From contig NZ_LLKN01000002.1 in the NCBI RefSeq assembly GCF_002900095.1, positions 1,612,001-1,676,000 of the forward strand: a stretch of DNA of 64,000 nucleotides, written 5' to 3'. Under the pieces are notes generated by a model, which did no database searches, was not told the DNA's origin, and was given only the letters and a program-made list of their open reading frames with translations. Made by a program: the position numbers and the translations under genes. Shown here piece after piece: positions 1-64,000 of the stretch (positions within the stretch are counted from its first letter, which is position 1; each line of letters begins with the position of its first letter). This stretch comes from Salegentibacter mishustinae (lineage in GTDB: Bacteria; Bacteroidota; Bacteroidia; Flavobacteriales; Flavobacteriaceae).

Positions 1-1
1 G

Positions 2-388
2 TTTAAAAATTCCCCGTTGCTGGATATTATTCAACAGGCCAGGCAACTTGGGTTCAAATTAATTATTACCACAGATCATGGGACTATAAATGCCAAAAAT
101 CCATCTAAAGTTATTGGAGATAAAAACACCAGTTTAAATTTAAGGTATAAAACAGGTAAAAGTCTTACTTATGAAGAAAAAGACGTTCTGGCCGCTCCAG
201 ATCCTAAGAGTATTCATTTACCAAGCATCAACATGAGCAGCTCTTTTATATTCGCCAAAGGTGATCTTTTCTTCGCTTACCCTAATAATTACAATCATTA
301 TGTAAGTTATTATAGAAATACCTATCAACATGGTGGAGTTTCTTTAGAAGAGATGATTATTCCATTTGTAGTTATGAATCCAAAATAG
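2..388 (+). CDS. porX: C-terminal end of a PorX-like response regulator with PglZ domain (5' truncated)
   Basis: The reading frame is open from base 2 and runs into the window, so only the last 128 or so residues are present. They carry the metal-site signature TTDHG of the alkaline-phosphatase-like PglZ fold and end in GGVSLEEMIIPFVV, the usual close of Bacteroidota PorX proteins. PorX is the response regulator that, with PorY, controls the type IX secretion system and gliding genes. The receiver and helical linker would lie upstream of base 1. tsaE follows 83 bases later behind its own -7 box; the order porX-tsaE-ald is common in this family. The assignment rests on the C-terminal domain alone, so another PglZ-domain protein is possible but less likely. 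Confidence 0.8.
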   Translation, partial: FKNSPLLDIIQQARQLGFKLIITTDHGTINAKNPSKVIGDKNTSLNLRYKTGKSLTYEEKDVLAAPDPKSIHLPSINMSSSFIFAKGDLFFAYPNNYNHYVSYYRNTYQHGGVSLEEMIIPFVVMNPK

Positions 389-439
389 GGGATTAATCCC
401 TGATTTCTAGCAAAATATAGGGCATATTAATTTATTCCC

Positions 440-447
440 TATCTTTG
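440..447 (+). promoter_or_regulatory. -7 box of the tsaE promoter
   Basis: TATCTTTG matches the Bacteroidota -7 consensus TAnnTTTG exactly and ends 24 bases before the tsaE ATG. No good -33 TTTG is visible at the expected 17-23 base spacing. Its position also argues against a TTG start at 445, which would lie inside the box. Confidence 0.6.
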
Positions 448-471
448 TTATGCCAAAAATCTATTTTATTA

Positions 472-876
472 ATGTCTATTACCTACAATTTAGCCCAAAT
501 TGATGAAGCTGTTGATTATATATTAAAGCATACAAAAAGTAAGGTCTTACTTTTTTATGGTGAAATGGGTGCCGGTAAAACCACCCTTATTAAATCTCTG
601 GCTAAAGCTTTAAAAAGCGAAGATAAAGTGGCCAGTCCCACTTTTTCGTTAGTAAACGAATATCACACCCCCCACGAAAATATTTATCATTTCGATTTCT
701 ATAGGCTCGAAGACGAAAATGAAGCATTAGATATAGGTATTGAAGAATATTTAAACTCCAATAATTGGATTTTTATTGAATGGCCACAAAATGTTAGCAG
801 TTTTCTTGAAAAAGAATTCCAAAAAGTGGATATATCTGTAAAAGATGAAAAAACGAGAGTGTTAAATTTATGTTAA
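472..876 (+). CDS. tsaE: TsaE, ATPase for tRNA threonylcarbamoyladenosine (t6A37) synthesis
   Basis: The 134-residue protein has the YjeE/TsaE layout: Walker A GEMGAGKTT near residues 30-38, the switch region SPTFSLVNEY, and HFDFYRL and IEWPQ motifs further on. TsaE is the ATPase partner of TsaB-TsaD in making t6A at position 37 of ANN-decoding tRNAs in the cytoplasm. I start at ATG 472 because the longer TTG reading would begin inside the -7 box at 440-447. Length is usual for the family. It is monocistronic as far as can be seen; 281 bases without a gene follow. Confidence 0.93.
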   Translation: MSITYNLAQIDEAVDYILKHTKSKVLLFYGEMGAGKTTLIKSLAKALKSEDKVASPTFSLVNEYHTPHENIYHFDFYRLEDENEALDIGIEEYLNSNNWIFIEWPQNVSSFLEKEFQKVDISVKDEKTRVLNLC

Positions 877-1106
877 TTAAATATGAATGTTTTCTTAAAG
901 CGATTAAAATTATGGTGTTAGCAACAAGTTGCGATTACATTATAGTTGAAAATTAAAATTAGGACAAAAACAAAATTATTGACCATTATAGATATTTATT
1001 TTTTATTAGTATAAAATATTTTTTCTTGAAATATCCTGATTTTTTTGCTTAAAAAAGGGCGCAAAAGTACGATTAATGTATTAATTTTTAGTGTTTTATA
1101 ATTTCC

Positions 1107-1114
1107 TAGGTTTG
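1107..1114 (+). promoter_or_regulatory. -7 box upstream of a small secreted peptide gene
   Basis: TAGGTTTG fits TAnnTTTG and lies 43 bases before the ATG at 1158. The stretch 877-1157 before and around it is very AT-rich and holds no other feature I can support. Confidence 0.45.
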
Positions 1115-1157
1115 CTTCAGTAAACAAAACGAAATAACAATATAAAACCTCAATATT

Positions 1158-1304
1158 ATGAAACTTAAAGCAATACTTTTTACAGCAGCAATCTTTGGAG
1201 CAAGTTTTTTTGTAACTTCATCTTCTGATAACGATACCAACAATGACCAAATCAAAGAACAAGCTGTCGACAGATCAAAGATCAAAGTTCCTGCTGCTGG
1301 GTAG
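1158..1304 (+). CDS. 48-residue secreted or membrane-anchored peptide, unknown function
   Basis: ATG 1158 opens a 48-codon frame that begins MKLKAILFTAAIFGASFF, a clear signal peptide or membrane anchor, followed by a short polar tail rich in Asp, Asn, Lys and Ser that ends SKIKVPAAG. There is no lipobox cysteine. A -7 box stands 43 bases upstream and the next gene starts at 1243 inside this frame, in another reading frame, so the two overlap by 62 bases. The signal sequence and promoter argue for a real gene. I do not recognise a family. Confidence 0.6.
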   Translation: MKLKAILFTAAIFGASFFVTSSSDNDTNNDQIKEQAVDRSKIKVPAAG

Positions 1305-1836
1305 TATAATTGCAGTTACTATAGCATTTTCACCATATTTATTCTATTTATATGAGATTTTCCCAAATGGACCCATTTGGGAAACTTCTTTTTTTACATA
1401 CGAAAGCAAATATTATGAAGATGTACTAACTGCGGCTTGGACTTATCTAGGAAAAATAGTTCCTCTTCTTTTACTCTTTATTTGGTTTTTCACTTGCAAA
1501 CATTGGTGGTACCACGCTATATTGGTGCCTATATCTATGTATACCTATCAATTAGTAGTTATTTTTTATGAAGATGCATACTTACAGGTAAATCCCATGG
1601 ATACTAACCAGCTGGTTTATCTTGCTCCATTCTTCATTGTAGTACTTTCAATTGTATATTTAATTCGTGTAAAGATCTTCGATAGAATTTACGGCATAGA
1701 TCTTAGTGAGATCGATGAAACTGATGTCTCTGTCTTTTCTCCTATTTCTGAATCCGATCGTCGTGAAGTAAAATCTTTTCAGGAGGAAGAACAATATTGG
1801 GAACCGGCCCAGGAAGATTACTATACGCAACTTTAA
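1243..1836 (+). CDS. Four-helix membrane protein of unknown function
   Basis: The 197-residue product has about four hydrophobic segments: near residues 15-40, 62-84, 90-112 and 123-145. A long acidic, soluble C-terminal tail contains EEEQYWEP and DYYTQL. No family motif is recognised. The start ATG 1243 lies inside the preceding 48-residue peptide gene (62-base overlap), so translation is probably coupled to it. A later start is possible, but the first helix begins soon after residue 14. ald follows after 59 bases. Function unknown; the acidic tail facing the cytoplasm could bind a partner, which is only a guess. Confidence 0.75.
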   Translation: MTKSKNKLSTDQRSKFLLLGSIIAVTIAFSPYLFYLYEIFPNGPIWETSFFTYESKYYEDVLTAAWTYLGKIVPLLLLFIWFFTCKHWWYHAILVPISMYTYQLVVIFYEDAYLQVNPMDTNQLVYLAPFFIVVLSIVYLIRVKIFDRIYGIDLSEIDETDVSVFSPISESDRREVKSFQEEEQYWEPAQEDYYTQL

Positions 1837-1895
1837 TTAATGCTATTTTTAAAAATAGTCGTAATTTCCATATTCTAAAGTTTTAGCAGTTAACT

Positions 1896-3095
1896 ATGGG
1901 CAAACAGGTCTCGCCTTTTACCAAAGAACAATTAATCCCGCAGGAAGAAACCCTCGAAATCTATAAAAACAAGGGACAGTTATTTATTGGAGTTCCCAAA
2001 GAAACCTCTTACCAGGAAAAACGCATTTGTTTAAGTCCGGATGCAGTTGCAGCGATAACCGCTCACGGCCACAGAGTAATAATAGAATCTGGAGCCGGAA
2101 AATGGGCACGTTTTAGTGATAAAGATTATTCCAACGCTGGAGCCGAAATCACTAAGGACACCAAAAAAGTCTTCTCCTGCCCTACCATTCTTAAAATCGA
2201 ACCACCTTCTATTGAAGAACTGGATTTAATGAATCCGCAAACCATTTTAATTTCTGCGCTTCAGCTTAAAACGCAATGCAAAGAATATTTTCAGAAATTA
2301 GCTACTAAAAGAATTACTGCGCTTGGCTTTGAATTTATTAGGGATGATGATGGGAGTTATCCCATTGTACGTGCGCTAAGCGAAATTGCCGGTACCGCTT
2401 CCGTTTTAATTGCTTCAGAAATTATGAGTAATAATGTAAATGGTAACGGCTTAATGTTTGGCAATATTAGCGGTGTGCCTCCGGTGGAAGTTGTAATTCT
2501 TGGCGCTGGAACCGTTGGAGAGTTTGCTGCCAGATCGGCCTTAGGCCTTGGTGCTAGTATCAAGGTTTTTGATAGTTCACTTACCCGGCTTAGGAATATT
2601 CAAACTAATCTAAGGCAAACATTTTATACTTCTACAATTCAGCCAAAAAATCTCGCTAAAGCAATTAAACGCTGTGATATCTTAATTGGTGCTGTGAGGG
2701 GTAAAAACCGGTCGCCGGTGCTTATTACCGATGATATGGTAAGCAGTATGAAACGTGGCGCCGTAATTATAGATGTGAGCATAGATATGGGGGGCTGTAT
2801 AGAAACCAGCGAGATCACCACCCACGATAAACCTATTTTTACCAAACACAATGTGTTGCACTATTGTGTGCCAAATATTCCTTCGCGCTATGCGAGAACT
2901 TCTTCACTTTCAATAAGTAACATATTTACACCTTATCTTTTGCATATCGCTGAAGAAGGTGGCCTGGAAAACACACTACGTTTTGATAAAGGTTTACGAA
3001 ATGGTTTGTACTTTTACCACGGAATTTTAACCAATAAATCTATAGCCGACTGGTTTGATCTTTCTTACAGGGATATCAATCTACTTATTTTTTAA
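1896..3095 (+). CDS. ald: Alanine dehydrogenase
   Basis: The 399-residue enzyme belongs to the alanine dehydrogenase / transhydrogenase N-terminal family. It shows GVPKETSYQEKR near residue 33 with the substrate-binding Arg and Lys region, and the Rossmann motif VILGAGTVGEFAA near residue 200. The later SIDMGGCIETS segment is typical. It interconverts L-alanine and pyruvate plus ammonia with NAD. The N terminus carries about 30 extra residues before the usual start, as in other flavobacterial versions. It lies downstream of tsaE, a common neighbour. NAD(P) transhydrogenase alpha is excluded by the complete single-chain length. Confidence 0.9.
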   Translation: MGKQVSPFTKEQLIPQEETLEIYKNKGQLFIGVPKETSYQEKRICLSPDAVAAITAHGHRVIIESGAGKWARFSDKDYSNAGAEITKDTKKVFSCPTILKIEPPSIEELDLMNPQTILISALQLKTQCKEYFQKLATKRITALGFEFIRDDDGSYPIVRALSEIAGTASVLIASEIMSNNVNGNGLMFGNISGVPPVEVVILGAGTVGEFAARSALGLGASIKVFDSSLTRLRNIQTNLRQTFYTSTIQPKNLAKAIKRCDILIGAVRGKNRSPVLITDDMVSSMKRGAVIIDVSIDMGGCIETSEITTHDKPIFTKHNVLHYCVPNIPSRYARTSSLSISNIFTPYLLHIAEEGGLENTLRFDKGLRNGLYFYHGILTNKSIADWFDLSYRDINLLIF

Positions 3096-3132
3096 GATAA
3101 TTTACAACCGGTGTTGCTTCAAAATATTTTAA

Positions 3133-3507
3133 ATGAAATTAATTCATAGAATTGGATATTTCTCCGTTGGATTATTCTTTGGAATAATGCTTTTAATGTT
3201 CTTTTTAGGCGGAAAGAAAACATCTTGCGATTATTCTCCCGAAGCCCGGGTTTTAAAAAATATACGAATAAAAGAGCGTAAATTTTCTGCGGAAGCTTTT
3301 AACTATTTTGAGACGAATAAATTAGATACTGCTTTAGTATCAAAAAGCCTGGAAGATGGTGATGTAGATTTTGGCCGAAGTAATACCGATGCAAAACCTT
3401 GCAATATTTATCTGGTGACAAACGAAGTAAATTCAGCGATCCTTGAGCTTCAAATAGAAAATTGCGATAGCACAGCGACTATTCAGAAAGCAATTTTAAA
3501 AGATTAA
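3133..3507 (+). CDS. Membrane-anchored small protein, DUF4258-like
   Basis: The 124-residue product begins with one hydrophobic segment (FSVGLFFGIMLLMFFLGG, residues 10-27) followed by a soluble domain containing YSPEARVLKNIRIKERKFS. It resembles the flavobacterial proteins annotated as DUF4258, but I recall this from pattern only. Three cysteines lie in the soluble part. It starts 37 bases after ald and probably shares its transcript; a bidirectional terminator follows at 3512-3556. Function unknown. Confidence 0.75.
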   Translation: MKLIHRIGYFSVGLFFGIMLLMFFLGGKKTSCDYSPEARVLKNIRIKERKFSAEAFNYFETNKLDTALVSKSLEDGDVDFGRSNTDAKPCNIYLVTNEVNSAILELQIENCDSTATIQKAILKD

Positions 3508-3511
3508 AACA

Positions 3512-3556
3512 AAAAGAGTTTGCCTAAAGATTACCATCTAATAGACAAACTCTTTT
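3512..3556. terminator. Bidirectional terminator between the ald group and bcp
   Basis: AAAAGAGTTTG at 3512-3522 pairs perfectly with CAAACTCTTTT at 3546-3556. The arms end in A or T runs on both strands, so it can stop the converging ald and bcp transcripts. Confidence 0.7.
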
Positions 3557-3574
3557 CTATTTGTAAATTCTATG

Positions 3575-4030
3575 CTATTCAGAAAGAATTTGATCGGTAT
3601 GTGCTTTAGTTTTCACCTTCTTGATCACTTCTTCAATTTTCCCTTCTTCGTCAATTATAAAAGTAGTACGGTGAATTCCATCATATTCTTTTCCCATAAA
3701 TTTCTTAGGCCCCCAAACACCATAAGCCTGGATCACTTCTTTATCTTCATCGGCCAATAGTGGAAAGGGAAATTCATATTTATTTTTAAAGTTGGATTGC
3801 TTTTTTTGAGTATCGGCGCTTACTCCTAATATTGCATAACCTTTTTCCTGAAAACGCTCCCAGTTATCTCTTAGGTTACAAGCTTCGGCCGTGCAACCCG
3901 GTGTACTCGCTTTTGGATAAAAAAACAAAACCAGTTTTTTGCCTTTGAAATCTGATAATTTAACTGTATTTCCATCTTGATCTTCTACTGCAAAATCGGG
4001 TGCCTTATCCCCGGCTTCTAATGTTGTCAT
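3575..4030 (-). CDS. bcp: Thioredoxin-dependent thiol peroxidase (Bcp/PrxQ)
   Basis: The 151-residue peroxiredoxin has FFYPKASTPGCTAEAC, with the peroxidatic Cys46 and a resolving Cys51 five residues on: the atypical two-cysteine PrxQ arrangement. It reduces hydrogen peroxide and organic hydroperoxides in the cytoplasm using thioredoxin; trxB lies in the same window at 47.9-48.9 kb. Length is normal for the family. It is transcribed divergently from nth across 92 bases that hold a diverged copy of the structured repeat. Confidence 0.95.
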   Translation of the reverse strand: MTTLEAGDKAPDFAVEDQDGNTVKLSDFKGKKLVLFFYPKASTPGCTAEACNLRDNWERFQEKGYAILGVSADTQKKQSNFKNKYEFPFPLLADEDKEVIQAYGVWGPKKFMGKEYDGIHRTTFIIDEEGKIEEVIKKVKTKAHTDQILSE

Positions 4031-4039
4031 ATTTCCTAT

Positions 4040-4112
4040 TTTTGTATCGATTTAATCCTGAGTTTACCTCAAGAGTATTATAATTAGTTTTCAATCTCAG
4101 TTATCGAGTAAA
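4040..4112 (+). repeat. Structured repeat, diverged copy F, just before nth
   Basis: The end, CTCAGTTATCGAGTAAA, matches the CTCGATnATCGAGTAAA end of the repeat family, and the sequence before it (CCTCAAGAGTATTATAAT) fits the family weakly. The nth ATG is 11 bases beyond. Only the last 20 or so bases are convincing. Confidence 0.45.
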
Positions 4113-4122
4113 TTTAAACAAT

Positions 4123-4779
4123 ATGACCAAACAAGAAAAGGTTCAGTTCGTAATTGATACCTTAAATGATATTTATCCCGAAATTCCAATCCCGCTAGAT
4201 CACAAAGATCCTTATACTTTATTGATAGCAGTTTTACTTTCAGCCCAAAGTACCGATGTAAAAGTAAACCAAATCACCCCAAAGCTCTTTGAAATAGCCG
4301 ATAACCCAAAAGCTATGGTAAAACTTTCAGTAGAAGAGATAAAGGAAATAATTAAACCGGTTGGCCTTTCTCCTATGAAATCTAAAGGGATTTACGGTTT
4401 ATCTGAAATTCTTCTGGAAAAGCATAATGGGCAGGTTCCCCAAAGCTTTGAAGCTCTTGAAGCTTTACCGGCGGTAGGTCATAAAACTGCAAGTGTAGTA
4501 ATGGCCCAGGCCTTTAATGTGCCTGCTTTTCCGGTAGACACACATATTCATCGTCTAATGTATCGTTGGAATCTAAGTAACGGTAAAAATGTAACTCAAA
4601 CAGAAAAGGACGCGAAACGCTTATTCCCAAAAGACCTTTGGAATAAACTTCATTTACAAATAATTTGGTACGGTCGGCAATATTCACCTGCAAGAGGCTG
4701 GGATCTTGAAAAAGATATCATTACCAAAGCGATTGGAAGAAAAACAGTTCTTACCGAATATTATAAAAAGAAGAAATAA
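4123..4779 (+). CDS. nth: Endonuclease III (Nth) lacking the iron-sulfur cluster cysteines
   Basis: The 218-residue DNA glycosylase/AP lyase has the helix-hairpin-helix LEALPAVGHKTASVVM with catalytic Lys121, and VDTHIHR with catalytic Asp139. It would excise oxidised pyrimidines in base excision repair. The C-terminal loop that normally holds the four cysteines of a 4Fe-4S cluster reads WYGRQYSPARGWDLEKD, and there is no cysteine anywhere in the protein. Clusterless endonuclease III proteins are known in some bacteria, so it may still be active. ATG 4123 follows copy F of the repeat. Confidence 0.93.
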   Translation: MTKQEKVQFVIDTLNDIYPEIPIPLDHKDPYTLLIAVLLSAQSTDVKVNQITPKLFEIADNPKAMVKLSVEEIKEIIKPVGLSPMKSKGIYGLSEILLEKHNGQVPQSFEALEALPAVGHKTASVVMAQAFNVPAFPVDTHIHRLMYRWNLSNGKNVTQTEKDAKRLFPKDLWNKLHLQIIWYGRQYSPARGWDLEKDIITKAIGRKTVLTEYYKKKK

Positions 4780-4780
4780 C

Positions 4781-4886
4781 TTGTAAGTAAATCACATCGC
4801 GGCAAGCCAACAAGACATTAAATGGAAAAAATTTTAGATTTCTAGGCAAGCCCAGGAGTATTGAATCTCTATTATCGAGTAAAAAA
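4781..4886 (+). repeat. Structured intergenic repeat, copy B
   Basis: It aligns along its length with the minus-strand copy at 53538-53640: shared blocks include CATTAAATGGAAAAAATTTT, GGCAAGCCCAGGAGTATT and ATTATCGAGTAAAAAA. It starts right after the nth stop codon and runs into the terminator at 4881-4916. Hairpin 2 (CTAGGCAAGCCCAG) has one mismatch. Confidence 0.75.
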
Positions 4887-4916
4887 GACCTGTAGGCTAA
4901 TAAACAGGTCTTTTTT
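4881..4916. terminator. Terminator between nth and the small minus-strand gene
   Basis: AAAAAAGACCTGT pairs with ACAGGTCTTTTTT around a 10-base loop, with a T run on each strand; it serves the converging transcripts on both sides. Confidence 0.8.
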
Positions 4917-4923
4917 ATTGAGA

Positions 4924-5076
4924 TTAATTAAGAATGGCTCCAAATTTAATTCCCTGGCAATCTACCACTCTTAATGCTTTTGAATAATTTAAAAGAAACT
5001 GTACCGTCTCTTTTTTAGGTTCCAAATTCTTCAACTGATCTTTTTTAGATAGTTTTTTAGTGTAAAGTTTCCCCAT
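4924..5076 (-). CDS. 50-residue basic protein downstream of the sigma factor
   Basis: The minus strand from ATG 5076 encodes 50 residues beginning MGKLYTKKLSKKDQLKNL and ending in GIKFGAILN. The first half is Lys-rich; the second half is apolar with one Cys (VVDCQG). It stops just before a strong terminator and starts 58 bases after the sigma-factor stop, so it is probably the last gene of that transcript. The tidy fit between sigma gene and terminator supports a real gene. Function unknown; small basic proteins of this look recur in flavobacteria. Confidence 0.65.
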   Translation of the reverse strand: MGKLYTKKLSKKDQLKNLEPKKETVQFLLNYSKALRVVDCQGIKFGAILN

Positions 5077-5134
5077 TAGATATTTTTTGCGTTGGTTTCT
5101 TATTCTAACGCAATCTTTTGAGGAATATTATAAA

Positions 5135-5719
5135 TCATTTTGTTAAAACGAGATTATGCTTTTCAATAATTTTACGAAGATTTATTAATGCATAACGCAT
5201 TCTTCCCAAAGCGGTATTTATACTTACACCCGTACGTTCAGAAATTTCCTTGAAGCTCATATCTTTGTAGATCCTCATAGTAAGCACTTCTAATTGATCT
5301 TCCGGTAATTCCTTAATAAGTTCCTTTACATCATTTTCTATTTGATCTTTAATGATTTGAGTTTCCACGTTTAAATCTGAATCACTTAAAACCGAAAAAA
5401 TATTAAAGTCGCCACTATTATCAAATTTAGGCATACGCTTATTTTTCCTAAAATGATCTATGACCAGGTTGTGCGCAATACGCATTACCCAGGGTAAAAA
5501 TTTCCCTTCTTCATTATATTTCCCTTTTTTTAAAGTATTGATCACTTTAATAAAAGTATCCTGAAAAATATCTTCAGCGACATCGCGATCAAAAACTTTA
5601 GAGAAAATAAAACTATAAATTCGGTGTTGGTGCCTGGTAATAAGTTTGCTTAGTGCAGCTTCGCTTCCGTCCATGTAATTACGCACAAGAACGGCGTCAG
5701 TAATTTCAACGTTATTCAT
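5135..5719 (-). CDS. ECF-type RNA polymerase sigma factor
   Basis: The 194-residue protein has region 2 near residues 25-95 (DVAEDIFQDTFIKV, then WVMRIAHNLVIDHFRK) and region 4 near residues 130-185 (ELPEDQLEVLTMRIYKDMSFKEI, with the helix-turn-helix GVSINTALGRMRYA). ECF factors redirect RNA polymerase to stress or surface genes. No anti-sigma gene adjoins it, only a 50-residue basic protein. It has a good promoter with both -33 and -7 elements and a leader of about 100 bases. Genes of this type are nearly universal singletons in flavobacteria; its regulon cannot be read here. Confidence 0.92.
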   Translation of the reverse strand: MNNVEITDAVLVRNYMDGSEAALSKLITRHQHRIYSFIFSKVFDRDVAEDIFQDTFIKVINTLKKGKYNEEGKFLPWVMRIAHNLVIDHFRKNKRMPKFDNSGDFNIFSVLSDSDLNVETQIIKDQIENDVKELIKELPEDQLEVLTMRIYKDMSFKEISERTGVSINTALGRMRYALINLRKIIEKHNLVLTK

Positions 5720-5827
5720 ATTAGTTACTTTAGTTCAGGATGGTAGGGGCTCCCGAGGTTAGGTTATTTAGTTTCTAAAAGTAACTTTATGCGATAGGCA
5801 GGTATCTTTTTATTAAATATGAATGAC

Positions 5828-5860
5828 CAAATATAGCAAGATATATTCGACAAAAGCAAA
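5828..5860 (-). promoter_or_regulatory. Promoter of the ECF sigma gene
   Basis: On the minus strand TTTG (5860-5857) is followed after 21 bases by TATATTTG (5835-5828), matching TTTG-N17-23-TAnnTTTG. The start codon at 5719 is about 100 bases downstream. Confidence 0.65.
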
Positions 5861-5925
5861 CAAAAGTTTAATTTTTTAACAATACAATAAGAATTTTATG
5901 GCTTTTTACCCTGCTGCTTATTAAG

Positions 5926-5933
5926 TATCTTTG
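5926..5933 (+). promoter_or_regulatory. -7 box of the uvrA promoter
   Basis: TATCTTTG fits the consensus exactly and lies 18 bases before the uvrA ATG. No clear -33 TTTG is present. Confidence 0.6.
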
Positions 5934-5951
5934 CATCCTTGAACTAGAAAA

Positions 5952-8744
5952 ATGAGCATGAATATTGACGTTGCCGAGGTAGATCCTAAGGAGAACATAA
6001 TTATAAAAGGTGCAAAACTGCACAATCTTAAAAATATAAATGTAGTTATTCCCAGAAATAAATTGGTGGTGATTACAGGACTTTCCGGCTCCGGGAAATC
6101 CAGTTTAGCTTTTGATACCCTTTATGCTGAAGGCCAGCGCCGCTATGTTGAAAGCCTATCTTCTTATGCACGCCAGTTTTTAGGCAGGCTAAATAAACCT
6201 AAGGTAGATTATATTAAAGGTATTGCGCCTGCTATTGCTATAGAACAAAAGGTAAATTCTACCAATCCTCGTTCTACCGTAGGAACTTCTACCGAAATTT
6301 ACGATTATTTAAAACTCCTATTTGCGAGAATTGGAAAAACCTACTCCCCTATTTCGGAAAATCAGGTGAAACGAGATCGCGTGGCAGATGTAATAGACCA
6401 CGTTAAATCTTTTGAAGAGCGCGAAAAGTTATTATTGCTTGCTCCAATTCATATAGAAGAAGGCCGAACGCTTTCAGAAAAAATAAAAGTTCTGGCGCAA
6501 CAAGGTTATAGCCGAATTAAGGTAAAAGACGATGTGCTTAGAATAGATGAGGCTGATCTTGAAAAAGTTAAAGCGGAAGATACTTTATTGGTGGTTGATA
6601 GAATTATCACCAAAGACGAAGAAGATTTTTACAATAGATTGGCCGATGCTACCGATGCAGCCTTCTTTGAAGGAAAAGGAGAACTTTATATTGAAAACTT
6701 AAAATCTGGAAAAAAGAGACATTTCAGCAATAAATTTGAGTTAGATGGGATTAGTTTCCTTGAACCTAATGTTCATTTATTCAGCTTTAATAATCCTTAT
6801 GGTGCCTGTCCTAAATGCGAAGGCTACGGTGATGTTATAGGAATTGATGAAGACCTGGTGATTCCAAATACTGGACTTTCTATTTATGAAAACGCCATTT
6901 TTCCATGGCGTGGCGATAGCATGAGCTGGTACCGCGATCAATTAGTTAATAATTCGCATAAATTCGATTTTCCAATTCATAAACCCTGGTTCCAGCTAAC
7001 GCAGAAACAAAAAGATTTGGTTTGGAATGGAAATAAACATTTTGAAGGTTTAAACGACTTCTTCCAGTTTTTAGAAAGTAAAGCTTATAAAATTCAGAAT
7101 AGAGTGATGCTCTCCCGCTACCGCGGAAAAACGCGTTGCACCACCTGTAAAGGAAAACGCTTGAGGCCGGAAGCCGATTATGTAAAAATTGACGACCATA
7201 GTATTACCGATTTAGTTGAAAAACCCTTAGATAAAGTTCGGGAGTTTTTTGATACCCTAAAATTAAATGAATACGACCAACAAATAGCGAAAAGACTGCT
7301 TACAGAGATAAACAACCGACTTAAATTTTTATCTGAAGTTGGTTTAGATTATCTCACATTAAATAGAAAATCAAACACGCTTTCTGGTGGAGAATCGCAG
7401 CGAATTAACCTGGCAACTTCCCTGGGGAGTAGTTTGGTAGGGTCTATGTATATTTTAGATGAACCTTCTATTGGTTTGCATCCGCGTGATACAGAACGGT
7501 TAATTGGGGTGCTTCAAAACTTGCGTGATCTTGGCAATACCGTAATTGTGGTAGAACACGATGAGGATATTATGAACGCTGCCGATGAAATTATTGACAT
7601 TGGCCCCGAAGCTGGAACCCACGGTGGTGAAGTTGTAGCCACGGGAACCCTGAAGCAAATTTTAAAATCAAAATCGCTCACCGCACAATATCTTAATGGA
7701 AAGGAGGAAATACCTGTACCTAAAGAGCGCAGAAAAGCTTCAGGAGAAATCAGGATTTTGGGAGCAAGAGAAAATAACCTTCAGAATATAGATGTAACCA
7801 TTCCACTTAAAACCTTTACCGCGATAACCGGAGTTTCAGGAAGTGGAAAAAGTACGCTGGTAAAGAAAATTCTTTATCCGGCAGTTCAGAAGAAAATTGG
7901 AGGCTATGGAGAAAAAGCCGGCCAGTACACCGATATTGAAGGCGACTTTAAAAACCTGGGTAGCGTAGAATATATAGACCAAAATCCAATTGGTAGATCT
8001 TCTCGCTCCAATCCCGTAACCTATATTAAAGCTTACGATGATATTCGAAACCTTTTTTCTGACCAAAAGTTATCGAATATTCGAGGTTTTAAACCCAAAC
8101 ATTTTTCTTTTAATGTAGAAGGTGGTCGCTGTGAAGTGTGCAAAGGTGAGGGAGAAGTAACCATAGAAATGCAGTTTATGGCCGATGTTCATTTAGAATG
8201 TGAAGCCTGTAACGGGAAGCGTTTTCAAAAAGATGTGCTGGAAGTTCAGTTTGAAGGAAAAAATATTGACGATGTACTGAATATGACCATCGATGACGCC
8301 ACTAACTTTTTTGCCGAAAACAAACTAGATAAAATTGTTAGAAAACTAAAACCTTTACAAGATGTTGGTCTTGGTTATGTGCAATTGGGGCAAAGCTCTT
8401 CTACTCTATCAGGTGGGGAAGCACAACGAATAAAACTGGCCTCATTCTTAGTAAAAGGTGCTACCAAAGAAAAAGCATTGTTCATCTTTGACGAACCTAC
8501 TACCGGACTTCACTTTCACGATATTAAAAAGCTATTAAAATCTTTCAATGCTCTTATTGAGAAAGGACATAGCGTTGTGGTGATAGAACATAATATGGAT
8601 TTGGTGAAATGTGCCGATCATATTATTGATATTGGCCCAGGTGGTGGAGTAAACGGAGGAAGTATCGTTGCAAACGGTACTCCCGAAGAAATTATTAAGT
8701 CAAAAAAATCTTTTACAGGAAAGTATCTCAAAGAGAAATTATAG
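5952..8744 (+). CDS. uvrA: Excinuclease ABC subunit A
   Basis: The 930-residue protein is a full-length UvrA. It has two ABC ATPase halves: Walker [10 protein letters not shown] near residue 43 and GVSGSGKST near residue 630, and ABC signatures [13 protein letters not shown] and [13 protein letters not shown]. Two zinc modules are visible, CPKCEGYG with CTTCKGKR, and CEVCKGEGE with CEACNGKR. UvrA dimers find bulky DNA lesions and load UvrB in nucleotide excision repair. The start could be Met1 or Met3; Met1 is 18 bases after the -7 box. A terminator follows at 8825-8858. Confidence 0.98.
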
Positions 8745-8824
8745 CTATTATCTTTTCTGAAAAAATACGTGCTAAATTTAATTTGTATTGAATATTTTTT
8801 AATGAAATATTCATTTTTCAATAT

Positions 8825-8858
8825 AAAACCTCTAAAAACCAGCTTTTTTAGAGGTTTT
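8825..8858 (+). terminator. Terminator downstream of uvrA
   Basis: AAAACCTCTAAAAA pairs with TTTTTTAGAGGTTTT around a 4-5 base loop and is followed by CTTTTTTT. Confidence 0.8.
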
Positions 8859-8934
8859 CTTTTTTTGGCACGCGGTTTGTATTTTATGTTTTGATTCTAA
8901 TGAGAATCATCTTTAATCACCTAAAACGCAAACT

Positions 8935-10140
8935 ATGAAAAATATCGCCTTTTTAATCAGCTTTTTATTTATTGGCATATCGGCTTCAGCAGCTTCTGAT
9001 GCTACTGCCCCCAGAGCCTACAACGATGCTCTTATTTTTGTTGAAAATGGTGTTGAGTTTGCCGTTTATCCTAATGGGGAATTTGACTTCTATTACAATC
9101 CGGAATTTAGAAGAACAAATGTTGTAAATATTTCTACTCCAAATATGAATATCAGTTATAACTCGGGACATAATTATGATGCTTACGTGCAATATGACGA
9201 TTATGGAGCGGTAATTCAAATTGAAAGTGTTCCGGTTTTTTATGATTACTACGGAAGAATTATTCGCGCCGGTGATGTTTTTATAGATTATAACCGTCGT
9301 GGCCGCATTGCAAGAGTTGGAGGTTTACATATTCACTACAACCGTTTTAACCGAATTACCAATTATACCGGTTATATAAATCATTACAATAATAGATATG
9401 TGTATAGACCGTGGCACCAGTATTATTCGAGACCCAGAAGTGGTGTAAGCATTGTGTTTGGTCAGCCGTATAGAGCATATTATCAACCGAATCGGGTAAC
9501 TTATGTGCAGCACGTAAATTATTACAATAACTATTATACAAAAAATGTAAATCGAAATTTTTACAGACCAAATCAAACAGCAGTTTCCTATAATCATGGA
9601 AGAAGAACTTCAGGAAAACGAGATCTAAAAGAAATTAGAAATGACGAAGGCCGAGTAGCTTCAAACACAAATAATGTGAGAAGTAATCGTAATTCTGAAA
9701 GATCTAAAGCTACTCAAAACAGAAGCAGAAGTAGAACTTTTAGCTCTGAAAGAAATAGCAGCACCAACTCTCGCGGAAATGCTGTAAGATCATCCAGAGG
9801 TACAAATACGTATGATGCTGTAAAAAATAGAAATACCCGTTCCAGAAGTGAAGCCAGAACAGGCAGAACCAAGAGAAGTGAAGCGGTAAGCAGTAGGTCT
9901 TCTAATAGAAAAGTAAATTCATCTGCTAGAAATAGTAGAACTGTTAAAAGTACTCCTACCAGACAATCAAGTAGAGCTAGAACCGCGCCTAAACAAAGAA
10001 GTTCTCAAGCTACTGGCAGAAGTAGCAGAAGTAGTAATACCAGAGCGGTAAAAAGCAGTACGAATACAAGGTCTTCGGGTAGAACATCAAATTCTTCTTC
10101 ACGAGGAAGAAGTTCGGCACGAAATGTGAATAACAGATAA
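8935..10140 (+). CDS. Secreted aromatic-rich protein with a long Ser/Arg-rich tail
   Basis: The 401-residue protein starts with a signal peptide (MKNIAFLISFLFIGISASA). Residues about 30-200 form an aromatic and Asn-rich region with recurring Tyr and short beta-like repeats (FYDYYGR, VFIDYNRRGRIARVGG, IHYNRFNRITNYTG). From about residue 220 to the end it is low-complexity, dominated by Ser, Arg, Asn and Thr, with RS-type runs such as RSRSRTF, and strongly basic. There is no recognised enzyme motif. The basic tail could bind DNA, RNA, polysaccharide or acidic surface polymer outside the inner membrane; this is inference. It is flanked by terminators, so monocistronic. Confidence 0.85.
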   Translation: MKNIAFLISFLFIGISASAASDATAPRAYNDALIFVENGVEFAVYPNGEFDFYYNPEFRRTNVVNISTPNMNISYNSGHNYDAYVQYDDYGAVIQIESVPVFYDYYGRIIRAGDVFIDYNRRGRIARVGGLHIHYNRFNRITNYTGYINHYNNRYVYRPWHQYYSRPRSGVSIVFGQPYRAYYQPNRVTYVQHVNYYNNYYTKNVNRNFYRPNQTAVSYNHGRRTSGKRDLKEIRNDEGRVASNTNNVRSNRNSERSKATQNRSRSRTFSSERNSSTNSRGNAVRSSRGTNTYDAVKNRNTRSRSEARTGRTKRSEAVSSRSSNRKVNSSARNSRTVKSTPTRQSSRARTAPKQRSSQATGRSSRSSNTRAVKSSTNTRSSGRTSNSSSRGRSSARNVNNR

Positions 10141-10177
10141 TAAAGAATTCATAATTTAATTTTTTGGTTGGTTAGTT

Positions 10178-10224
10178 GGAAACCCCTTGAAGCTTCAAAA
10201 AGTTTCGGGGGTTTCCCGTTTTTA
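10178..10224. terminator. Convergent terminator between the Ser/Arg-rich protein and the flippase
   Basis: GGAAACCCC at 10178-10186 pairs with GGGGTTTCC at 10208-10216, followed by CGTTTTT. It overlaps the flippase stop at 10222. Confidence 0.65.
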
Positions 10225-11685
10225 GGAAGTTTTTAGCCTTAGGGCTTTATTGATTATGCTATTTACTTCTGAAGAAAAATTTAGAAAATACGCTAAGGCT
10301 ACATAGCTTATTCCTATCAAAATAGACTTAAAAGCAATGTTCAATATTGGATGAAAACCAAAATCCCAGAAATAAAAACCGAAAGACAAAATTCCCCCAA
10401 CCAATAATACTAGCCAGGTTTTTGAAGTAAAAGGGAGAAAACTAAATTTTTTATGAACCAACCAAATTTTAACCGAATTATAGATAAAAAAGGCTATAAA
10501 ACTCGCAATTGCCGCTCCTTCTATCCCAAAGCTGGGAATAAAAACCAGGTTTAAAACAAACGCTACCAGCACAAGAAGAACGCCTATTAAGAGTACAATT
10601 CGATAATAATCTGAATTAAAAAGAATGCTATTATTATTTCCCAAAAGATTATCGTAAAGCTTCACCAGGGAGATCAACAGAACCACTAGAATACTCAATT
10701 CATATTCATCGGGAATTAGTTCGTACAGTTGTTTTACGTTTGTGATTATCAGGATAAAAATGAGCAAGCTTACAATCAATAAGTTTAAAGAACTCTTTTT
10801 ATAAAGATCTTCAAGACTTTTCTTATTCTTTGTATTGAGGAATTCAGCTGTCATCGGGTTTGTAATTTGATGCATGGCCTTTTGCGGCACCGAAATCACT
10901 GTCGCGATATAAATTGCAATTCCATAGATAGCGACATTTTCTATGGGCATAAAATATTCTATCATCACTTTATCCAGGTCTAACAAAGCCGTAGCTACAG
11001 AAGCTGCTATAAGGATTAATGAAGTATATTTTAAGACAGGAGATAAATTCTGTGGAAATTTAAAATCTAGTTTAGGGAAGTATAGCGAAAATGCATACAT
11101 CATCATCGCAATGAGTCGCAATATAAAAACTCCAGCAATACAGTAAATGAACTGATGGACCGTAATCCAGTTAAAATAAACTGCTAAAAGCAATAGACTG
11201 ATGCAGAACCTATGAAAAACCTCTTTCATAAAGTTTCCAAAGACACTTTTATAATAAAGCTTAGACCAGGCAAAAAAGATCTCGAAATACGAAGTGGCGA
11301 AAGCGATTAGAAAGATCAACCAGATATAAGGCCTTATAAGTCCATTCCCTTGTGTAAAATAATCGATTAGAAAAGAATAGCTCAACACTCCAATTAATCC
11401 TAATATTCCAGAAACTATTAAAGGTAGGAACAGGATTAAATTTAAAAGCCTGTCTTTTTCCTGTTTCGTTTTATAAAAAGTAAAGAATTTTACGAGCGTA
11501 CTATGCACCCCAAAGGCCATAAATGGCCAAAGTAAACTTGCTGCCGAAAGTAAAAACGTAACAAGCCCATAATATTCCTGCTCCAGGAAATATGTGAATA
11601 AAAATAGTGTGTTAATCGCGCCAATGGCAAAACCAAAATAGGTTGTAATTAAGTTGGTAAAAGATTGCTTTATAATTACACCCAT
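10222..11685 (-). CDS. Oligosaccharide flippase (Wzx-type, MOP superfamily)
   Basis: The 487-residue protein is an integral membrane protein with about 12-14 hydrophobic segments, starting SFTNLITTYFGFAIGAINTLF, typical of polysaccharide biosynthesis flippases. Such proteins move lipid-linked glycan units across the inner membrane. It starts one base after the glycosyltransferase stop codon, so the two are cotranscribed and likely coupled. Substrate cannot be read; with the glycosyltransferase and YfhO protein it belongs to a surface-glycan group. Confidence 0.88.
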   Translation of the reverse strand: MGVIIKQSFTNLITTYFGFAIGAINTLFLFTYFLEQEYYGLVTFLLSAASLLWPFMAFGVHSTLVKFFTFYKTKQEKDRLLNLILFLPLIVSGILGLIGVLSYSFLIDYFTQGNGLIRPYIWLIFLIAFATSYFEIFFAWSKLYYKSVFGNFMKEVFHRFCISLLLLAVYFNWITVHQFIYCIAGVFILRLIAMMMYAFSLYFPKLDFKFPQNLSPVLKYTSLILIAASVATALLDLDKVMIEYFMPIENVAIYGIAIYIATVISVPQKAMHQITNPMTAEFLNTKNKKSLEDLYKKSSLNLLIVSLLIFILIITNVKQLYELIPDEYELSILVVLLISLVKLYDNLLGNNNSILFNSDYYRIVLLIGVLLVLVAFVLNLVFIPSFGIEGAAIASFIAFFIYNSVKIWLVHKKFSFLPFTSKTWLVLLVGGILSFGFYFWDFGFHPILNIAFKSILIGISYVALAYFLNFSSEVNSIINKALRLKTS

Positions 11686-11686
11686 T

Positions 11687-12976
11687 TTATACGCTCTTTA
11701 TCAAACTCGCCAGTTCCTCTGTTAGATTTTTCCTGCCGTATTGAGAGATTTCTCCTTTCACAAAATTAGTATCTCCCTCTTTATATTTCTCGTATTGAGA
11801 TAAAATTACGCCTTTAAGTTTATTTCTTTCTGAATATTGAAAATACTCGCCTGAATCGGTTTCTTTTAAGATTTGCTGAACATCCCATTTTTGTGGGCCA
11901 ATAGCTAAAATTGGTCTTTTAGACATTAAATATTCGAACAATTTCCCCGGAATAATTCCCCGGGTTTCTTCGCTGTTAATTTCAATTAATAACAGTAACC
12001 GGCTTTTCTGTTGAAGAGCAATTGCTTGTTTATGGCTTAAATAACCAAGTAATTGAAGCTTATCCCCTAGTCCAGCCGATTTAATTGAAGTGACTACTTC
12101 TTCACTTACTGTGCCAGCCAGCTTTAATTCCAGGTCTTTTTCAAAATCTGAATTTTCTTTTACGAGCTCTGCCAGGGCTTTCCAGAGATTTTCGGGATTT
12201 CTTTCCGAAAGCAAAGAACCAATATGGGAAATACTAAATTTACCATCCAATTCGTTGGTTTGCGCTTCACTTTTTTCAGCATCAAATCCGTTGGTAATTA
12301 CGCTTATTGGTTTGCTGGTTTTTTCTGTAAATTCAGCTTTCGTAGTAAAACTGGTAGTGATAATTTGATCAGCTGAATTTAAAACTTCCCGTTCAAGGCT
12401 TAAGTGCTTCTTTTTACTGGATTCAGTAAGTTTTAGCTTTTTATGATATCCAATTTGAGTCCAGGGATCACGGAAATCGGCTATCCATTTTAAATCGAGT
12501 TCCTGCTTCAATTTTAAACCAATAAGGTGTAAACTATGCGGTGGTCCCGTGGTTATTATCTTTATAATACCTTCTTCCTTCAAATAGGTTTTAAGAAATT
12601 TTACAGATGGTTTTATCCAAAATTTCCTCGCATCAGGAATAAATAGATTACCACGGATAAAAAGTAAAGATTTCTGCAAAAATGACTGATTTCTTTCATC
12701 AGCGATAATCCCTTTGCTAATGGTTTTAGTTTGATCTTTAGAAAAAAGTCCCGCTATTTGATAAGGTTCAAAAATAGGCGCCTTTAGAATAGTTATTCCT
12801 TCAGGAATTTCGTTTTCCAGGGAATTATCCAACATAGGATAATTAGGATTTTCAGGAATATAAATCACCGGTTCAATTCCAAAATCACGTAAATACTTTA
12901 CAAACTTAAGCCAGCGCTGCACACCGGGACCACCGGCCGGAGGCCAATAATAAGTTATAATGAGTATCTTCTCCAT
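11687..12976 (-). CDS. Family 4-like glycosyltransferase
   Basis: The 429-residue protein begins ILIITYYWPPAGGPGVQRW, the Gly-rich N-terminal loop of GT-B glycosyltransferases. The C-terminal half has an IGSLLSERNPENLWKAL donor-domain start and EINSEETRGIIPGKLFEYL with the E-x7-E acceptor-donor pattern. It transfers a sugar from a nucleotide donor in the cytoplasm. It is placed between a YfhO-type protein and a flippase, so it probably builds an exported glycan. Donor and acceptor unknown. Confidence 0.88.
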   Translation of the reverse strand: MEKILIITYYWPPAGGPGVQRWLKFVKYLRDFGIEPVIYIPENPNYPMLDNSLENEIPEGITILKAPIFEPYQIAGLFSKDQTKTISKGIIADERNQSFLQKSLLFIRGNLFIPDARKFWIKPSVKFLKTYLKEEGIIKIITTGPPHSLHLIGLKLKQELDLKWIADFRDPWTQIGYHKKLKLTESSKKKHLSLEREVLNSADQIITTSFTTKAEFTEKTSKPISVITNGFDAEKSEAQTNELDGKFSISHIGSLLSERNPENLWKALAELVKENSDFEKDLELKLAGTVSEEVVTSIKSAGLGDKLQLLGYLSHKQAIALQQKSRLLLLIEINSEETRGIIPGKLFEYLMSKRPILAIGPQKWDVQQILKETDSGEYFQYSERNKLKGVILSQYEKYKEGDTNFVKGEISQYGRKNLTEELASLIKSV

Positions 12977-12983
12977 TTAAGAA

Positions 12984-15401
12984 CTATTCCCGGTTTCGGG
13001 ATTTATAATAGAATCCGCCTAAAATAATTAAAACCAATATTATAGAACTTGCCAGGGCAATGCTGCTGCCGGTGTTTACTACTTCGGGTTCAAATCTAAA
13101 AGTTACAGTATGTTCGCCTGCAGGAATATTCATAGCTCGTAGCAGATAATTAGCACGAACATGTTCAACTTTTTCTCCGTCCAAATATGCCTGCCAGCCC
13201 GGCTGGTAATACATTTCAGAGAAAACTACAAACTGAGGCGAAGAGGCATTGGTTTTATATACCAATTCATTAGGCTGATAACTTTGTAATTGAATTTCTG
13301 CATTTCCGGTAGCTTTGAAATCTTCAGAAACTTCACTCTTAAATTCTGAATTTACAACCGCAGTATTTTGAAGGTCAACTTCTTTCAAATTCAATATTTC
13401 TTCATTGGCAGATTCAACCCATTTAATATTATCTACAAACCAGGCATTTCCAAAGGCATTTGGATTTTGCTGTGCCTGTGGCTGGCCCCCTTCAGAAGGA
13501 ACAATAAAGTATTTGGCATTCAGCATATTTAGAACTTCCATATTGTTTTGCGAAATATAGAAATCATACAAATCTTGCATTCTGCCCGGTTTGGCGGCAT
13601 GATAACCGCCTATGGCATTGTGAAAATAAGAAGTTCTACCCGTATTAAAAGGACTTCCGGAAACATCAAAAACGCGGTAGTGACCATCATCCTGCAATAT
13701 TTGCTGATCGGCAGCATTAGGTTGGAACGGACGATCCATTTGTCTTGCACTTACAAAATCATCATTATTCACATAACGTTTATCTACCGAAATAAGGTCT
13801 ACAAGAATTAAAAGTGCCAGGGCCGGAACCAGCCAGTTTTGGGTAATTTTCTTTTTTATATACAACCAAATTGCCGTTGCTGTTAATGCTGAAAAAATAA
13901 GCGACCTAATAAGGTCTTCGGTATAAATAGTCTTTCTATCTTCTTTAAGTGCTCTAACAAAATCGGCTCCCAGTTGCTGAATTAAAGCCGAATCTCCTGC
14001 ACCGCTAAAATCAAACAGTACTGAACGGAAAAGCAATAAAGCAAGCCCAATTCCTCCTACGATAATACCAGACCATTTAAGCGCGTATACTTTTGTCTCT
14101 TTTTGAAGTTTAGGATCAAATAATTTATAAAGTCCGAAAACGGCTAAGACCGGAACGCACAATTCTATGATCACCTGTATGGAAGAAACCGCACGGAATT
14201 TATTATATAACGGAACATAATCGATAAAAAATTCAGTAAAAAACCCAAAGTTCTTGCCCCAGGAAAGAATTAGCGCCAGCACACTTCCACCAACAATCCA
14301 CCATTTTAATCGGCCTCTTACAAGGTAAAGTGCAAAAACAAAGAGAAATAATACCGTTGCCCCAATATAAGCCGGCGCGCCTACATATGGCTGATCCCCC
14401 CAATATGTTGGTGCATTCTCAGCAAAATCGGCTGCCTGAACCGGGGAAGCACCAAGTTTCAGTAAGGAATCATAAATTTCAGCGTCTTTCCCAATATCTT
14501 CAGCATTAGAACCACCCATAAATCTTGGAATAAATAGATTTAAAGATTCCATTATCCCGTAGCTATATTCGGTGATATAATCGAATGTTAAGCCCGCAGC
14601 CGGTTTATCAGAACCATCAGGGGAAATTGTTAAACCTGTATCACCTCGGGTACTGTGGGCGGTGTACTCTTGTGTGGCAAGTAAATTGGTAGCGTTAGCA
14701 CCTATGGCCAATATAACTGCCACTACCATTACTCCTAACGCTTTAAAAAATTTCGGAAGTATATTTTTTCGGTAGGCATCGATCAAATAGGAAATGCCGA
14801 GGACGATAACCAGCAGCAGTAAATAATATGTCATCTGAAAATGGTTCGCACCTATTTGAAGGGCCATTGCCAGTGATAATAATAAAAATCCCCATAAATA
14901 TTTTTGCCTAAAAGTGAGGATAATCCCGCCTAAAACCATCGGCATATAAGCTATAGCGTGTGCTTTGGCATTATGCCCTACTCCAAGAATAATTATGAGA
15001 TAGGTAGAAAACCCGAAGGCTAAAGCACCTAAAAATGCCAGCCGAAAATCGAGCTTTAAACAAAGTAATAAAATGTAAAAACCTATAAAATACAGAAAAA
15101 GATAATCGGCAGGTCTTGGTAAAAACCGAAGAACAGAATCTAGTTTTTTAACGTAGTTATGCGGATAATATGCGCCTAATTGAAAGGTTGGCATTCCGCC
15201 AAAAGCAGAATCGGTCCAATAAGGTTCCTGGTCGGTTTGGTCACGAAAATCGTTTTGCTCTTTGGCCATCCCGATATACTGAACGATATCGCTTTGAAAA
15301 ATCTTTTTCCCTTCAAGAACGGGACTAAAATAAAATAAAGAAACTATTACGAAGCCTACCAAAACGAGAAGATGCGGTAAAAACTTTTTAAGATTGGCCA
15401 T
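12984..15401 (-). CDS. YfhO family integral membrane protein
   Basis: The 805-residue protein has an N-terminal helix, a large loop with ENAPTYWGDQPYVGAP and more than ten hydrophobic segments, then a C-terminal beta-rich periplasmic region ending in FRFEPEVVNTGSSIALASS and one last helix. This is the YfhO architecture (GT-C-like fold; in firmicutes involved in teichoic acid glycosylation). It is likely to add sugars to surface polymers or lipids on the outer face of the inner membrane. It heads a run with the glycosyltransferase (7-base gap) and flippase. Confidence 0.9.
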   Translation of the reverse strand: MANLKKFLPHLLVLVGFVIVSLFYFSPVLEGKKIFQSDIVQYIGMAKEQNDFRDQTDQEPYWTDSAFGGMPTFQLGAYYPHNYVKKLDSVLRFLPRPADYLFLYFIGFYILLLCLKLDFRLAFLGALAFGFSTYLIIILGVGHNAKAHAIAYMPMVLGGIILTFRQKYLWGFLLLSLAMALQIGANHFQMTYYLLLLVIVLGISYLIDAYRKNILPKFFKALGVMVVAVILAIGANATNLLATQEYTAHSTRGDTGLTISPDGSDKPAAGLTFDYITEYSYGIMESLNLFIPRFMGGSNAEDIGKDAEIYDSLLKLGASPVQAADFAENAPTYWGDQPYVGAPAYIGATVLFLFVFALYLVRGRLKWWIVGGSVLALILSWGKNFGFFTEFFIDYVPLYNKFRAVSSIQVIIELCVPVLAVFGLYKLFDPKLQKETKVYALKWSGIIVGGIGLALLLFRSVLFDFSGAGDSALIQQLGADFVRALKEDRKTIYTEDLIRSLIFSALTATAIWLYIKKKITQNWLVPALALLILVDLISVDKRYVNNDDFVSARQMDRPFQPNAADQQILQDDGHYRVFDVSGSPFNTGRTSYFHNAIGGYHAAKPGRMQDLYDFYISQNNMEVLNMLNAKYFIVPSEGGQPQAQQNPNAFGNAWFVDNIKWVESANEEILNLKEVDLQNTAVVNSEFKSEVSEDFKATGNAEIQLQSYQPNELVYKTNASSPQFVVFSEMYYQPGWQAYLDGEKVEHVRANYLLRAMNIPAGEHTVTFRFEPEVVNTGSSIALASSIILVLIILGGFYYKSRNRE

Positions 15402-15481
15402 CTGAAATTTTTTAGATCACTTTCTATTTAAACTGAATGGGCAGCTTCTTCCCTATTCAATATAAAAAATTGATCCCGAAA

Positions 15482-15757
15482 TTAATCAATTTCCTCGTAA
15501 TCTATATATTCCCCAACGTTTTTATTAGATTTTCGGCCTGCTTTCGGCTTTTTATCAATGCTTACTTTTCCTTCCTTTTTTTGAGACGCAGGACCTTGCT
15601 GTTGTCTAAACTGCTGTTCGAAACGTTTTCCCATTTTCCGCAGGAAATATTTGAGAATAAGCGGCCCAAACCATTTAATTAGTAATTTAAAGGCAAAATA
15701 TACTAATAGAATGATTAGAATCGTTTGTAATACATCGGAAAAAGAAGCTTCTAACAT
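15482..15757 (-). CDS. DUF4834 family small membrane protein
   Basis: The 91-residue protein has one hydrophobic segment (ILIILLVYFAFKLLIKWFGP, about residues 13-32) and a basic, Gln- and Lys-rich tail that ends acidic (EYIDYEEID). This matches DUF4834, which sits upstream of yfhO in many flavobacteria, as it does here with an 80-base gap. Function unknown. Confidence 0.85.
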   Translation of the reverse strand: MLEASFSDVLQTILIILLVYFAFKLLIKWFGPLILKYFLRKMGKRFEQQFRQQQGPASQKKEGKVSIDKKPKAGRKSNKNVGEYIDYEEID

Positions 15758-15835
15758 TTTCAGGAAATTTCTACAAAAATAAAAATAAGCCTTGAGAATA
15801 GCAGCCTTAGCTTCCTAAAAAAATAATAAATCTGC

Positions 15836-15843
15836 TATCTTTG
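15836..15843 (+). promoter_or_regulatory. -7 box of the transporter-like gene at 15865
   Basis: TATCTTTG fits TAnnTTTG. It overlaps the TTG at 15841 that would otherwise extend the gene, so translation must start at ATG 15865. Confidence 0.6.
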
Positions 15844-15864
15844 AAAGTAACAAACCAATCTAAT

Positions 15865-16839
15865 ATGCACTATTTAAAAGTAGGAATCGCTTTTATTTTC
15901 TTCGGAATTTTTAACGCAAATGCTCAATATACAGAAACCATAAACTCAAATAGACCCGGAGAATCTCAGGGTGCTTACGCTGTAGGAAAAAATGTTTTAC
16001 AATTAGAAGCAGGCGCTTACTTTGGAAATGATAATCATAGCCTGTTTAATAGTGATACCGATATTCTTGGAGCGAGTTATGGCTTACGTTATGGTTTTTT
16101 AACTGAAATCCTTGAACTTAATTTCTTTGGTTCTTTTCAGGATCAGGTAACTTCCATTCCAGTGGGTAACAGTGTAGATGAATTTAAAACCACCAACTTT
16201 AAGACGAACACCATAGGGGCTAAGTTTCTACTTTTTGACCCCGGCGTGAGTGTCAAAGAAAGAGAAGTGAATCTTTATAGCTGGAAAGCGAATCAACGAC
16301 TGGATTTACGTAGCCTAATTCCCGCTGTTTCTGTCTATGGAGGTGCAAATTTTAGCTGGTGGGATAACCCATATATGTTTGAAGGCGAATCAGAAATAAG
16401 TCCGAAGGCAGCTATTATCACTCAGAATAACTGGGGCAACTGGGTTTTGGTTATGAATTTTATTGCAGATAAGTTTACTGAGGAATTTCCGTCTTATGGA
16501 GGAGTATTCACATTAACCCATGCCGTAACGCCTAAATTTGCGGTTTTTGGGGAGTTTCAAACGTATATAAGTGATTTATATGCCGATGATTTAGTTCGCG
16601 GTGGCGCTGCTTATTTATTCGGAAAAGATTTTCAACTGGATATTTCCGGGCTGGTTAATTTTAAAGATACACCATCAAGATGGCAGGTGGCTGCGGGAGT
16701 TTCTTATCGGTTCGATTTCCACGAAGATGATGAATATATTGAAGATACCTACGAAGGAAAGCGAAATCAACGCGGTGAAGAACTCGAAGAAACCGGATTT
16801 TACAAAGACGATGATGAAGGAGATGGTTCAGATAAATAA
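15865..16839 (+). CDS. Outer-membrane beta-barrel transporter-like protein (phenol MetA-like family)
   Basis: The 324-residue protein has a signal peptide ending NANAQ, then TINSNRPGESQGAYAVGKNVLQLE, the N-terminal pattern of the family annotated as MetA-pathway-of-phenol-degradation transporters. The rest alternates polar and apolar residues as in beta-barrels, with terminal YRFDF. The last 30 residues are very acidic (DDDEGDGSDK). Start 15865 is chosen because of the -7 box just upstream. The link of this family to phenol is by annotation only; substrate unknown. A large hairpin with a REP pair follows. Confidence 0.78.
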   Translation: MHYLKVGIAFIFFGIFNANAQYTETINSNRPGESQGAYAVGKNVLQLEAGAYFGNDNHSLFNSDTDILGASYGLRYGFLTEILELNFFGSFQDQVTSIPVGNSVDEFKTTNFKTNTIGAKFLLFDPGVSVKEREVNLYSWKANQRLDLRSLIPAVSVYGGANFSWWDNPYMFEGESEISPKAAIITQNNWGNWVLVMNFIADKFTEEFPSYGGVFTLTHAVTPKFAVFGEFQTYISDLYADDLVRGGAAYLFGKDFQLDISGLVNFKDTPSRWQVAAGVSYRFDFHEDDEYIEDTYEGKRNQRGEELEETGFYKDDDEGDGSDK

Positions 16840-16874
16840 ATCTAAACCTTATTTTTCCTAAAAATTAGAAATAG

Positions 16875-16999
16875 AAAAACCGTTTAGAAATAACTTTAAA
16901 GACGTCAAGCTGAATTCATTTCAGCTTCTAGGTTTAAATGAAACTAGACCCTGAAACAAGTTCAGGGTGACGAAGAAAAATAACTTCTAAACGGTTTTT
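16875..16999. terminator. Bidirectional terminator enclosing a REP pair
   Basis: AAAAACCGTTTAGAA at 16875-16889 is the perfect complement of TTCTAAACGGTTTTT at 16985-16999. It serves the converging transporter-like and acyltransferase genes. Between the arms lies an inverted REP pair (16903-16972). Confidence 0.65.
16903..16972. repeat. Inverted pair of REP-like units
   Basis: It starts CGTCA and ends TGACG, with two internal hairpins AGCTGAATTCATTTCAGCT and CCCTGAAACAAGTTCAGGG and a centre CTAGGTTT/AAACTAG. The same unit occurs singly at 33085-33111. The two units are diverged from each other but mirror one another. Confidence 0.7.
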
Positions 17000-17023
17000 T
17001 AAGCTTTATTTCAATAAATACAA

Positions 17024-18289
17024 CTACTCTTTGCTCGCCATAGCGGCAGAAACTGAAGCAGATAATCTTTTATAAGTTCCGTTTTCTAAACGCTCTCTAA
17101 TTGATGAAAAAGCAACTAAAGTTTCCTCAATATCTTCCATGGTATGAGAAGCGGTAGGAATCATTCTCAAAAGAATAAGTCCTTTTGGAATTACCGGATA
17201 AACTACAATAGAACAGAACACACCATGATTTTCCCTTAGATCTTTTACCAAAGCCATAGCTTCCGGAATACTTCCTTTTAAGTAAACAGGAGTCACACAA
17301 CTTTGTGTAGTTCCAATATCGAAACCATTTTCTTTAAGTCCGTTTTGAAGCGCATTTACATTTTCCCAAAGCTTATCTTTAAGCTCTGGCATTGTTCTTA
17401 ACATTTCTAAACGTTTCAATGCGCCAACCACCAATTGCATTTGCAACGATTTCGCGAACATTTGTGAACGTAAATTATATTTAAGGTAGTCTATAATTTC
17501 TTTATCGGCTGCAATAAAAGCACCTGTACTTGCTAAAGACTTAGCAAAAGTGGCAAAATATACATCAATATCATCCTGCACGCCTTGCTCCTCACCTGCT
17601 CCTGCACCTGTTTTACCAAGTGTTCCAAAGCCATGAGCATCATCAACAAATAACCTAAAATTATATTTTTGCTTAAGCTCAACAATTTCCTTTAATCTTC
17701 CCTGTTCTCCACGCATTCCAAAAACACCTTCAGAAATCAATAAAATTCCTCCTCCGGTTTGTTCTGCAATTTTAGTAGCGCGCTGCAGGTTTTTTTCTAT
17801 ACTTTCAAGATCGTTGTGTTTATAAGTAAAACGTTGACCTAAATGTAAACGTACACCATCTATAATACAAGCGTGAGCATCTACATCATAAACGATCACA
17901 TCTTGTTTAGAAACCAAAGCATCTATGGTAGAAACCATTCCCTGGTAACCAAAATTAAGCAGGTAAGCCGATTGTTTATGAACAAAAGAAGCCAGTTCGT
18001 CCTGAAGTTGTTCGTGAAGCTGGGTGTGTCCACTCATCATTCTCGCACCCATAGGATAAGCCGAGCCATATTCTGCAGCAGCTTCCGCGTCTACTTTTCT
18101 TACTTCGGGATGATTAGCAAGTCCCAGATAGTCGTTAATACTCCAGGTGATCACTTCTTTCCCTCTAAATTTCATTCGGTTAGAAATTGGTCCTTCAAGT
18201 TTAGGAAATACAAAATATCCTTCTGCCTGCTCTGCCCATTTTCCTAATGGTCCTTTGTCTTTATATATTTTATCAAATAAATCCCTCAT
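17024..18289 (-). CDS. Serine palmitoyltransferase / AONS-family acyltransferase, possible cysteate acyltransferase
   Basis: The 421-residue PLP enzyme belongs to the alpha-oxoamine synthase family: NDYLGLANHPEV, the Gly-Ala-Gly-rich MGARMMSGHTQLHEQLQ, FVDDAHGFGTLG, and ATFAKSLAST with the PLP Lys. It would condense an amino acid with an acyl-CoA to start a long-chain base. In gliding flavobacteria a cysteate fatty-acyltransferase of this family starts capnine (sulfonolipid) synthesis, and the next gene upstream is a cysteine-synthase-like PLP enzyme; serine as substrate for sphingolipid is the alternative. It has its own full promoter at 18312-18344. Confidence 0.85.
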   Translation of the reverse strand: MRDLFDKIYKDKGPLGKWAEQAEGYFVFPKLEGPISNRMKFRGKEVITWSINDYLGLANHPEVRKVDAEAAAEYGSAYPMGARMMSGHTQLHEQLQDELASFVHKQSAYLLNFGYQGMVSTIDALVSKQDVIVYDVDAHACIIDGVRLHLGQRFTYKHNDLESIEKNLQRATKIAEQTGGGILLISEGVFGMRGEQGRLKEIVELKQKYNFRLFVDDAHGFGTLGKTGAGAGEEQGVQDDIDVYFATFAKSLASTGAFIAADKEIIDYLKYNLRSQMFAKSLQMQLVVGALKRLEMLRTMPELKDKLWENVNALQNGLKENGFDIGTTQSCVTPVYLKGSIPEAMALVKDLRENHGVFCSIVVYPVIPKGLILLRMIPTASHTMEDIEETLVAFSSIRERLENGTYKRLSASVSAAMASKE

Positions 18290-18311
18290 CGATCTTTTTT
18301 TAGTCGAGCCG

Positions 18312-18344
18312 CAAAAATACTTAAAATTGGCTCAATTGCACAAA
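18312..18344 (-). promoter_or_regulatory. Promoter of the SPT-like gene
   Basis: Minus strand TTTG (18344-18341), 21-base spacer, then TATTTTTG (18319-18312): an exact flavobacterial promoter. The start codon is 22 bases beyond. Confidence 0.75.
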
Positions 18345-18374
18345 GTTATTTTTTTCTTAAAACTCAAATAAAAG

Positions 18375-18399
18375 AAAAGCATCCTGCCGGGATGCTTTT
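18375..18399. terminator. Terminator after the cysteine-synthase-like gene
   Basis: AAAAGCATCC pairs with GGATGCTTTT around a 5-base loop. It separates the cysteine-synthase-like gene from the SPT-like gene on the minus strand. Confidence 0.75.
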
Positions 18400-18435
18400 G
18401 TATTTTTTATTTCTGAATCGGTTTCAAAATACTTC

Positions 18436-19476
18436 TTATTTTATAAATTCTATAGGCTGTGCCTCAATCTCATTTTTAGTATCAAAAAAGCCCTGTTCTT
18501 CCATCCAATCATCACTAAAAACTTTCCCCATATATCGGGAACCGTGATCTGGATAAATTACCACTACATGGCTATTCTCATCAAATTCGCCCTCTTCAGC
18601 AAGTTGTTTAAGTCCTTGTGTAGCTGCACCACTGGTATAACCTACAAATAAACCTTCGGTTTTAGCAAGTTCCCTTGCTGTATGAGCACTATCTTCGTCA
18701 CTCACCTTAACAAAACGGTCAATAATTTCAAAATCTGTTGCCGATGGAATAAGATTTTTTCCAAGTCCTTCTATTCTATAAGGGTAAATCTCATTAGCAT
18801 CAAACTCTTTTGTTTCGTGATATTTTTTCAAAACAGAGCCATAAGCATCTATTCCTATTACTTTCATTTCAGGATTCTGTTCCTTTAAATATCTTGCGGT
18901 TCCAGAAATTGTTCCTCCAGTTCCACTACAAGCAATAAGGTGTGTAATTTTTCCTTCGGTTTGGTTCCAAATCTCAGGACCAGTAGAATTAAAATGCGCG
19001 TCTATATTTAAATCATTAAAATATTGATTGATATAAACCGAGCCTTTTGTTTCTGAATGCAACCTTTTAGCCACCTGGTAATAAGACCTGGGATCATCTG
19101 CCGATACGTGAGCAGGGCAAACATAAACTTTGGCTCCCATCGTTCTAAGCATATCTATTTTATCTCTAGATGCTTTAGAACTTACAGCCAAAATACATTC
19201 GTAACCTTTTATAACACTTACCATCGCAATACTAAAACCGGTATTGCCTGAAGTAGTTTCTATAATAGTACTACCCGGTTTAAGAATACCTTTTCTTTCA
19301 GCTTCTTCTATAATATAAAGTGCAATACGATCTTTTGCGGAGTGTCCCGGATTAAAGGCTTCTACTTTAGCGAAGAATTCTCCTTTAAATTTCTGGGTGA
19401 TTTTATTAAGTTTTATCAAAGGTGTATTACCTATAAGTTGTAATACATTGTCATATACTTGCAAATCTTCTTTCAT
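18436..19476 (-). CDS. PLP-dependent cysteine/cysteate synthase family protein
   Basis: The 346-residue enzyme has the cysteine synthase / cystathionine beta-synthase fold: [10 protein letters not shown], the PLP Lys in NPGHSAKDR, the substrate loop TTSGNTGFS and the phosphate-binding [10 protein letters not shown]. The HSAKDR loop differs from the GSVKDR of CysK. It lies next to an SPT-like acyltransferase, so it could make cysteate from a serine derivative and sulfite for sulfonolipid synthesis; ordinary cysteine or cystathionine synthesis remains possible. It ends at a terminator before the acyltransferase, so the two have separate transcripts. There are two weak candidate -7 boxes in the 196-base upstream gap. 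Confidence 0.88.
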
Positions 19477-19672
19477 AAATCGAAGTTCTTTACAAAATTT
19501 GGGTTAAAGATTTCGCCCATTTTATGAGCTCAAAATATTTCAACAAGGTCAAAATATTTTATTTTTTCGTCCCGATAACTATCGGAAATATATTCCGCCA
19601 ACCTGTGCCGGTTGATTTCACTTACAATAAACACAAAAGTGAAACCGCACAAATTTAAGGTAAATTTTTTAA

Positions 19673-21799
19673 TTAGTGGTCAATTCCTTCTAAATCCAAC
19701 AAAAACGCATATTCTTCGGCCACTTCCTTTAAGGCTTCAAATCTTCCTGAAGCTCCGCCGTGACCTGCATCCATATTTGTGTGAAAAAGCAACAAATTAT
19801 CATCGGTTTTTAACTCTCTTAATTTTGCCACCCATTTTGCCGGTTCCCAATATTGCACCTGGGAATCGTGCAAGCCAGTTGTTACCAGCATATTAGGATA
19901 ATCCTGTGCCACCACATTATCATAAGGAGAATATTGCATCATATATTCGTAATAATCCTTATTATTAGGATTTCCCCATTCATCGTATTCACCAGTCGTT
20001 AATGGTATACTGTCATCTAACATAGTAGTAACCACATCTACAAATGGAACGGCCGCAATAACACCCCGATAAAGTTGCGGCGCCATATTAATTACCGCAC
20101 CCATTAGTAAGCCGCCGGCAGAACCACCCATTGCATAAAGATGTTCTGCGGAAGTATATTTTTCCTGAATTAAATATTCTGAAACATCTATATAATCGGT
20201 AAATGTGTTCATTTTGTTGAAGAGTTTCCCATCTTCATACCAATTACGTCCCAAATATTCCCCGCCGCGAATGTGTGCAATTGCATAGATAAAACCACGA
20301 TCTAACAAACTAAGTCTTACTGTTGAAAAATAAGGATCTATGGTAGACCCGTAAGAACCATAAGCATACTGTAATAAAGGGCTATTTCCATCTAGTTTAG
20401 TGCCTTTTTTATATACAAGGCTAACCGGTATTTTAGTACCGTCTTTTGCCATAGCCCAAATTCTTTCTGAGAGGTAATTATTTTTATCAAATTTTTCATC
20501 TAAAACCGCCTGCTCTTTTAGAACCATCTTTTCGCGAGTTTCCATATTAAAATCTATCACCGATGTTGGCGTGGTCATAGAGTTATAGGTAAACCTTAGA
20601 ATATCGGTATCAAAAGAAGGGTTTATAGAGATGTAAGCAGTGTAAGTTTCATTATCAAAAGGGATATAATATTCTTCTGAATTATCCCAGCGTATCACTT
20701 TTATCTTGTTTAAACCATTGTGACGTTCGCTTACCACAAGATATTTTTTGAAAATATCTATGTCTTCCAACAGGTAATCTTCCCGATGCGGAATTACATC
20801 TACCCAATTTTCCTGGGTAGTTTTTTCAACCGGGGTTTTCATTAACCTAAAATTGGTGGCTTTATCTTTATTGGTCATCACATAGAAATCATCTTCATAA
20901 TGTGCAATACTATACTCTAAGCCACGTTCTCTTGGCTGAAAAACCTTAAACTCACCAGATGGATCATCGGCTTTTAAGATTCGGTATTCTGTAGTTAAAG
21001 TACTATGGCTCCCAATGATGATGTATTCTTTTGACTTCGATTTATACACATAGGTATTGAAAGTTTCATCTTCCTCTTCAAAAACCAGTTCATCTTCAGC
21101 AGAATCAGTTCCTAAAATGTGCTTATAAATTCGGTAAGAACGTAAGGTTTGATCGTCTTTTTTAGTGTAGAAAAGTGTTTTATTATCTGCTGCCCAGGTA
21201 GAACCTCCGGTAGCATTCTCAATTTTATCAGGATAAATTTCTCCTGTTTGCAGGTCTTTAATCTGTATGGTATATTTTCTTCGGCTTAAAGTATCTACTC
21301 CAAAGGCCACCATTTTGTTATCGGGACTCACGTTTAACCCGCCAAGGCTGTAATATTCAAAACCTTCGGCCATTTCATTTACATCAAAAAGCAGCTCTTC
21401 CGGAGCTTCAAGCTCCCCTTTTTTACGAGAATAAATAGGATAATCTTTTCCGGTTTCAAACCGGGTAAGGTACCAGTAACCATTTAACTTATAAGGAACC
21501 GACTCATCATCCTCTTTGATTCTAGCTTTCATTTCCTCAAATAACCGATGTTGAAAATCCCTGGTGTGTTCAGTCATTTTCTGGTTATACTCATTCTCCT
21601 GGTTTAAGTAATCAATTACTTCTGCATCATCACGGTTGTTCATCCAGTAATAATTATCTACTCTCACATCACCGTGAAATTCCAGGTTTTTGGCTATTTT
21701 CTTCGCTTTAGGCGGTACAATTTCTTTTTTCAAATCTGCATTATTTTGAGCGCTTGCAAAGGTAATGCTTCCCAGTAAAATACATAATAGTCTATTCAT
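19673..21799 (-). CDS. S9 family peptidase, oligopeptidase B type, exported
   Basis: The 708-residue protein starts with a signal peptide (LLCILLGSITFASAQ). It shows the S9A layout: a seven-bladed propeller region from about residue 70, then the hydrolase domain with the nucleophile Ser in GGSAGGLLMG (near residue 560), Asp in TGLHDSQVQYWEP and His in DAGHGGASGR. These are the oligopeptidase B/PtrB hallmarks, so it cleaves short peptides, probably after basic residues, in the periplasm. Length fits the family. Confidence 0.92.
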   Translation of the reverse strand: MNRLLCILLGSITFASAQNNADLKKEIVPPKAKKIAKNLEFHGDVRVDNYYWMNNRDDAEVIDYLNQENEYNQKMTEHTRDFQHRLFEEMKARIKEDDESVPYKLNGYWYLTRFETGKDYPIYSRKKGELEAPEELLFDVNEMAEGFEYYSLGGLNVSPDNKMVAFGVDTLSRRKYTIQIKDLQTGEIYPDKIENATGGSTWAADNKTLFYTKKDDQTLRSYRIYKHILGTDSAEDELVFEEEDETFNTYVYKSKSKEYIIIGSHSTLTTEYRILKADDPSGEFKVFQPRERGLEYSIAHYEDDFYVMTNKDKATNFRLMKTPVEKTTQENWVDVIPHREDYLLEDIDIFKKYLVVSERHNGLNKIKVIRWDNSEEYYIPFDNETYTAYISINPSFDTDILRFTYNSMTTPTSVIDFNMETREKMVLKEQAVLDEKFDKNNYLSERIWAMAKDGTKIPVSLVYKKGTKLDGNSPLLQYAYGSYGSTIDPYFSTVRLSLLDRGFIYAIAHIRGGEYLGRNWYEDGKLFNKMNTFTDYIDVSEYLIQEKYTSAEHLYAMGGSAGGLLMGAVINMAPQLYRGVIAAVPFVDVVTTMLDDSIPLTTGEYDEWGNPNNKDYYEYMMQYSPYDNVVAQDYPNMLVTTGLHDSQVQYWEPAKWVAKLRELKTDDNLLLFHTNMDAGHGGASGRFEALKEVAEEYAFLLDLEGIDH

Positions 21800-21862
21800 A
21801 TTAACAGGATTAATCCTGTAATTTAGTAAATTTGCCTTTTATAAATTTTAAAAAAGAAGACT

Positions 21863-22186
21863 ATGTTTGGAGATATGATGGGTATGATGAATAAGATCAA
21901 GGAAACCCAACAAAAAGTTGAAGAAACTAAAGAACGCTTAAAAACTGTTAGTATTGAAGAAAAATCGAGCGACGGTTTGTTGAGTGTAACGATTACTGCT
22001 ACCCGCGAGATTAAAAATATTAATGTTGCAGACGAATTACTGGAAGATAAAGAGCAATTAGAAGATTACCTGGTACTTACTTTAAATAAAGCTATTGCCA
22101 AGGCTTCTGATATTAATGAAAAAGAACTCGCAGCGGTTGCTAAAGACGGTATGCCAGATATACCGGGAATGGATATGCTTAAATAA
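21863..22186 (+). CDS. YbaB/EbfC family nucleoid-associated protein
   Basis: The 107-residue protein has the N-terminal Met- and Gly-rich [21 protein letters not shown] helix and the second half with [14 protein letters not shown] and ending PDIPGMDML, typical of YbaB/EbfC. These proteins dimerise and bind DNA. It is transcribed divergently from the S9 peptidase across 63 bases and ends in a terminator at 22214-22247. The usual partner recR is not beside it. Confidence 0.93.
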
Positions 22187-22213
22187 GTTTATAGCTGATT
22201 TCCAGCAAAATAA

Positions 22214-22247
22214 AATACCTCACAGATATGAAAATTTGTGAGGTATT
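22214..22247. terminator. Terminator between YbaB and the peroxiredoxin-like gene
   Basis: AATACCTCACA pairs with TGTGAGGTATT around a 12-base loop and is followed by CTT; it can serve both converging transcripts. Confidence 0.65.
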
Positions 22248-22269
22248 CTTATATAAATTAAAACTTTAC

Positions 22270-22785
22270 TTAAGCTTCTCCCCTGGCGGGATATTCCTTT
22301 TCTAGCACAAAATCTATAGCTTTTAGCAATTCGTCAAATTTTGGTCTTGCAAAAGGCATGGTTTGTATTGAGGCTGCGTAAAGCGTATTATCTGGTTTTA
22401 TTAAAAACAATCCGGGTTCAAAAAATACCTCGGGTTCGTTGTCATTTATTCCTTCAGAAACATATAGATCCCATTTTCTGGCATCTTCAGTAGCAAAGTT
22501 AAAACCAATAGTTAACTTATCTACATCCCATTCTTTTACTGTTTTTTCTGCCAGAGATTGATTGTTGGCACTAATGCAAATTATGTTTACACCTTTTTCC
22601 CTAAATTCTTCAGTTTTTTCATTTAATTCCTGCAAATAAGATTTGCAAACCGGGCAATGTAATCCCCGATAGAAAACAACCAGCGTAAAATTTTCGGGTT
22701 TTTGATCACGTAAGTCCCATTGCATTCCATTTGTAGTTTCTACTCTTAATCTAGGCACTTCTTTTTTGGGCAATACATTTTTCAT
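22270..22785 (-). CDS. Peroxiredoxin-like (AhpC/TSA) family protein
   Basis: The 171-residue thioredoxin-fold protein has VFYRGLHCPVCKSYLQEL with Cys44 and Cys47 in a CPVC motif, and the later FEPGLFLIKPDNTLYAASIQ strand. It belongs to the broad peroxiredoxin-like class with a CxxC site instead of the single peroxidatic Cys of AhpC, so it may act as a thiol reductant or peroxidase in the cytoplasm. There is no signal peptide. It lies 89 bases downstream of the threonine aldolase gene and could be cotranscribed with it. Confidence 0.85.
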   Translation of the reverse strand: MKNVLPKKEVPRLRVETTNGMQWDLRDQKPENFTLVVFYRGLHCPVCKSYLQELNEKTEEFREKGVNIICISANNQSLAEKTVKEWDVDKLTIGFNFATEDARKWDLYVSEGINDNEPEVFFEPGLFLIKPDNTLYAASIQTMPFARPKFDELLKAIDFVLEKEYPARGEA

Positions 22786-22874
22786 AATTCAATTCTTTTT
22801 TTTAAAATTATAAAATTCAATTTCAGAAGCATATTAAAAGCTTTATAAGCTTAGGTTAAATTTTTCTAAGTGTA

Positions 22875-23909
22875 CTATAATTTAACCTCCCGGAGCACCT
22901 TCAGGAATTTTTGGTGCATTTCTTCAGTATAATCTAAATGAGTAACAATTCTCAATTTGCCCTGCCCCATATTGCTTATTCTAATATTTTCCTTCTGAAG
23001 ATTTTTCATAAATGCAGCTTCATCTGAAGCATTCTTGAGGTAAAAAATAATGATATTTGTTTCTACCTTTTCTACTTCCCCTACATAATCGGCGGCTTCT
23101 AAAGTTTCAGCAATATCAGCAGCTCTTTTGTGGTCTTCGGCTAAACGCTCCACGTGATTATCCAAAGCATAAATTCCGGCTGCGGCCATAAAACCAACCT
23201 GGCGCATTCCACCACCCAAAACTTTACGAATTCTAATGGCGTTTTTCATCAATTTCTTATCGCCAATAAGCACCGAACCCATAGGAATTCCAAGGCCTTT
23301 AGAAAGGCAAACCGAAATAGTATCAAATAATTTTCCGTAATCTTTAGGATCTTCATTTTTAGCAACCAAAGCATTAAAAAGCCTTGCACCGTCTAAATGC
23401 AAACCGAGTTTATGCGTATTGCAAACCTTTCTTATCTTTTTGATTTCTTTTAGATCATAACAAGCGCCTCCGCCTTTATTGGTGGTATTTTCCAAACACA
23501 CTAAACTCGTCAACGGGCTGTGATAAAAGTCTGGCGGATTTATATTTTCTTCAACCTGGGCCGCGGTAATCATTCCGCGATCACCATCTATCAACTTGCA
23601 GGAAACCCCACTATTAAAAGAAGCGCCACCACCTTCATAGTTAAAAACGTGCGCCCATTTATCACAAATAAGCTGTTCGGCTGGTTGTGTATGCAATTTT
23701 ATAGCCGCCTGGTTGGCCATACTTCCTGTAGGAAAAAATAAGGCTTCATCCCTTCCGAACATTTTTGCCAGTTTTTCTTCTAAGGCATTTACGCTAGGAT
23801 CTTCTTTATAAACATCATCACCAACTTCGGCTCCCATTATTGCTTTCAACATTCCGCTGGTTGGGCGGGTTACGGTATCACTTCTTAAATCTATTTCTTT
23901 CATAAGCAT
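22875..23909 (-). CDS. ltaE: Low-specificity L-threonine aldolase
   Basis: The 344-residue PLP enzyme has DLRSDTVTRPT at the start, then GDDVYKEDPSV, FFPTGSMANQAA, the DGARLFNA aspartate region and the PLP Lys in CLSKGLGIPMGSVL: the beta-eliminating lyase/threonine aldolase set. It splits threonine or allo-threonine to glycine and acetaldehyde. The start may be Met1 or Met3 (23903), both ATG. A REP-like palindrome stands just upstream. Confidence 0.93.
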   Translation of the reverse strand: MLMKEIDLRSDTVTRPTSGMLKAIMGAEVGDDVYKEDPSVNALEEKLAKMFGRDEALFFPTGSMANQAAIKLHTQPAEQLICDKWAHVFNYEGGGASFNSGVSCKLIDGDRGMITAAQVEENINPPDFYHSPLTSLVCLENTTNKGGGACYDLKEIKKIRKVCNTHKLGLHLDGARLFNALVAKNEDPKDYGKLFDTISVCLSKGLGIPMGSVLIGDKKLMKNAIRIRKVLGGGMRQVGFMAAAGIYALDNHVERLAEDHKRAADIAETLEAADYVGEVEKVETNIIIFYLKNASDEAAFMKNLQKENIRISNMGQGKLRIVTHLDYTEEMHQKFLKVLREVKL

Positions 23910-23914
23910 TCTTT

Positions 23915-23940
23915 CGTCATTTCCGCGAAGGCGGAAATCT
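23915..23940. repeat. REP-like palindrome, second type
   Basis: CGTCA is followed by TTTCCGC-GAAG-GCGGAAA, a perfect hairpin, then TCTTTTTT. A fragment of the same sequence (GGCGGAAATCTC) recurs at 24024-24035. Confidence 0.6.
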
Positions 23941-24089
23941 TTTTTATTGTTTAACTTTCAACTCCACAAAAGAAGAAATCTCTTTATATGGTTTATCATT
24001 TCCTTCCCGAAAAAATGGGATAAACTCTGGCGGAAATCTCTTTATTATTTTTTCTTTCGTTATTTCCCTAAGAGAGAAAATCTATTTTA

Positions 24090-26510
24090 TTAATTTCTAA
24101 AATAATCCATTGGCTCACATCTAAAACTTCCAATAGGACTTCCATCGGGTATTTCAGGAACGTTTAACCTGGTCTTATATTCGCTGGGATTTTTCCTGTA
24201 ATTTTCAATTTCCCTATACATCTGTTGATATAGAACACCTTCCATATTACTTAACCAATTTTTTAATTCCTCAATTTGCGCATTGGCAATCGCTGCTACT
24301 TTTGCCGTAGCCGATTCATTTTCGGCCAATTTTATTAACTGAAGCAAGACCTGGTAGTTTACTGCTTCCTGCACTTCATTTAAATAAGCGTTGCGGTGAG
24401 ACTTTTTTATGGTATTACTTATCAATTCATTCAAAACTTCTTCCGGTCCCAACTGTTTCTTATCTAATGATTTTTGCTGAACTAATCTCGCCATTCTTTC
24501 TGGATGTAATAATAAGGAAAGCGATAAATTTGCCGAAGTCACCGGTGCCCCCAGGGCATCAAATGATACCCCGGTATTACTTTTAAAAGATTCGCGGCTG
24601 CGATTGTAACCAAAAGCTCGCGGTGGGAATAAGTCCAGTTTTTCCTGCGGAATTGCAATAACTTCTGCATCTAAAGTTTTCAAAATCGCATTTAACGCAT
24701 TTTCCTGCATTTCTAAAGTTGCGCTTTCCCAATTTTCATTATTTCCACCTTTTACTACATAATTATAATCGAGTCCTCCAATGATTTTCACCGCCGATTC
24801 AACCTGGTAACGATGTAAAAAATATAACGGCACAAAAACATCTTCCAACACCGAGTAAGGCTCGCTAGTTCGAATATTATCTGCCGAAAAATTCTCGATA
24901 CCTTTTTTTCTGATTTTTAAGATTCTTTCTAATTCTTCAGTTGCGTTTTTACCATTATCCCAAAGATGTGCGTTTATATGAGCTCCTCCCTGCGCCCGGG
25001 CATCTGAATCTGAAATAAATTGGTGACCGGCCTCTTGTGCCTGTTCTAAAACTGAGTTTAGAAATTCTCTTTCTGAAGTATTTTCAGGAATATCAGCATA
25101 AGAATATTTAACAGTTACTTTATCCCATTCCCCTATTCCGGTATCGTAGGCATTTGCAATGCTAATTTCGTCATTTTCCAGGCTGAATTGTGGATGCGGG
25201 TAATCCATTACCGAGGCGTTATCATTTACACTTGCAGCAAAATTATGAGCAAAACCAATAGTATGACCAATTTCGTGAGCCGATAGTTGCCGAATTCTAG
25301 CCACAGCCATTTCCATCATTTTCTCGTGATTTTTATCACTTTCAGCAAAGGGCTTATTTAATAAAGCCTGGGCGATCATAAAATCCTGCCGAATCCTTAA
25401 GCTTCCTAAACTTACATGGCCTTTTATAATTTCACCGGTTCTGGGATCTACCACGCTGGCACCATAACTCCACCCGCGCGTAGAGCGGTGAACCCATTGT
25501 ATCATATTGTAACGTGTATCTAAAGGATCGGCATCTTCGGGGAGCATTTTAACCTGAAAAGCGTCTTTATAACCAATCTCTTCAAAAGCTTCATTCCACC
25601 AACGCGCTCCTTCCAGTAAAGCCGACTTTACCGGTTCTGGCGTACCGGGATCCAAATAATAAACAATCGGCTCTTCGGGTTCACTAATTTCAGCTTCGGG
25701 ATTTTTCTTTTTTAAGCGATGGCGAATGGCAAATTTCTTTTCTATAGGTTCGTAAACCGGAGTGGAATAGTCTAAATAAGAAATTGAGATCGCACCGCTG
25801 CGAGGATCAAAAAGTCGTTTTTGATAATTATCATCGGGTAATTTCACAAAAGAATGATGCTGAATAACACTAAGCTTTTTAGCATCTGGCGCTACACTTT
25901 GCAGCGTTCTTCCCTTGGGTTCACCTTTAAAAGTAAGCAGAGCTTCAAATTCTACATTTTCAGGAAAAGCTTTTGTACGTCCTAAAGAAAGTGCACTTTT
26001 AGATTTATCGAGTTTATAGGTTCCATATTCTCCTTTTTTAAGTCGGCCGGCCACATTATGAGCATCCTCCATCAAAAAAGGAGTGAAATCTATAATATAA
26101 ACTGAATCTTTTTCTTCCTTAATTTCAAAACCGTAGATAACCGATTTTGCAAAAGCCTGCTCCACACTTCGCTTCTCTAATGCGTTATCGGTTTCTGCTC
26201 TGTATCTCTGATTCGGTTGCACCAGCAGTAACTTATTTCCCGCTTTCTGAAATTTTACAATAGCTTCATTTCCTAACTGCCCACGATCTAATCCTATATC
26301 GTTAGACCCAAGTCCGCTGGTTAAGGCGTGCACATATAAAAATTCACTTTCCAGCTTATCAACTTCAAGGTAAATTTCATCTTTATCTTCGTTATAATGA
26401 AAATTAAAAAAGCCTTCAAATTCTTTAAGATTTTCTTTTTCAGAAAGAAATTGTGCCATTCCAGGAACTGAGAAACTGACTAACAGGAAAATAAGTAAAA
26501 AATGCTTCAT
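24090..26510 (-). CDS. Exported zinc metalloprotease (DUF5117/DUF5118 type, metzincin-like)
   Basis: The 806-residue protein starts with a signal peptide (FLLIFLLVSFSVPGMAQ). The zinc site is HEIGHTIGFAHN near residue 408, the HExxHxxGxxH of metzincins, followed by SVMDYPHP as the Met-turn. This is the bacteroidotal DUF5117-zinc-DUF5118 architecture. It probably degrades proteins or peptides in the periplasm or on the surface. Length is usual. The 180 bases upstream of threonine aldolase hold only REP-like sequence. Confidence 0.9.
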   Translation of the reverse strand: MKHFLLIFLLVSFSVPGMAQFLSEKENLKEFEGFFNFHYNEDKDEIYLEVDKLESEFLYVHALTSGLGSNDIGLDRGQLGNEAIVKFQKAGNKLLLVQPNQRYRAETDNALEKRSVEQAFAKSVIYGFEIKEEKDSVYIIDFTPFLMEDAHNVAGRLKKGEYGTYKLDKSKSALSLGRTKAFPENVEFEALLTFKGEPKGRTLQSVAPDAKKLSVIQHHSFVKLPDDNYQKRLFDPRSGAISISYLDYSTPVYEPIEKKFAIRHRLKKKNPEAEISEPEEPIVYYLDPGTPEPVKSALLEGARWWNEAFEEIGYKDAFQVKMLPEDADPLDTRYNMIQWVHRSTRGWSYGASVVDPRTGEIIKGHVSLGSLRIRQDFMIAQALLNKPFAESDKNHEKMMEMAVARIRQLSAHEIGHTIGFAHNFAASVNDNASVMDYPHPQFSLENDEISIANAYDTGIGEWDKVTVKYSYADIPENTSEREFLNSVLEQAQEAGHQFISDSDARAQGGAHINAHLWDNGKNATEELERILKIRKKGIENFSADNIRTSEPYSVLEDVFVPLYFLHRYQVESAVKIIGGLDYNYVVKGGNNENWESATLEMQENALNAILKTLDAEVIAIPQEKLDLFPPRAFGYNRSRESFKSNTGVSFDALGAPVTSANLSLSLLLHPERMARLVQQKSLDKKQLGPEEVLNELISNTIKKSHRNAYLNEVQEAVNYQVLLQLIKLAENESATAKVAAIANAQIEELKNWLSNMEGVLYQQMYREIENYRKNPSEYKTRLNVPEIPDGSPIGSFRCEPMDYFRN

Positions 26511-26608
26511 TTACGTGATTTTATAGGAAGTCTAAAACTATAAAAATATCGTTAAATACTTTCCCGGCGCGGTCTTAAATTCTATTTTTACCTTTAAAAT
26601 TTACAAGT

Positions 26609-27707
26609 ATGATCACACACGAGCATATCAAAGATCTTAGAGAGCGCCTTGGTGCGTTAAGGAGGTATCTTTGACATTGATGCCAAGAAAATAGAAATAT
26701 CCAATCAGGAAGAAAAAACTTTTGCTCCAGATTTTTGGGACGATCCTAAAAAAGCTGAGATCACAATGCGTGATCTTAATGCTGAAAAACAATGGGTAAC
26801 CGATTTTGAGAAAGCGCAAACCTTGGTCGAAGATCTTGAGGTTCTTTATGAGTTTTATAAAGAAGGGGAAGCCAGCGACCAAGATGTTTTAGACAAAAAC
26901 AAGCAAGCTTTAGACCTTATAGAAGATCTGGAGTTTAAAAATATGCTTTCTGAAGAAGGTGATAAGTTAAGCGCTGTTTTACAAATAACAGCCGGTGCCG
27001 GTGGTACCGAAAGTTGCGATTGGGCCGAAATGCTTATGCGTATGTACCTGATGTGGGCCGAAAAACGCAATTTTAAAATTAAAGAATTAAATTACCAGGC
27101 GGGAGATGTTGCGGGAATTAAAACCGTTACACTGGAGATTCAAGGTGAATTTGCTTTTGGATGGTTAAAAGGAGAAAATGGCGTACACAGACTGGTACGA
27201 ATTTCCCCATTTGATAGTAATGCAAAACGCCACACTTCTTTCGCTTCGGTATATGTATATCCGCTGGCTGATGATTCTATAGAAATAGATATTAACCCTT
27301 CAGAAATTTCTTGGGAAACTATGCGTTCTTCAGGTGCGGGAGGACAGAATGTAAATAAGGTAGAAACTGCGGTTAGATTACGCCACGCTCCTACCGGAAT
27401 TGTTGTTGAAAATTCTGAAACCCGTTCCCAGCTGGAAAACAAAACTAAGGCTATGCAGCTTTTAAAAAGTCAGTTGTATGAGATCGAACTTCAGAAGCAA
27501 CAGGCACAGCGCAGGGAGATTGAGGATTCTAAGATGAAAATAGAATGGGGATCACAAATTAGAAATTATGTGATGCATCCTTATAAGTTGGTAAAAGATG
27601 TTAGAACTGCAGAAGAGACGGGGAATGTAGATGCCGTAATGAATGGAGAAATTGATATTTTTCTGAAAGCTTTTTTAATGATGATGGGACAACGGCAGGA
27701 AGATTGA
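26609..27707 (+). CDS. prfB: Peptide chain release factor 2, with programmed +1 frameshift
   Basis: ATG 26609 starts a short frame that stops at an in-frame TGA (26672-26674) after 21 codons. The context TTAAGGAGGTATCTTTGAC has the internal Shine-Dalgarno AGGAGG and the slippery CTT-TGA-C of prfB. Slipping +1 resumes at GAC 26673 and gives a 365-residue RF2 ending at 27707. RF2 features are the anticodon-like SPF (RISPFDSNA) and the catalytic GGQ (SGAGGQNVNK). RF2 ends translation at UGA and UAA; low RF2 lets the ribosome slip and make more. A start at 26766 would lose the N terminus. Confidence 0.97.
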
Positions 27708-27777
27708 TAAGTTTCTGCCAATATATTTTAGATTTAAAATTTATTGTTTATTTTAAAATAGCCAAAACCAAAAAATA

Positions 27778-28119
27778 ATGATTACCGTTTATCACAATGC
27801 CAGATGCAAAAAATCTAGAGAAGGTCTGGAACTTGTAAAAAATTCTGGGAAAGAATATCAAATAAGAGAATACCTAAAAGAGCCACTTTCCGAAGAAGAA
27901 TTGAGTAAGCTATTGGACAAATTAAGTTTTTATCCAATGCAACTAATTCGTACCAATGAGAAAATTTGGAAAGAAGAATATAAAAACAAAGATCTTAGCG
28001 ATAAGGAGTTAATCACTGTTATGGTGAAAAACCCTAAGCTTATTGAAAGACCTATTGTAGAAACACCAAACACAGCTGTAGTAGGTAGACCAGGTTCTAA
28101 AATTGAAGATATATTGTAA
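27778..28119 (+). CDS. arsC: ArsC/Spx-family arsenate reductase-like protein
   Basis: The 113-residue protein has the ArsC pattern: YHNARCKKSREGLELV with the catalytic Cys10, and a late IERPIVETPNTAVVGRPGSKI containing the Arg of the substrate site. It would reduce arsenate with glutathione- or glutaredoxin-like thiols, but such proteins in flavobacteria may have other roles. No arsenite pump or arsR adjoins it. It is 70 bases after prfB and may share its transcript. Confidence 0.87.
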   Translation: MITVYHNARCKKSREGLELVKNSGKEYQIREYLKEPLSEEELSKLLDKLSFYPMQLIRTNEKIWKEEYKNKDLSDKELITVMVKNPKLIERPIVETPNTAVVGRPGSKIEDIL

Positions 28120-28150
28120 TTAAATTTAGTATATCAAACCATCAAAAAAA

Positions 28151-28522
28151 ATGAAAACTCAAAATAAAATAGCAATAATAGGCGCCGCCGGATTTTTAGT
28201 TGCAGGCTTTGTTTATTCCCATTTTTACTTGCATAAAAAGAGCAGGAAAGAACTTATTGAAATAGCTCGGGAACTTGCTTATACCTGGAAAAAAGAACTG
28301 GAACTGGATTTTGAACAAACAGAGAAACTGGAAGACCTCATTATCGAGTATACTTTAAAGAAGAATGAGATCATAAACGCAACAGCGCTGAGTGAAGATG
28401 AAATTATCTTCAAATTAAAATCAATTCAGAAAGCAGAACATAATAAGCTGCAAAAATTAATGACCGATAAGCAGTTTCAGAAATATTTGGAGCTAAATAA
28501 AAAAATTAGCCGTAAATCTTAG
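28151..28522 (+). CDS. Membrane-anchored helical protein, unknown function
   Basis: The 123-residue protein has one hydrophobic N-terminal anchor (AIIGAAGFLVAGFVYSHFY, residues 8-26) followed by Lys- and Glu-rich helices (residues 30-120). The helical part (FEQTEKLEDLIIEYTLKKNE, then AEHNKLQKLMTDKQFQKYLEL) recalls the Spy/CpxP-like proteins that monitor the periplasm, with LTXXQ replaced; this likeness is by pattern only. It follows arsC by 31 bases. Function unknown. Confidence 0.7.
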   Translation: MKTQNKIAIIGAAGFLVAGFVYSHFYLHKKSRKELIEIARELAYTWKKELELDFEQTEKLEDLIIEYTLKKNEIINATALSEDEIIFKLKSIQKAEHNKLQKLMTDKQFQKYLELNKKISRKS

Positions 28523-28641
28523 TTTCTGAATAGCAGCAGCATAAATTCATTTTAACATTTTAAATCTGGTTTTAACGCGAGTTTAACCCAAATCGCATTA
28601 AACCATCTTCGTTAATTAAGGTCAAAGAATAAAAAATTTCT

Positions 28642-31170
28642 ATGACCACCAAAATGTTAAGTACGCTCAGTGCAGCGTTTTTTCTTTTTTTTACTTTCAG
28701 TAGTTACGCACAATCCTCTAGTAAAACTTATGAAATTTCTGGAAAAGTAATTGATAATGAGCTCAATGTACCGCTTGAATATGCGACCATTTCTATTGTA
28801 GATGTTAACGATGCGCAAAATGTTAATGGCGGTGTTACGAATTCCAAGGGTGTTTTTAATATTGAAGTAGACCCCGGCACTTATAATATTATTGTTGAAT
28901 TTATTTCTTACGAAACCAAACGCTTTAATAATCGCCAGGTTAATTCAAATTTAAACCTGGAAACTATAGAGCTTGGTATTAGCTCAGACAATTTAGATGA
29001 AGTTGTGGTGAGAGCCGAAACCACCCAGGTTGACATTAGGCTGGATAAGAAAATATACAATATTGGGAAAGATCTTACTACGGCCGGAGGTACCGTGAGT
29101 GATGCCTTAAATAATGTACCATCCATTTCGGTAGATATTGAAGGAGGTATTAGTTTAAGAGGTAATGACAACGTAAGAATCCTTATTAATGGTAAACCTT
29201 CAGCTATGGCCGGCTTTGGAAATACCGATGTTTTAAGTCAATTACCTGCTGAGGCTATAGAACGCGTAGAAGTGATTACTTCTCCTTCTGCCCGATATGA
29301 TGCCGAAGGTACTGCCGGAATCATTAATATTATTCTTAGAAAAAAGGAAACCCTTGGGTTTAATGGCTCCGTTACTGTAAATGGTGGTATTCCCGAAAAT
29401 GCTAGTATTTCTACTAATTTAAACTACCGTACAGATAAATATAATCTCTTCACCACTACCGGTTACAGATATTCTGAATCCCCGGGTTACGGTTTCTTTG
29501 ACACCCAATATTTTGAACCACGGGAAGATGTAATTCTTGATAACCTGATGTATGATAGAAATATAGAAGACAGGGATTATGACAGGATCAACCGCGGTTT
29601 CAATACCAATGTTGGGATGGAATATTACCTATCTGATATGTCTTCTATTACAGGAGCTATTTTCTATAGAATTGGTGATGATCGCGATGTGACCAATAAT
29701 ATGAATGATTATCTAATGGGAGACACCGAACTTTTAGGTACTAACAGGAGAGAAATTGAAAATGAAGAAGACGAGAGTATTCAATTCTCACTTAATTATG
29801 TAAAGAAATTCAATAATGAAGGTCACGAACTTACCGCTGATTTCCAGTTTGAAACTGATACAGAGACTCAGGACGCTTCTATTAATGAATTTACCATATA
29901 TAATAATACAGAAATAGATGAAATTGATATTCCTTCGGAATCTACACTTACAGACGAAGATCAAAAGGAATATTTGATTCAGGCAGATTACGTATTACCT
30001 ATTGGAGAGGAATCTCAGTTTGAAGCAGGTTATCGTGGTAATTTTGAAAATGAGGTGACCGATTACAAACTTTTTCAGGAAAATAGCCTTGGGGAGTTTG
30101 TACTAAATGAAACCCAGACAAATATTTTTGATTATTCAGAAAATGTTCAGGCTCTTTACACGCAATACGGTACTAAATTCGGAAGTTTTAGTTTTCTTTT
30201 AGGATTAAGACTGGAGAATACCAATTTAAAAGGTGAGATTGATTCAGAATTAACAGAAGAGGAATTACAGGAAGAATTCTCTTTCGCAGTAGATACAGAT
30301 TTTGATAATAATTATCTTGGTTTATTTCCTACCGTAAACCTTATTTATGAACTTGGCAAAGATGAAAACATTACTTTAGGTTATAACCGAAGAATAAACA
30401 GGCCAAGAGGATGGTATATAAACCCTTTCCCTTCCAGAAGTAGCCGTAACAATATTTTCCAGGGGAATCCAAACTTAAATCCTGCATTTTCTAATGCATT
30501 TGATCTTGGATATTTAAAAAAATGGGAGAAATTCACCTTAACCTCTTCAGTTTACTTCCAAAGAGAAACCGATGCTTTTCAAAGAGTGCAGGAGGAAGTT
30601 TTTATTAGCGGACCTTCAGGTCAACAAATAGAAGTAATTAGAAGTATCCCATTTAACCTGGCTACAAACGACAGGATGGGTGGAGAATTAGGTTTTCTTT
30701 ACAATCCGGCAGATTGGTTAAGACTAAACGGTAGTGTGAATGTATTCCGTTTTAAACTGGACGGTGAATTTAATGGCACCGATTATAGTCAGGACAACTC
30801 GAGCTGGTTTGGTAGATTTAGTTCAAAAGTTACTTTACCACTAAAAATAGATTGGCAAACAAACTTATTTTACCGAGGCCCTTCAGACGAAATTCAGGGA
30901 ACTCAAGAAGGAATTTTAAACGTAGACCTTGCTTTTAGTAAGGAGATCCTAAACGAGAGAGCTACACTTTCTTTAAATGTGAGAGATATTTTTAACGGAA
31001 GAAAAAGAAATAGTTCTACCACTACAGAATTCTTTAGCCAGGAAAGTGAATTCCAATGGAGACAGGGACAATCTGTAAATGTTTCTTTTATCTATAGATT
31101 TAATCAGCAGAAACGTGAACAACGTCGTAACGATAGTGATCAGGACTTTGAGGAGGGTTTTGAAGGATAA
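28642..31170 (+). CDS. TonB-dependent outer-membrane receptor with carboxypeptidase-like N domain
   Basis: The 842-residue protein has a signal peptide (to about residue 23), a carboxypeptidase-regulatory-like domain (residues 27-110, EISGKVIDNELNVPLEYATI), a plug domain (residues 125-215, GIISRGNDN-like GGISLRGNDNVRILING), and a beta-barrel (OMP_b-brl_3 type). This is the flavobacterial family of outer-membrane beta-barrel receptors lacking a SusD partner here. The ligand is unknown: siderophore, peptide or other. It has no SusD neighbour and no clear regulator, so it is not a standard polysaccharide locus. Confidence 0.9.
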   Translation: MTTKMLSTLSAAFFLFFTFSSYAQSSSKTYEISGKVIDNELNVPLEYATISIVDVNDAQNVNGGVTNSKGVFNIEVDPGTYNIIVEFISYETKRFNNRQVNSNLNLETIELGISSDNLDEVVVRAETTQVDIRLDKKIYNIGKDLTTAGGTVSDALNNVPSISVDIEGGISLRGNDNVRILINGKPSAMAGFGNTDVLSQLPAEAIERVEVITSPSARYDAEGTAGIINIILRKKETLGFNGSVTVNGGIPENASISTNLNYRTDKYNLFTTTGYRYSESPGYGFFDTQYFEPREDVILDNLMYDRNIEDRDYDRINRGFNTNVGMEYYLSDMSSITGAIFYRIGDDRDVTNNMNDYLMGDTELLGTNRREIENEEDESIQFSLNYVKKFNNEGHELTADFQFETDTETQDASINEFTIYNNTEIDEIDIPSESTLTDEDQKEYLIQADYVLPIGEESQFEAGYRGNFENEVTDYKLFQENSLGEFVLNETQTNIFDYSENVQALYTQYGTKFGSFSFLLGLRLENTNLKGEIDSELTEEELQEEFSFAVDTDFDNNYLGLFPTVNLIYELGKDENITLGYNRRINRPRGWYINPFPSRSSRNNIFQGNPNLNPAFSNAFDLGYLKKWEKFTLTSSVYFQRETDAFQRVQEEVFISGPSGQQIEVIRSIPFNLATNDRMGGELGFLYNPADWLRLNGSVNVFRFKLDGEFNGTDYSQDNSSWFGRFSSKVTLPLKIDWQTNLFYRGPSDEIQGTQEGILNVDLAFSKEILNERATLSLNVRDIFNGRKRNSSTTTEFFSQESEFQWRQGQSVNVSFIYRFNQQKREQRRNDSDQDFEEGFEG

Positions 31171-31184
31171 TTTATAACACAAAT

Positions 31185-31208
31185 AAACCGGCTTACTTAA
31201 GCCGGTTT
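31185..31208. terminator. Terminator after the TonB-dependent receptor
   Basis: AAACCGGCTTA pairs perfectly with TAAGCCGGTTT around a 2-base centre and is followed by AT-rich sequence. Confidence 0.65.
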
Positions 31209-31235
31209 ATTATATATTATTTAAAATTAAAGCAT

Positions 31236-31266
31236 AAAAAAAGGGACATTAACTGTCCCCTTTTTT
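31236..31266. terminator. Terminator overlapping the stop of the small membrane protein
   Basis: AAAAAAAGGGACA pairs with TGTCCCCTTTTTT. It overlaps the stop codon of the minus-strand gene at 31265. Confidence 0.7.
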
Positions 31267-31441
31267 ATGCTTTTTCTTCTTTCGCTTTTTTTCTTGCTGC
31301 TTTCTTTTCTTTAAGCAATTCTCCAACAGAACCACCTATCCAATAAGGTAAAATAGCCATTAGGAAAATCATAAGCCAGAATCCCATGGTTAAAATAACC
31401 AGGAAAGCCAGAAAACCGAGATATTGATCGAATTCGAACAT
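31265..31441 (-). CDS. 58-residue small membrane protein
   Basis: From ATG 31441 the product is MFEFDQYLGFLAFLVILTM... with about two close hydrophobic segments and a Lys/Ala/Glu-rich tail (KEKKAARKKAKEEKA). A 61-residue reading starts at TTG 31450 but the ATG is preferred. It lies between two terminators, so it is its own unit. The apolar start and basic helical tail recall small membrane proteins of flavobacteria; function unknown. Confidence 0.7.
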   Translation of the reverse strand: MFEFDQYLGFLAFLVILTMGFWLMIFLMAILPYWIGGSVGELLKEKKAARKKAKEEKA

Positions 31442-31592
31442 AATTTCCAAAATTTTTTGATCTGGTCAAATATACTAAGCTTTGCTGGCTTATCACAATT
31501 AAATTTTCAGAAATTATAAAACTGCTGATTAAAATCAGGAAAATTAAAGGCTAAATTCTCTCTATTTATTCCTTTAAAACCCCGCTATCTTG

Positions 31593-31600
31593 TAAATTTG
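31593..31600 (+). promoter_or_regulatory. -7 box of fumC
   Basis: TAAATTTG fits TAnnTTTG and lies 22 bases before the fumC start. Confidence 0.55.
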
Positions 31601-31622
31601 TGTAACAACTAATATAAAAATT

Positions 31623-33020
31623 ATGAATTATAGAATAGAGAAAGATACTATTGGAGAAGTAAAAGTTCCGGCAGATAAACTCTGGGGTGCTCAAACCGAA
31701 CGTTCAAGGAATAATTTTAAAATTGGACCGGCTGCCAGTATGCCTTTAGAAATAGTTTATGGCTTTGCTTATCTTAAGAAAGCAGCCGCTTATACAAATT
31801 GTGAATTGGGGGTTTTACCGGTAGATAAGAGAGATTATATAAGCCAGGTGTGTGATGAAATACTGGAAGGCAAACACGACGACCAATTTCCATTGGTAAT
31901 TTGGCAAACCGGTAGCGGTACTCAAAGCAATATGAATGTAAACGAAGTAATTGCAAATAGAGCACACCAATTAGCCGGTAATACTTTAGGCGAAGGAGAT
32001 AAAACACTTCAGCCAAACGACGACGTTAATAAATCGCAATCTTCTAACGATACCTTCCCAACGGGAATGCATATCGCGGCTTATCAAAAAATCACCAAAG
32101 TAACGCTTCCAAGTGTGAAGCAACTACGTGATACTTTAAAGAAAAAATCAGAAGAGTTTAAGGAAGTGGTAAAAATTGGCCGTACGCATTTTATGGATGC
32201 CACTCCCCTAACCTTAGGCCAGGAGTTTAGCGGTTATGTAGCCCAATTAGACCACGGAATTAAAGCTCTTGAAAGTACGCTTCCGCATCTATCTGAATTA
32301 GCGCTTGGTGGAACAGCGGTAGGAACCGGACTTAACACTCCAAAAGGCTACTCTAAAAGAGTATCTGAATTTATTGCCAAATTCACTGAACTACCTTTTG
32401 TTTCTGCTGGAAACAAATTCGAAGCACTTGCTGCGCACGATGCTTTTGTGGAAACTCATGGCGCTTTAAAACAATTAGCTGTTTCCCTAAATAAAATTGG
32501 AAATGATATTAGAATGCTTTCTTCCGGGCCACGAAGTGGAATTGGCGAAATCAATATCCCGGCTAATGAGCCCGGCTCATCTATTATGCCCGGAAAAGTG
32601 AATCCTACACAATGTGAGGCTTTAACTATGGTTTGCGCTCAGGTTATGGGGAACGATGTTGCTATTAGTGTTGGTGGAATGCAAGGCCAATTTGAGCTAA
32701 ATGTTTTTAAACCGGTTATGGCAGCTAATCTTCTGCAAAGTGCAGAACTTATTGGTGATGCCTGCGTTTCTTTTGATGTTAATTGCGCAAAGGGAATTGA
32801 AGCTAATAAACCACGAATCCAGGAACATTTAAATAATTCTTTGATGTTGGTAACTGCTTTAAACACTAAAATTGGTTACTATAAAGCTGCCGAAATTGCC
32901 AATAAAGCTCACGAAGATGGAACTACACTGAAAGAAGCTGCGGTTGAATTAGGCCACCTTACCGAAGAACAATTTGATGAGTGGGTGCAACCTAAAGATA
33001 TGGTGGGAAATATTAAATAA
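31623..33020 (+). CDS. fumC: Class II fumarate hydratase
   Basis: The 465-residue enzyme has the class II signature [11 protein letters not shown] near residue 320, the [13 protein letters not shown] and [10 protein letters not shown] loops and the [14 protein letters not shown] helix with catalytic His. It hydrates fumarate to malate in the citric acid cycle without an iron-sulfur cluster. It is transcribed alone from a -7 box and ends in a perfect palindromic terminator at 33046-33075. Argininosuccinate lyase and aspartase relatives are excluded by these fumarase loops. Confidence 0.96.
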
Positions 33021-33045
33021 TTCCTTCTAAATTGATAAGAACAAA

Positions 33046-33075
33046 AAAGCCTGTCTAAAATTTTAGACAGGCTTT
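33046..33075. terminator. Terminator after fumC
   Basis: AAAGCCTGTCTAAAA is the exact reverse complement of TTTTAGACAGGCTTT; the two abut. Confidence 0.8.
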
Positions 33076-33084
33076 GTTGTTATT

Positions 33085-33111
33085 CGTCATCCTGAACTTG
33101 TTTCAGGATCT
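33085..33111. repeat. Single REP-like unit
   Basis: CGTCATCCTGAACTTGTTTC... contains the hairpin CCTGAACTTGTTTCAGG, the same unit as in the pair at 16903-16972, here between the fumC terminator and ccsBA. Confidence 0.6.
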
Positions 33112-33191
33112 AAGTTGTTATGAATCTAAAAATATTAGAAGCCTAACCAAGTTCCTTTAGACACTAGACTTTTAAATCCGAAGTTTACCAC

Positions 33192-36100
33192 TTACTTTTC
33201 ATTTTTTTTCTTAGGCTTTTTAGCATAAAACTTCTGAAATCTCCAGTAAGACACAGCTCCCAATAATGCTACTATCGCTACTGCATAGTAAATAAAAGTA
33301 GGTGTAATTACTTTATCTCCGCTAGCATAAGAGTGTAATCCGGCCAGGTAAAAGTTTACCCCAAAATAAGTCATCATAATACTGGCAAAAGCTACAATAG
33401 CCATAAAATTAAAGAACCATCTACTTCTAAGCCCTGGAACTAAACGCATATGGATAACAAATGCATATACCATAATACTAATTAAAGCCCAGGTTTCTTT
33501 TGGGTCCCAGCCCCAGTAGCGTCCCCAGCTTTCGTTGGCCCACTGTCCTCCAAGGAAGTTTCCTATAGTAAGCATCACAAGACCTACCGTTAAAGCCATT
33601 TCAGTAATAATGGTGATCTCTTTTATATTGAGGTCCATTTTCTTTTTATTGCTTTCTGTAGTGAAAATCATTAGCAGTAAGGCCACAGCACCAAGGATCA
33701 TTCCCAGCGTAAAAGGACCATAACTTCCTACAATTACCGACACGTGAATCATTAACCAATAAGAATCCAGTACTGGCTGTAAATTAGCAATAGAAGGATC
33801 CATCCAGTTCCAATGTGCGATCATTAGAATCATAGAAGTTACAAAAGCCGTAGAGGCAACAGTTAAGCTACTTTTTCTTCCGAAAGCTAAACCAAAGAAC
33901 ATGGTGGCCCAACCTACATAGATCATAGATTCATAAGCATCACTCCAGGGAGCATGTCCAGAAATATACCACCGGGCAATTAGTCCCAAAGTATGCAGTA
34001 TAAAAAGCAGTACAATAACACCGCCACTAATCTTCACCAGCCACTTTGTAACACTATTTTCCTTAAAGATCCTAACAATAACAAACACCAACATAAGTAG
34101 TCCGGCTGTCATATACATCCAGAATAGGTTCTTAAAAATATCGTATTTGTTATAAGCGATCTCAGCATTGATCTTATCTTCTGAAGGCATCACTTCTTCA
34201 CCGAATTTCTTCTGAAATCCTTTTATGCTTTCCAGAAATTGATTCGCTTTTGTATAATCTCCGGTTTCACTGGCCTCAGAAAGTGAGGTCATATACAAGG
34301 GAAGAATCTGTTTAGTATACACCGAATCCATTCCTTTAAAAACCACGCCTTCATCCTCTAATTCAGGATAAGAAACCCATTTATTATTATCATCTCCCGG
34401 AATTGGGAAAATGCGAAGTATTTTGCCCTGAAGCGCACGATACAATAAATTCACTTTTTTATCGGTATTGATAAAATCTTTTTGAAATTTATTGGGAACC
34501 GCTGCCTGGTAAGCATCTTCCAGTAATGGTGAGAGTTTATAACTTCCGGTTTCATCAAAGAAACTACTTAGCGTTAAATACTTTTCCCCTTCATCTACAC
34601 CCAAAACATTATGTAAACTATCATTATGTTTTTCAACATATATAATTGGAACATTGTACCAGATCATTGGATTTTGGGTTAACGAGACCAAAACCTGATC
34701 TGAACTTAAACCTTCATATTCATCAGATTTACTTAATTTCCGAAGTAATTCAGAAGAATAAGTATTGGCCGGTTTCATCCTTCCACTGGCATCCTGAATT
34801 ACCAGTTTACCAAATTTAGCTGCGTGTTCTTCACTTACAGCGTTACTCTTAAGAATAGAATCTACTTCTTTTTTAGCCGATTGGGCGTGTTGGTGATCAT
34901 CTTCAGGCGCCTGGGCAAACATAGAACCTGCAGCCATAAAGAAAATAAGCACGGTAGTTAACTTTTTCTTTTTGTCTTTTACTTTTTCCAGCATTTCCTT
35001 AAGATTTCCAAATCGAGAGCCTTTATCAAAAAGGATAAGCATCAAACCTAAATAAAGTAGAAAATACCCAATGTAGGTAACCCATGTTCCCCAGAAATCG
35101 TGGTTTACAGAAAGAATAGTTCCTTTCTCATCTGGCATAAAACTAGCTTGAAAAAACCTAAATCCTTTGTGATCCAGGACGTGGTTCATATAAATTTCAT
35201 AAGGTCTATTCTCTTTTCCTTCTTCGACTATTTCTACCTTACTTTTAAAAGCCGAATAACTATTTTCTGTACCGGGATATTTGTCAGCTATAAAGTCATT
35301 AAGCTTTATCGCAAATGGTAATTCTATTTCTTTACTGCCGTAATCCAGGTAAAATTCGAGTCCAGCAAGTTCTACCTTTTGGGGTTCGCTGGTAATTCCC
35401 TGTCCGCCCATTAAGGTGACAGTTTTAGATTCGCCTTCAGAAGAAACCCTTAAAGTTAATGCATCAGATTGGCCGTCGGCTTTTTCCGGGGTTCTCACAA
35501 TATCGTATTTCCCTTTTACCACCGGTTCAGGAATTACAAATTGCATATTTCCAATATTATATAAAGAGCGAAGCATCAGGTTTTGGGTAGAATCTTTTAC
35601 TAAATCTCCACGCTTCTGGTCAGCCATTCGCATATAATCTCCCTCAAAAGGAGAATCTATGGTGTATTTCCCACTTGCTTCATTGTAAGTGATATTAATA
35701 GCACCTTCGGTGGGCTCGTTCAATGAAAACAAAACATTATGAATATTTTGAACTTCGCCTTCTTTCAAATAATGATCGTGGCGTTCCCCACCTCCTGCTT
35801 CAACAATTTTAAGATGATTTATCCCATCTTCAGCGGGTACCAATTCTTCTTTAGCACCGTAAATAAAATTAGTTGCTTCTATAGTAACCGGTTGGCCATT
35901 ATAGTCGGTATTCAGCACATACTCGTTTTCAGTCTCTGGAGCAAAAAGCACCGGTTCCTGCAAAACCCTACGCCTGGGCTCGCCATCAATTTCACCGTCA
36001 ATAAAGGTTGTGAGAAAAGTTTTTTGGGAAAGCATAACATTGGTAGTTTCGCCTTCGCGTATTGGCATAACACCCTCATAACTAATATAACGCGTAATGA

Positions 36101-36380
36101 ACGCGCCAACCAGGATTAATACAAAAGATAGGTGGATTAAAAGGGAAGACCATTTTTCGCGTTTATGGAGGTTATAACGCTTAATATTTCCGGCGAAATT
36201 AATCACAAAAAACACCATTATAGCCTCAAACCACCAGGTGTTGTAGATTAACACCCTCGCTGTTTCAATACTATACCAACTTTCAATAAATGTTCCGAAC
36301 GCCATGGCCACGGCAAAGACCACAAACAAGACTGCCATTATACGTGTAGAAAATATGACAGACGCTATTTTATTCTGCAT
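33192..36380 (-). CDS. ccsBA: Fused cytochrome c biogenesis protein CcsBA (ResB-ResC)
   Basis: The 1062-residue protein has about three N-terminal helices and a ResB-like periplasmic part (residues 1-460), then a soluble middle region of about 250 residues with EDDHQHAQSAKKE, then a CcsA part with about eight helices. The tryptophan-rich haem-handling motif is GRYWGWDPKETWALIS near residue 970. CcsBA exports haem and attaches it to CxxCH apocytochromes in system II. A fused form is common in Bacteroidota; the long soluble middle is larger than in the usual proteobacterial fusion. A -7 box TAAATTTG lies at 36403-36410. Confidence 0.9.
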   Translation of the reverse strand: MQNKIASVIFSTRIMAVLFVVFAVAMAFGTFIESWYSIETARVLIYNTWWFEAIMVFFVINFAGNIKRYNLHKREKWSSLLIHLSFVLILVGAFITRYISYEGVMPIREGETTNVMLSQKTFLTTFIDGEIDGEPRRRVLQEPVLFAPETENEYVLNTDYNGQPVTIEATNFIYGAKEELVPAEDGINHLKIVEAGGGERHDHYLKEGEVQNIHNVLFSLNEPTEGAINITYNEASGKYTIDSPFEGDYMRMADQKRGDLVKDSTQNLMLRSLYNIGNMQFVIPEPVVKGKYDIVRTPEKADGQSDALTLRVSSEGESKTVTLMGGQGITSEPQKVELAGLEFYLDYGSKEIELPFAIKLNDFIADKYPGTENSYSAFKSKVEIVEEGKENRPYEIYMNHVLDHKGFRFFQASFMPDEKGTILSVNHDFWGTWVTYIGYFLLYLGLMLILFDKGSRFGNLKEMLEKVKDKKKKLTTVLIFFMAAGSMFAQAPEDDHQHAQSAKKEVDSILKSNAVSEEHAAKFGKLVIQDASGRMKPANTYSSELLRKLSKSDEYEGLSSDQVLVSLTQNPMIWYNVPIIYVEKHNDSLHNVLGVDEGEKYLTLSSFFDETGSYKLSPLLEDAYQAAVPNKFQKDFINTDKKVNLLYRALQGKILRIFPIPGDDNNKWVSYPELEDEGVVFKGMDSVYTKQILPLYMTSLSEASETGDYTKANQFLESIKGFQKKFGEEVMPSEDKINAEIAYNKYDIFKNLFWMYMTAGLLMLVFVIVRIFKENSVTKWLVKISGGVIVLLFILHTLGLIARWYISGHAPWSDAYESMIYVGWATMFFGLAFGRKSSLTVASTAFVTSMILMIAHWNWMDPSIANLQPVLDSYWLMIHVSVIVGSYGPFTLGMILGAVALLLMIFTTESNKKKMDLNIKEITIITEMALTVGLVMLTIGNFLGGQWANESWGRYWGWDPKETWALISIMVYAFVIHMRLVPGLRSRWFFNFMAIVAFASIMMTYFGVNFYLAGLHSYASGDKVITPTFIYYAVAIVALLGAVSYWRFQKFYAKKPKKKNEK

Positions 36381-36402
36381 GAAGTAACTCTTTTTACGGC
36401 TG

Positions 36403-36410
36403 CAAATTTA
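36403..36410 (-). promoter_or_regulatory. -7 box of ccsBA
   Basis: On the minus strand TAAATTTG fits TAnnTTTG exactly, 22 bases before the start at 36380. Confidence 0.55.
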
Positions 36411-36503
36411 AGGATTTTTAACGGTTTGCGCAGGTAAAAACAAAGACAATCTCCTACACGAATGTTAATTTTATTGCCTGATTATTTTTAATAATTTAGC
36501 CGA

Positions 36504-37265
36504 ATGATAGAAATGGTAATTTTAGGCACCGGAAACATAGCTTTTCATTTATTCAATGCCTTTTCTGAGTCGGAAAACATCCGGGTGATCCAGGTTTATA
36601 ATCACCGGCAGGAAAGCCTGAAATATTTTTCAAATTTTACAGATACCACCACTAATATCAAAAACTTAAAACCTGCTCATTTCTATTTACTTGCTTTAAA
36701 AGATGATGTTATTCCTGAAATAGCCGAAAAACTTAAGAGTTATGTTGGTATTATTTTACATACCTCGGGTGCCGTTGGCTTAAATGCATTGGATAGCACA
36801 ACTAATTTTGGCGTTTTTTATCCATTGCAGACCTTTTCAAAAAATAAGGCAGTAGATTTTTCTAAAATACCGGTTTGCATCGAAGCAAATTCAGCCGAAA
36901 ATTTAGAAAAAATAAGAAGTCTGGCTTCAAGAATTACAATAGATGTGCGTGAAATTGATTCTGAACAGCGCAAAGCTTTACACGTTGCAGCAGTTTTTGT
37001 GAATAATTTCAGTAATCATTTATATTCAATAGGAGCTGAAATTTGTGCAGAGAATAAAATAGACTTCAGCATTTTAAAGCCACTTATAGCAGAAACTGCT
37101 TCTAAAATTGAGAGTTTAAATCCACTTGAGGCGCAAACCGGCCCGGCTTTGAGAAATGATCAAAAAACAATTGAAACCCATTTAGCATTTTTATCTAAAA
37201 AACATAAGGATATTTACAGTCTTTTAACCCAATCTATTCAAGATTTACATGGAAAAAAATTATAA
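36504..37265 (+). CDS. Rossmann-fold DUF2520 protein
   Basis: The 253-residue protein begins with a dinucleotide-binding GTGNIAFHL loop and has LHTSGAVGLNAL in the middle and a helical second domain with AAVFVNNFSNHLYSIG. This is the DUF2520/6-phosphogluconate dehydrogenase-like Rossmann group, often named in this operon in flavobacteria. The reaction is unknown. It overlaps the next gene by 17 bases, so they are coupled. It starts the 36504-39599 operon. Confidence 0.85.
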   Translation: MIEMVILGTGNIAFHLFNAFSESENIRVIQVYNHRQESLKYFSNFTDTTTNIKNLKPAHFYLLALKDDVIPEIAEKLKSYVGIILHTSGAVGLNALDSTTNFGVFYPLQTFSKNKAVDFSKIPVCIEANSAENLEKIRSLASRITIDVREIDSEQRKALHVAAVFVNNFSNHLYSIGAEICAENKIDFSILKPLIAETASKIESLNPLEAQTGPALRNDQKTIETHLAFLSKKHKDIYSLLTQSIQDLHGKKL

Positions 37266-37761
37266 AGAATACCTAAACCAAATCAACACCTTTGTGTTTG
37301 ATGTAGATGGTGTACTCACCGATGGCAGCATACAAATTAGCACCGCAGGAGAACTTCTGCGAACTATGAATATTAAAGATGGTTATGCACTTAAAGCAGC
37401 AAAAACAGCTGGTTACACGGTTTGCGTTATTTCTGGAGGAAAAAATGAAGGCGTTAGAAAAAGACTAAGAGATCTTGGAATAAACGATATCTATCTGGGT
37501 ATTCACGATAAAGTGGAACAAATGGATGAGTTCTTTGATATCTATGAGATCAATGCCGAAAATGTACTTTATATGGGAGATGATATTCCAGATTACTACC
37601 CAATGAAACTGGTTGGTTTACCGTGCTGCCCCCAGGATGCCGTAGCTGAAGTTAAAGAGATCTCCAAGTACGTTTCTCACAAAAAAGGCGGAAAAGGCTG
37701 TGTTCGAGATGTTATAGAGCAAGTGATGAAAGTGCAGGGAAAATGGATGGATAAAGTTTAA
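37249..37761 (+). CDS. kdsC: KDO-8-phosphate phosphatase-like HAD hydrolase
   Basis: The 170-residue protein shows the HAD motifs: FVFDVDGVLTDG with the catalytic Asp, then CVISGGKN, KDG and the late VLYMGDDIPDYYPM acidic loop. This size and order is KdsC, which removes phosphate from KDO-8-phosphate in lipopolysaccharide core synthesis. It overlaps the DUF2520 gene and its TAA abuts the ATG of the SMR gene. A non-KDO sugar acid substrate is possible; kdsA and kdsB are not in the window. Confidence 0.88.
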   Translation: MEKNYKEYLNQINTFVFDVDGVLTDGSIQISTAGELLRTMNIKDGYALKAAKTAGYTVCVISGGKNEGVRKRLRDLGINDIYLGIHDKVEQMDEFFDIYEINAENVLYMGDDIPDYYPMKLVGLPCCPQDAVAEVKEISKYVSHKKGGKGCVRDVIEQVMKVQGKWMDKV

Positions 37762-38088
37762 ATGAACTGGATTCTACTTATTCTCGCCGGTCTTTTTGAA
37801 GTTGGTTTTGCATTTTGCCTTGGTAAAACGAAGGTGACCACGGGCAGTAGCTCCAACCTTTGGTTTGCAGGTTTTTTAATTTCACTAAGTATAAGTATGC
37901 TTTTGCTTTATAAAGCCACACAAACATTACCAATTGGTACAGCCTATGCCGTTTGGACTGGAATTGGCGCGGTAGGAACCGTGTTGCTAGGAATATTTAT
38001 TTTTAAAGAACCCGCTAATTTTTGGCGTATTTTCTTTCTTAGTACCCTAATAATTTCTATCGTAGGTTTAAAATTTGTTTCAGAATAA
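37762..38088 (+). CDS. SMR-family exporter, guanidinium-exporter (Gdx/SugE) type
   Basis: The 108-residue protein has four helices, with the key Glu near residue 13 (LFEVGFAFCLGK) and PIGTAYAVWTGIGAVGT in the third helix. The AVWTGIGAVGT form is typical of the Gdx/SugE group that exports guanidinium, not the EmrE drug exporters. No guanidine riboswitch-like leader is present because its ATG directly abuts the stop of kdsC. Cotranscription with kdsC suggests a different or extra role; sure only of the family. Confidence 0.88.
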   Translation: MNWILLILAGLFEVGFAFCLGKTKVTTGSSSNLWFAGFLISLSISMLLLYKATQTLPIGTAYAVWTGIGAVGTVLLGIFIFKEPANFWRIFFLSTLIISIVGLKFVSE

Positions 38089-38096
38089 TCTAGCAT

Positions 38097-39008
38097 ATGA
38101 TCGCATATATAAGGCTACTAAGGTGGCCGAATCTTATTTTTATAGCCCTAAGCCTAATTCTAATAAAATTTTCATTTTTTGAAGAATTTGGTGCTACAAT
38201 TACGCTTAACGCGTTCGGCTACGCTTTATTAATTCTGGCGACGCTATGTATCGCGGCTTCAGGTTATGTAATTAATGATATTTATGATATCCAGGCCGAT
38301 AAAATTAATAAACCCCAAAAGCTGATCGTAGGGAATAAGATTTCAGAGAAAAAATCCAACAACTTGTTTATCACTCTAAATATTATTGGAGTGGCAATAG
38401 GTTTTTATTTGGCAAATTTGCTCGGGAGACCTGCCTTTGTAGCGATTTTTATCTTTTCTTCAGCATTACTTTATTTATACGCGAGTTACCTGAAGCAAAT
38501 TCCGGTTTTAGGGAATATTTTAATAAGTTTCCTCGTAGCTTTTGTAGTGCTATTGCCAGCAGTTTTCGATCTTTTTCCTTCAATTTCCCCGCAAAATAAA
38601 AAAATTCAATCTTTATTATTTTCTATTCTACTGGATTATGCTGTGTTTGCATTTTTAGTGAATCTATTGAGAGAAATGGTAAAGGACCAGGAAGATACAA
38701 AAGGTGATTACAACGTAGGCATCAAAACCCTGCCTATTGTGCTTGGCCATAGTCGCACTAACAAAATCATTTTTGCGATTGGCATTTTACCTATAGTTGC
38801 AATAGTCTATTATATTTATAATTATCTCTTTGAGAATACTTTTCTGGTAATTTACTCGCTACTTTTTATTCTTGCACCCCTCCTCTATTTTCAGGTGCGT
38901 ATCTGGGAGGCTACGAAGAAAAAAGATTATATGCACTTAAGTTTAATGCTGAAAATTATTTTATTTTTCGGACTCATCTCTATCGGATTTTATCAATTTT
39001 TACTCTAA
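38097..39008 (+). CDS. UbiA-family prenyltransferase (GGGP-synthase-partner type)
   Basis: The 303-residue protein has about eight hydrophobic segments and both UbiA aspartate motifs: NDIYDIQADKINKP near residue 61 and REMVKDQEDTKGD near residue 196. Close relatives in flavobacteria are named geranylgeranylglycerol-phosphate geranylgeranyltransferase. It attaches an isoprenoid chain to an acceptor in the membrane; menaquinone side-chain or haem steps are the other options. It starts 8 bases after the SMR gene and is 6 bases before maf. Confidence 0.85.
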   Translation: MIAYIRLLRWPNLIFIALSLILIKFSFFEEFGATITLNAFGYALLILATLCIAASGYVINDIYDIQADKINKPQKLIVGNKISEKKSNNLFITLNIIGVAIGFYLANLLGRPAFVAIFIFSSALLYLYASYLKQIPVLGNILISFLVAFVVLLPAVFDLFPSISPQNKKIQSLLFSILLDYAVFAFLVNLLREMVKDQEDTKGDYNVGIKTLPIVLGHSRTNKIIFAIGILPIVAIVYYIYNYLFENTFLVIYSLLFILAPLLYFQVRIWEATKKKDYMHLSLMLKIILFFGLISIGFYQFLL

Positions 39009-39014
39009 TATGTT

Positions 39015-39599
39015 ATGCTGAAAGAACTTTTAAAAAATAAAGAAATCATTCTTGCATCTGGCTCCCCAAGGAGACATCAATTCTTTAAAGACCTGGACAT
39101 TCCTTTTAAAGCAGATGTAAGACCGGTTAAAGAAGTTCATCCAGATTACCTTCAAAAAGAAGAAATAACCGATTTTTTAGCGCAATTAAAAGCCGAAGCT
39201 TTTCAGAAAGAATTAAAAAAAGATCAAATTCTAATTACCAGCGACACCATTGTTTATAATGAAGGAAACGCAATGGGAAAACCGGCAACGGCATCTGAAG
39301 CTAAAGAAATGCTTAGATCACTTTCCGGCAAAACCCATAGTGTCTTTACATCGGTTTGTTTTACTACGCACAATCACCAGTCTACAGTAAATTGTGAGAC
39401 GAAGGTAAGCTTCAAAGAACTTACCAGCGGTGAAATTGATTATTATGTAGAAAACTTTAAACCTTTTGATAAAGCCGGCGGGTATGCCATTCAGGAATGG
39501 ATTGGCCTTATCGGGATAACTAACCTGGAAGGAAGTTATTTTAATGTGGTTGGTCTTCCCACTCACCTGGTTTATAAAGAACTAATAGATTTAGCTTAA
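39015..39599 (+). CDS. maf: Maf-like nucleoside triphosphate pyrophosphatase
   Basis: The 194-residue protein has the Maf signature LASGSPRRHQFF at residues 14-25, TSDTIVYNEG in the middle and the late DKAGGYAIQEWIG. Maf proteins hydrolyse non-canonical or modified nucleotides and are linked with division. It closes the five-gene operon that starts at 36504. ATG 39015 is chosen over an earlier in-frame start because it sits right after the ubiA stop region. Confidence 0.9.
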   Translation: MLKELLKNKEIILASGSPRRHQFFKDLDIPFKADVRPVKEVHPDYLQKEEITDFLAQLKAEAFQKELKKDQILITSDTIVYNEGNAMGKPATASEAKEMLRSLSGKTHSVFTSVCFTTHNHQSTVNCETKVSFKELTSGEIDYYVENFKPFDKAGGYAIQEWIGLIGITNLEGSYFNVVGLPTHLVYKELIDLA

Positions 39600-39623
39600 A
39601 AGCAAATTGAATTTCATTACTTT

Positions 39624-39854
39624 TTAAATATCTTTCACTTTGATGATTTTAACCGGACAGGCCGCTGCCGCTGCTTCAGCCGGCGCAAGGATGCTATGAT
39701 CTGGAGATTTTAAGGTATGGAAACCTTTCTTATCAATTGCATTCAGCAAAACCGATTTTCCATCCTTTTTAGACATCTGGAACTGTTCAGGAGCTAGTTC
39801 TACGCAATAATTGCATCCAATACATTTTTGGCGCTGTAAAGTGATGACTACCAT
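39624..39854 (-). CDS. 4Fe-4S ferredoxin
   Basis: The 76-residue protein carries one cluster-binding set: CIGCNYC near residues 11-17 and a final CP near residue 67, following an Ala-rich stretch (APAEAAAAACP). It transfers single electrons. Its ATG overlaps the stop codon of the U32 gene (TAATG on the minus strand), so it is translated from that message and probably gives electrons to that protein. Confidence 0.9.
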   Translation of the reverse strand: MVVITLQRQKCIGCNYCVELAPEQFQMSKKDGKSVLLNAIDKKGFHTLKSPDHSILAPAEAAAAACPVKIIKVKDI

Positions 39855-41089
39855 TAGGCTTCTACCATTTTATAAAGTTTATCAGAAAGTCTAACCCTAA
39901 ACGGGACTTTTATAGTGCAGGAATCTCCCTTTATAGCCTTTAGCATGCTGGTCTCATTTACATAAAGTTCCTCTAAATCAATTTCTTTAGCTCCGGTACT
40001 TGGCCCGGTTATTAGAAGTTTATCTCCTTTCTTAATATCGTAAGCCTCTATCTTAAATTCCGCGATTCCTGCTTTAGGGAAATAATGAATTCCTTTTCCA
40101 ACATATATTTTTTTCTGCGTAGCCTGAGATCCGGAGGTTTTACTCCATTCTCCCAGTTTCTGACCTAAATAATAACCGCTCCAGAAACCACGATTATATA
40201 CCGTTGCCAATCGCTCCATCCAGGCTTCTACTTTTTCTGAAGTAAATGTACCTTCATCAAGAGCATCTATAGCTTCCCGATACACCCTAGTAACTGTAGC
40301 TACATACTCGGGAGCACGACCACGGCCTTCAATTTTAAGTATCTGAATACCGGCATCCATAACTTGATCTAGAAAGTCAAGCGTGCAAAGATCTTTAGGT
40401 GACATCATATACTTATTATCGATCTCGACCTCAAAACCGGTTTCCTGGTCGATAACTGTATATTTTTTACGGCAATTTTGTTTACACGCACCACGATTTG
40501 CCGAAGAATTATCTGAATGCAGACTTAAATAGCATTTTCCCGAAACTGCCATACATAAGGCACCGTGACCAAAAATCTCAACTTTAACCAATTCGCCCGA
40601 CGGCCCTTTTATCTGGTTTTTTTCAATTTGTTCGGTAATCTTTTTTACCTGGCGCAGACTTAGCTCGCGAGAAAGCACCATAGTTTCGGCGAAAAGACTG
40701 TAGAATTTTATCGTCTCAATATTAGTGATGTTAAGTTGGGTAGAAATATGAACAGCCATTCCTTGTTCTCTTGCCGAGGCAATGACGGCCTGGTCTGACG
40801 CGATCACAGCCGTGACCCCGGCCTCCTTCGCTTTGTTCAAAAGAGTTTTGATAAGCGAAAGGTCATGGTCGCAAATAATTGTATTAAGAGTAAGATAAGT
40901 ACTTACATTCTTCGCTTCACACCTACGGGTAATTTCCGGCAGATCTTCCATAGTAAAATTTACAGAAGCTCTTGCCCTCATATTAAGTTGGTCTATTCCA
41001 AAATAAACTGAATTTGCTCCATTGTCAAGAGCCGCCTGCAGGGATTCAAAATTTCCCGCGGGAGCCATAAGTTCCATTTTCGTCTTCAT
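39854..41089 (-). CDS. U32 peptidase-like protein (TrhP/YegQ group)
   Basis: The 411-residue protein has the U32 pattern: MELMAPAGNFESLQAALDNGANSVYFG at the start, EIFGHGALCMAVSGKCYLSLH, then ANRGACKQNCRKKYT, giving four Cys for an iron-sulfur cluster. U32 family members TrhP and RlhA hydroxylate tRNA U34 or 23S rRNA C2501; true collagenase activity is doubtful. It is coupled to the ferredoxin gene, consistent with a redox enzyme. Confidence 0.87.
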   Translation of the reverse strand: MKTKMELMAPAGNFESLQAALDNGANSVYFGIDQLNMRARASVNFTMEDLPEITRRCEAKNVSTYLTLNTIICDHDLSLIKTLLNKAKEAGVTAVIASDQAVIASAREQGMAVHISTQLNITNIETIKFYSLFAETMVLSRELSLRQVKKITEQIEKNQIKGPSGELVKVEIFGHGALCMAVSGKCYLSLHSDNSSANRGACKQNCRKKYTVIDQETGFEVEIDNKYMMSPKDLCTLDFLDQVMDAGIQILKIEGRGRAPEYVATVTRVYREAIDALDEGTFTSEKVEAWMERLATVYNRGFWSGYYLGQKLGEWSKTSGSQATQKKIYVGKGIHYFPKAGIAEFKIEAYDIKKGDKLLITGPSTGAKEIDLEELYVNETSMLKAIKGDSCTIKVPFRVRLSDKLYKMVEA

Positions 41090-41399
41090 TCAAAAATCTA
41101 ATAAGTGATAATTTTAATAGCTAAATTCAAAAGATATTGCTGCCGAATTAAATCGGCTAAAAACACTGCAAAAAAATTAAAAACCTCATTCCTTCCTCCT
41201 GATTAAAATCATATTTTGATAGATTTCGAAATCTTTTTTGATCAGAAAATAAATAGAATAGGTGCAAGCAAAGACATTAGTATCCGCCTTTGGGGAAGCT
41301 AAAAAAAGAGGTAATAGCAATTTCCCAAAATATTAGCTATCTCAAAAAGATAGAAAGTGAAAACCGATTACTGAATGCACGAATAAATTCCTGACATAA
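41090..41399. other. Gene-free stretch, possible decayed coding remnant
   Basis: No intact gene lies here. A broken frame around 41264-41393 can be read as fragments such as ISYLKKIESENRLLNARINS after a few stops and frame changes. That helical, Asn/Glu-Arg look recalls transposase OrfA ends, but the evidence is weak and no ends or repeats of a mobile element are seen. Confidence 0.25.
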
Positions 41400-41513
41400 T
41401 TTGTGATTGCAAGCCTTGTCGTTAAAACACGACTATCCCGAAAACTAAAAAATTAATTGAAAACTTCATGTTTCTTGCTAACACGAAACATTAAAGTTTG
41501 AAGGTCGAGTAAA
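41400..41513 (+). repeat. Structured repeat, diverged copy G
   Basis: It carries GTCGT-TAAAAC-ACGAC (41418-41433), a long hairpin at 41461-41499 with arms AAACTT/AAGTTT and ATGTTTC/GAAACAT, and ends GGTCGAGTAAA. Sequence in the stems differs from the better copies while the hairpin positions match. It lies 166 bases before the MscS-like start. Confidence 0.5.
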
Positions 41514-41629
41514 AATTACAAAATAAACCGACTATAAAATGTTATTTAATTGATTTACTGTATATTAAAAATTACTTATTAAAGTTTATATTTAATGTAA
41601 AAAATTAAGGAATTGTTATTTAATTTTTA

Positions 41630-41658
41630 TTGAAAAATGGCTTTTTAGATTACCTTTG
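41630..41658 (+). promoter_or_regulatory. Promoter of the MscS-like gene
   Basis: TTG (41630-41632), 18-base spacer, then TACCTTTG (41651-41658): a full match to TTG-N17-23-TAnnTTTG. The start codon is 22 bases further on. Confidence 0.75.
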
Positions 41659-41679
41659 TATCAAAATTTAGCCTAAATT

Positions 41680-42219
41680 ATGTACGAAGTTTTTTCATTG
41701 TATAGAACTGAAATCTCCTATACGGTAGTAACAGTTTTCGTTTTATTAATTGTTCAGTTTCTTTTAAAGAAAGCTGCGCATAGAGTTGGAAAACGCAGTG
41801 AAATAAACTTCACCCGAACTAAATTAATGTTCAAATACATTAATATTCTTATTCTCTTTATTGCTTTTTTCCTATTAGCTATCGCCTGGGGAATGGGGCT
41901 TACAGAACTTTCCCTAATATTTTCTTCTGTGTTCGCGGTAATTGGGGTTGCACTTTTTGCTATCTGGTCAATTTTAAGTAATATCACTTCCGGGGTTATT
42001 CTTTTCTTTTCATTTCCGTATAAAATTGGTGACAAGATCAAAATACATGACAAAGATCTTCCTATTGAAGCTATTATTGAAGATATAAAGGCTTTTCATT
42101 TACATCTCAGGACTTTAGAAGGAGAATTAATTACTTATCCCAACAATCTCATTCTACAAAAAGCAGTCTCTTTGGTAGAAAAAGATGTTTACCTTGATGA
42201 GGATAAAAGCAGCCTCTAA
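41680..42219 (+). CDS. Small MscS-family mechanosensitive channel
   Basis: The 179-residue protein has about three N-terminal hydrophobic segments and the MscS pore-lining and beta-domain pattern: FAVIGVALFAIWSILSNITSGVILFFSFPYKIGDKIKI, with IITYPNN-like ELITYPNNLILQK. It lacks the C-terminal cage domain and is shorter than E. coli MscS. It probably opens on hypo-osmotic shock, as the family does. Confidence 0.85.
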   Translation: MYEVFSLYRTEISYTVVTVFVLLIVQFLLKKAAHRVGKRSEINFTRTKLMFKYINILILFIAFFLLAIAWGMGLTELSLIFSSVFAVIGVALFAIWSILSNITSGVILFFSFPYKIGDKIKIHDKDLPIEAIIEDIKAFHLHLRTLEGELITYPNNLILQKAVSLVEKDVYLDEDKSSL

Positions 42220-42220
42220 G

Positions 42221-42316
42221 AAATTCTTATTGGAAGATTCATCGAGGATTTAATTAAGAATAATATTTTAATTTGCCACAAGCTCTGGATCATTTAACTT
42301 CGATTATCGAGTAAAT
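42221..42316 (+). repeat. Structured repeat, copy D
   Basis: It aligns over most of its length with the copies at 4781 and 53538, with CATCGAGGATTTAATTAAG and TTCGATTATCGAGTAAATTC as the best blocks. It lies between the MscS-like gene and the PIG-L promoter, 64 bases before that gene's ATG. Confidence 0.6.
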
Positions 42317-42342
42317 TCTTATCTTCAGGCGGCTAAAGTTTT

Positions 42343-42350
42343 TATATTTG
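42343..42350 (+). promoter_or_regulatory. -7 box of the PIG-L gene
   Basis: TATATTTG fits TAnnTTTG and is followed by the ATG 29 bases later. Confidence 0.55.
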
Positions 42351-42379
42351 GTCATCTTTATTTAATCGCCTTGAGATCT

Positions 42380-44869
42380 ATGCGCAAACTACTTAGTTTC
42401 CTTTTCTGTTTTTTTCTGTTGAATTTACACGCACAGAAGCCTGAAAAATTAAACGCTGCTGAAATATTTCAGGAAATAAAAAAACTTAATTTCCTTGGCT
42501 CTGTGCTATACATTGGCGCCCATCCAGATGACGAAAATACCCGGCTAATCTCTTATTTTTCGAACGAAAAAAATGCCCGAACTGCTTACCTCTCGCTAAC
42601 TCGTGGCGATGGTGGACAAAACCTTATAGGGCCTGAATTACGAGAGCAATTAGGTCTAATTAGAACGCAGGAGCTACTTGCAGCAAGACGTATAGATGGT
42701 GGGGAACAGTTTTTTACCCGTGCCAACGATTTCGGTTATTCAAAAACTCCAGAGGAAACCCTGGAAATTTGGAATAAAGAAAAAGTACTTAGTGACGTGG
42801 TTTGGATCATTAGAAATTTTAAACCTGATGTTATTATCAACCGGTTTGATCATCGTACACCGGGCACCACTCACGGTCACCACACATCTTCTGCCATCCT
42901 AAGTCTTGAAGCCTTTGAAGCCGCAGCAAATCCTGATAAATTTACGGAGCAATTAGAATTTACAGAAACATATCAAGCCAAGCGGGCATATTTTAATACT
43001 TCCCCCTGGTTCTATGGAGGGCAGGAAGCTTTTGAAGAAGCTAATAAAAACCAATTTGTAAGTTTTGATACCGGAGTTTATTTTCCGCTCCTGGGACTTT
43101 CAAATCCCGAAATCTCTTCTTTAAGCCGAAGTCAGCACCAATCTCAGGGTTTTGGCAGCACAGGTTCCCGGGGAAGTCAAATGGAGTACTTAGAGCCAAT
43201 TAAGGGAGATACCATTCGCTCACAAAAGGTTTTTAAAGGGATTGATACTTCCTGGAGTAAGTTAGAGGGTGGCGCAGAAATTGGCGAAATCCTGACTCAG
43301 GTTGAAGAGAATTATAATTTTAAAAATCCCGCCGCTAGTTTACCAAAACTGGTAGAAGCTTATAAATTGATTCGTGAATTACCTAATGAACACTGGCGTG
43401 AAGTAAAAACCAAAGAAATTAAGAATATTATCTATTCCAGCTCAGGTTTATTTTTAGAGGCTGTCGCAAATCAAGCTTCGGCTACCGCACGGGATAGCGT
43501 TCAGATAAACCTCGAAGCTATTAATCGCAGTGATTTCTCGATTACTTTGAGTTCGGTAGAATTAAGTCCGAATAACGCTAAAATTAATCCAGAAATTAAA
43601 CTGGGAAATAACGAAAATTGGCAAAATGAGATCACGCTGAAGGTTCCAGAAAATACAGCTTACACCACTCCCTATTGGCTCAAAGAGGCTGCAAATAACG
43701 GAATATATAAAGTAGAAGATCAACAATTAAGAGGTCTTCCCGAAACACCTACACTCACTAAAAGCCTTTTTAATCTTGACTTTAATGGAGTTATGCTAAG
43801 TTTTGAAAAACCTATAGTCTACAAATACAATGATCCTGTTCTGGGGGAAACTTATCAGCCATTTGAGATTATCCCAGAAGTTTCGCTTTCTTTTGAAGAC
43901 GAAATGATAATTTTTGAAAACGATGAACCTAAAAACATTTCAGTAAAACTTACTTCAGGAAAGGCAAACGTAAAAGGTGAAGTGAGTCTTTCTGCTGGAG
44001 AAGGCTGGATTATTGAACCTAAAAATCATACTTTTCAGCTTCAGCAAAAAGGAAGTACCACAAATCTTTCTTTTGAAGTCACCCCGCCAAAAGAGCAGGA
44101 TGAAAGCTTTATCATTCCAACAGCAACAATAGACGGCAGGAAATTTTCAGAAGAACTTATTTCTATAGATTACCCTCATATTCCGAAACAAAATCTGGTT
44201 GTTCCTGCAAAATTAAAAGTTGCACGCTTAGAGATTCAGAAAAAAGGAGAACTCATTGGCTATATTGAAGGTGCGGGCGATGTTGTTCCCGAAAGTTTGG
44301 AACAAATCGGTTATCGTGTAAATAAATTAAATGCTGCGACAATTTCCAGGTCTTCGTTACAAAAATATGATGCCGTTGTACTGGGAATTCGTGCTCTAAA
44401 TACGGTTGAGGCATTAAAATATAAACAGCAAATACTTTTTGATTACGTAGAGAACGGCGGAAATTTAATTGTGCAATACAATACCAATCGAGGTTTAGTG
44501 ACCGAAAATATATCACCATTACCGCTGGAATTATCACGGGATCGCGTAACCTATGAAACTGCTGAAGTTAGATTTCTAGCTGAAAAACATCCCGTTTTAA
44601 ATTCCCCGAACAAAATCACTAAAAAAGATTTTGATAATTGGGTTCAGGAACGCGGACTTTATTTCCCGGATTCGTGGAGTGAAGATTTTACACCAATTCT
44701 CTCTATGCACGATAAAAATGAAACTCCCAAAAATGGAAGTTTACTCGTAGCAAAATATGGAGAAGGTTATTTTATTTATACGGGACTCAGCTTTTTTAGG
44801 CAGTTTCCTGCGGGCGTTCCGGGTGCTTATAGACTTTTTGCAAATATGATTTCAATAGGAAAAGAATGA
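42380..44869 (+). CDS. Exported PIG-L (LmbE) deacetylase with amidotransferase-like C domain
   Basis: From ATG 42380 the 829-residue protein has a signal peptide (LLSFLFCFFLLNLHAQ). The PIG-L zinc motif GAHPDDEN lies near residue 46, the TRGDGGQN loop follows, and HTSS near residue 170 closes the zinc site. It is followed by beta domains and, near the end, a GATase1/ThuA-like domain (YDAVVLGIRALNTVEALKYK, NGGNLIVQYNTNRG). PIG-L enzymes remove N-acetyl groups from sugars. A TTG reading at 42371 is possible. It leads an operon with a tiny membrane protein and a sodium symporter. Confidence 0.9.
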   Translation: MRKLLSFLFCFFLLNLHAQKPEKLNAAEIFQEIKKLNFLGSVLYIGAHPDDENTRLISYFSNEKNARTAYLSLTRGDGGQNLIGPELREQLGLIRTQELLAARRIDGGEQFFTRANDFGYSKTPEETLEIWNKEKVLSDVVWIIRNFKPDVIINRFDHRTPGTTHGHHTSSAILSLEAFEAAANPDKFTEQLEFTETYQAKRAYFNTSPWFYGGQEAFEEANKNQFVSFDTGVYFPLLGLSNPEISSLSRSQHQSQGFGSTGSRGSQMEYLEPIKGDTIRSQKVFKGIDTSWSKLEGGAEIGEILTQVEENYNFKNPAASLPKLVEAYKLIRELPNEHWREVKTKEIKNIIYSSSGLFLEAVANQASATARDSVQINLEAINRSDFSITLSSVELSPNNAKINPEIKLGNNENWQNEITLKVPENTAYTTPYWLKEAANNGIYKVEDQQLRGLPETPTLTKSLFNLDFNGVMLSFEKPIVYKYNDPVLGETYQPFEIIPEVSLSFEDEMIIFENDEPKNISVKLTSGKANVKGEVSLSAGEGWIIEPKNHTFQLQQKGSTTNLSFEVTPPKEQDESFIIPTATIDGRKFSEELISIDYPHIPKQNLVVPAKLKVARLEIQKKGELIGYIEGAGDVVPESLEQIGYRVNKLNAATISRSSLQKYDAVVLGIRALNTVEALKYKQQILFDYVENGGNLIVQYNTNRGLVTENISPLPLELSRDRVTYETAEVRFLAEKHPVLNSPNKITKKDFDNWVQERGLYFPDSWSEDFTPILSMHDKNETPKNGSLLVAKYGEGYFIYTGLSFFRQFPAGVPGAYRLFANMISIGKE

Positions 44870-44973
44870 AAAAACCCGAAAAATTTACCTGGAGCAGCTC
44901 ATACACCTTCGTTCTTTTGGCCAATGCGGCTTACATTGTAATCTTTTACTTCATAATGTCCCTATTCTCATAA
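44866..44973 (+). CDS. 35-residue single-helix membrane protein, symporter accessory candidate
   Basis: ATG 44866 overlaps the PIG-L stop (ATGA) and the stop TAA at 44971-44973 is directly followed by the symporter ATG at 44975. The product begins MKKPEKFTWSSSYTFVLLANAAYI and is one hydrophobic helix with a basic start. The coupled start and stop on both sides strongly support a real gene. It resembles the small subunits that accompany some sodium-solute symporters; function unknown. Confidence 0.75.
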   Translation: MKKPEKFTWSSSYTFVLLANAAYIVIFYFIMSLFS

Positions 44974-44974
44974 T

Positions 44975-46678
44975 ATGCAATTAATAGACTGGATAATCCT
45001 TCTTGGCACACTGGCCTTTATTGTAACCTACGGGGTTTATAAGACCCGAAATAATAAAGGCGCCCAGGATTATATTCGTGGCGGAAGCGAAACCCGTTGG
45101 TGGACCATAGGACTTTCTACCATGGCCACACAAGCCAGTGCGATAACCTTTCTTTCTACACCTGGACAGGCCTTTCACGATGGGATGGGCTTTGTGCAGT
45201 TCTATTTTGGGCTACCGCTTGCCATGGTAGTAGTTTGTATGTTTTTTATTCCAATCTATAAAAGGCTTAATGTATACACGGCTTACGAATACTTAGAATC
45301 ACGTTTCGACAGAAAAACGAGAACTTTAACAGCAATCTTATTCTTAATACAGCGAGGTCTTGCCGCCGGGCTTACCATTTTCGCCCCGGCCATAATCTTG
45401 TCGGCGGTTTTAGGCTGGAACCTTTCAGGACTTACTGTTCTTATAGGTTCTTTAGTGATTATTTATACCGTTGCCGGGGGTACCAGAGCAGTTAGTGTGA
45501 CCCATAAACAGCAAATGGCTGTAATTCTTACCGGGATGTTTGCTGCGTTTTTTATTATTTTAAGCTATTTACCCGAAAATATTAATTTTAATAATGCCCT
45601 GGAAATCGCGGGTGCCAGTGGTAAAATGAATATTCTCGATTTCTCCTTCGATTTTGAAAACCGTTATACTTTTTGGAGCGGGATTATTGGTGGTGGCTTT
45701 TTAGCGCTTTCTTATTTTGGAACAGATCAAAGCCAGGTGCAACGCTATTTAAGCGGAAGATCTGTCAAAGAAAGCAGAATGGGAATGATTATGAACGGAA
45801 TGCTAAAAGTGCCGTTACAGTTCTTTATTTTGCTGGTTGGTGTCATGGTTTTTGTATTTTATCAATTCAATAATGCGCCATTAAACTTTAATCCCGCCGC
45901 GACTGAAACTGTTTTGAATTCAGAATATGGCCGCCAATATGAGGATTTAATGCTAGAGCACGACGCGCTCCAGCAGAAAAAACAAAATCTACATTTACAA
46001 TTTGCAGAAAACAATGATTTTACCCCTGCAAATAATTCATCTTACCGTGAAAACTTAGCTTCTTTAAATGCTTCAGAAAGAGAAACAAGGCAAAAAGCAA
46101 GAGACTTAATCGATGCTTCTGATAAAGACGCCGAAAGCAACGACAAAGATTATGTTTTTATTCATTTTATACTGAATAATCTCCCACGAGGCTTAATTGG
46201 CCTATTACTGGCAGTGATCCTTTCTGCTGCAATGTCCTCTACCGCCTCTGAATTAAACGCATTATCTTCTACGACTTCCATAGATCTTTACAAAAGAAGC
46301 CGTAAAACAGAACAATCTGATCGACATTACGTAAAAGCTTCCAAGTGGTTTACCTTGCTTTGGGGACTTATAGCCATTGCCTTTGCTAGTTTCGCCAATT
46401 TGTTTGACAATCTTATTCAGCTGGTAAATATCATAGGCTCTATTTTCTACGGAAATGTACTGGGTATATTTTTACTCGCCTTTTTTATAAAAATTGTAAA
46501 TAGTAATTCGGTTTTTATCGCAGCTATAATCACACAAATTATAATCATCATTATTTTTACATTTGATGTGATGCCTTATTTATGGCTTAATCTGGTAGGA
46601 TGTCTCTTAGTTATCGCTCTCGCATTAATCCTGGAATTATTTATAAAAACACCAGAACACAAAATAAAAAAGACATAG
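44975..46678 (+). CDS. Sodium:solute symporter
   Basis: The 567-residue protein has more than a dozen hydrophobic segments and SSS hallmarks: GGSETRWWTIGLSTMATQASAITF at the N terminus, then GGGFLALSYFGTDQSQVQRYLS and AAMSSTASELNALSSTTSIDLYK. It carries a solute, probably a sugar or an amino sugar product, with sodium. An extra acidic loop of about 80 residues (residues 310-390) lies between two helices. It is translationally linked to the preceding small protein. Confidence 0.93.
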   Translation: MQLIDWIILLGTLAFIVTYGVYKTRNNKGAQDYIRGGSETRWWTIGLSTMATQASAITFLSTPGQAFHDGMGFVQFYFGLPLAMVVVCMFFIPIYKRLNVYTAYEYLESRFDRKTRTLTAILFLIQRGLAAGLTIFAPAIILSAVLGWNLSGLTVLIGSLVIIYTVAGGTRAVSVTHKQQMAVILTGMFAAFFIILSYLPENINFNNALEIAGASGKMNILDFSFDFENRYTFWSGIIGGGFLALSYFGTDQSQVQRYLSGRSVKESRMGMIMNGMLKVPLQFFILLVGVMVFVFYQFNNAPLNFNPAATETVLNSEYGRQYEDLMLEHDALQQKKQNLHLQFAENNDFTPANNSSYRENLASLNASERETRQKARDLIDASDKDAESNDKDYVFIHFILNNLPRGLIGLLLAVILSAAMSSTASELNALSSTTSIDLYKRSRKTEQSDRHYVKASKWFTLLWGLIAIAFASFANLFDNLIQLVNIIGSIFYGNVLGIFLLAFFIKIVNSNSVFIAAIITQIIIIIIFTFDVMPYLWLNLVGCLLVIALALILELFIKTPEHKIKKT

Positions 46679-46754
46679 CAGATAGTGGAGATTTCGAAAA
46701 TTATTAGATCAATAAAAACCACAATCTATATGTTAAGACTAAACTCTATTTAAA

Positions 46755-47723
46755 ATGAAAACAATAAAATGGGGCATTCTTGGCCTCGGAAAAATAGCCG
46801 GAAAATTCGTAACAGGATTAAAAGATGTAGAAGGAGCTGAACTTTATGCCGTGGCCAGCCGCTCTAAATCTAAAGCGGAAGCTTTTGCAAAAGAGTACAA
46901 CGCCACCAAATTTTTTTCCAGCTACGAAGCCATGCTGAAGGATGAGGCTCTAGATGTAGTATATATTGCGACACCTCACGTTTTTCATCATCAACAAACA
47001 TTACTATGTTTAGATCATAAAAAAGCGGTTTTATGTGAAAAACCTTTCGCTATCAATAAAGAGCAGGTAGAAGAAATGATTGCCAAGGCAAAAAAAGAAA
47101 ACGTGTTTCTTATGGAGGCAATGTGGACACAATTCCTTCCGCATTTTGAATTTGTACTTGACTTAATTGAATCTGAGAAATATGGTAAGATCAAAAACCT
47201 GAAAGCAGACTTTGGTTTTCCGGCACCGGTAGACCTGGATAAACGACTTTACAATAAAGACCTGGGTGGCGGCAGTTTGCTGGATATTGGCATCTACCCT
47301 ATATTTATGGCGATGAGTGCTTTGGGAACACCCGAGAAGATTCATGCAAGTGCTAAGTTTAGCGAAACCGGCATCGATACCGAATGTGATATGATTTTTG
47401 AATACACAAACGGTGTAGAAGCAGAGCTAGGAAGTTCTATTGTAAGGCAAACTCCCACTGCGGCTATTATTCAGTTTGAAAAAGCTACCATAACACTAAA
47501 CACCAGGTTTCATGAGCCTACTAGCGTAAAGATTCAAACTCCGGAAAGTGAAGAAACCAAAGAGTTTAAAGTGAATTCCAATGGATATAATTTTGAAGCT
47601 AAACACGTTCAAAAAATGTTGCTGGAAGGTAAAACCGAAAGCACCGAAATGACCTTCGCAAAAAGTTTACAGTTAATTGAGTTGCTGGATAAAGTTAGAG
47701 ATCAAATTGGTTTAGAATATTAA
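46755..47723 (+). CDS. Gfo/Idh/MocA family oxidoreductase
   Basis: The 322-residue protein begins with the Rossmann motif KWGILGLGKIAGKFV and has the family EKPFAIN lysine motif near residue 94 and GGGSLLDIGIYPIFMAM in the C-terminal domain. It oxidises or reduces sugars or sugar derivatives with NAD(P). It lies 76 bases after the symporter and may work on the imported sugar. Confidence 0.92.
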   Translation: MKTIKWGILGLGKIAGKFVTGLKDVEGAELYAVASRSKSKAEAFAKEYNATKFFSSYEAMLKDEALDVVYIATPHVFHHQQTLLCLDHKKAVLCEKPFAINKEQVEEMIAKAKKENVFLMEAMWTQFLPHFEFVLDLIESEKYGKIKNLKADFGFPAPVDLDKRLYNKDLGGGSLLDIGIYPIFMAMSALGTPEKIHASAKFSETGIDTECDMIFEYTNGVEAELGSSIVRQTPTAAIIQFEKATITLNTRFHEPTSVKIQTPESEETKEFKVNSNGYNFEAKHVQKMLLEGKTESTEMTFAKSLQLIELLDKVRDQIGLEY

Positions 47724-47827
47724 AATTCCTGGCTCTGCAATTCATATTAGCCGTCCTAGATCTTCGAAAGAAATCGGAGCAAGCTGTGAAATGAGTTCAG
47801 GCTGGCAATAAATTTTCAACTAAAAAC

Positions 47828-47867
47828 AAAAAACCTCACAAATCTAAAAGATCTGTGAGGTTTTTTT
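47828..47867. terminator. Terminator between the oxidoreductase and trxB
   Basis: AAAAAACCTCACA pairs with TGTGAGGTTTTTTT; the loop contains ATCTaaaAGAT. It serves both converging transcripts. Confidence 0.8.
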
Positions 47868-47886
47868 ATATATAAATTCCAGGAAA

Positions 47887-48879
47887 TTAAGCTTCTACTT
47901 TTTTAGTAGTTTTCACCTCTTCTCCTTCTTCGCTTTCAACAACAGCTAAATAGCGCTCTGCATCTAAAGCGGCCATACAACCGGTTCCGGCTGCAGTTAC
48001 TGCCTGGCGATAAATCTTATCCTGCACATCTCCAGAAGCAAAAACTCCCGGGATATTGGTTTTGGTAGATTTTCCTTCGGTCATTAAATACCCGGTATCA
48101 TCCATTGTTAATTTACCTTTAAAGATATCGGTGTTAGGTTTGTGACCAATCGCTATAAACAATCCGGTGATATCGATTTGCTCTTTCTCACCAGTTTCTT
48201 TGTTAAGCATTCTAAGGCCTTCTACCACTTGTTCGCCAATAACTTCATCTACTTCTGTATTATAACGAAGATCTATATTCTTAGTACTTGTAACGCGATG
48301 TTGCATGGCTTTAGAAGCACGCATCTGGTCACCACGAACCAACATAGTTACTTTATTACAAATATTAGCCAAATAAGTTGCTTCTTCAGCCGCGGTATCT
48401 CCACCACCAACTATGGCAACATCCTGACCTTTATAGAAAAATCCGTCACAAACGGCACAGGCTGAAACTCCACCGCCACGTAAACGTTGTTCACTAGGTA
48501 AACCAAGATATTTTGCTGTAGCTCCTGTAGAAATAATAATAGTTTCAGCTTCAACCCATTTAGAATTATCTACACAAGCCTTATGGATTCCACCTACTTT
48601 ATCGCTAAATTCAACTTCGGTAACCATCCCTATACGTACTTCGGTTCCAAAACGTTCGGCTTGCTTTTGCAAGTCCATCATCATTTTTGGTCCGTCAACA
48701 CCATCGGCGTAACCAGGAAAGTTATCCACTTCGGTAGTGGTGGTTAATTGCCCGCCAGGTTCAAGCCCGGTATACATTACAGGTTTAAGATCGGCTCTGG
48801 ATGCATAAATTGCTGCGGTATACCCCGCAGGACCAGACCCTATGATTAAAGTTTTTATTCTTTCTAATTTATCACTCAT
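47887..48879 (-). CDS. trxB: Thioredoxin reductase
   Basis: The 330-residue flavoprotein has the N-terminal FAD motif IIGSGPAGYTAAIYA, the redox pair Cys141-Ala-Val-Cys144 (CAVCDG), the NADPH motif VAIVGGGDTAAEEA and the C-terminal FASGDVQDK. It reduces thioredoxin with NADPH, which in turn supplies Bcp and others here. Its last 15 residues (ESEEGEEVKTTKKVEA) are an acidic and basic extension. -7 box at 48902-48909. Confidence 0.96.
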   Translation of the reverse strand: MSDKLERIKTLIIGSGPAGYTAAIYASRADLKPVMYTGLEPGGQLTTTTEVDNFPGYADGVDGPKMMMDLQKQAERFGTEVRIGMVTEVEFSDKVGGIHKACVDNSKWVEAETIIISTGATAKYLGLPSEQRLRGGGVSACAVCDGFFYKGQDVAIVGGGDTAAEEATYLANICNKVTMLVRGDQMRASKAMQHRVTSTKNIDLRYNTEVDEVIGEQVVEGLRMLNKETGEKEQIDITGLFIAIGHKPNTDIFKGKLTMDDTGYLMTEGKSTKTNIPGVFASGDVQDKIYRQAVTAAGTGCMAALDAERYLAVVESEEGEEVKTTKKVEA

Positions 48880-48901
48880 TTTATCTTGTTTTTCTGTCTT
48901 A

Positions 48902-48909
48902 CAAAAGTA
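48902..48909 (-). promoter_or_regulatory. -7 box of trxB
   Basis: On the minus strand TACTTTTG fits TAnnTTTG exactly, 22 bases before the start. Confidence 0.55.
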
Positions 48910-49023
48910 GTAACTTTCGTTATAAACTTACATGAATCTTATTAAGATTTACTATTTAGTAATAATTCCTGGGTATAGACTTCATTCCTAAAATAAAAAT
49001 TACCGGCTTCTCATAATTAACTA

Positions 49024-49031
49024 TACCTTTG
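49024..49031 (+). promoter_or_regulatory. -7 box of the TRIC-type gene
   Basis: TACCTTTG fits TAnnTTTG. The leader of about 90 bases from here to ATG 49127 consists of repeat copy E. Confidence 0.55.
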
Positions 49032-49032
49032 T

Positions 49033-49126
49033 CTTAAAATCTCTATCGGCAAACCGGTAGATTTTTAGGATAAACTTTATATTTCGGGAAGTCCGCAACA
49101 ATTTTAAAATCTCGATTATCGAGTAA
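49033..49126 (+). repeat. Structured repeat, copy E, forming a 5' leader
   Basis: It holds three hairpins: CTATCGG-CAAA-CCGGTAG (49043-49060, followed by ATTTTT), CGG-GAAGT-CCG (49085-49095) and CTCGAT-T-ATCGAG (49111-49123), then TAA directly abutting ATG 49127. Stems differ from those of copies A and B but the arrangement is the same. Confidence 0.7.
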
Positions 49127-49741
49127 ATGGAACTTACTTTATTCAATATACTTGATATTTTAGGAACCATCGCCTTTGCTATCTCTGGTGCATTGGCGGC
49201 TATGGACCGCCGTCTTGATCTCTTTGGTATCTTTATTATTAGTTTTGTAACTGCCATTGGTGGCGGTACATTACGAGATACTTTAATTGGCAACACGCCG
49301 GTTACCTGGATGGAAAACACCATTTATATTTACCTAATTGGCGTCGTAACCATTCTTGCCATCGTTTTTAGAAATAAGATTAATTACCTTAAAAAATCCC
49401 TTTTTCTTTTTGATACCATTGGTTTAGGAATTTTCACCATAACCGGCGTTGAAATAGGGATTAGAAACGATCTTGATCCTATAATTTGTATCGCCCTTGG
49501 TGCTATGACGGGTACCTTTGGAGGCGCCATACGTGATATACTTTGTAATGAAATTCCGGTAATTTTTAGAAAGGAAATCTACGCAACCGCTTGCCTCTTC
49601 GGCGGACTTGTTTTTGTAATTATGCACGACCTGGGTGTTAACCAGGATATCATTTACCTTACCACCTCGCTAATTGTGATCTCAATTAGGTTACTTGTGG
49701 TAAAATATCATATCTCACTCCCCTATTTCTATATTTCTTAG
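49127..49741 (+). CDS. TRIC/UPF0126 family membrane protein
   Basis: The 204-residue protein has about seven helices in two similar halves, each with a GGGTLRD or GGAIRD motif (AIGGGTLRDTLIG; TFGGAIRDILCN). This is the UPF0126 (YicG) / trimeric intracellular cation channel family; glycine or cation transport has been proposed. The start ATG comes straight after the TAA of the repeat end. Confidence 0.88.
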   Translation: MELTLFNILDILGTIAFAISGALAAMDRRLDLFGIFIISFVTAIGGGTLRDTLIGNTPVTWMENTIYIYLIGVVTILAIVFRNKINYLKKSLFLFDTIGLGIFTITGVEIGIRNDLDPIICIALGAMTGTFGGAIRDILCNEIPVIFRKEIYATACLFGGLVFVIMHDLGVNQDIIYLTTSLIVISIRLLVVKYHISLPYFYIS

Positions 49742-49782
49742 GAAAATAAAAACTAGCTCTTCATTACGAACTCACACTGTAA

Positions 49783-50196
49783 TTAATGCGGAAGTTTCTT
49801 CCGAAGTAATCCATATATAAAAGTACCTAAAAGAGATCCTGCAAATACAATTAATATCGGCATAAATCCTGCGCCAATTAAGGTGAATATTGGTCCCGGA
49901 CAGGCACCTGCAAGCGCCCAACCTAATCCAAAGATAATCCCACCATACATATAACGGCTAAAACTTTTTTCTTTCGGAATAAATGTTATTCGCTGTCCAA
50001 AAAAAGATTTCAGGTTTTTACGTTTTATAATTTGAACGCCTATAACTCCTAAAAACAAGGCCGAACCAATAATTCCATACATATGGAAAGACTGGAACTG
50101 AAACATTTCATAGATCCTGAACCAGGAAGCGGCTTCAGATTTAAACATTACAATTCCAAAAAATATACCTATCAATAAATATCCTATACTTCTCAT
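49783..50196 (-). CDS. YeeE/YedE (DUF6691-like) sulfur transport protein, second half
   Basis: The 137-residue protein has about four hydrophobic segments and the YeeE/YedE signature GGIIFGLGWALAGACPGPIF near residue 100, with the conserved Cys. The family moves thiosulfate or other sulfur compounds through the membrane. It follows the 185-residue partner by 9 bases, and both are driven by the GTAAC-type promoter at 50786-50829. Together they make a split YeeE/YedE transporter. Confidence 0.88.
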   Translation of the reverse strand: MRSIGYLLIGIFFGIVMFKSEAASWFRIYEMFQFQSFHMYGIIGSALFLGVIGVQIIKRKNLKSFFGQRITFIPKEKSFSRYMYGGIIFGLGWALAGACPGPIFTLIGAGFMPILIVFAGSLLGTFIYGLLRKKLPH

Positions 50197-50205
50197 AATT
50201 TCAAT

Positions 50206-50763
50206 TTAAAATATTAACGGAAATAATAAATGCACCATTACCAAACCACCTATAAAAAAGCCTATAACGGCTATTAAAGAGGGTAATTGCAAATTACTTA
50301 ATCCAGAAATTGCGTGTCCTGAAGTACAACCCCCGGCATAACGCGCTCCAAAACCAATTAAGATTCCGCCAACTAATAGAATAATTAAAGCTTTAATACC
50401 GCCAACGGCTTCCCAGCTGTAAAGTTCAGTTGGAAGATAAGCTTCCCCGGCACTGCTAAAGCCAAGTTCTTCCAGGGTATTAATCGTATCAGGATTAATG
50501 GCTACCGAAAGATCGTTACTTAAAAAATTTGCTCCTATAAATCCGCCAATAATAGCGCCGGTTACCACAATAAGATTCCAGCGCTGTGATTTCCAGTCAA
50601 AATCAAAAAAATCGGCTTTAGAATCTGCACCGCAAATTGTACACATCGTTCTTAGGTTGGAAGACATTCCAAAACCTTTGCCGATAAAGATGAGTAAAAA
50701 CATTATTAAAGCTATAAGTGGACCCGATACATACCAGGGCCACGGCTCAAAAATCCATTCCAT
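50206..50763 (-). CDS. YeeE/YedE sulfur transport protein, first half
   Basis: The 185-residue protein has about five hydrophobic segments and the key GFGARYAGGCTSGHAISG near residue 145. An extra CTICGADSKADFF near residue 40 adds two Cys in a CxxC arrangement. The YeeE/YedE family imports thiosulfate in several bacteria. It begins the two-gene transcript. A start at ATG 50763 leaves a 22-base gap after the -7-like box. Confidence 0.88.
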   Translation of the reverse strand: MEWIFEPWPWYVSGPLIALIMFLLIFIGKGFGMSSNLRTMCTICGADSKADFFDFDWKSQRWNLIVVTGAIIGGFIGANFLSNDLSVAINPDTINTLEELGFSSAGEAYLPTELYSWEAVGGIKALIILLVGGILIGFGARYAGGCTSGHAISGLSNLQLPSLIAVIGFFIGGLVMVHLLFPLIF

Positions 50764-50785
50764 AGTTCTTATTTTTTTCGAACTG

Positions 50786-50829
50786 CAAATTAACTAGAAT
50801 TTTTCCAGCAAGACAGTAACAATTGTTAC
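50786..50829 (-). promoter_or_regulatory. Promoter with Crp/Fnr-type palindrome for the YeeE/YedE pair
   Basis: The perfect palindrome GTAACAATTGTTAC (50816-50829) has its centre 29.5 bases upstream of a -7-like box, TTAATTTG on the minus strand (50793-50786, one mismatch to TAnnTTTG). This puts the centre near -42 relative to a start of transcription about 7 bases past the box, the usual class II activator position. Confidence 0.7.
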
Positions 50830-50848
50830 AGGATGAAGCTATAAAAAT

Positions 50849-50873
50849 AAACCCTGAAATAAATTCAGGGTTT
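50849..50873. terminator. Terminator after the hydroxyacid dehydrogenase gene
   Basis: AAACCCTGAA pairs with TTCAGGGTTT around AATAA-type loop. It is REP-like (CCTGAA/TTCAGG) and stands downstream of the minus-strand gene ending at 50904. Confidence 0.55.
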
Positions 50874-50903
50874 CGTACTAATTTTTATAAATATTCTCTC
50901 TAA

Positions 50904-51806
50904 CTAATTAAAATAAGCTTTTAAATTCTCCAGTACTTTTTCTGATAGTCTACGTTGGGTTTCGGCACTCCAGCCTGCACTTTTTTTATGAGAAATAACT
51001 CGATCTATTCGTTTTGTATCCTCGGAAAGTGAAGCACCGCCATCACCATCAAAAATAGCAAAGTTACCTTCAGCTTTTATCCAGTTTACAAAAGCTTTTT
51101 CTTCAAAAGGAAGCCCTAAGGAGGTATTGATCAAAATTTTTCCTGAACCAAAAGTTTCAAATTCCTGTTCGCCCAGCAATTTGGTATTCTTTGGCAGATG
51201 AAGTGTGATGATTTCTGAAGTTTTTAGTAATTCTTCTAAGGATAAATATTGAAGTCCTTTTGCCTCGAATTCCTTCTTTCTACTTCTGCTATAATAATAC
51301 ACATCTGCTCCAAGTGGCAATAATGCTTCTGCTAACAATTGACCAGTAGTACCCAAACCTATAATTCCAATCTTTCTATCGGTGAGTTCCACCGGCATTT
51401 TTCGCCACTGGTTTTTACCAAAACCGTGGAGTAATTGAATTAATTCTGAAATTATAAATTCTATCACTCCGGGATCACCGTAGTCAAAAATACCTTTAAC
51501 GCTAATTCCTTTCTCCCTTGCAAAATCTACGGCCACGTTTGCCGATTCATCATCGTAAAGGCTGCAAGCCATCCCAATGTATTTTAGATGACTGCATTTT
51601 TCAATAACACTTTTTGGAATCTGGGTTTTCCATGAAACAATTATAGCTTCCGCCTCTCCAATTCGCTCTAAAAGTTCCTTTTCTGAATCTGGGCTGTCTT
51701 TAAAAACCTCTACCTCAGCCTCGCTGTACTTTTGGAGTTCTTCAATAGCCCAGTCTTCCAACTTAGTATGGTCTACGCAAACAATTTTATTGAACTTTAC
51801 TCCCAT
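50904..51806 (-). CDS. D-2-hydroxyacid dehydrogenase family protein without the catalytic Arg
   Basis: The 300-residue protein has the NAD-binding IGIIGLGTTGQLLAEALLPLG near residue 147 and the general family fold. The spot that in active enzymes reads N-x-x-R-G is INTSLGLPF, so the substrate-binding Arg is replaced, and the C-terminal catalytic His is in ISHKKSAGWS rather than the usual HxxG context. It may have lost dehydrogenase activity or use another substrate. It overlaps a 46-residue gene by 10 bases and lies downstream of the acyl-CoA carboxylase genes. Confidence 0.8.
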   Translation of the reverse strand: MGVKFNKIVCVDHTKLEDWAIEELQKYSEAEVEVFKDSPDSEKELLERIGEAEAIIVSWKTQIPKSVIEKCSHLKYIGMACSLYDDESANVAVDFAREKGISVKGIFDYGDPGVIEFIISELIQLLHGFGKNQWRKMPVELTDRKIGIIGLGTTGQLLAEALLPLGADVYYYSRSRKKEFEAKGLQYLSLEELLKTSEIITLHLPKNTKLLGEQEFETFGSGKILINTSLGLPFEEKAFVNWIKAEGNFAIFDGDGGASLSEDTKRIDRVISHKKSAGWSAETQRRLSEKVLENLKAYFN

Positions 51807-51937
51807 TCCGGTAGTATAGTTTCATCATAAACCTGGTTCAATAATATACCATCTTCACGAATTTTTCTGGAAATTTCAAATTCCAGTTCCAGCTTTTTTC
51901 TTTCTAATTTTATATTAGGTTCTGTATTTTCAGACAT
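51797..51937 (-). CDS. 46-residue charged helical protein
   Basis: ATG 51937 on the minus strand encodes 46 residues beginning MSENTEPNIKLERKKLELEF and ending DETILPEWE. It looks like one charged amphipathic helix (KLERKKLELEFEISRKIRED). Its stop overlaps the start of the hydroxyacid dehydrogenase gene by 10 bases, and its start is 48 bases after the carboxylase stop, so it lies inside that transcript. Function unknown. Confidence 0.6.
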   Translation of the reverse strand: MSENTEPNIKLERKKLELEFEISRKIREDGILLNQVYDETILPEWE

Positions 51938-51985
51938 ACTTATAAAATTTATAGGTTTAGTATTTTAAATTTGATTAAAAATATT

Positions 51986-53527
51986 CTATAAAGGAATATT
52001 CCCGTGTTTTCGCTCAGGTCTCAGTACTTCTTTATTTTCTAACATACTAAAACCTTTTAATAATTTTCTACGGGTTTCTTTAGGCATAATCACCTCATCT
52101 ATAAATCCGCGTTGAGCGGCTTCAAAAGGATTAGCAAAAGTTTCTGCATATTCAGCCTCTTTCTCTGCTAACTTAGCTTCGCTGTCTTCGGCTTCTTTAA
52201 TTTCTTTCCTGAAAATAATTTCACTGGCTCCTTTGGCTCCCATCACTGCAATTTCGGCAGTTGGCCAGGCAAAATTTAGATCGGCGCCAATGTGCTTAGA
52301 ATTCATCACATCGTAAGCCCCGCCATAGGCTTTTCGGGTAATTACGGTTACTTTTGGTACAGTGGCCTCACTTAGCGCATAAAGTAATTTAGCCCCGTTT
52401 AGAATGATCCCGTTCCACTCCTGGTCTGTACCGGGTAAAAAGCCAGGCACATCTACCAATACTAACAACGGAATATTGAAACAATCACAATAACGAGTGA
52501 AACGAGCTGCTTTTTTAGAAGAATCTACATCTAAAACCCCCGCCAAACTCATTGGCTGATTGGCAACAATTCCAACACTTCTTCCGCCTAAGCGCGCAAA
52601 ACCAACAATAATATTATCGGCATAATCTTTATGAATTTCAAAAAATGAATCTTCATCTATTATTCCTCTAATCACCTCGTGCATATCATAAGGTTTCGTA
52701 GAGCTATCGGGTACAATACTGTCAAGTTCTTCCCTTATTTCATCTCCTAATTTATATGGAAGTTTTTCCGGTGCCTTTTTGTTGTTCTGGGGCATATAAC
52801 TCACCAGTTTCTTAATATCTTCAAGGCAGGCGATATCGTTAAAGGATGTGATATGCGTTACCCCAGATTTTGTTGCGTGGGTAGAAGCGCCACCAAGTTC
52901 TTCGGAAGTTACTTCCTCGTTAGTCACCGTTTTCACCACGTTAGGCCCGGTTACGAACATATAACTGGTATCCTGAACCATAAGTGTAAAATCTGTCATT
53001 GCCGGAGAATAAACAGCTCCCCCGGCACAAGGGCCCATTATCGCTGAAATTTGCGGAATCACCCCAGATGCCTTTACATTTCTATGGAAGATATCGGCAT
53101 AACCACCAAGCGATTTTACACCTTCCTGAATTCTGGCTCCACCTGAATCGTTTAAACCAATCATTGGCGCTCCAACTTTCACAGCAAGATCCATCACTTT
53201 ACAAATCTTCTCTGCGTGAGTTTCAGATAAGGAACCGCCAAACACGGTAAAATCCTGGGCAAAAATATAGACCAATTTTCCGTTGATGGTCCCATAACCG
53301 GTTACCACACCATCGCCATAAAATTTCTGATCTTCCATTCCAAACCCGGTAGTTCTATGGGTTACCAGAATTCCGATTTCTTCAAAAGAACCTTCATCTA
53401 ATAAATAATCAATACGTTCGCGGGCGGTAAGTTTCTTTTTTTCGTGCTGTTTAGCTATTCGTTTTTCCCCACCACCAAGGTGCGCCTGCTTAATTTTATC
53501 CTGTAACTTTTCTATATTCTGACTCAT
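51986..53527 (-). CDS. Acyl-CoA carboxylase carboxyltransferase (beta) subunit
   Basis: From ATG 53527 the 513-residue protein is a carboxyltransferase of the propionyl-CoA type: [21 protein letters not shown], then [13 protein letters not shown] with the oxyanion Gly-Gly-Ala, and [15 protein letters not shown] and [17 protein letters not shown] in the second domain. It transfers carboxyl from biotin to an acyl-CoA, most likely propionyl-CoA. The TTG at 53530 would add one residue only. It follows accC by 130 bases, which hold repeat copy A. Confidence 0.93.
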
Positions 53528-53537
53528 CAATATTTTT

Positions 53538-53640
53538 TTTACTCGATCATCGAGATTTAAATACTCCGAGGCAAGCCTCGAAATTCAAAATTTTTCCATT
53601 TAATTCCTCGTAGATATGCCTCGAGGTAATTTACTTCAAC
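53538..53640 (-). repeat. Structured repeat, copy A (reference copy)
   Basis: On the minus strand it holds three hairpins: CCTCG-AGGCATATCTA-CGAGG, CGAGGC-TT-GCCTCG, and CTCGAT-G-ATCGAG followed by TAAAAAAAA. The end lies 11 bases before the carboxyltransferase ATG at 53527. Copy B at 4781-4886 is similar throughout. Confidence 0.75.
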
Positions 53641-53657
53641 TTAAAAAGATAGGAACA

Positions 53658-55100
53658 TTAGTTTTGAGGTATACGCAATTGTTGCCCGTCTTCCAGATAT
53701 TTTTTTAAGGCTACCAAAGCAGCAAGTTTTGCTTCTTCCTGAATTTCATCTTCAAGTTTTTCGGCGGAATAATACTTCTTTACAAAGTGTGTATCAAAGT
53801 TTCCGCTTCTAAAAGCTTCGTGTTCAAAAACAAACTTTCCAAAAGGAAGCGTGGTCATTACCCCTTCAACTTCATATTCCTTTATGGCTTTTATCATTAA
53901 TTGAATTGCTTCTTCACGCGTTTTCCCGTAAGTAATTAATTTCGCCAACATCGGGTCGTAATAAATAGGAACTTCCATCCCTTCTTCAAAACCATTATCT
54001 ACCCGAATATTTTCTCCCTTAGGAATAGTATATTTTTCAAGCTTTCCAACACTTGGCATAAAATTATCCATAGGATCTTCTGCATAAACCCTAAGTTCTA
54101 CGGCGTGCCCTTTTATCTTTAAATCCTCCTGAAGCAACTTTAGCTTTTCGCCCCTGGCAATTTTAATTTGCTGTTCTACCAGATCAATCCCAGTTATATA
54201 TTCGGTTACGGGATGTTCTACCTGCAAACGTGTATTCATTTCAAGAAAATAGAAATTCTTATTTTCATCGAATAAGAATTCTACAGTACCGGCACCAACA
54301 TAATCACAAGCCTTGGCTACTTTTACCGCAGCTTTTCCCATTTGCTTTCTCAGTTTATCATCAAGAACAACCGAAGGAGCTTCTTCTACCACTTTTTGGT
54401 GTCTACGCTGAATACTGCATTCTCTTTCAAACAGGTGAAAATAATTTGCGTGGGTATCTGCTAAAACCTGTATTTCTATATGCCTTGGGGACGACACGTA
54501 TTTCTCAATAAAAACAGAACCATCACCAAAAGCCGATTCAGCTTCGCTTATGGCACGTTTCATTTGGTCTTCCAGATCCTTCTCTTTTTCAACAATACGC
54601 ATTCCTTTTCCTCCACCACCGGCAGAAGCTTTTATTAAAATAGGAAAACCGATCTCTTTAGCAATTTTCTTAGCTTTTTCAGGATCGGTAATGGCTTCAT
54701 CTATTCCGGGAACCATTGGGATATCGTAAGCTTTAACCGCATCTTTTGCTGCAAGTTTACTTCCCATAATTTTAATGGCTTTAGAACCCGGGCCAATCCA
54801 GGTAATTCCATTTTTTTCTACATTTTCTGCAAAACCGGCATTTTCACTTAAAAAACCATACCCGGGATGAATCCCGTCTACGCCTAATTCTTTTGCTACT
54901 TCGATTATTTTATCGCCTTTAAGATAAGATTCATTAGAAGGCGCTTCTCCAATACAAACCGCCTCGTCGGCAAATTTTACGTGAGGCGCGTTCCTATCGG
55001 CTTTAGAGAAAACGGCTACTGTTTTGATTCCCATCTTTTGAATGGTTTTCATTACCCGAAGCGCAATCTCTCCCCTATTGGCTACTAATATTTTTTTCAT
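53658..55100 (-). CDS. accC: Biotin carboxylase subunit of the acyl-CoA carboxylase
   Basis: The 480-residue protein has the biotin carboxylase ATP-grasp set: GYGFLSENAGFAE, the Gly-rich KASAGGGGKGMRIV, FERECSIQRRHQKVVEEAPS, and EMNTRLQVEHPVTE with the catalytic Arg. It carboxylates biotin on the carrier protein with ATP and bicarbonate. It is 35 bases downstream of the carrier gene. Length is slightly longer than AccC (450) due to a C-terminal tail. In this context it serves the carboxyltransferase at 51986, so it may be a propionyl-CoA subunit rather than that for fatty-acid synthesis. Confidence 0.93.
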   Translation of the reverse strand: MKKILVANRGEIALRVMKTIQKMGIKTVAVFSKADRNAPHVKFADEAVCIGEAPSNESYLKGDKIIEVAKELGVDGIHPGYGFLSENAGFAENVEKNGITWIGPGSKAIKIMGSKLAAKDAVKAYDIPMVPGIDEAITDPEKAKKIAKEIGFPILIKASAGGGGKGMRIVEKEKDLEDQMKRAISEAESAFGDGSVFIEKYVSSPRHIEIQVLADTHANYFHLFERECSIQRRHQKVVEEAPSVVLDDKLRKQMGKAAVKVAKACDYVGAGTVEFLFDENKNFYFLEMNTRLQVEHPVTEYITGIDLVEQQIKIARGEKLKLLQEDLKIKGHAVELRVYAEDPMDNFMPSVGKLEKYTIPKGENIRVDNGFEEGMEVPIYYDPMLAKLITYGKTREEAIQLMIKAIKEYEVEGVMTTLPFGKFVFEHEAFRSGNFDTHFVKKYYSAEKLEDEIQEEAKLAALVALKKYLEDGQQLRIPQN

Positions 55101-55135
55101 TTTAATGATTTTGAATTTGGATTCTGTTAATTGAA

Positions 55136-55621
55136 TTATTCCATTTCAATTAACAACTGATTCTTTTCTACCGTTTCCCCTTTTTTGATCGAAACAGATT
55201 TAACCACTCCATCTCTGGGAGCAGTTAGCGTGTTCTCCATTTTCATCGCTTCTAAAACGAGCAAGTAATCACCTTCCTGCACTTCAGCACCCTCTTCTAC
55301 GTTAACTTCCAGGATAAGTCCCGGCATTGGTGCTTTAATGTCATTGATCATTTGTGCACTCCCAATGGAAAGTCCCATTTCTTCAATAAGCAAATCCAGC
55401 TCATTAGAAATGGCTACTTTATAAGTATTGGAGTTGATCTTAATATCGTATTGTCGCTGAAGAAAATTTTCGGTAAAAACCTCAGCTTTAAAACTGCGAT
55501 TTTCCTTTAGCAGGTGGTAATGCTTATCTGCAATTTCCTGGGTATCTAAAGAAGTAATTTGGTCTTTGGTAAATTCAAATTCATAAGAGTCATTAACCTT
55601 AACCTTATATTTTTTTTCCAT
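55136..55621 (-). CDS. Biotin carboxyl carrier protein of the acyl-CoA carboxylase
   Basis: The 161-residue protein ends with the biotinyl domain: DIKAPMPGLILEVNVEEGAEVQ and the biotin-lysine motif LVLEAMKMENTL near residue 129. The N-terminal 85 residues are a beta-rich region. It carries biotin between the carboxylase and carboxyltransferase. It is the first gene of the three-gene operon. Confidence 0.92.
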   Translation of the reverse strand: MEKKYKVKVNDSYEFEFTKDQITSLDTQEIADKHYHLLKENRSFKAEVFTENFLQRQYDIKINSNTYKVAISNELDLLIEEMGLSIGSAQMINDIKAPMPGLILEVNVEEGAEVQEGDYLLVLEAMKMENTLTAPRDGVVKSVSIKKGETVEKNQLLIEME

Positions 55622-55787
55622 ATTTCGTTGTTTTCAAATCTAATTTGAAGCTTGTTTTGTAAATATAGAAAATCGTTTGAAATTAGTTTTAAGATAAATC
55701 AGAATTACCGCATATATATTCACAAAAAATTAAAATAAATCGGAATTACATTTCTTATTTTAGGGTTAAACCAAAAAACTAAGAATT

Positions 55788-56201
55788 ATGAAAAGATTAT
55801 TTATAACAGGATTATTGGTATTTTTCGGACTCACTTTTGGGCATGCTCAAAAATCTGAACTACCCGAAATGGTATCAGCCTATGTTTCGCAACTTTTTCC
55901 GAATGAAAAAATTAAAACTGTAAAAGTTGATAAAGGAGACAATTGGGAAACTTATGAAATTAAAATGTCTGGAGGTACCGAACTTAGTTTCGACCAAAAT
56001 AACCAGCCGACTGAGATAAAGTGTAAAAGCAGAATTCCCGCTTCAGCATTACCACTTAATATTGCAGGTTACGTGACAAAAAACCATCCCAATATTAAAA
56101 TTGTAGAATATGAAATGGATGAGGAAGGACACGAAGTTGAACTGGAAAATGGAGATGAACTGGAATTTGATCCAGAAGGGAATTTTGTAGAAATGGATTA
56201 A
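55788..56201 (+). CDS. Secreted PepSY-like protein
   Basis: The 137-residue protein has a signal peptide (ending FGHAQ) and two similar PepSY-like units: residues 25-75 (AYVSQLFPNEKIKTVKVDKGDNW) and 85-135 (GYVTKNHPNIKIVEYEMDEEGH), each followed by a strand ELSFDQNNQPTEI or ELEFDPEGNFVEM. This matches the PepSY-like/DUF2874 family of Bacteroidota. Function unknown. A terminator follows. Confidence 0.85.
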   Translation: MKRLFITGLLVFFGLTFGHAQKSELPEMVSAYVSQLFPNEKIKTVKVDKGDNWETYEIKMSGGTELSFDQNNQPTEIKCKSRIPASALPLNIAGYVTKNHPNIKIVEYEMDEEGHEVELENGDELEFDPEGNFVEMD

Positions 56202-56222
56202 CAGGTTTTTCCTATTAAAATA

Positions 56223-56258
56223 AAAAATCCCCGTAGAAATGATTCTACGGGGATTTTT
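56223..56258. terminator. Terminator between the PepSY-like gene and the MBL-rhodanese gene
   Basis: AAAAATCCCCGTAGAA pairs with TTCTACGGGGATTTTT around a 4-base loop. Confidence 0.9.
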
Positions 56259-56279
56259 GATTAAATAAGTACCTAAAAA

Positions 56280-57626
56280 TTACTTGTTATTAAATTCTTT
56301 AATCGCTTCACTTAGATCATAAACCTTAGTGTTCTTAAATTTATTCTCAAGAATACTGCTTCCGGCTGCAGAGCGATATCCACCGGCACAGTGCACCATA
56401 AACGGTTTATCTTCCGGTAACTCATCGGCACGGTCTCTTAGCTCATTTAAAGGAATTGCCTTTGCATTTTCAAAGATTTTACCTTCAGCAATTTCTCCAG
56501 CATTTCTAATATCTACAATAGTATATTTATCCTTGTTTTCTTTGAAATCTTTTAGATCAAAGTCATCTGAAGATTTTGAAACTTTTTCAGATAAAGTAAG
56601 CACACCTTTCATTTGCTTTTCGTAACCTACTTTTGCGGTTCTTTCCAATAGTTCATCAATTTGATCTACACTATTAACCACCAGGTAAAACTCTTCATTT
56701 GGTTTAATGATGGCTCCCAACCAGGTTTCATATTTATCACTTTCTGATCTAGCCATAATATTGATACTGTTTGGCAAATGTCCTTTTTTATAAGCATCTC
56801 CATCTCGAGCATCTACTATGGTCTTTCCTTCTTCTGGTGCTGCGTCTACATTAAGTTTTACCGGCACTTCATATTTCGCTTTCTGCACGTTTAGAGCTCC
56901 ATTTCTATTTAGGTCTACATTGAAACCAAAATAAGCAGGAATAAAAGGCTGATCTTTTAAGATCTCTTCCACAAACTCTTCTTCAGTTTGCTCTTTAAAT
57001 GCCCAGTTTCCCTGGCGTTCATTTCCCAGTGTACTGGAAGAAGCATCACTCATATTTTTTCCGCAAAGCGAACCTGCACCGTGAGCAGGGTAAATTATAG
57101 TATCGTCTGGCAAATCGTTAAATTTGGTTTGCATCGTGTTATACATTTGCTTTGCAAGTTCTACACGTTTTGCCTTCATATTTCCGGCTTTTTCACGTAA
57201 ATCTGGTCTTCCTACGTTTCCGATAAAAAGGGTATCTCCACTAAACATAGCTGTTTCTCCTTTTTCTTCAGCAATAAATGTTAAACTATCTGGCGAATGA
57301 CCAGGTGTATGTAAAGCTTTTACACTAACACTTCCTATTTGCACCTCATCCCCTTCATCAAAAGGAGTGTGTGGGTAATCTACCCCAACTTTTTCACTAA
57401 TATAGATTTTAGCACCTGTTTCTTCCTGAATTTGTAAATGTCCACTTACAAAATCGGCGTGTGGATGCGTCTCAAAAACTGCAACAATCTTTGCGCCGTT
57501 ATCTTCAGCATATTTATAATACTGCATAGGATTTCGGCTGGGATCTACCACTGCCATTTCTCCATTACTTACAAGGGCATAAGAATAATGCGCTAGAGGT
57601 TCGTCTTTAAATTGTTTTATTTTCAT
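56280..57626 (-). CDS. Metallo-beta-lactamase (ETHE1-like) protein with two rhodanese domains
   Basis: The 448-residue protein starts with an ETHE1-type metallo-beta-lactamase fold: THPHADFVSGH near residue 53 with His54, His56 and Asp58, HTPGHSPDSL, and GDTLFIGNVGRPDL. Then come two rhodanese domains, the first without catalytic Cys (IVDARDGDAYKKGHLPNSINI) and the last with HCAGGYRSAAGS (Cys near residue 414). This is the persulfide dioxygenase-rhodanese (CstB-like) layout: oxidation of persulfide to sulfite and sulfur transfer. It follows the hydroxylase gene by 17 bases and belongs to the GTAAC-type regulon. Confidence 0.92.
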   Translation of the reverse strand: MKIKQFKDEPLAHYSYALVSNGEMAVVDPSRNPMQYYKYAEDNGAKIVAVFETHPHADFVSGHLQIQEETGAKIYISEKVGVDYPHTPFDEGDEVQIGSVSVKALHTPGHSPDSLTFIAEEKGETAMFSGDTLFIGNVGRPDLREKAGNMKAKRVELAKQMYNTMQTKFNDLPDDTIIYPAHGAGSLCGKNMSDASSSTLGNERQGNWAFKEQTEEEFVEEILKDQPFIPAYFGFNVDLNRNGALNVQKAKYEVPVKLNVDAAPEEGKTIVDARDGDAYKKGHLPNSINIMARSESDKYETWLGAIIKPNEEFYLVVNSVDQIDELLERTAKVGYEKQMKGVLTLSEKVSKSSDDFDLKDFKENKDKYTIVDIRNAGEIAEGKIFENAKAIPLNELRDRADELPEDKPFMVHCAGGYRSAAGSSILENKFKNTKVYDLSEAIKEFNNK

Positions 57627-57643
57627 TGTATGTCTCTTTTTAA

Positions 57644-58537
57644 TTATTGAGTTGATTTCTGTATGTTCTTCTTTTTAAATGGAAAAGTCATCTGACTTTT
57701 AAAATCTTCTGGAAATTTTTCATCTCCTTCAAAACCAAGTTCTATATTTTTTCCTTCCTGCGGGATATATGCCGTACCGAACAAATAATCCCATATACTA
57801 AGACTTAAGCCAAAGTTCATCCCGTGCGGTCTGTCCGCCGGAAGCGCTTTAGAATGATGCCAGATATGCATTTTTGGATTATTAATAAGATACCCCAAAA
57901 TACCGTAATTCCAGCCTAGATTGGCGTGGTTTAAATGTCCAATAAACACTGCAAACATATGAACCACAAAAAATTGCTGTATTCCAAAACCTATCATTGC
58001 CAGGGGAATATACTGCACCGATTTATAGATTACAGTTTCCATAAAATGGAACCTAAACTGCGCAGCAAAACCCATTTCTTTAACGCTGTGATGTACTTTA
58101 TGAAATTCCCAAAGCCAGGGCTGCTTGTGCAATTGTCGATGAACATTCCACTGTATAAAATCTGCGATCACAAACATAATAAGCAACTGCCCCCACACCG
58201 GGAAATTTTGTACTTCTATGGCTACAATATTAGTAACTCCAAAAAGGCCCAGAAAATCATTAAATAATTCTACGGCAACGTTGGAGATCGCATTATACCC
58301 AACCAGCGAAAACAGGAAAAAATTAAATAAAATATAGAACGTATCCAGCCAGAAGCCCTTCCGAAAAATCTTTTGATCTTTTCTCCAGGGGATCAAAATC
58401 TCCAAGCCCCAAACTAATAGCGACAAGCCTATAAGCCAATAAAAATAATTGGTCCAAGACGGATTGCTAATTTCATTTACCAGGTAATTAAAGTACCCAG
58501 TAAAAGAATTGGCTATTATGTTAAAGTACTTTTCCAG
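57644..58537 (-). CDS. Sterol desaturase / fatty acid hydroxylase family protein, probable CTG start
   Basis: The His clusters HRQLHK, EFHKVHHSVKEM and IWHHSK near the middle and end mark the di-iron membrane hydroxylase family, with about four helices. The ATG-like reading starts only at TTG 58426 in a helix, but the frame is open upstream to a stop before 58540, adding 37 residues (LEKYFNIIANSFTGYFNYL...) with no ATG, GTG or TTG. The -7 box at 58558-58565 is just 20 bases before CTG 58537, fitting this genome's leader length. I therefore start at CTG 58537; ATA 58522 is the other choice. Substrate unknown; it leads the persulfide protein's operon. Confidence 0.75.
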   Translation of the reverse strand: MEKYFNIIANSFTGYFNYLVNEISNPSWTNYFYWLIGLSLLVWGLEILIPWRKDQKIFRKGFWLDTFYILFNFFLFSLVGYNAISNVAVELFNDFLGLFGVTNIVAIEVQNFPVWGQLLIMFVIADFIQWNVHRQLHKQPWLWEFHKVHHSVKEMGFAAQFRFHFMETVIYKSVQYIPLAMIGFGIQQFFVVHMFAVFIGHLNHANLGWNYGILGYLINNPKMHIWHHSKALPADRPHGMNFGLSLSIWDYLFGTAYIPQEGKNIELGFEGDEKFPEDFKSQMTFPFKKKNIQKSTQ

Positions 58538-58557
58538 ACTGTTTTAATTTCTTGAGG

Positions 58558-58601
58558 CAAAAATATAATAATCCTGCACTTCAGGCAGTAACTTTTGTTA
58601 C
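58558..58601 (-). promoter_or_regulatory. Promoter with Crp/Fnr-type palindrome for the hydroxylase and persulfide genes
   Basis: GTAACTTTTGTTAC (58588-58601) has its centre 29.5 bases upstream of TATTTTTG (minus strand 58565-58558), a perfect -7 box. Same spacing as at 50.8 and 61.3 kb. Confidence 0.75.
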
Positions 58602-58618
58602 AGTTGGTAATTAGCAAA

Positions 58619-58728
58619 TTAATAAAAACTTTAGAGCAAGTTCGCGAAGCATTATCAATGGAAAATATAATTTGATTTCGAGGAAAGCTATGGGGCATTT
58701 AATCTCAATTATTGAATAAGTTTTTTTT
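58619..58728 (+). repeat. Structured repeat, copy C
   Basis: It aligns along copy A: ATTATCAATGGAAAATATAA, TTTCGAGGAAAGCTATGGGG and AATCTCAATTATTGAATAAG. In the last, the CTCGAT/ATCGAG arms have become CTCAAT/ATTGAA, which still mostly pair. The next gene starts 111 bases later. Confidence 0.55.
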
Positions 58729-58839
58729 AGTAGACCTTAACATTCTTAAACGTTGTAGTGTTAGCTTAAGTTAAATACTCAGTTTTTCAGTCATTTCTGC
58801 TTAATTTTATTTCAGATTAGAGAACAAAAAAAGACGATT

Positions 58840-59832
58840 ATGAGTAAGATGAAATTGAAATACAAATATGGTTTAGGCGGTGTTGCCATAGGTCACGGCT
58901 TTAAACCTATAAGTAATGAACAGGCAGAATCTACATTAAAAGCTGCCTGGGAGGCTGGAGTAAGATACTACGATACTTCCCCATGGTACGGCCTTGGCTT
59001 AAGTGAAAGACGTTTTGGACATTTTTTAAGCAGTAAAAAGCGAGAGGATTATGTTCTTTCTACCAAAGTAGGCAGGGTTTTAAAGGCAACTAAAAACATC
59101 CCCGAAGTAATGTGGCAGGAGCCATCCCCTTTTGATTATAAATATGACTATTCTGCAGAAGCCGTGAGACGATCGGTTGAAGATAGTTTACAAAGATTAG
59201 GAGTAGCTTATTTAGACTATGCTTTTATTCACGATCTTTCTCCAGACCATAATGGAGAATATGAAGAAGGAGTAACCTGGGAAGATCATTTTGAAGTAGC
59301 AAAAAATGGCGCTATGCCAGAGCTTGAAAAGATGAAAGAAGAAGGCTTGATTAAAGCCTGGGGACTTGGAGTGAATACGATAGATCCTATTTTAAAAACC
59401 CTGGAGGTTGCCAAACCAGATGTATTCCTTTCGGCTATTCAATATTCTTTAGTGCATCATAAAGATGCTTTAAAGCGTTTATTGCCCGCTATTGAAAAAA
59501 GTGAAGCTACTTTAATAAATGCCGCTCCTTTTAACGCCGGACTTCTTACAGGCCAAAAACGTTATAATTATGGCGGGGAAATGCCTGAAGATATTAGCGA
59601 CAGTTATAAAAAGATTTTGAAAATTGCTGAAAAACATAAGGTTAACCTTGTGGCGGCATCCTTACAATTCTCTTTAGCTCCAAAAGCAGCAGATACCGTG
59701 CTGGCTGGTGCAAGTAAACCAGAACAGGTTCAGGAAAATGTGAAAGCACTGGAAGAAAAAATTCCGGCAGAATTCTGGTCAGATTTAAAACAGGAAAATT
59801 TAATTGAACAAAAAGCTGAAGTACCAGCTTAG
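58840..59832 (+). CDS. Aldo/keto reductase
   Basis: The 330-residue protein has the AKR barrel with YYDTSPWYGLGLSE (catalytic Asp and Tyr), STKVGR with Lys, and the late AGASKPEQVQENV. Within the family it is closest to the sugar dehydrogenase group (D-threo-aldose 1-dehydrogenase / fucose dehydrogenase pattern). It acts on an aldose or similar carbonyl with NAD(P). A later start at Met4 is possible. A bidirectional terminator follows. Confidence 0.9.
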   Translation: MSKMKLKYKYGLGGVAIGHGFKPISNEQAESTLKAAWEAGVRYYDTSPWYGLGLSERRFGHFLSSKKREDYVLSTKVGRVLKATKNIPEVMWQEPSPFDYKYDYSAEAVRRSVEDSLQRLGVAYLDYAFIHDLSPDHNGEYEEGVTWEDHFEVAKNGAMPELEKMKEEGLIKAWGLGVNTIDPILKTLEVAKPDVFLSAIQYSLVHHKDALKRLLPAIEKSEATLINAAPFNAGLLTGQKRYNYGGEMPEDISDSYKKILKIAEKHKVNLVAASLQFSLAPKAADTVLAGASKPEQVQENVKALEEKIPAEFWSDLKQENLIEQKAEVPA

Positions 59833-59837
59833 ATCCC

Positions 59838-59880
59838 AAACCCACGAATTCACTAAAAAATTTGGTGAATTCGTGGGTTT
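59838..59880. terminator. Terminator between aldo/keto reductase and porin-like gene
   Basis: AAACCCACGAATTCAC pairs perfectly with GTGAATTCGTGGGTTT around an 11-base loop, with AT-rich sequence on each side. Confidence 0.75.
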
Positions 59881-59885
59881 CAATT

Positions 59886-61256
59886 TTAAAAATTGAAATT
59901 GGTAACAAAATTCAATTGGTTATAATTACTTCGGTTAAATATACTTTCGGCGTTGGTATGGTTTAGATTTTTCCTGTGAACCCATAAGATATCAAAACTC
60001 AATCCTTCAAAAAAACCCCTTGCCCGGTAACTTAAGTGACTATTTACCTGGAAGGATTCATCTACATTATATTTATTGAATTCAAAATCATCAACTTTAG
60101 CGCCCCTCACTTGTTGCACCTCTACCCCAATATTAAAATTATCTGGAAGGAACCGATATTCGGTTTTGAAAACAAAAACATCAACATTCCCCATTCCTTC
60201 CAGCCTGGATCGTGAAATTGAAGTAAAAAAGCGATCTCGTCCTAATTCCTTCGGAAATAAAAACCGTCCCGAATCAAAAGCGTGGGTATAAGCAAAAGCT
60301 AATTTTAATCCCGCTTGTTCCCAACCTATTTGCGAGCTTAGTACCTGCCCGTTTTCCCCGGGTTGCACATATCTATTTATGTAAGCCAGATCTTCTGAAT
60401 AAGAAAAAGGATTTTGATAAACATATTGAATTCCGAAGCTAAAATCAGTAAGCTTATAGTCGACTTCCACCCAAAATGTATTCATTATTTTATCCTGGTA
60501 ATAATCATAAAAATTAAGCTCAAGATTTTCTTTTTTAAGATTATAATTTATGATCCCTATTCCTGAAGAAGAATAAAAATTATGGTAATTAGCTTTTTCT
60601 CCGTTGGGTTGAAATCCGTTATTAAAAAGTCCGTGCGCTTCATCCATAGCAAAGCATTGGGTTGTTGCACGTGGGGAAACCCCATTGAGCCAACCAAGAT
60701 TAACCTGATGTTTTGAATTAAAATTTAAATGCGCCCAGCCTCCTCTATGCACAAAAGGCATCATACGGCCATCGCTCTTGTTTAAGAGTGGCGTAAACTC
60801 GGTCTCAAATTTTCCATATTCTATATATGATTTTCCAAACCTGTAGCGAATAAAAAGCTCTTCAAGTCTATTGAGATCTCTAAAGTTCCCTTTATCCAAA
60901 ATATTATAAAGCTCATATTCCCATTTGGCATTTTTTCCCGTTACAGCATCTACCCTATCCAAATCGCTTCCAAAGCTTTTATACACAAAACTCCCTTTTA
61001 CCCCAAGTTGAAAACCATAATAATTTCCGGTAGTAAATCCAACTGCGGCACCTGTTGCATTGCTGTAGTAATCTTTTAGGTCTCGGCTATTTATTGTGTT
61101 CATAAAGTAATTTCTAACATTCCCACTAACTGCTGCGTGGTGAAAAATATCCTGCAGGTGAAAACTTTCTTCTTCGGGCTGCTCATTAATTTGAGCATTA
61201 AGGCTTAAACTCAACATAAAAACAATTAGAAAAGAAAGTTTATGGAGGTGTTGCAA
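59886..61256 (-). CDS. Outer-membrane porin-like beta-barrel protein (OprD-like)
   Basis: The 456-residue protein has a signal peptide (FLIVFMLSLSLNAQ), an early FHHAAVSGNVRNYFMNT as in OprD-type porins, alternating aromatic strands, and a terminal Phe (FVTNFNF), typical of barrels. It probably lets a small solute pass the outer membrane. It is driven by the palindromic promoter at 61282-61325, divergent to the DoxX/DsrE/SoxB-like operon, suggesting that it admits a sulfur compound; this is inference. Confidence 0.78.
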   Translation of the reverse strand: MQHLHKLSFLIVFMLSLSLNAQINEQPEEESFHLQDIFHHAAVSGNVRNYFMNTINSRDLKDYYSNATGAAVGFTTGNYYGFQLGVKGSFVYKSFGSDLDRVDAVTGKNAKWEYELYNILDKGNFRDLNRLEELFIRYRFGKSYIEYGKFETEFTPLLNKSDGRMMPFVHRGGWAHLNFNSKHQVNLGWLNGVSPRATTQCFAMDEAHGLFNNGFQPNGEKANYHNFYSSSGIGIINYNLKKENLELNFYDYYQDKIMNTFWVEVDYKLTDFSFGIQYVYQNPFSYSEDLAYINRYVQPGENGQVLSSQIGWEQAGLKLAFAYTHAFDSGRFLFPKELGRDRFFTSISRSRLEGMGNVDVFVFKTEYRFLPDNFNIGVEVQQVRGAKVDDFEFNKYNVDESFQVNSHLSYRARGFFEGLSFDILWVHRKNLNHTNAESIFNRSNYNQLNFVTNFNF

Positions 61257-61281
61257 AACAAAATTTTTAAGGTTCGGGGTG

Positions 61282-61325
61282 CAAAATTCCTGAATAATAA
61301 AGGCAGCTACAGTAACAAGGGTTAC
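61282..61325 (-). promoter_or_regulatory. Promoter with Crp/Fnr-type palindrome for the porin-like gene
   Basis: GTAACAAGGGTTAC (61312-61325) has its centre 29.5 bases upstream of GAATTTTG (minus strand 61289-61282), one mismatch to TAnnTTTG. Confidence 0.65.
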
Positions 61326-61343
61326 TTTTAAAATTTCAGCTTT

Positions 61344-61387
61344 GTAACATAAGTCACTAACATTCCGAAATCTTCTAATTATTTTCG
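61344..61387 (+). promoter_or_regulatory. Promoter with Crp/Fnr-type palindrome for the DoxX/DsrE/SoxB-like operon
   Basis: GTAACATAAGTCAC (61344-61357, one mismatch to the palindrome) has its centre 29.5 bases upstream of TATTTTCG (61380-61387, one mismatch to TAnnTTTG). It faces the porin promoter. Confidence 0.6.
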
Positions 61388-61428
61388 CCCATGTTTTAAC
61401 AACCTAAACTTGATCTTCTCTTATAATA

Positions 61429-61785
61429 GTGAGATTCAAAACTTACATAGCAATTTTATTTACCGTAGTTTTCTTCGGAAAATTTCTGATGCTAGACGCG
61501 AAAGTGCTTAATAGTGTTTTGCATTCTGAAGGTATTGCACTGGTAAACCCGTTTTGTAAGAAAAACGATCGGCAAACAGCCGATGATAGTATTTTAAGTC
61601 AGGATTCTTCTGTTTTGGTTGTAAGCAGCGATGCAATATGTACTTCTTTCTTTTTTGTTACGAATCCAGAATTCCAGGAAGAAGAGGTTGAAGACAATTT
61701 CCACGACTTCAATTATTTGAATCCGGCTATAATTTCTATTTACTTTTCTAAAGATTATCCGCCTCCAAAGGCATTAGTGGCCTAA
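61429..61785 (+). CDS. Secreted or anchored protein of unknown function, first gene of the sulfur operon
   Basis: The GTG at 61429 starts a 118-residue frame with an N-terminal hydrophobic segment (YIAILFTVVFFGKFLML) and a soluble remainder with two Cys (NPFCKK, SDAICTS). No family is recognised. It comes 41 bases after the -7-like box and 60 bases before doxX, so it should be on the same transcript. The GTG is the first start in this frame after a stop; an alternative start is not seen. Confidence 0.6.
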   Translation: MRFKTYIAILFTVVFFGKFLMLDAKVLNSVLHSEGIALVNPFCKKNDRQTADDSILSQDSSVLVVSSDAICTSFFFVTNPEFQEEEVEDNFHDFNYLNPAIISIYFSKDYPPPKALVA

Positions 61786-61845
61786 ACATATATAATTCCG
61801 GAGATAACTTCGGAACATATTTTTATTCACTAATTCTTAATCAAC

Positions 61846-62253
61846 ATGAATTCACAAATTTTAGTGAGTCGTCGCTCTATACAATTATTACGGGTGATGC
61901 TTAGCGGGATATTTCTCGTAGCCAGTTTACACCATTTATTCAATATTAAAAAAACCGTAAATAGAATTGACCAGGCCAGTTTTAAAGGACTTGCCTATTT
62001 TTTCGGAAACCCTGAATTGCTAGTAATTCTATCTGGCGTGGTTATGCTTATTGCGGGTTTTGCCCTGCTTATAGGTTTCAAAACTCGCTGGACTGCCATA
62101 ATTCTACTGGCAGTTTTAATTCCCATTACCCTTACTGTGCAGGTAGGACAAATTACAACGCTGGGGCCGCTTTTTAAAAATATTGCAATAGCCGGCGGAC
62201 TCCTGTTTTTTATCCTCAACGATTTTAAAGATCAACAAACAACAAAAATATAA
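61846..62253 (+). CDS. DoxX family membrane protein
   Basis: The 135-residue protein has four hydrophobic segments with LLRVMLSGIFLVASLHHLFN at the start and the DoxX-like LLIGFKTRWTAIILLAVLIPIT. DoxX relatives include the DoxD/DoxA thiosulfate-quinone oxidoreductase parts; others act in thiol stress. The sulfur-gene context favours electron transfer linked to thiosulfate or sulfide. Quinone binding cannot be judged from sequence. Confidence 0.85.
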   Translation: MNSQILVSRRSIQLLRVMLSGIFLVASLHHLFNIKKTVNRIDQASFKGLAYFFGNPELLVILSGVVMLIAGFALLIGFKTRWTAIILLAVLIPITLTVQVGQITTLGPLFKNIAIAGGLLFFILNDFKDQQTTKI

Positions 62254-62283
62254 CCGGCTGTTTCAGCCATAAAATTTATAAAA

Positions 62284-62700
62284 ATGAAAAATTCAATTTT
62301 AATCTTTACAGCTTTTTTTATGCTGTTTTCAATAACTACAAATGCTCAAAACCACGATCCTGAAAAAAATAATTATGTGGTTTTAACCAAGAAAATTCCG
62401 CAGTTACAGCCCATTTTAATTACTGCGGAAGAGCTACAAAAAGAGGATGGACATCATTTTGGTGATTTCCAGGTTATTGTTTGCGGCCAGACCGTAAAAG
62501 GCTTAACCGATAAAGAACAAATGCAAAAGTTTATCCAACGAGCCAAAAAAGCCAATGTTGCCATTAAGGCCTGCGGATTTTCCCTCAAAAAATTTGGTGT
62601 AGATCCTAAAGCGATTCCATCAGAAATGGAAGTTGTTGAGAATGGAATCCTATATGATTTTCAACTTCAGAAAAAGGGATATTTCAGTATAGAGCTTTAA
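62284..62700 (+). CDS. Secreted DsrE-family protein, first copy
   Basis: The 138-residue protein has a signal peptide (ending TTNAQ) and a DsrE-like domain with FGDFQVIVCGQTVKGL and NVAIKACGFSL. Cys97 in the second segment fits the DsrE sulfur-carrying Cys, and there is a further Cys67. DsrE-family proteins carry persulfide sulfur; exported versions act in the periplasm. It pairs with the next copy, about half identical by eye. Spacing of 30 bases from doxX. Confidence 0.85.
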   Translation: MKNSILIFTAFFMLFSITTNAQNHDPEKNNYVVLTKKIPQLQPILITAEELQKEDGHHFGDFQVIVCGQTVKGLTDKEQMQKFIQRAKKANVAIKACGFSLKKFGVDPKAIPSEMEVVENGILYDFQLQKKGYFSIEL

Positions 62701-62732
62701 AAAAAGTATTCTAAATCATATAAAATATCAAG

Positions 62733-63152
62733 ATGATGAAAAAAATAGGAATTCTAATCTTAGTCTTTATGCTGGGCGTTTCAGGTTTTGCTCAAACAAA
62801 ATCAGGAATTGAGAAGAATAATTATGTAGTATCTACTTCCAAAATTCCACAGTTAGAACCAATAATTCTTACTGCTGAAGCATTAAAACAAGAAGATGGA
62901 CACAAATTTGGTGATTTTCAGATAATCCTTTATGGACGAAATGTTAAGGAGCTTACAGATAAAGAGAAGATGAAAAACTACGTTGAAAAAGCTAAAGCTG
63001 CGGGCGTGGAGATAAAAGTTTGTAAACTCTCTATAAACTTTTTAAAAATTGACATAAAAGATTTACATCCCTACGTAAAGGTAGTAGACCACGCCTTTAC
63101 ACATCTTTTACAATTACAAAAGAATAAGAACTACTACAGTATAGAACTATAA
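62733..63152 (+). CDS. Secreted DsrE-family protein, second copy
   Basis: The 139-residue protein repeats the first copy: signal peptide ending GVSGFAQ, the same KIPQLEPIILTAEAL and FGDFQIILYGRN, and VEIKVCKLS with Cys97. Cys67 of the first copy is Tyr here. The start may be Met1 or Met2. The two genes look like a tandem duplication with divided roles, such as sulfur donor and acceptor; this is inference. Confidence 0.85.
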   Translation: MMKKIGILILVFMLGVSGFAQTKSGIEKNNYVVSTSKIPQLEPIILTAEALKQEDGHKFGDFQIILYGRNVKELTDKEKMKNYVEKAKAAGVEIKVCKLSINFLKIDIKDLHPYVKVVDHAFTHLLQLQKNKNYYSIEL

Positions 63153-63162
63153 AAGATAATCT

Positions 63163-64000
63163 ATGAAAATTAGTTTAAAGACAGCATTAATCCTGTTTTC
63201 AGGCATTGCTACCATTGGTTTATATACCTCTTGCAACAATGCAAATGGTAAAAACCCAGAGAAAAATAAAGATAAAACCACTAAAATCACCATTTTACAA
63301 ACTGCCGATATTCACGGGCAACTTGATTCTCACCCCGAATTATTTTGGGAAGATGAAGAAATAGTTTTTAAAGAACGTGGTGGCCTGGCGCATATTCAAA
63401 CCCTCTTTGAAGAAGAACGTGCCAAAAACCCAAATACGGTAATTTTGGATGGTGGCGATCTTATCCAGGGAAGTGGCTATGCCGCTCTTTCGGAAGGAAA
63501 AATTTTTCCTGAAATTATAAAGAATATGGATTACGATCTTCTAGTGCCGGGAAATTGGGAAGTAGTCTATGGCAAGAAAGTAATGATGAATGTTCTACAG
63601 GGTTTTGAAACTCCTGTAATTGTTCAGAATATGTTTCACCAGGAAGATAATAAAGAGCTTTTCCCTCCCTACTGGACCAAAGAAATTGAAGGTGTAAAAC
63701 TTGGGTTTATCGGGATAAACGATCCTGATGTTCCTGTAAGGCAAAACCCGATTTTTAGTGAAGGTATTGACTTTAGCGGATTAAACGAGGGCGTAGAAGA
63801 ACTTATTCTGAAAGTAAAAAAGGAAGAGAAAGTTGACGCGCTGTTTTTGGTAACCCATTTTGGGATTTTTAAGCAGGTAGAATTGGCTAACAATCCAATT
63901 GCTAAAGATGTAGATTATATCTTCGGAAACGATACTCACGAACGCGTACGGGAGCCTATTCAAGGGAAATATGCGAAAGTTACCGAACCCGGGGCTTTTG
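63163..64000 (+). CDS. SoxB-like 5'-nucleotidase-family lipoprotein (3' truncated by window end)
   Basis: The 279-plus residue product has a lipobox (GLYTSCNN, Cys24). The metallophosphatase motifs are TADIHGQ near residue 49, GGDLIQGS near residue 103, VPGNWEVVYG, and THFGIF with FGNDTHERV. The form GNWE followed by YG instead of GNHE is the SoxB hallmark in this superfamily. SoxB hydrolyses the sulfate group from SoxY-bound thiosulfate in the periplasm. The rest and other sox genes lie outside the window. A plain 5'-nucleotidase is the alternative. It starts 10 bases after the second DsrE gene. Confidence 0.8.
   Translation, partial: MKISLKTALILFSGIATIGLYTSCNNANGKNPEKNKDKTTKITILQTADIHGQLDSHPELFWEDEEIVFKERGGLAHIQTLFEEERAKNPNTVILDGGDLIQGSGYAALSEGKIFPEIIKNMDYDLLVPGNWEVVYGKKVMMNVLQGFETPVIVQNMFHQEDNKELFPPYWTKEIEGVKLGFIGINDPDVPVRQNPIFSEGIDFSGLNEGVEELILKVKKEEKVDALFLVTHFGIFKQVELANNPIAKDVDYIFGNDTHERVREPIQGKYAKVTEPGAF

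Follow-up and report, generated by a model that had tools for sequence, protein, structure and literature searches.

A palindrome-plus-box promoter element and a candidate Crp/Fnr regulator point to a reduced-sulfur regulon in Salegentibacter mishustinae

We propose that four palindromic sites in a 64,000-nucleotide genome stretch of the marine bacterium Salegentibacter mishustinae (hereafter the window) are part of one regulon comprising seven or more promoters, served from a fixed position by a Crp/Fnr regulator whose gene lies 7 kb past the window. We put the probability of this reading at roughly 0.8. The sites, their geometry, the content of the regulon and the linkage of regulator to sites all rest on computation.

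Composite sites and promoter geometry

The initial annotation described one palindrome in front of four gene sets, with its centre 29.5 bases upstream of a -7-like box. Sequence matching located all four palindromes, three exact and one (61344-61357) with one mismatch. The distance holds for each of them, the boxes starting 36 bases past the first palindrome base. Box mismatches are counted against TAnnTTTG:

50816..50829, minus strand: palindrome GTAACAATTGTTAC, serving the YeeE pair; exact, composite 1 mismatch
50786..50793, minus strand: -7 box TTAATTTG, 29.5 from site centre; 1 mismatch
58588..58601, minus strand: palindrome GTAACAAAAGTTAC (minus-strand reading); exact, composite 0 mismatches
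58558..58565, minus strand: -7 box TATTTTTG; 0 mismatches
61312..61325, minus strand: palindrome GTAACCCTTGTTAC (minus-strand reading), serving the porin-like gene; exact, composite 1 mismatch
61282..61289, minus strand: -7 box GAATTTTG; 1 mismatch
61344..61357, plus strand: palindrome GTAACATAAGTCAC; one mismatch, composite 2 mismatches
61380..61387, plus strand: -7 box TATTTTCG; 1 mismatch

At up to two mismatches the window holds 38 palindrome matches, with 20 expected. For the palindrome at 61312-61325, homologues in loci L062 and L063 are preceded by the same site and that in L104 is not. The site homologous to 61344-61357 has 0 mismatches in L132 and L136, 1 in L063, L065, L069, L073 and L075, 2 in L061 and L062, and 3 in L066.

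In the whole S. mishustinae genome, exact GTAACnnnnGTTAC occurs five times: three copies lie in the window, a fourth in coding sequence and the last 7 kb beyond the window end. The coding copy (C2:64224-64237), within what we take to be gldM, was discarded as a candidate site because it lies inside a gene and has no box. The fifth copy follows the Crp/Fnr gene directly and precedes tauE, and a perfect TAnnTTTG stands at identical spacing from it. Two near-exact composites outside the window precede an SQR-like gene and two rhodaneses; these genes and tauE, possibly with cydAB, are the additions to the regulon beyond the window.

The palindrome alone is not enriched in this genome (5 exact copies vs 9 of the reversed control; 124 vs 139 at up to one mismatch), and its bare frequency was therefore dropped as evidence. 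It is the palindrome-plus-box composite that is the non-random element. Seven composite sites have at most two mismatches and the other 37 all have three, which is background; the sum of 44 compares with 66 for the reversed control, a total that pools all mismatch classes. Since four of the five exact palindromes have a box with 0 or 1 mismatch, the objection foreseen at the outset, that the motif might be frequent without the spacing, does not hold. Exact composites number 69 in 35 of 60 family genomes, and the reversed control none.

The loci of relatives point the same way. We used the best 80 orthologous loci from a scan that gave at least this many. In these, the palindrome has 203 copies spread over 76 loci, vs a mean of 2.85 over 1024 half-sites (runner-up TTTTT, 95); other permutations of its letters reach at most 12 copies and gaps other than 4 at most 4. 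With the window and L006 added, the box score is at least 5/6 at offset 36 in 189/208 palindromes and at each of 31 other offsets in at most 10/208, while every base between positions 17 and 35 carries less than 0.15 bit.

At class II promoters CRP is centred at -41.5, an activating position. According to PMC9723704, TAnnTTTG occupies -12 to -5 relative to mapped starts in another flavobacterium, so a centre 29.5 bases upstream of its first T falls at -41.5. The class II geometry near -42 claimed by the initial annotation is thus supported, and the spacing would fit a class II activator-dependent promoter if the box has the same place here as in that flavobacterium.

The candidate regulator and its linkage to the sites

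A Crp/Fnr-type regulator had been presumed to lie outside the window. Such a gene indeed lies 7 kb beyond the window end, next to the further exact site:

G000:C2:1683050-1683676, minus strand: Crp/Fnr-family regulator (PF00027 1.4e-09, PF13545 1.3e-07)

Both Pfam domains (cNMP-binding and Crp-type HTH) are over their cut-offs and the fold matches Crp-family structures, which places the protein in the superfamily. The N-terminal cysteine cluster of classical Fe-S FNR regulators is absent: the invariant cysteines of alignment A1 are 76, 82 and 83, none of them N-terminal. All three are Cys in 81/81 regulators, and 6/144 regulators of the Arg-Val type described below lack one or two. In the structure model the cysteine loop is the least reliable part (residues 81-83 at pLDDT <50), and cysteine geometry was therefore not read from it.

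The CRP half-site at E. coli class II promoters is TGTGAT, to which TGTAAC is close; the centre position is the same and the equivalents of Arg180 and Arg185 are kept. Nevertheless the regulator is not an E. coli-type CRP, as it has Val for Glu181 (Arg-Val replaces Arg-Glu), cysteines in the ligand pocket and 51 bits vs an equivalog cut-off of 266. Nor is it NtcA by equivalog score (43.5 vs 245 bits), although GTAACnnnnGTTAC fits the NtcA site GTAN8TAC as a special case and the NtcA helix TRVTVTR aligns to SRVVISR of the regulator. PMC3898017 gives for cyanobacterial NtcA a centre at about -41.5, a -10 box TAN3T, a response to 2-oxoglutarate and service to nitrogen genes.

Regulator and sites occur together. 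In the genus set (g60), exact composites are present in 5/5 genomes with a regulator orthologue vs 1/18 without (Fisher p 1.8e-4), and in the family in 21/23 vs the same 1/18 (p 1.9e-8); both tables were tallied by hand. The threshold for the regulator, E 1e-55, was chosen once the family had shown a gap between 7e-66 and 4e-48. At this threshold, an exact composite is missing from 13 of 43 genomes with a match, among them all 6 from outside the class, and is present in 6 of the 352 genomes that have no match. Further, a regulator gene is found within 10 kb of 29 of 68 composites, where about 0.5 are expected; this count leaves out three weaker copies of the regulator, two from G032 and one from G018.

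Recognition helix and motif go together. With loci of identical regulator DNA entered once, a GTAAC palindrome lies within 1.5 kb of 110/144 Arg-Val regulators vs 1/26 Arg-Glu regulators; one of the latter (L133, 67% identical) has two GTAAC sites. Strict TGTGA-N6-TCACA was found near 0/26 Arg-Glu regulators. The looser GTGA-N6-TCAC gives 5 sites in 25 Arg-Glu loci (L133 excluded, three loci swapped for wider stretches from the same genomes), 4 of which reach a box score of 5/6 or more at offset 36, while 0 do so at 21 other offsets. This is no more than suggestive. Helix type and overall distance covary, so that phylogeny confounds the relation between helix and motif. Ebright and co-workers reportedly found in 1984 that substituting Glu181 of E. 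coli CAP alters the base preference at position 7. A point against the helix reading is that PMC1274295 links residue 181 with the base numbered A6 there, whereas GTAAC and TGTGA differ at the preceding base.

Genes behind the sites

All four gene sets named by the initial annotation stand behind their promoters, except that the first gene of the fourth is orf118, ahead of the DoxX-DsrE-DsrE-SoxB-like series:

50206..50763, minus strand: YeeE/YedE-type sulfur transporter half (Sulf_transp; PF04143 8.5e-17)
49783..50196, minus strand: second YeeE/DUF6691 half (PF20398 1.7e-10, PF04143 9e-07)
57644..58426, minus strand: membrane FA_hydroxylase family protein (PF04116 2.2e-28)
56280..57626, minus strand: ETHE1-like metallo-beta-lactamase fold, persulfide dioxygenase-like (PF00753), with two rhodanese stretches (PF00581)
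59886..61256, minus strand: porin-like outer-membrane protein, weak Opr porin match below cut-off
61429..61785, plus strand: orf118, first gene of the operon, no Pfam family
61846..62253, plus strand: DoxX family protein (PF07681 2.4e-12)
62284..62700, plus strand: DsrE-like protein 1 (PF02635 8.9e-05)
62733..63152, plus strand: DsrE-like protein 2 (PF13686 1.6e-04, below cut-off)
63163..64000, plus strand: SoxB-like metallophosphoesterase (PF00149), running past the window end (L006:4164-5813)

The FA_hydroxylase frame stays open further upstream, and comparison with L073 suggests a CTG at about 58537 as the likely start. The ETHE1-rhodanese protein falls short of the NCBIfam equivalog cut-off for Blh-type bifunctional sulfur transferase/dioxygenase (55.6 vs 625 bits). 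The SoxB-like protein has SoxB as its best NCBIfam match (3.4e-76), yet reaches 257 bits vs a cut-off of 550. The Pfam scan gave no match for the porin-like protein.

In the best 80 loci, counting a gene twice where both the window and L006 carry it, a site with at most one mismatch precedes 48/59 TauE, 47/74 ETHE1-like, 18/30 YeeE_N, 7/12 orf118, 8/13 FA_hydroxylase and 4/5 porin genes, vs 61/1023 genes of other families; 27/74 ETHE1-like and 16/20 CydA genes lack one. Even at two mismatches, none was found there before YeeE_C (26), DoxX (12), DsrE (12 and 5), SoxB-like (10), CydB (17), ICMT (13) or unrelated neighbours. A Pfam tally of target first genes (first 150 of 164 proteins scanned, one protein possibly counting twice) gave Rhodanese 46, TauE 42, Lactamase_B 38, Sulf_transp 14, Pyr_redox_2 7 and sulfate permease 3; the set excluded the window and L006 copies, sites with a box score <5 or a tie, and targets >200 bases away. 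A few kinds of target have no obvious link to sulfur (porin, TolC efflux, HMA, DUF983).

For sites remote from the regulator, 20 stretches were hand-picked around 21 of the 69 exact composites. Six sites precede TolC-like outer-membrane genes, three ETHE1-like (one call, L272, is weak, 27% identity over 140 residues), two thioredoxin-like, and one each sulfate-permease-like, CydA-like, rhodanese-like, TauE, orf118-like, DsrE-like and HMA-like genes; two have no identified gene and one (G010, no orthologue at E 1e-40) no ORF. BLAST with eight-row output named the ETHE1, CydA, orf118, TauE and DsrE targets, Pfam the thioredoxins; the TolC, sulfate permease, rhodanese and HMA assignments come from visual comparison with already annotated proteins.

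The computed results support the reduced-sulfur regulon read from the window. Similar sets are known under other regulators. PMC5823870 and PMC7315123 describe the BigR regulon of Xylella, Agrobacterium and Acinetobacter with the same kinds of genes, namely an ETHE1-type dioxygenase with a sulfurtransferase domain, TauE and YeeE/YedE. Here, too, ETHE1-type dioxygenase, TauE and YeeE genes have one predicted control site in common, but BigR, which carries a Cys pair, represses and belongs to the ArsR family, and here a Crp/Fnr protein would act from an activator position. In Acinetobacter, according to PMC7315123, FisR activates SQR, persulfide dioxygenase and TauE, and sulfide also induces CydAB; FisR is a sigma54 activator, whereas the -7 box here is the housekeeping TAnnTTTG.

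Alternative readings and a proposed mechanism

The DNA motif itself was described earlier, as that of HcpR2 (Rodionov et al. 2005, PMC1274295). The sites might thus be HcpR2 sites, with the sulfur genes as an extension of the HcpR (nitrosative stress) regulon. The consensus GTAACnnnnGTTAC is identical, that paper gives it also for Bacteroides, and the residue equivalent to 181 is non-Glu in both proteins. As described there, though, HcpR2 serves hcp and in most species carries Pro at 181, while position 181 is Val in 20/20 rows of A1 and the targets are sulfur genes. The S. mishustinae genome has no hybrid-cluster-protein gene (PF03063: 0/1; control rings 5/14), nor does a prismane family appear in the 25 commonest of 37 Pfam families that the 150 target proteins gave. 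On the absent hcp and the helix residue, with HcpR2 set apart by its published description, we rejected it and regard this explanation as improbable. Still less plausible is binding by another Crp/Fnr protein of the same genome. By eye, L018 (C2:1543871-1544572) likewise carries a non-Glu residue after the Arg of its helix, but its relatives (E<=1e-30) are far rarer than composites (3 vs 22 of 41 family genomes), and it was rejected; the remaining seven of nine cNMP-domain proteins have different helices or no Crp helix, again by eye. That the protein represses, or that the palindromes reflect chance or shared ancestry, we also hold to be very unlikely. The loci are related to one another, and such a site could in principle serve repression, yet the spacer is unconserved while site, box and distance are conserved, and 69 exact composites stand against none in the reversed control. 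Further, CRP at class II promoters activates from -41.5, as does NtcA (PMC3898017).

A real regulon with a signal other than reactive sulfur (oxygen, haem-bound gas or general thiol oxidation), to which sulfur genes respond indirectly, is a much stronger competitor, doubtful but quite conceivable. Crp/Fnr proteins sense many signals, and in relatives the targets include peroxiredoxin, cytochrome c, cytochrome bd and HMA genes. On the other side, the conserved cysteines lie in the effector-pocket region, and the commonest targets (rhodanese/dioxygenase, TauE, YeeE) resemble persulfide-sensor sets elsewhere (PMC7315123, PMC5823870).

Binding, activation rather than repression, pathway roles and the signal are what we infer from these data. 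We suggest that a predicted Crp/Fnr-family dimer binds TGTAAC-N4-GTTACA through Arg-Val, which would replace the Arg-Glu of E. coli CRP. The -33 element is part of the promoter; a dimer at about -41.5 would replace most of it and activate the housekeeping sigma from a fixed, class II position. The SQR-like protein might then oxidize sulfide, the ETHE1-rhodanese and free rhodaneses act on persulfides, TauE and YeeE transport sulfite- or thiosulfate-like species, and DsrE proteins serve as sulfur carriers; cydAB is possibly transcribed from the tauE promoter. The likely signal would be reactive sulfur on Cys76/Cys82/Cys83 in the former cyclic-nucleotide pocket. In comparison with persulfide sensors, the alignment offers three conserved Cys; we give this signal somewhat under an even chance.

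Our wider hypothesis, tentative and a little short of even odds, is that a Crp/Fnr activator group of Flavobacteriaceae and relatives, absent from the searched literature, senses persulfide or polysulfide by Cys-x5-Cys-Cys at the cAMP place of CRP and runs a reactive-sulfur regulon, its half-sites having changed between GTGA and GTAA by one Glu/Val change with the geometry fixed. In the literature searched, with most subscription journals outside it, no listed title or abstract describes the regulon or the regulator, and no paper on flavobacterial sulfide sensing came up.

Taken together, the same wiring appears to recur in dozens of related genomes. If our assumptions are true, a regulon run elsewhere by ArsR- or sigma54-type sensors is run here by a Crp/Fnr protein. 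Unnamed recurrent members (orf118, the porin-like protein and TolC-like efflux genes) would now be tied to sulfur handling, and the Arg-Val and Arg-Glu helices would present a natural experiment on the evolution of Crp/Fnr recognition. Flavobacteria are abundant in the sea, and one regulator, one site and one spacing make up a testable regulon with exact promoters.

Composite sites in the genome of S. mishustinae

The four palindromes described for the window in the initial annotation, together with their boxes, were recovered exactly in place by a re-scan. When the whole genome was scanned for the composite (palindrome, 22 bases and TAnnTTTG; the box starts at offset 36 from the first palindrome base, 29.5 bases from the palindrome centre), we found two sites without mismatch, four with one, one with two and 37 with three mismatches. 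The 37 are background, and seven composites stand clear of it. Without the box, the palindrome shows no genome-wide enrichment (5 exact copies vs 9 for the reversed control).

Composite sites with at most two mismatches and the linked regulator gene (C1 and C2 are contigs)
Window 50816-50829: palindrome, YeeE pair
Window 58588-58601: palindrome, hydroxylase and ETHE1-rhodanese
Window 61312-61325: palindrome, porin-like protein
Window 61344-61357: palindrome, orf118-DoxX-DsrE-DsrE-SoxB-like operon
C2:1682997-1683040: composite at tauE
C1:239682: composite
C1:247412: composite
C2:1683050-1683676, minus strand: Crp/Fnr-family gene

The C2 site lies between the stop of the 210-residue Crp/Fnr gene and tauE, with its box TACTTTTG again 29.5 bases away. 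Because an ICMT-family gene (gap 37) and then cydAB (gap 53) follow closely behind tauE on the same strand, the cytochrome bd oxidase may also be transcribed from the tauE promoter. In Acinetobacter, CydAB is reported to be induced by sulfide and refractory to it (PMC7315123). One contig 1 site precedes an SQR-like gene (180 bits for the SQR family, under the cut-off of 525), with TolC and RND efflux genes behind it; the other precedes a rhodanese pair. The hydroxylase frame (window 57644-58537) is open upstream of its listed TTG start, matching a relative (L073). A CTG near position 58537 is its likely start, which leaves 51 bases to the palindrome, a distance seen in other targets too.

Linkage and co-occurrence with a Crp/Fnr-type gene

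A Crp/Fnr-family regulator encoded outside the window had been proposed, and such a gene indeed stands beside the further exact site at tauE; linkage and co-occurrence agree on it. Among family genomes, exact composites were found in 34 of the 47 that match the regulator at E 1e-40 and in 1 of the 13 that do not (Fisher p 3.6e-5). Across 395 genomes drawn from the whole phylum (taxa tallied by hand), composites were present in 22/41 genomes of the same family, 1/8 of the same order outside it, 12/49 of the same class outside the order and 1/297 beyond the class, and the reversed control gave zero matches over all 395. With orthologues defined by E <=1e-55, composites are found in 30 of the 43 genomes having one vs 6 of the 352 lacking one, and inside the family in 21/23 vs 1/18. 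All these 18 belong to a single genus (g60) and have no more than a 38-42% identical relative; g60 genomes with the orthologue have composites in 5/5 cases. Within regulator-bearing genomes, 29 of 68 composites lie at most 10 kb from the regulator gene, where about 0.5 would be expected.

With the regulator as query we fetched 80 named loci, the best 80 of 589 confirmed matches. Most of their titles name genera that we take to be Flavobacteriaceae, and some of the remaining ones give only Flavobacteriales, Bacteroidia or Bacteroidetes; the closest relative among these 80 is from Salegentibacter maritimus (97%). The 80 loci have common ancestry, so counts over them are not independent: GTAACnnnnGTTAC has 203 copies in 76 of them (mean over 1024 half-sites 2.85), its half-sites pair essentially only at a gap of four, and 59 of the loci have a palindrome no more than 100 bases away from the regulator gene. 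Together with the window and an own-genome stretch overlapping it, these 80 loci hold 208 palindromes, 189 of which have a box scoring at least 5/6 at offset 36; at none of 31 other offsets checked did such boxes exceed 10 of 208. Oriented by the box, sites in this set give the consensus T.TGTAACWWWWGTTACTG, then some 19 bases without conservation, then TAnnTTTGC; palindromes most commonly lie 45-60 bases from the start codon. The lack of conservation in the spacer speaks against simple descent.

Recognition helix, cysteines and promoter position

Residues S180, R181, V182, V183, S185 and R186 are invariant in a 20-row regulator alignment; R181, V182 and R186 are the equivalents of CRP Arg180, Glu181 and Arg185, which contact DNA specifically (PMC3715548). 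Among 170 distinct regulators, a GTAAC palindrome lies within 1.5 kb for 110/144 Arg-Val types vs 1/26 Arg-Glu types, the latter being mostly also more distant (37-52% identity). The sole exception to this rule among the 26, L133, has an SREV helix, 67% identity and two GTAAC palindromes nearby. At the other 25 Arg-Glu loci, GTGA has a box following at offset 36 more often than any other half-site: 4 of 5 sites, a small number. The four GTGA-N6-TCAC sites so boxed come from loci of related regulators with SREV or SREA helices (L214, L222, L224). The DNA motif has precedents: GTAACnnnnGTTAC was already assigned to HcpR2, which has Pro at 181, a residue linked there to the base numbered A6 (PMC1274295), and GTAN8TAC to NtcA (PMC3898017), whose helix aligns as TRVTVTR.

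In Flavobacterium psychrophilum, TAnnTTTG lies at -12 to -5 relative to mapped starts (PMC9723704), which would put the site centre at -41.5 here. This agrees with the position near -42 read earlier and equals that of NtcA at promoters it activates (PMC3898017). The final TG of the site consensus coincides with the expected -33 TTG; the site thus probably replaces the function of the -33 element.

Cys76, Cys82 and Cys83 are all cysteine in 81/81 best orthologues examined, and all three are kept in 138/144 Arg-Val and 18/26 Arg-Glu types. In the structural model they sit in the least certain part, flanked by two strands of what was the ligand pocket. They are compatible with a thiol or persulfide sensor, and the same residues could instead bind metal or haem; that reactive sulfur acts on them directly we hold to be slightly short of an even chance. 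A second Crp/Fnr-like protein of this genome (L018, G000:C2:1543871-1544572) has HTCSNC near its N-terminus and the helix STRAVVNR, with relatives at E 1e-30 in only 3/41 family genomes; a convergent downstream ORF (L018:2779-3144) is cysteine-synthase-like by eye only.

Target genes

At orthologous loci, sites precede first operon genes, not later genes or named unrelated neighbours. Target families are only partly covered (27/74 ETHE1-like and 16/20 CydA genes are without a site), and 61 of 1023 genes of other families are preceded by one, including rhodanese, SQR-like, peroxiredoxin, TolC and sulfate permease genes. By Pfam domain, 150 target proteins, where one protein may count under two families, include rhodanese (46), TauE (42), metallo-beta-lactamase fold (38), YeeE-type (14), pyridine-nucleotide oxidoreductases (7), sulfate permeases (3) and cytochrome bd (2). 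The same kind of site serves a sulfite-oxidase-like molybdopterin oxidoreductase with Mo-co dimerisation domain in Cellulophaga baltica (L130:13455-14672). Behind regulator-distant sites stand TolC-like, ETHE1-like, thioredoxin-like, rhodanese-like, DsrE-like and CydA-like genes; in L262, L264, L267, L268, L276 and L279 a gene that by eye is TolC-like outer-membrane directly follows.

A literature search found no publication that describes this regulator using the motif for the present regulon. We propose a well-defined predicted regulon, whose putative regulator is identified through linkage and specificity and which, by predicted binding of that protein to the sites, would add a new form to Crp/Fnr class II control.
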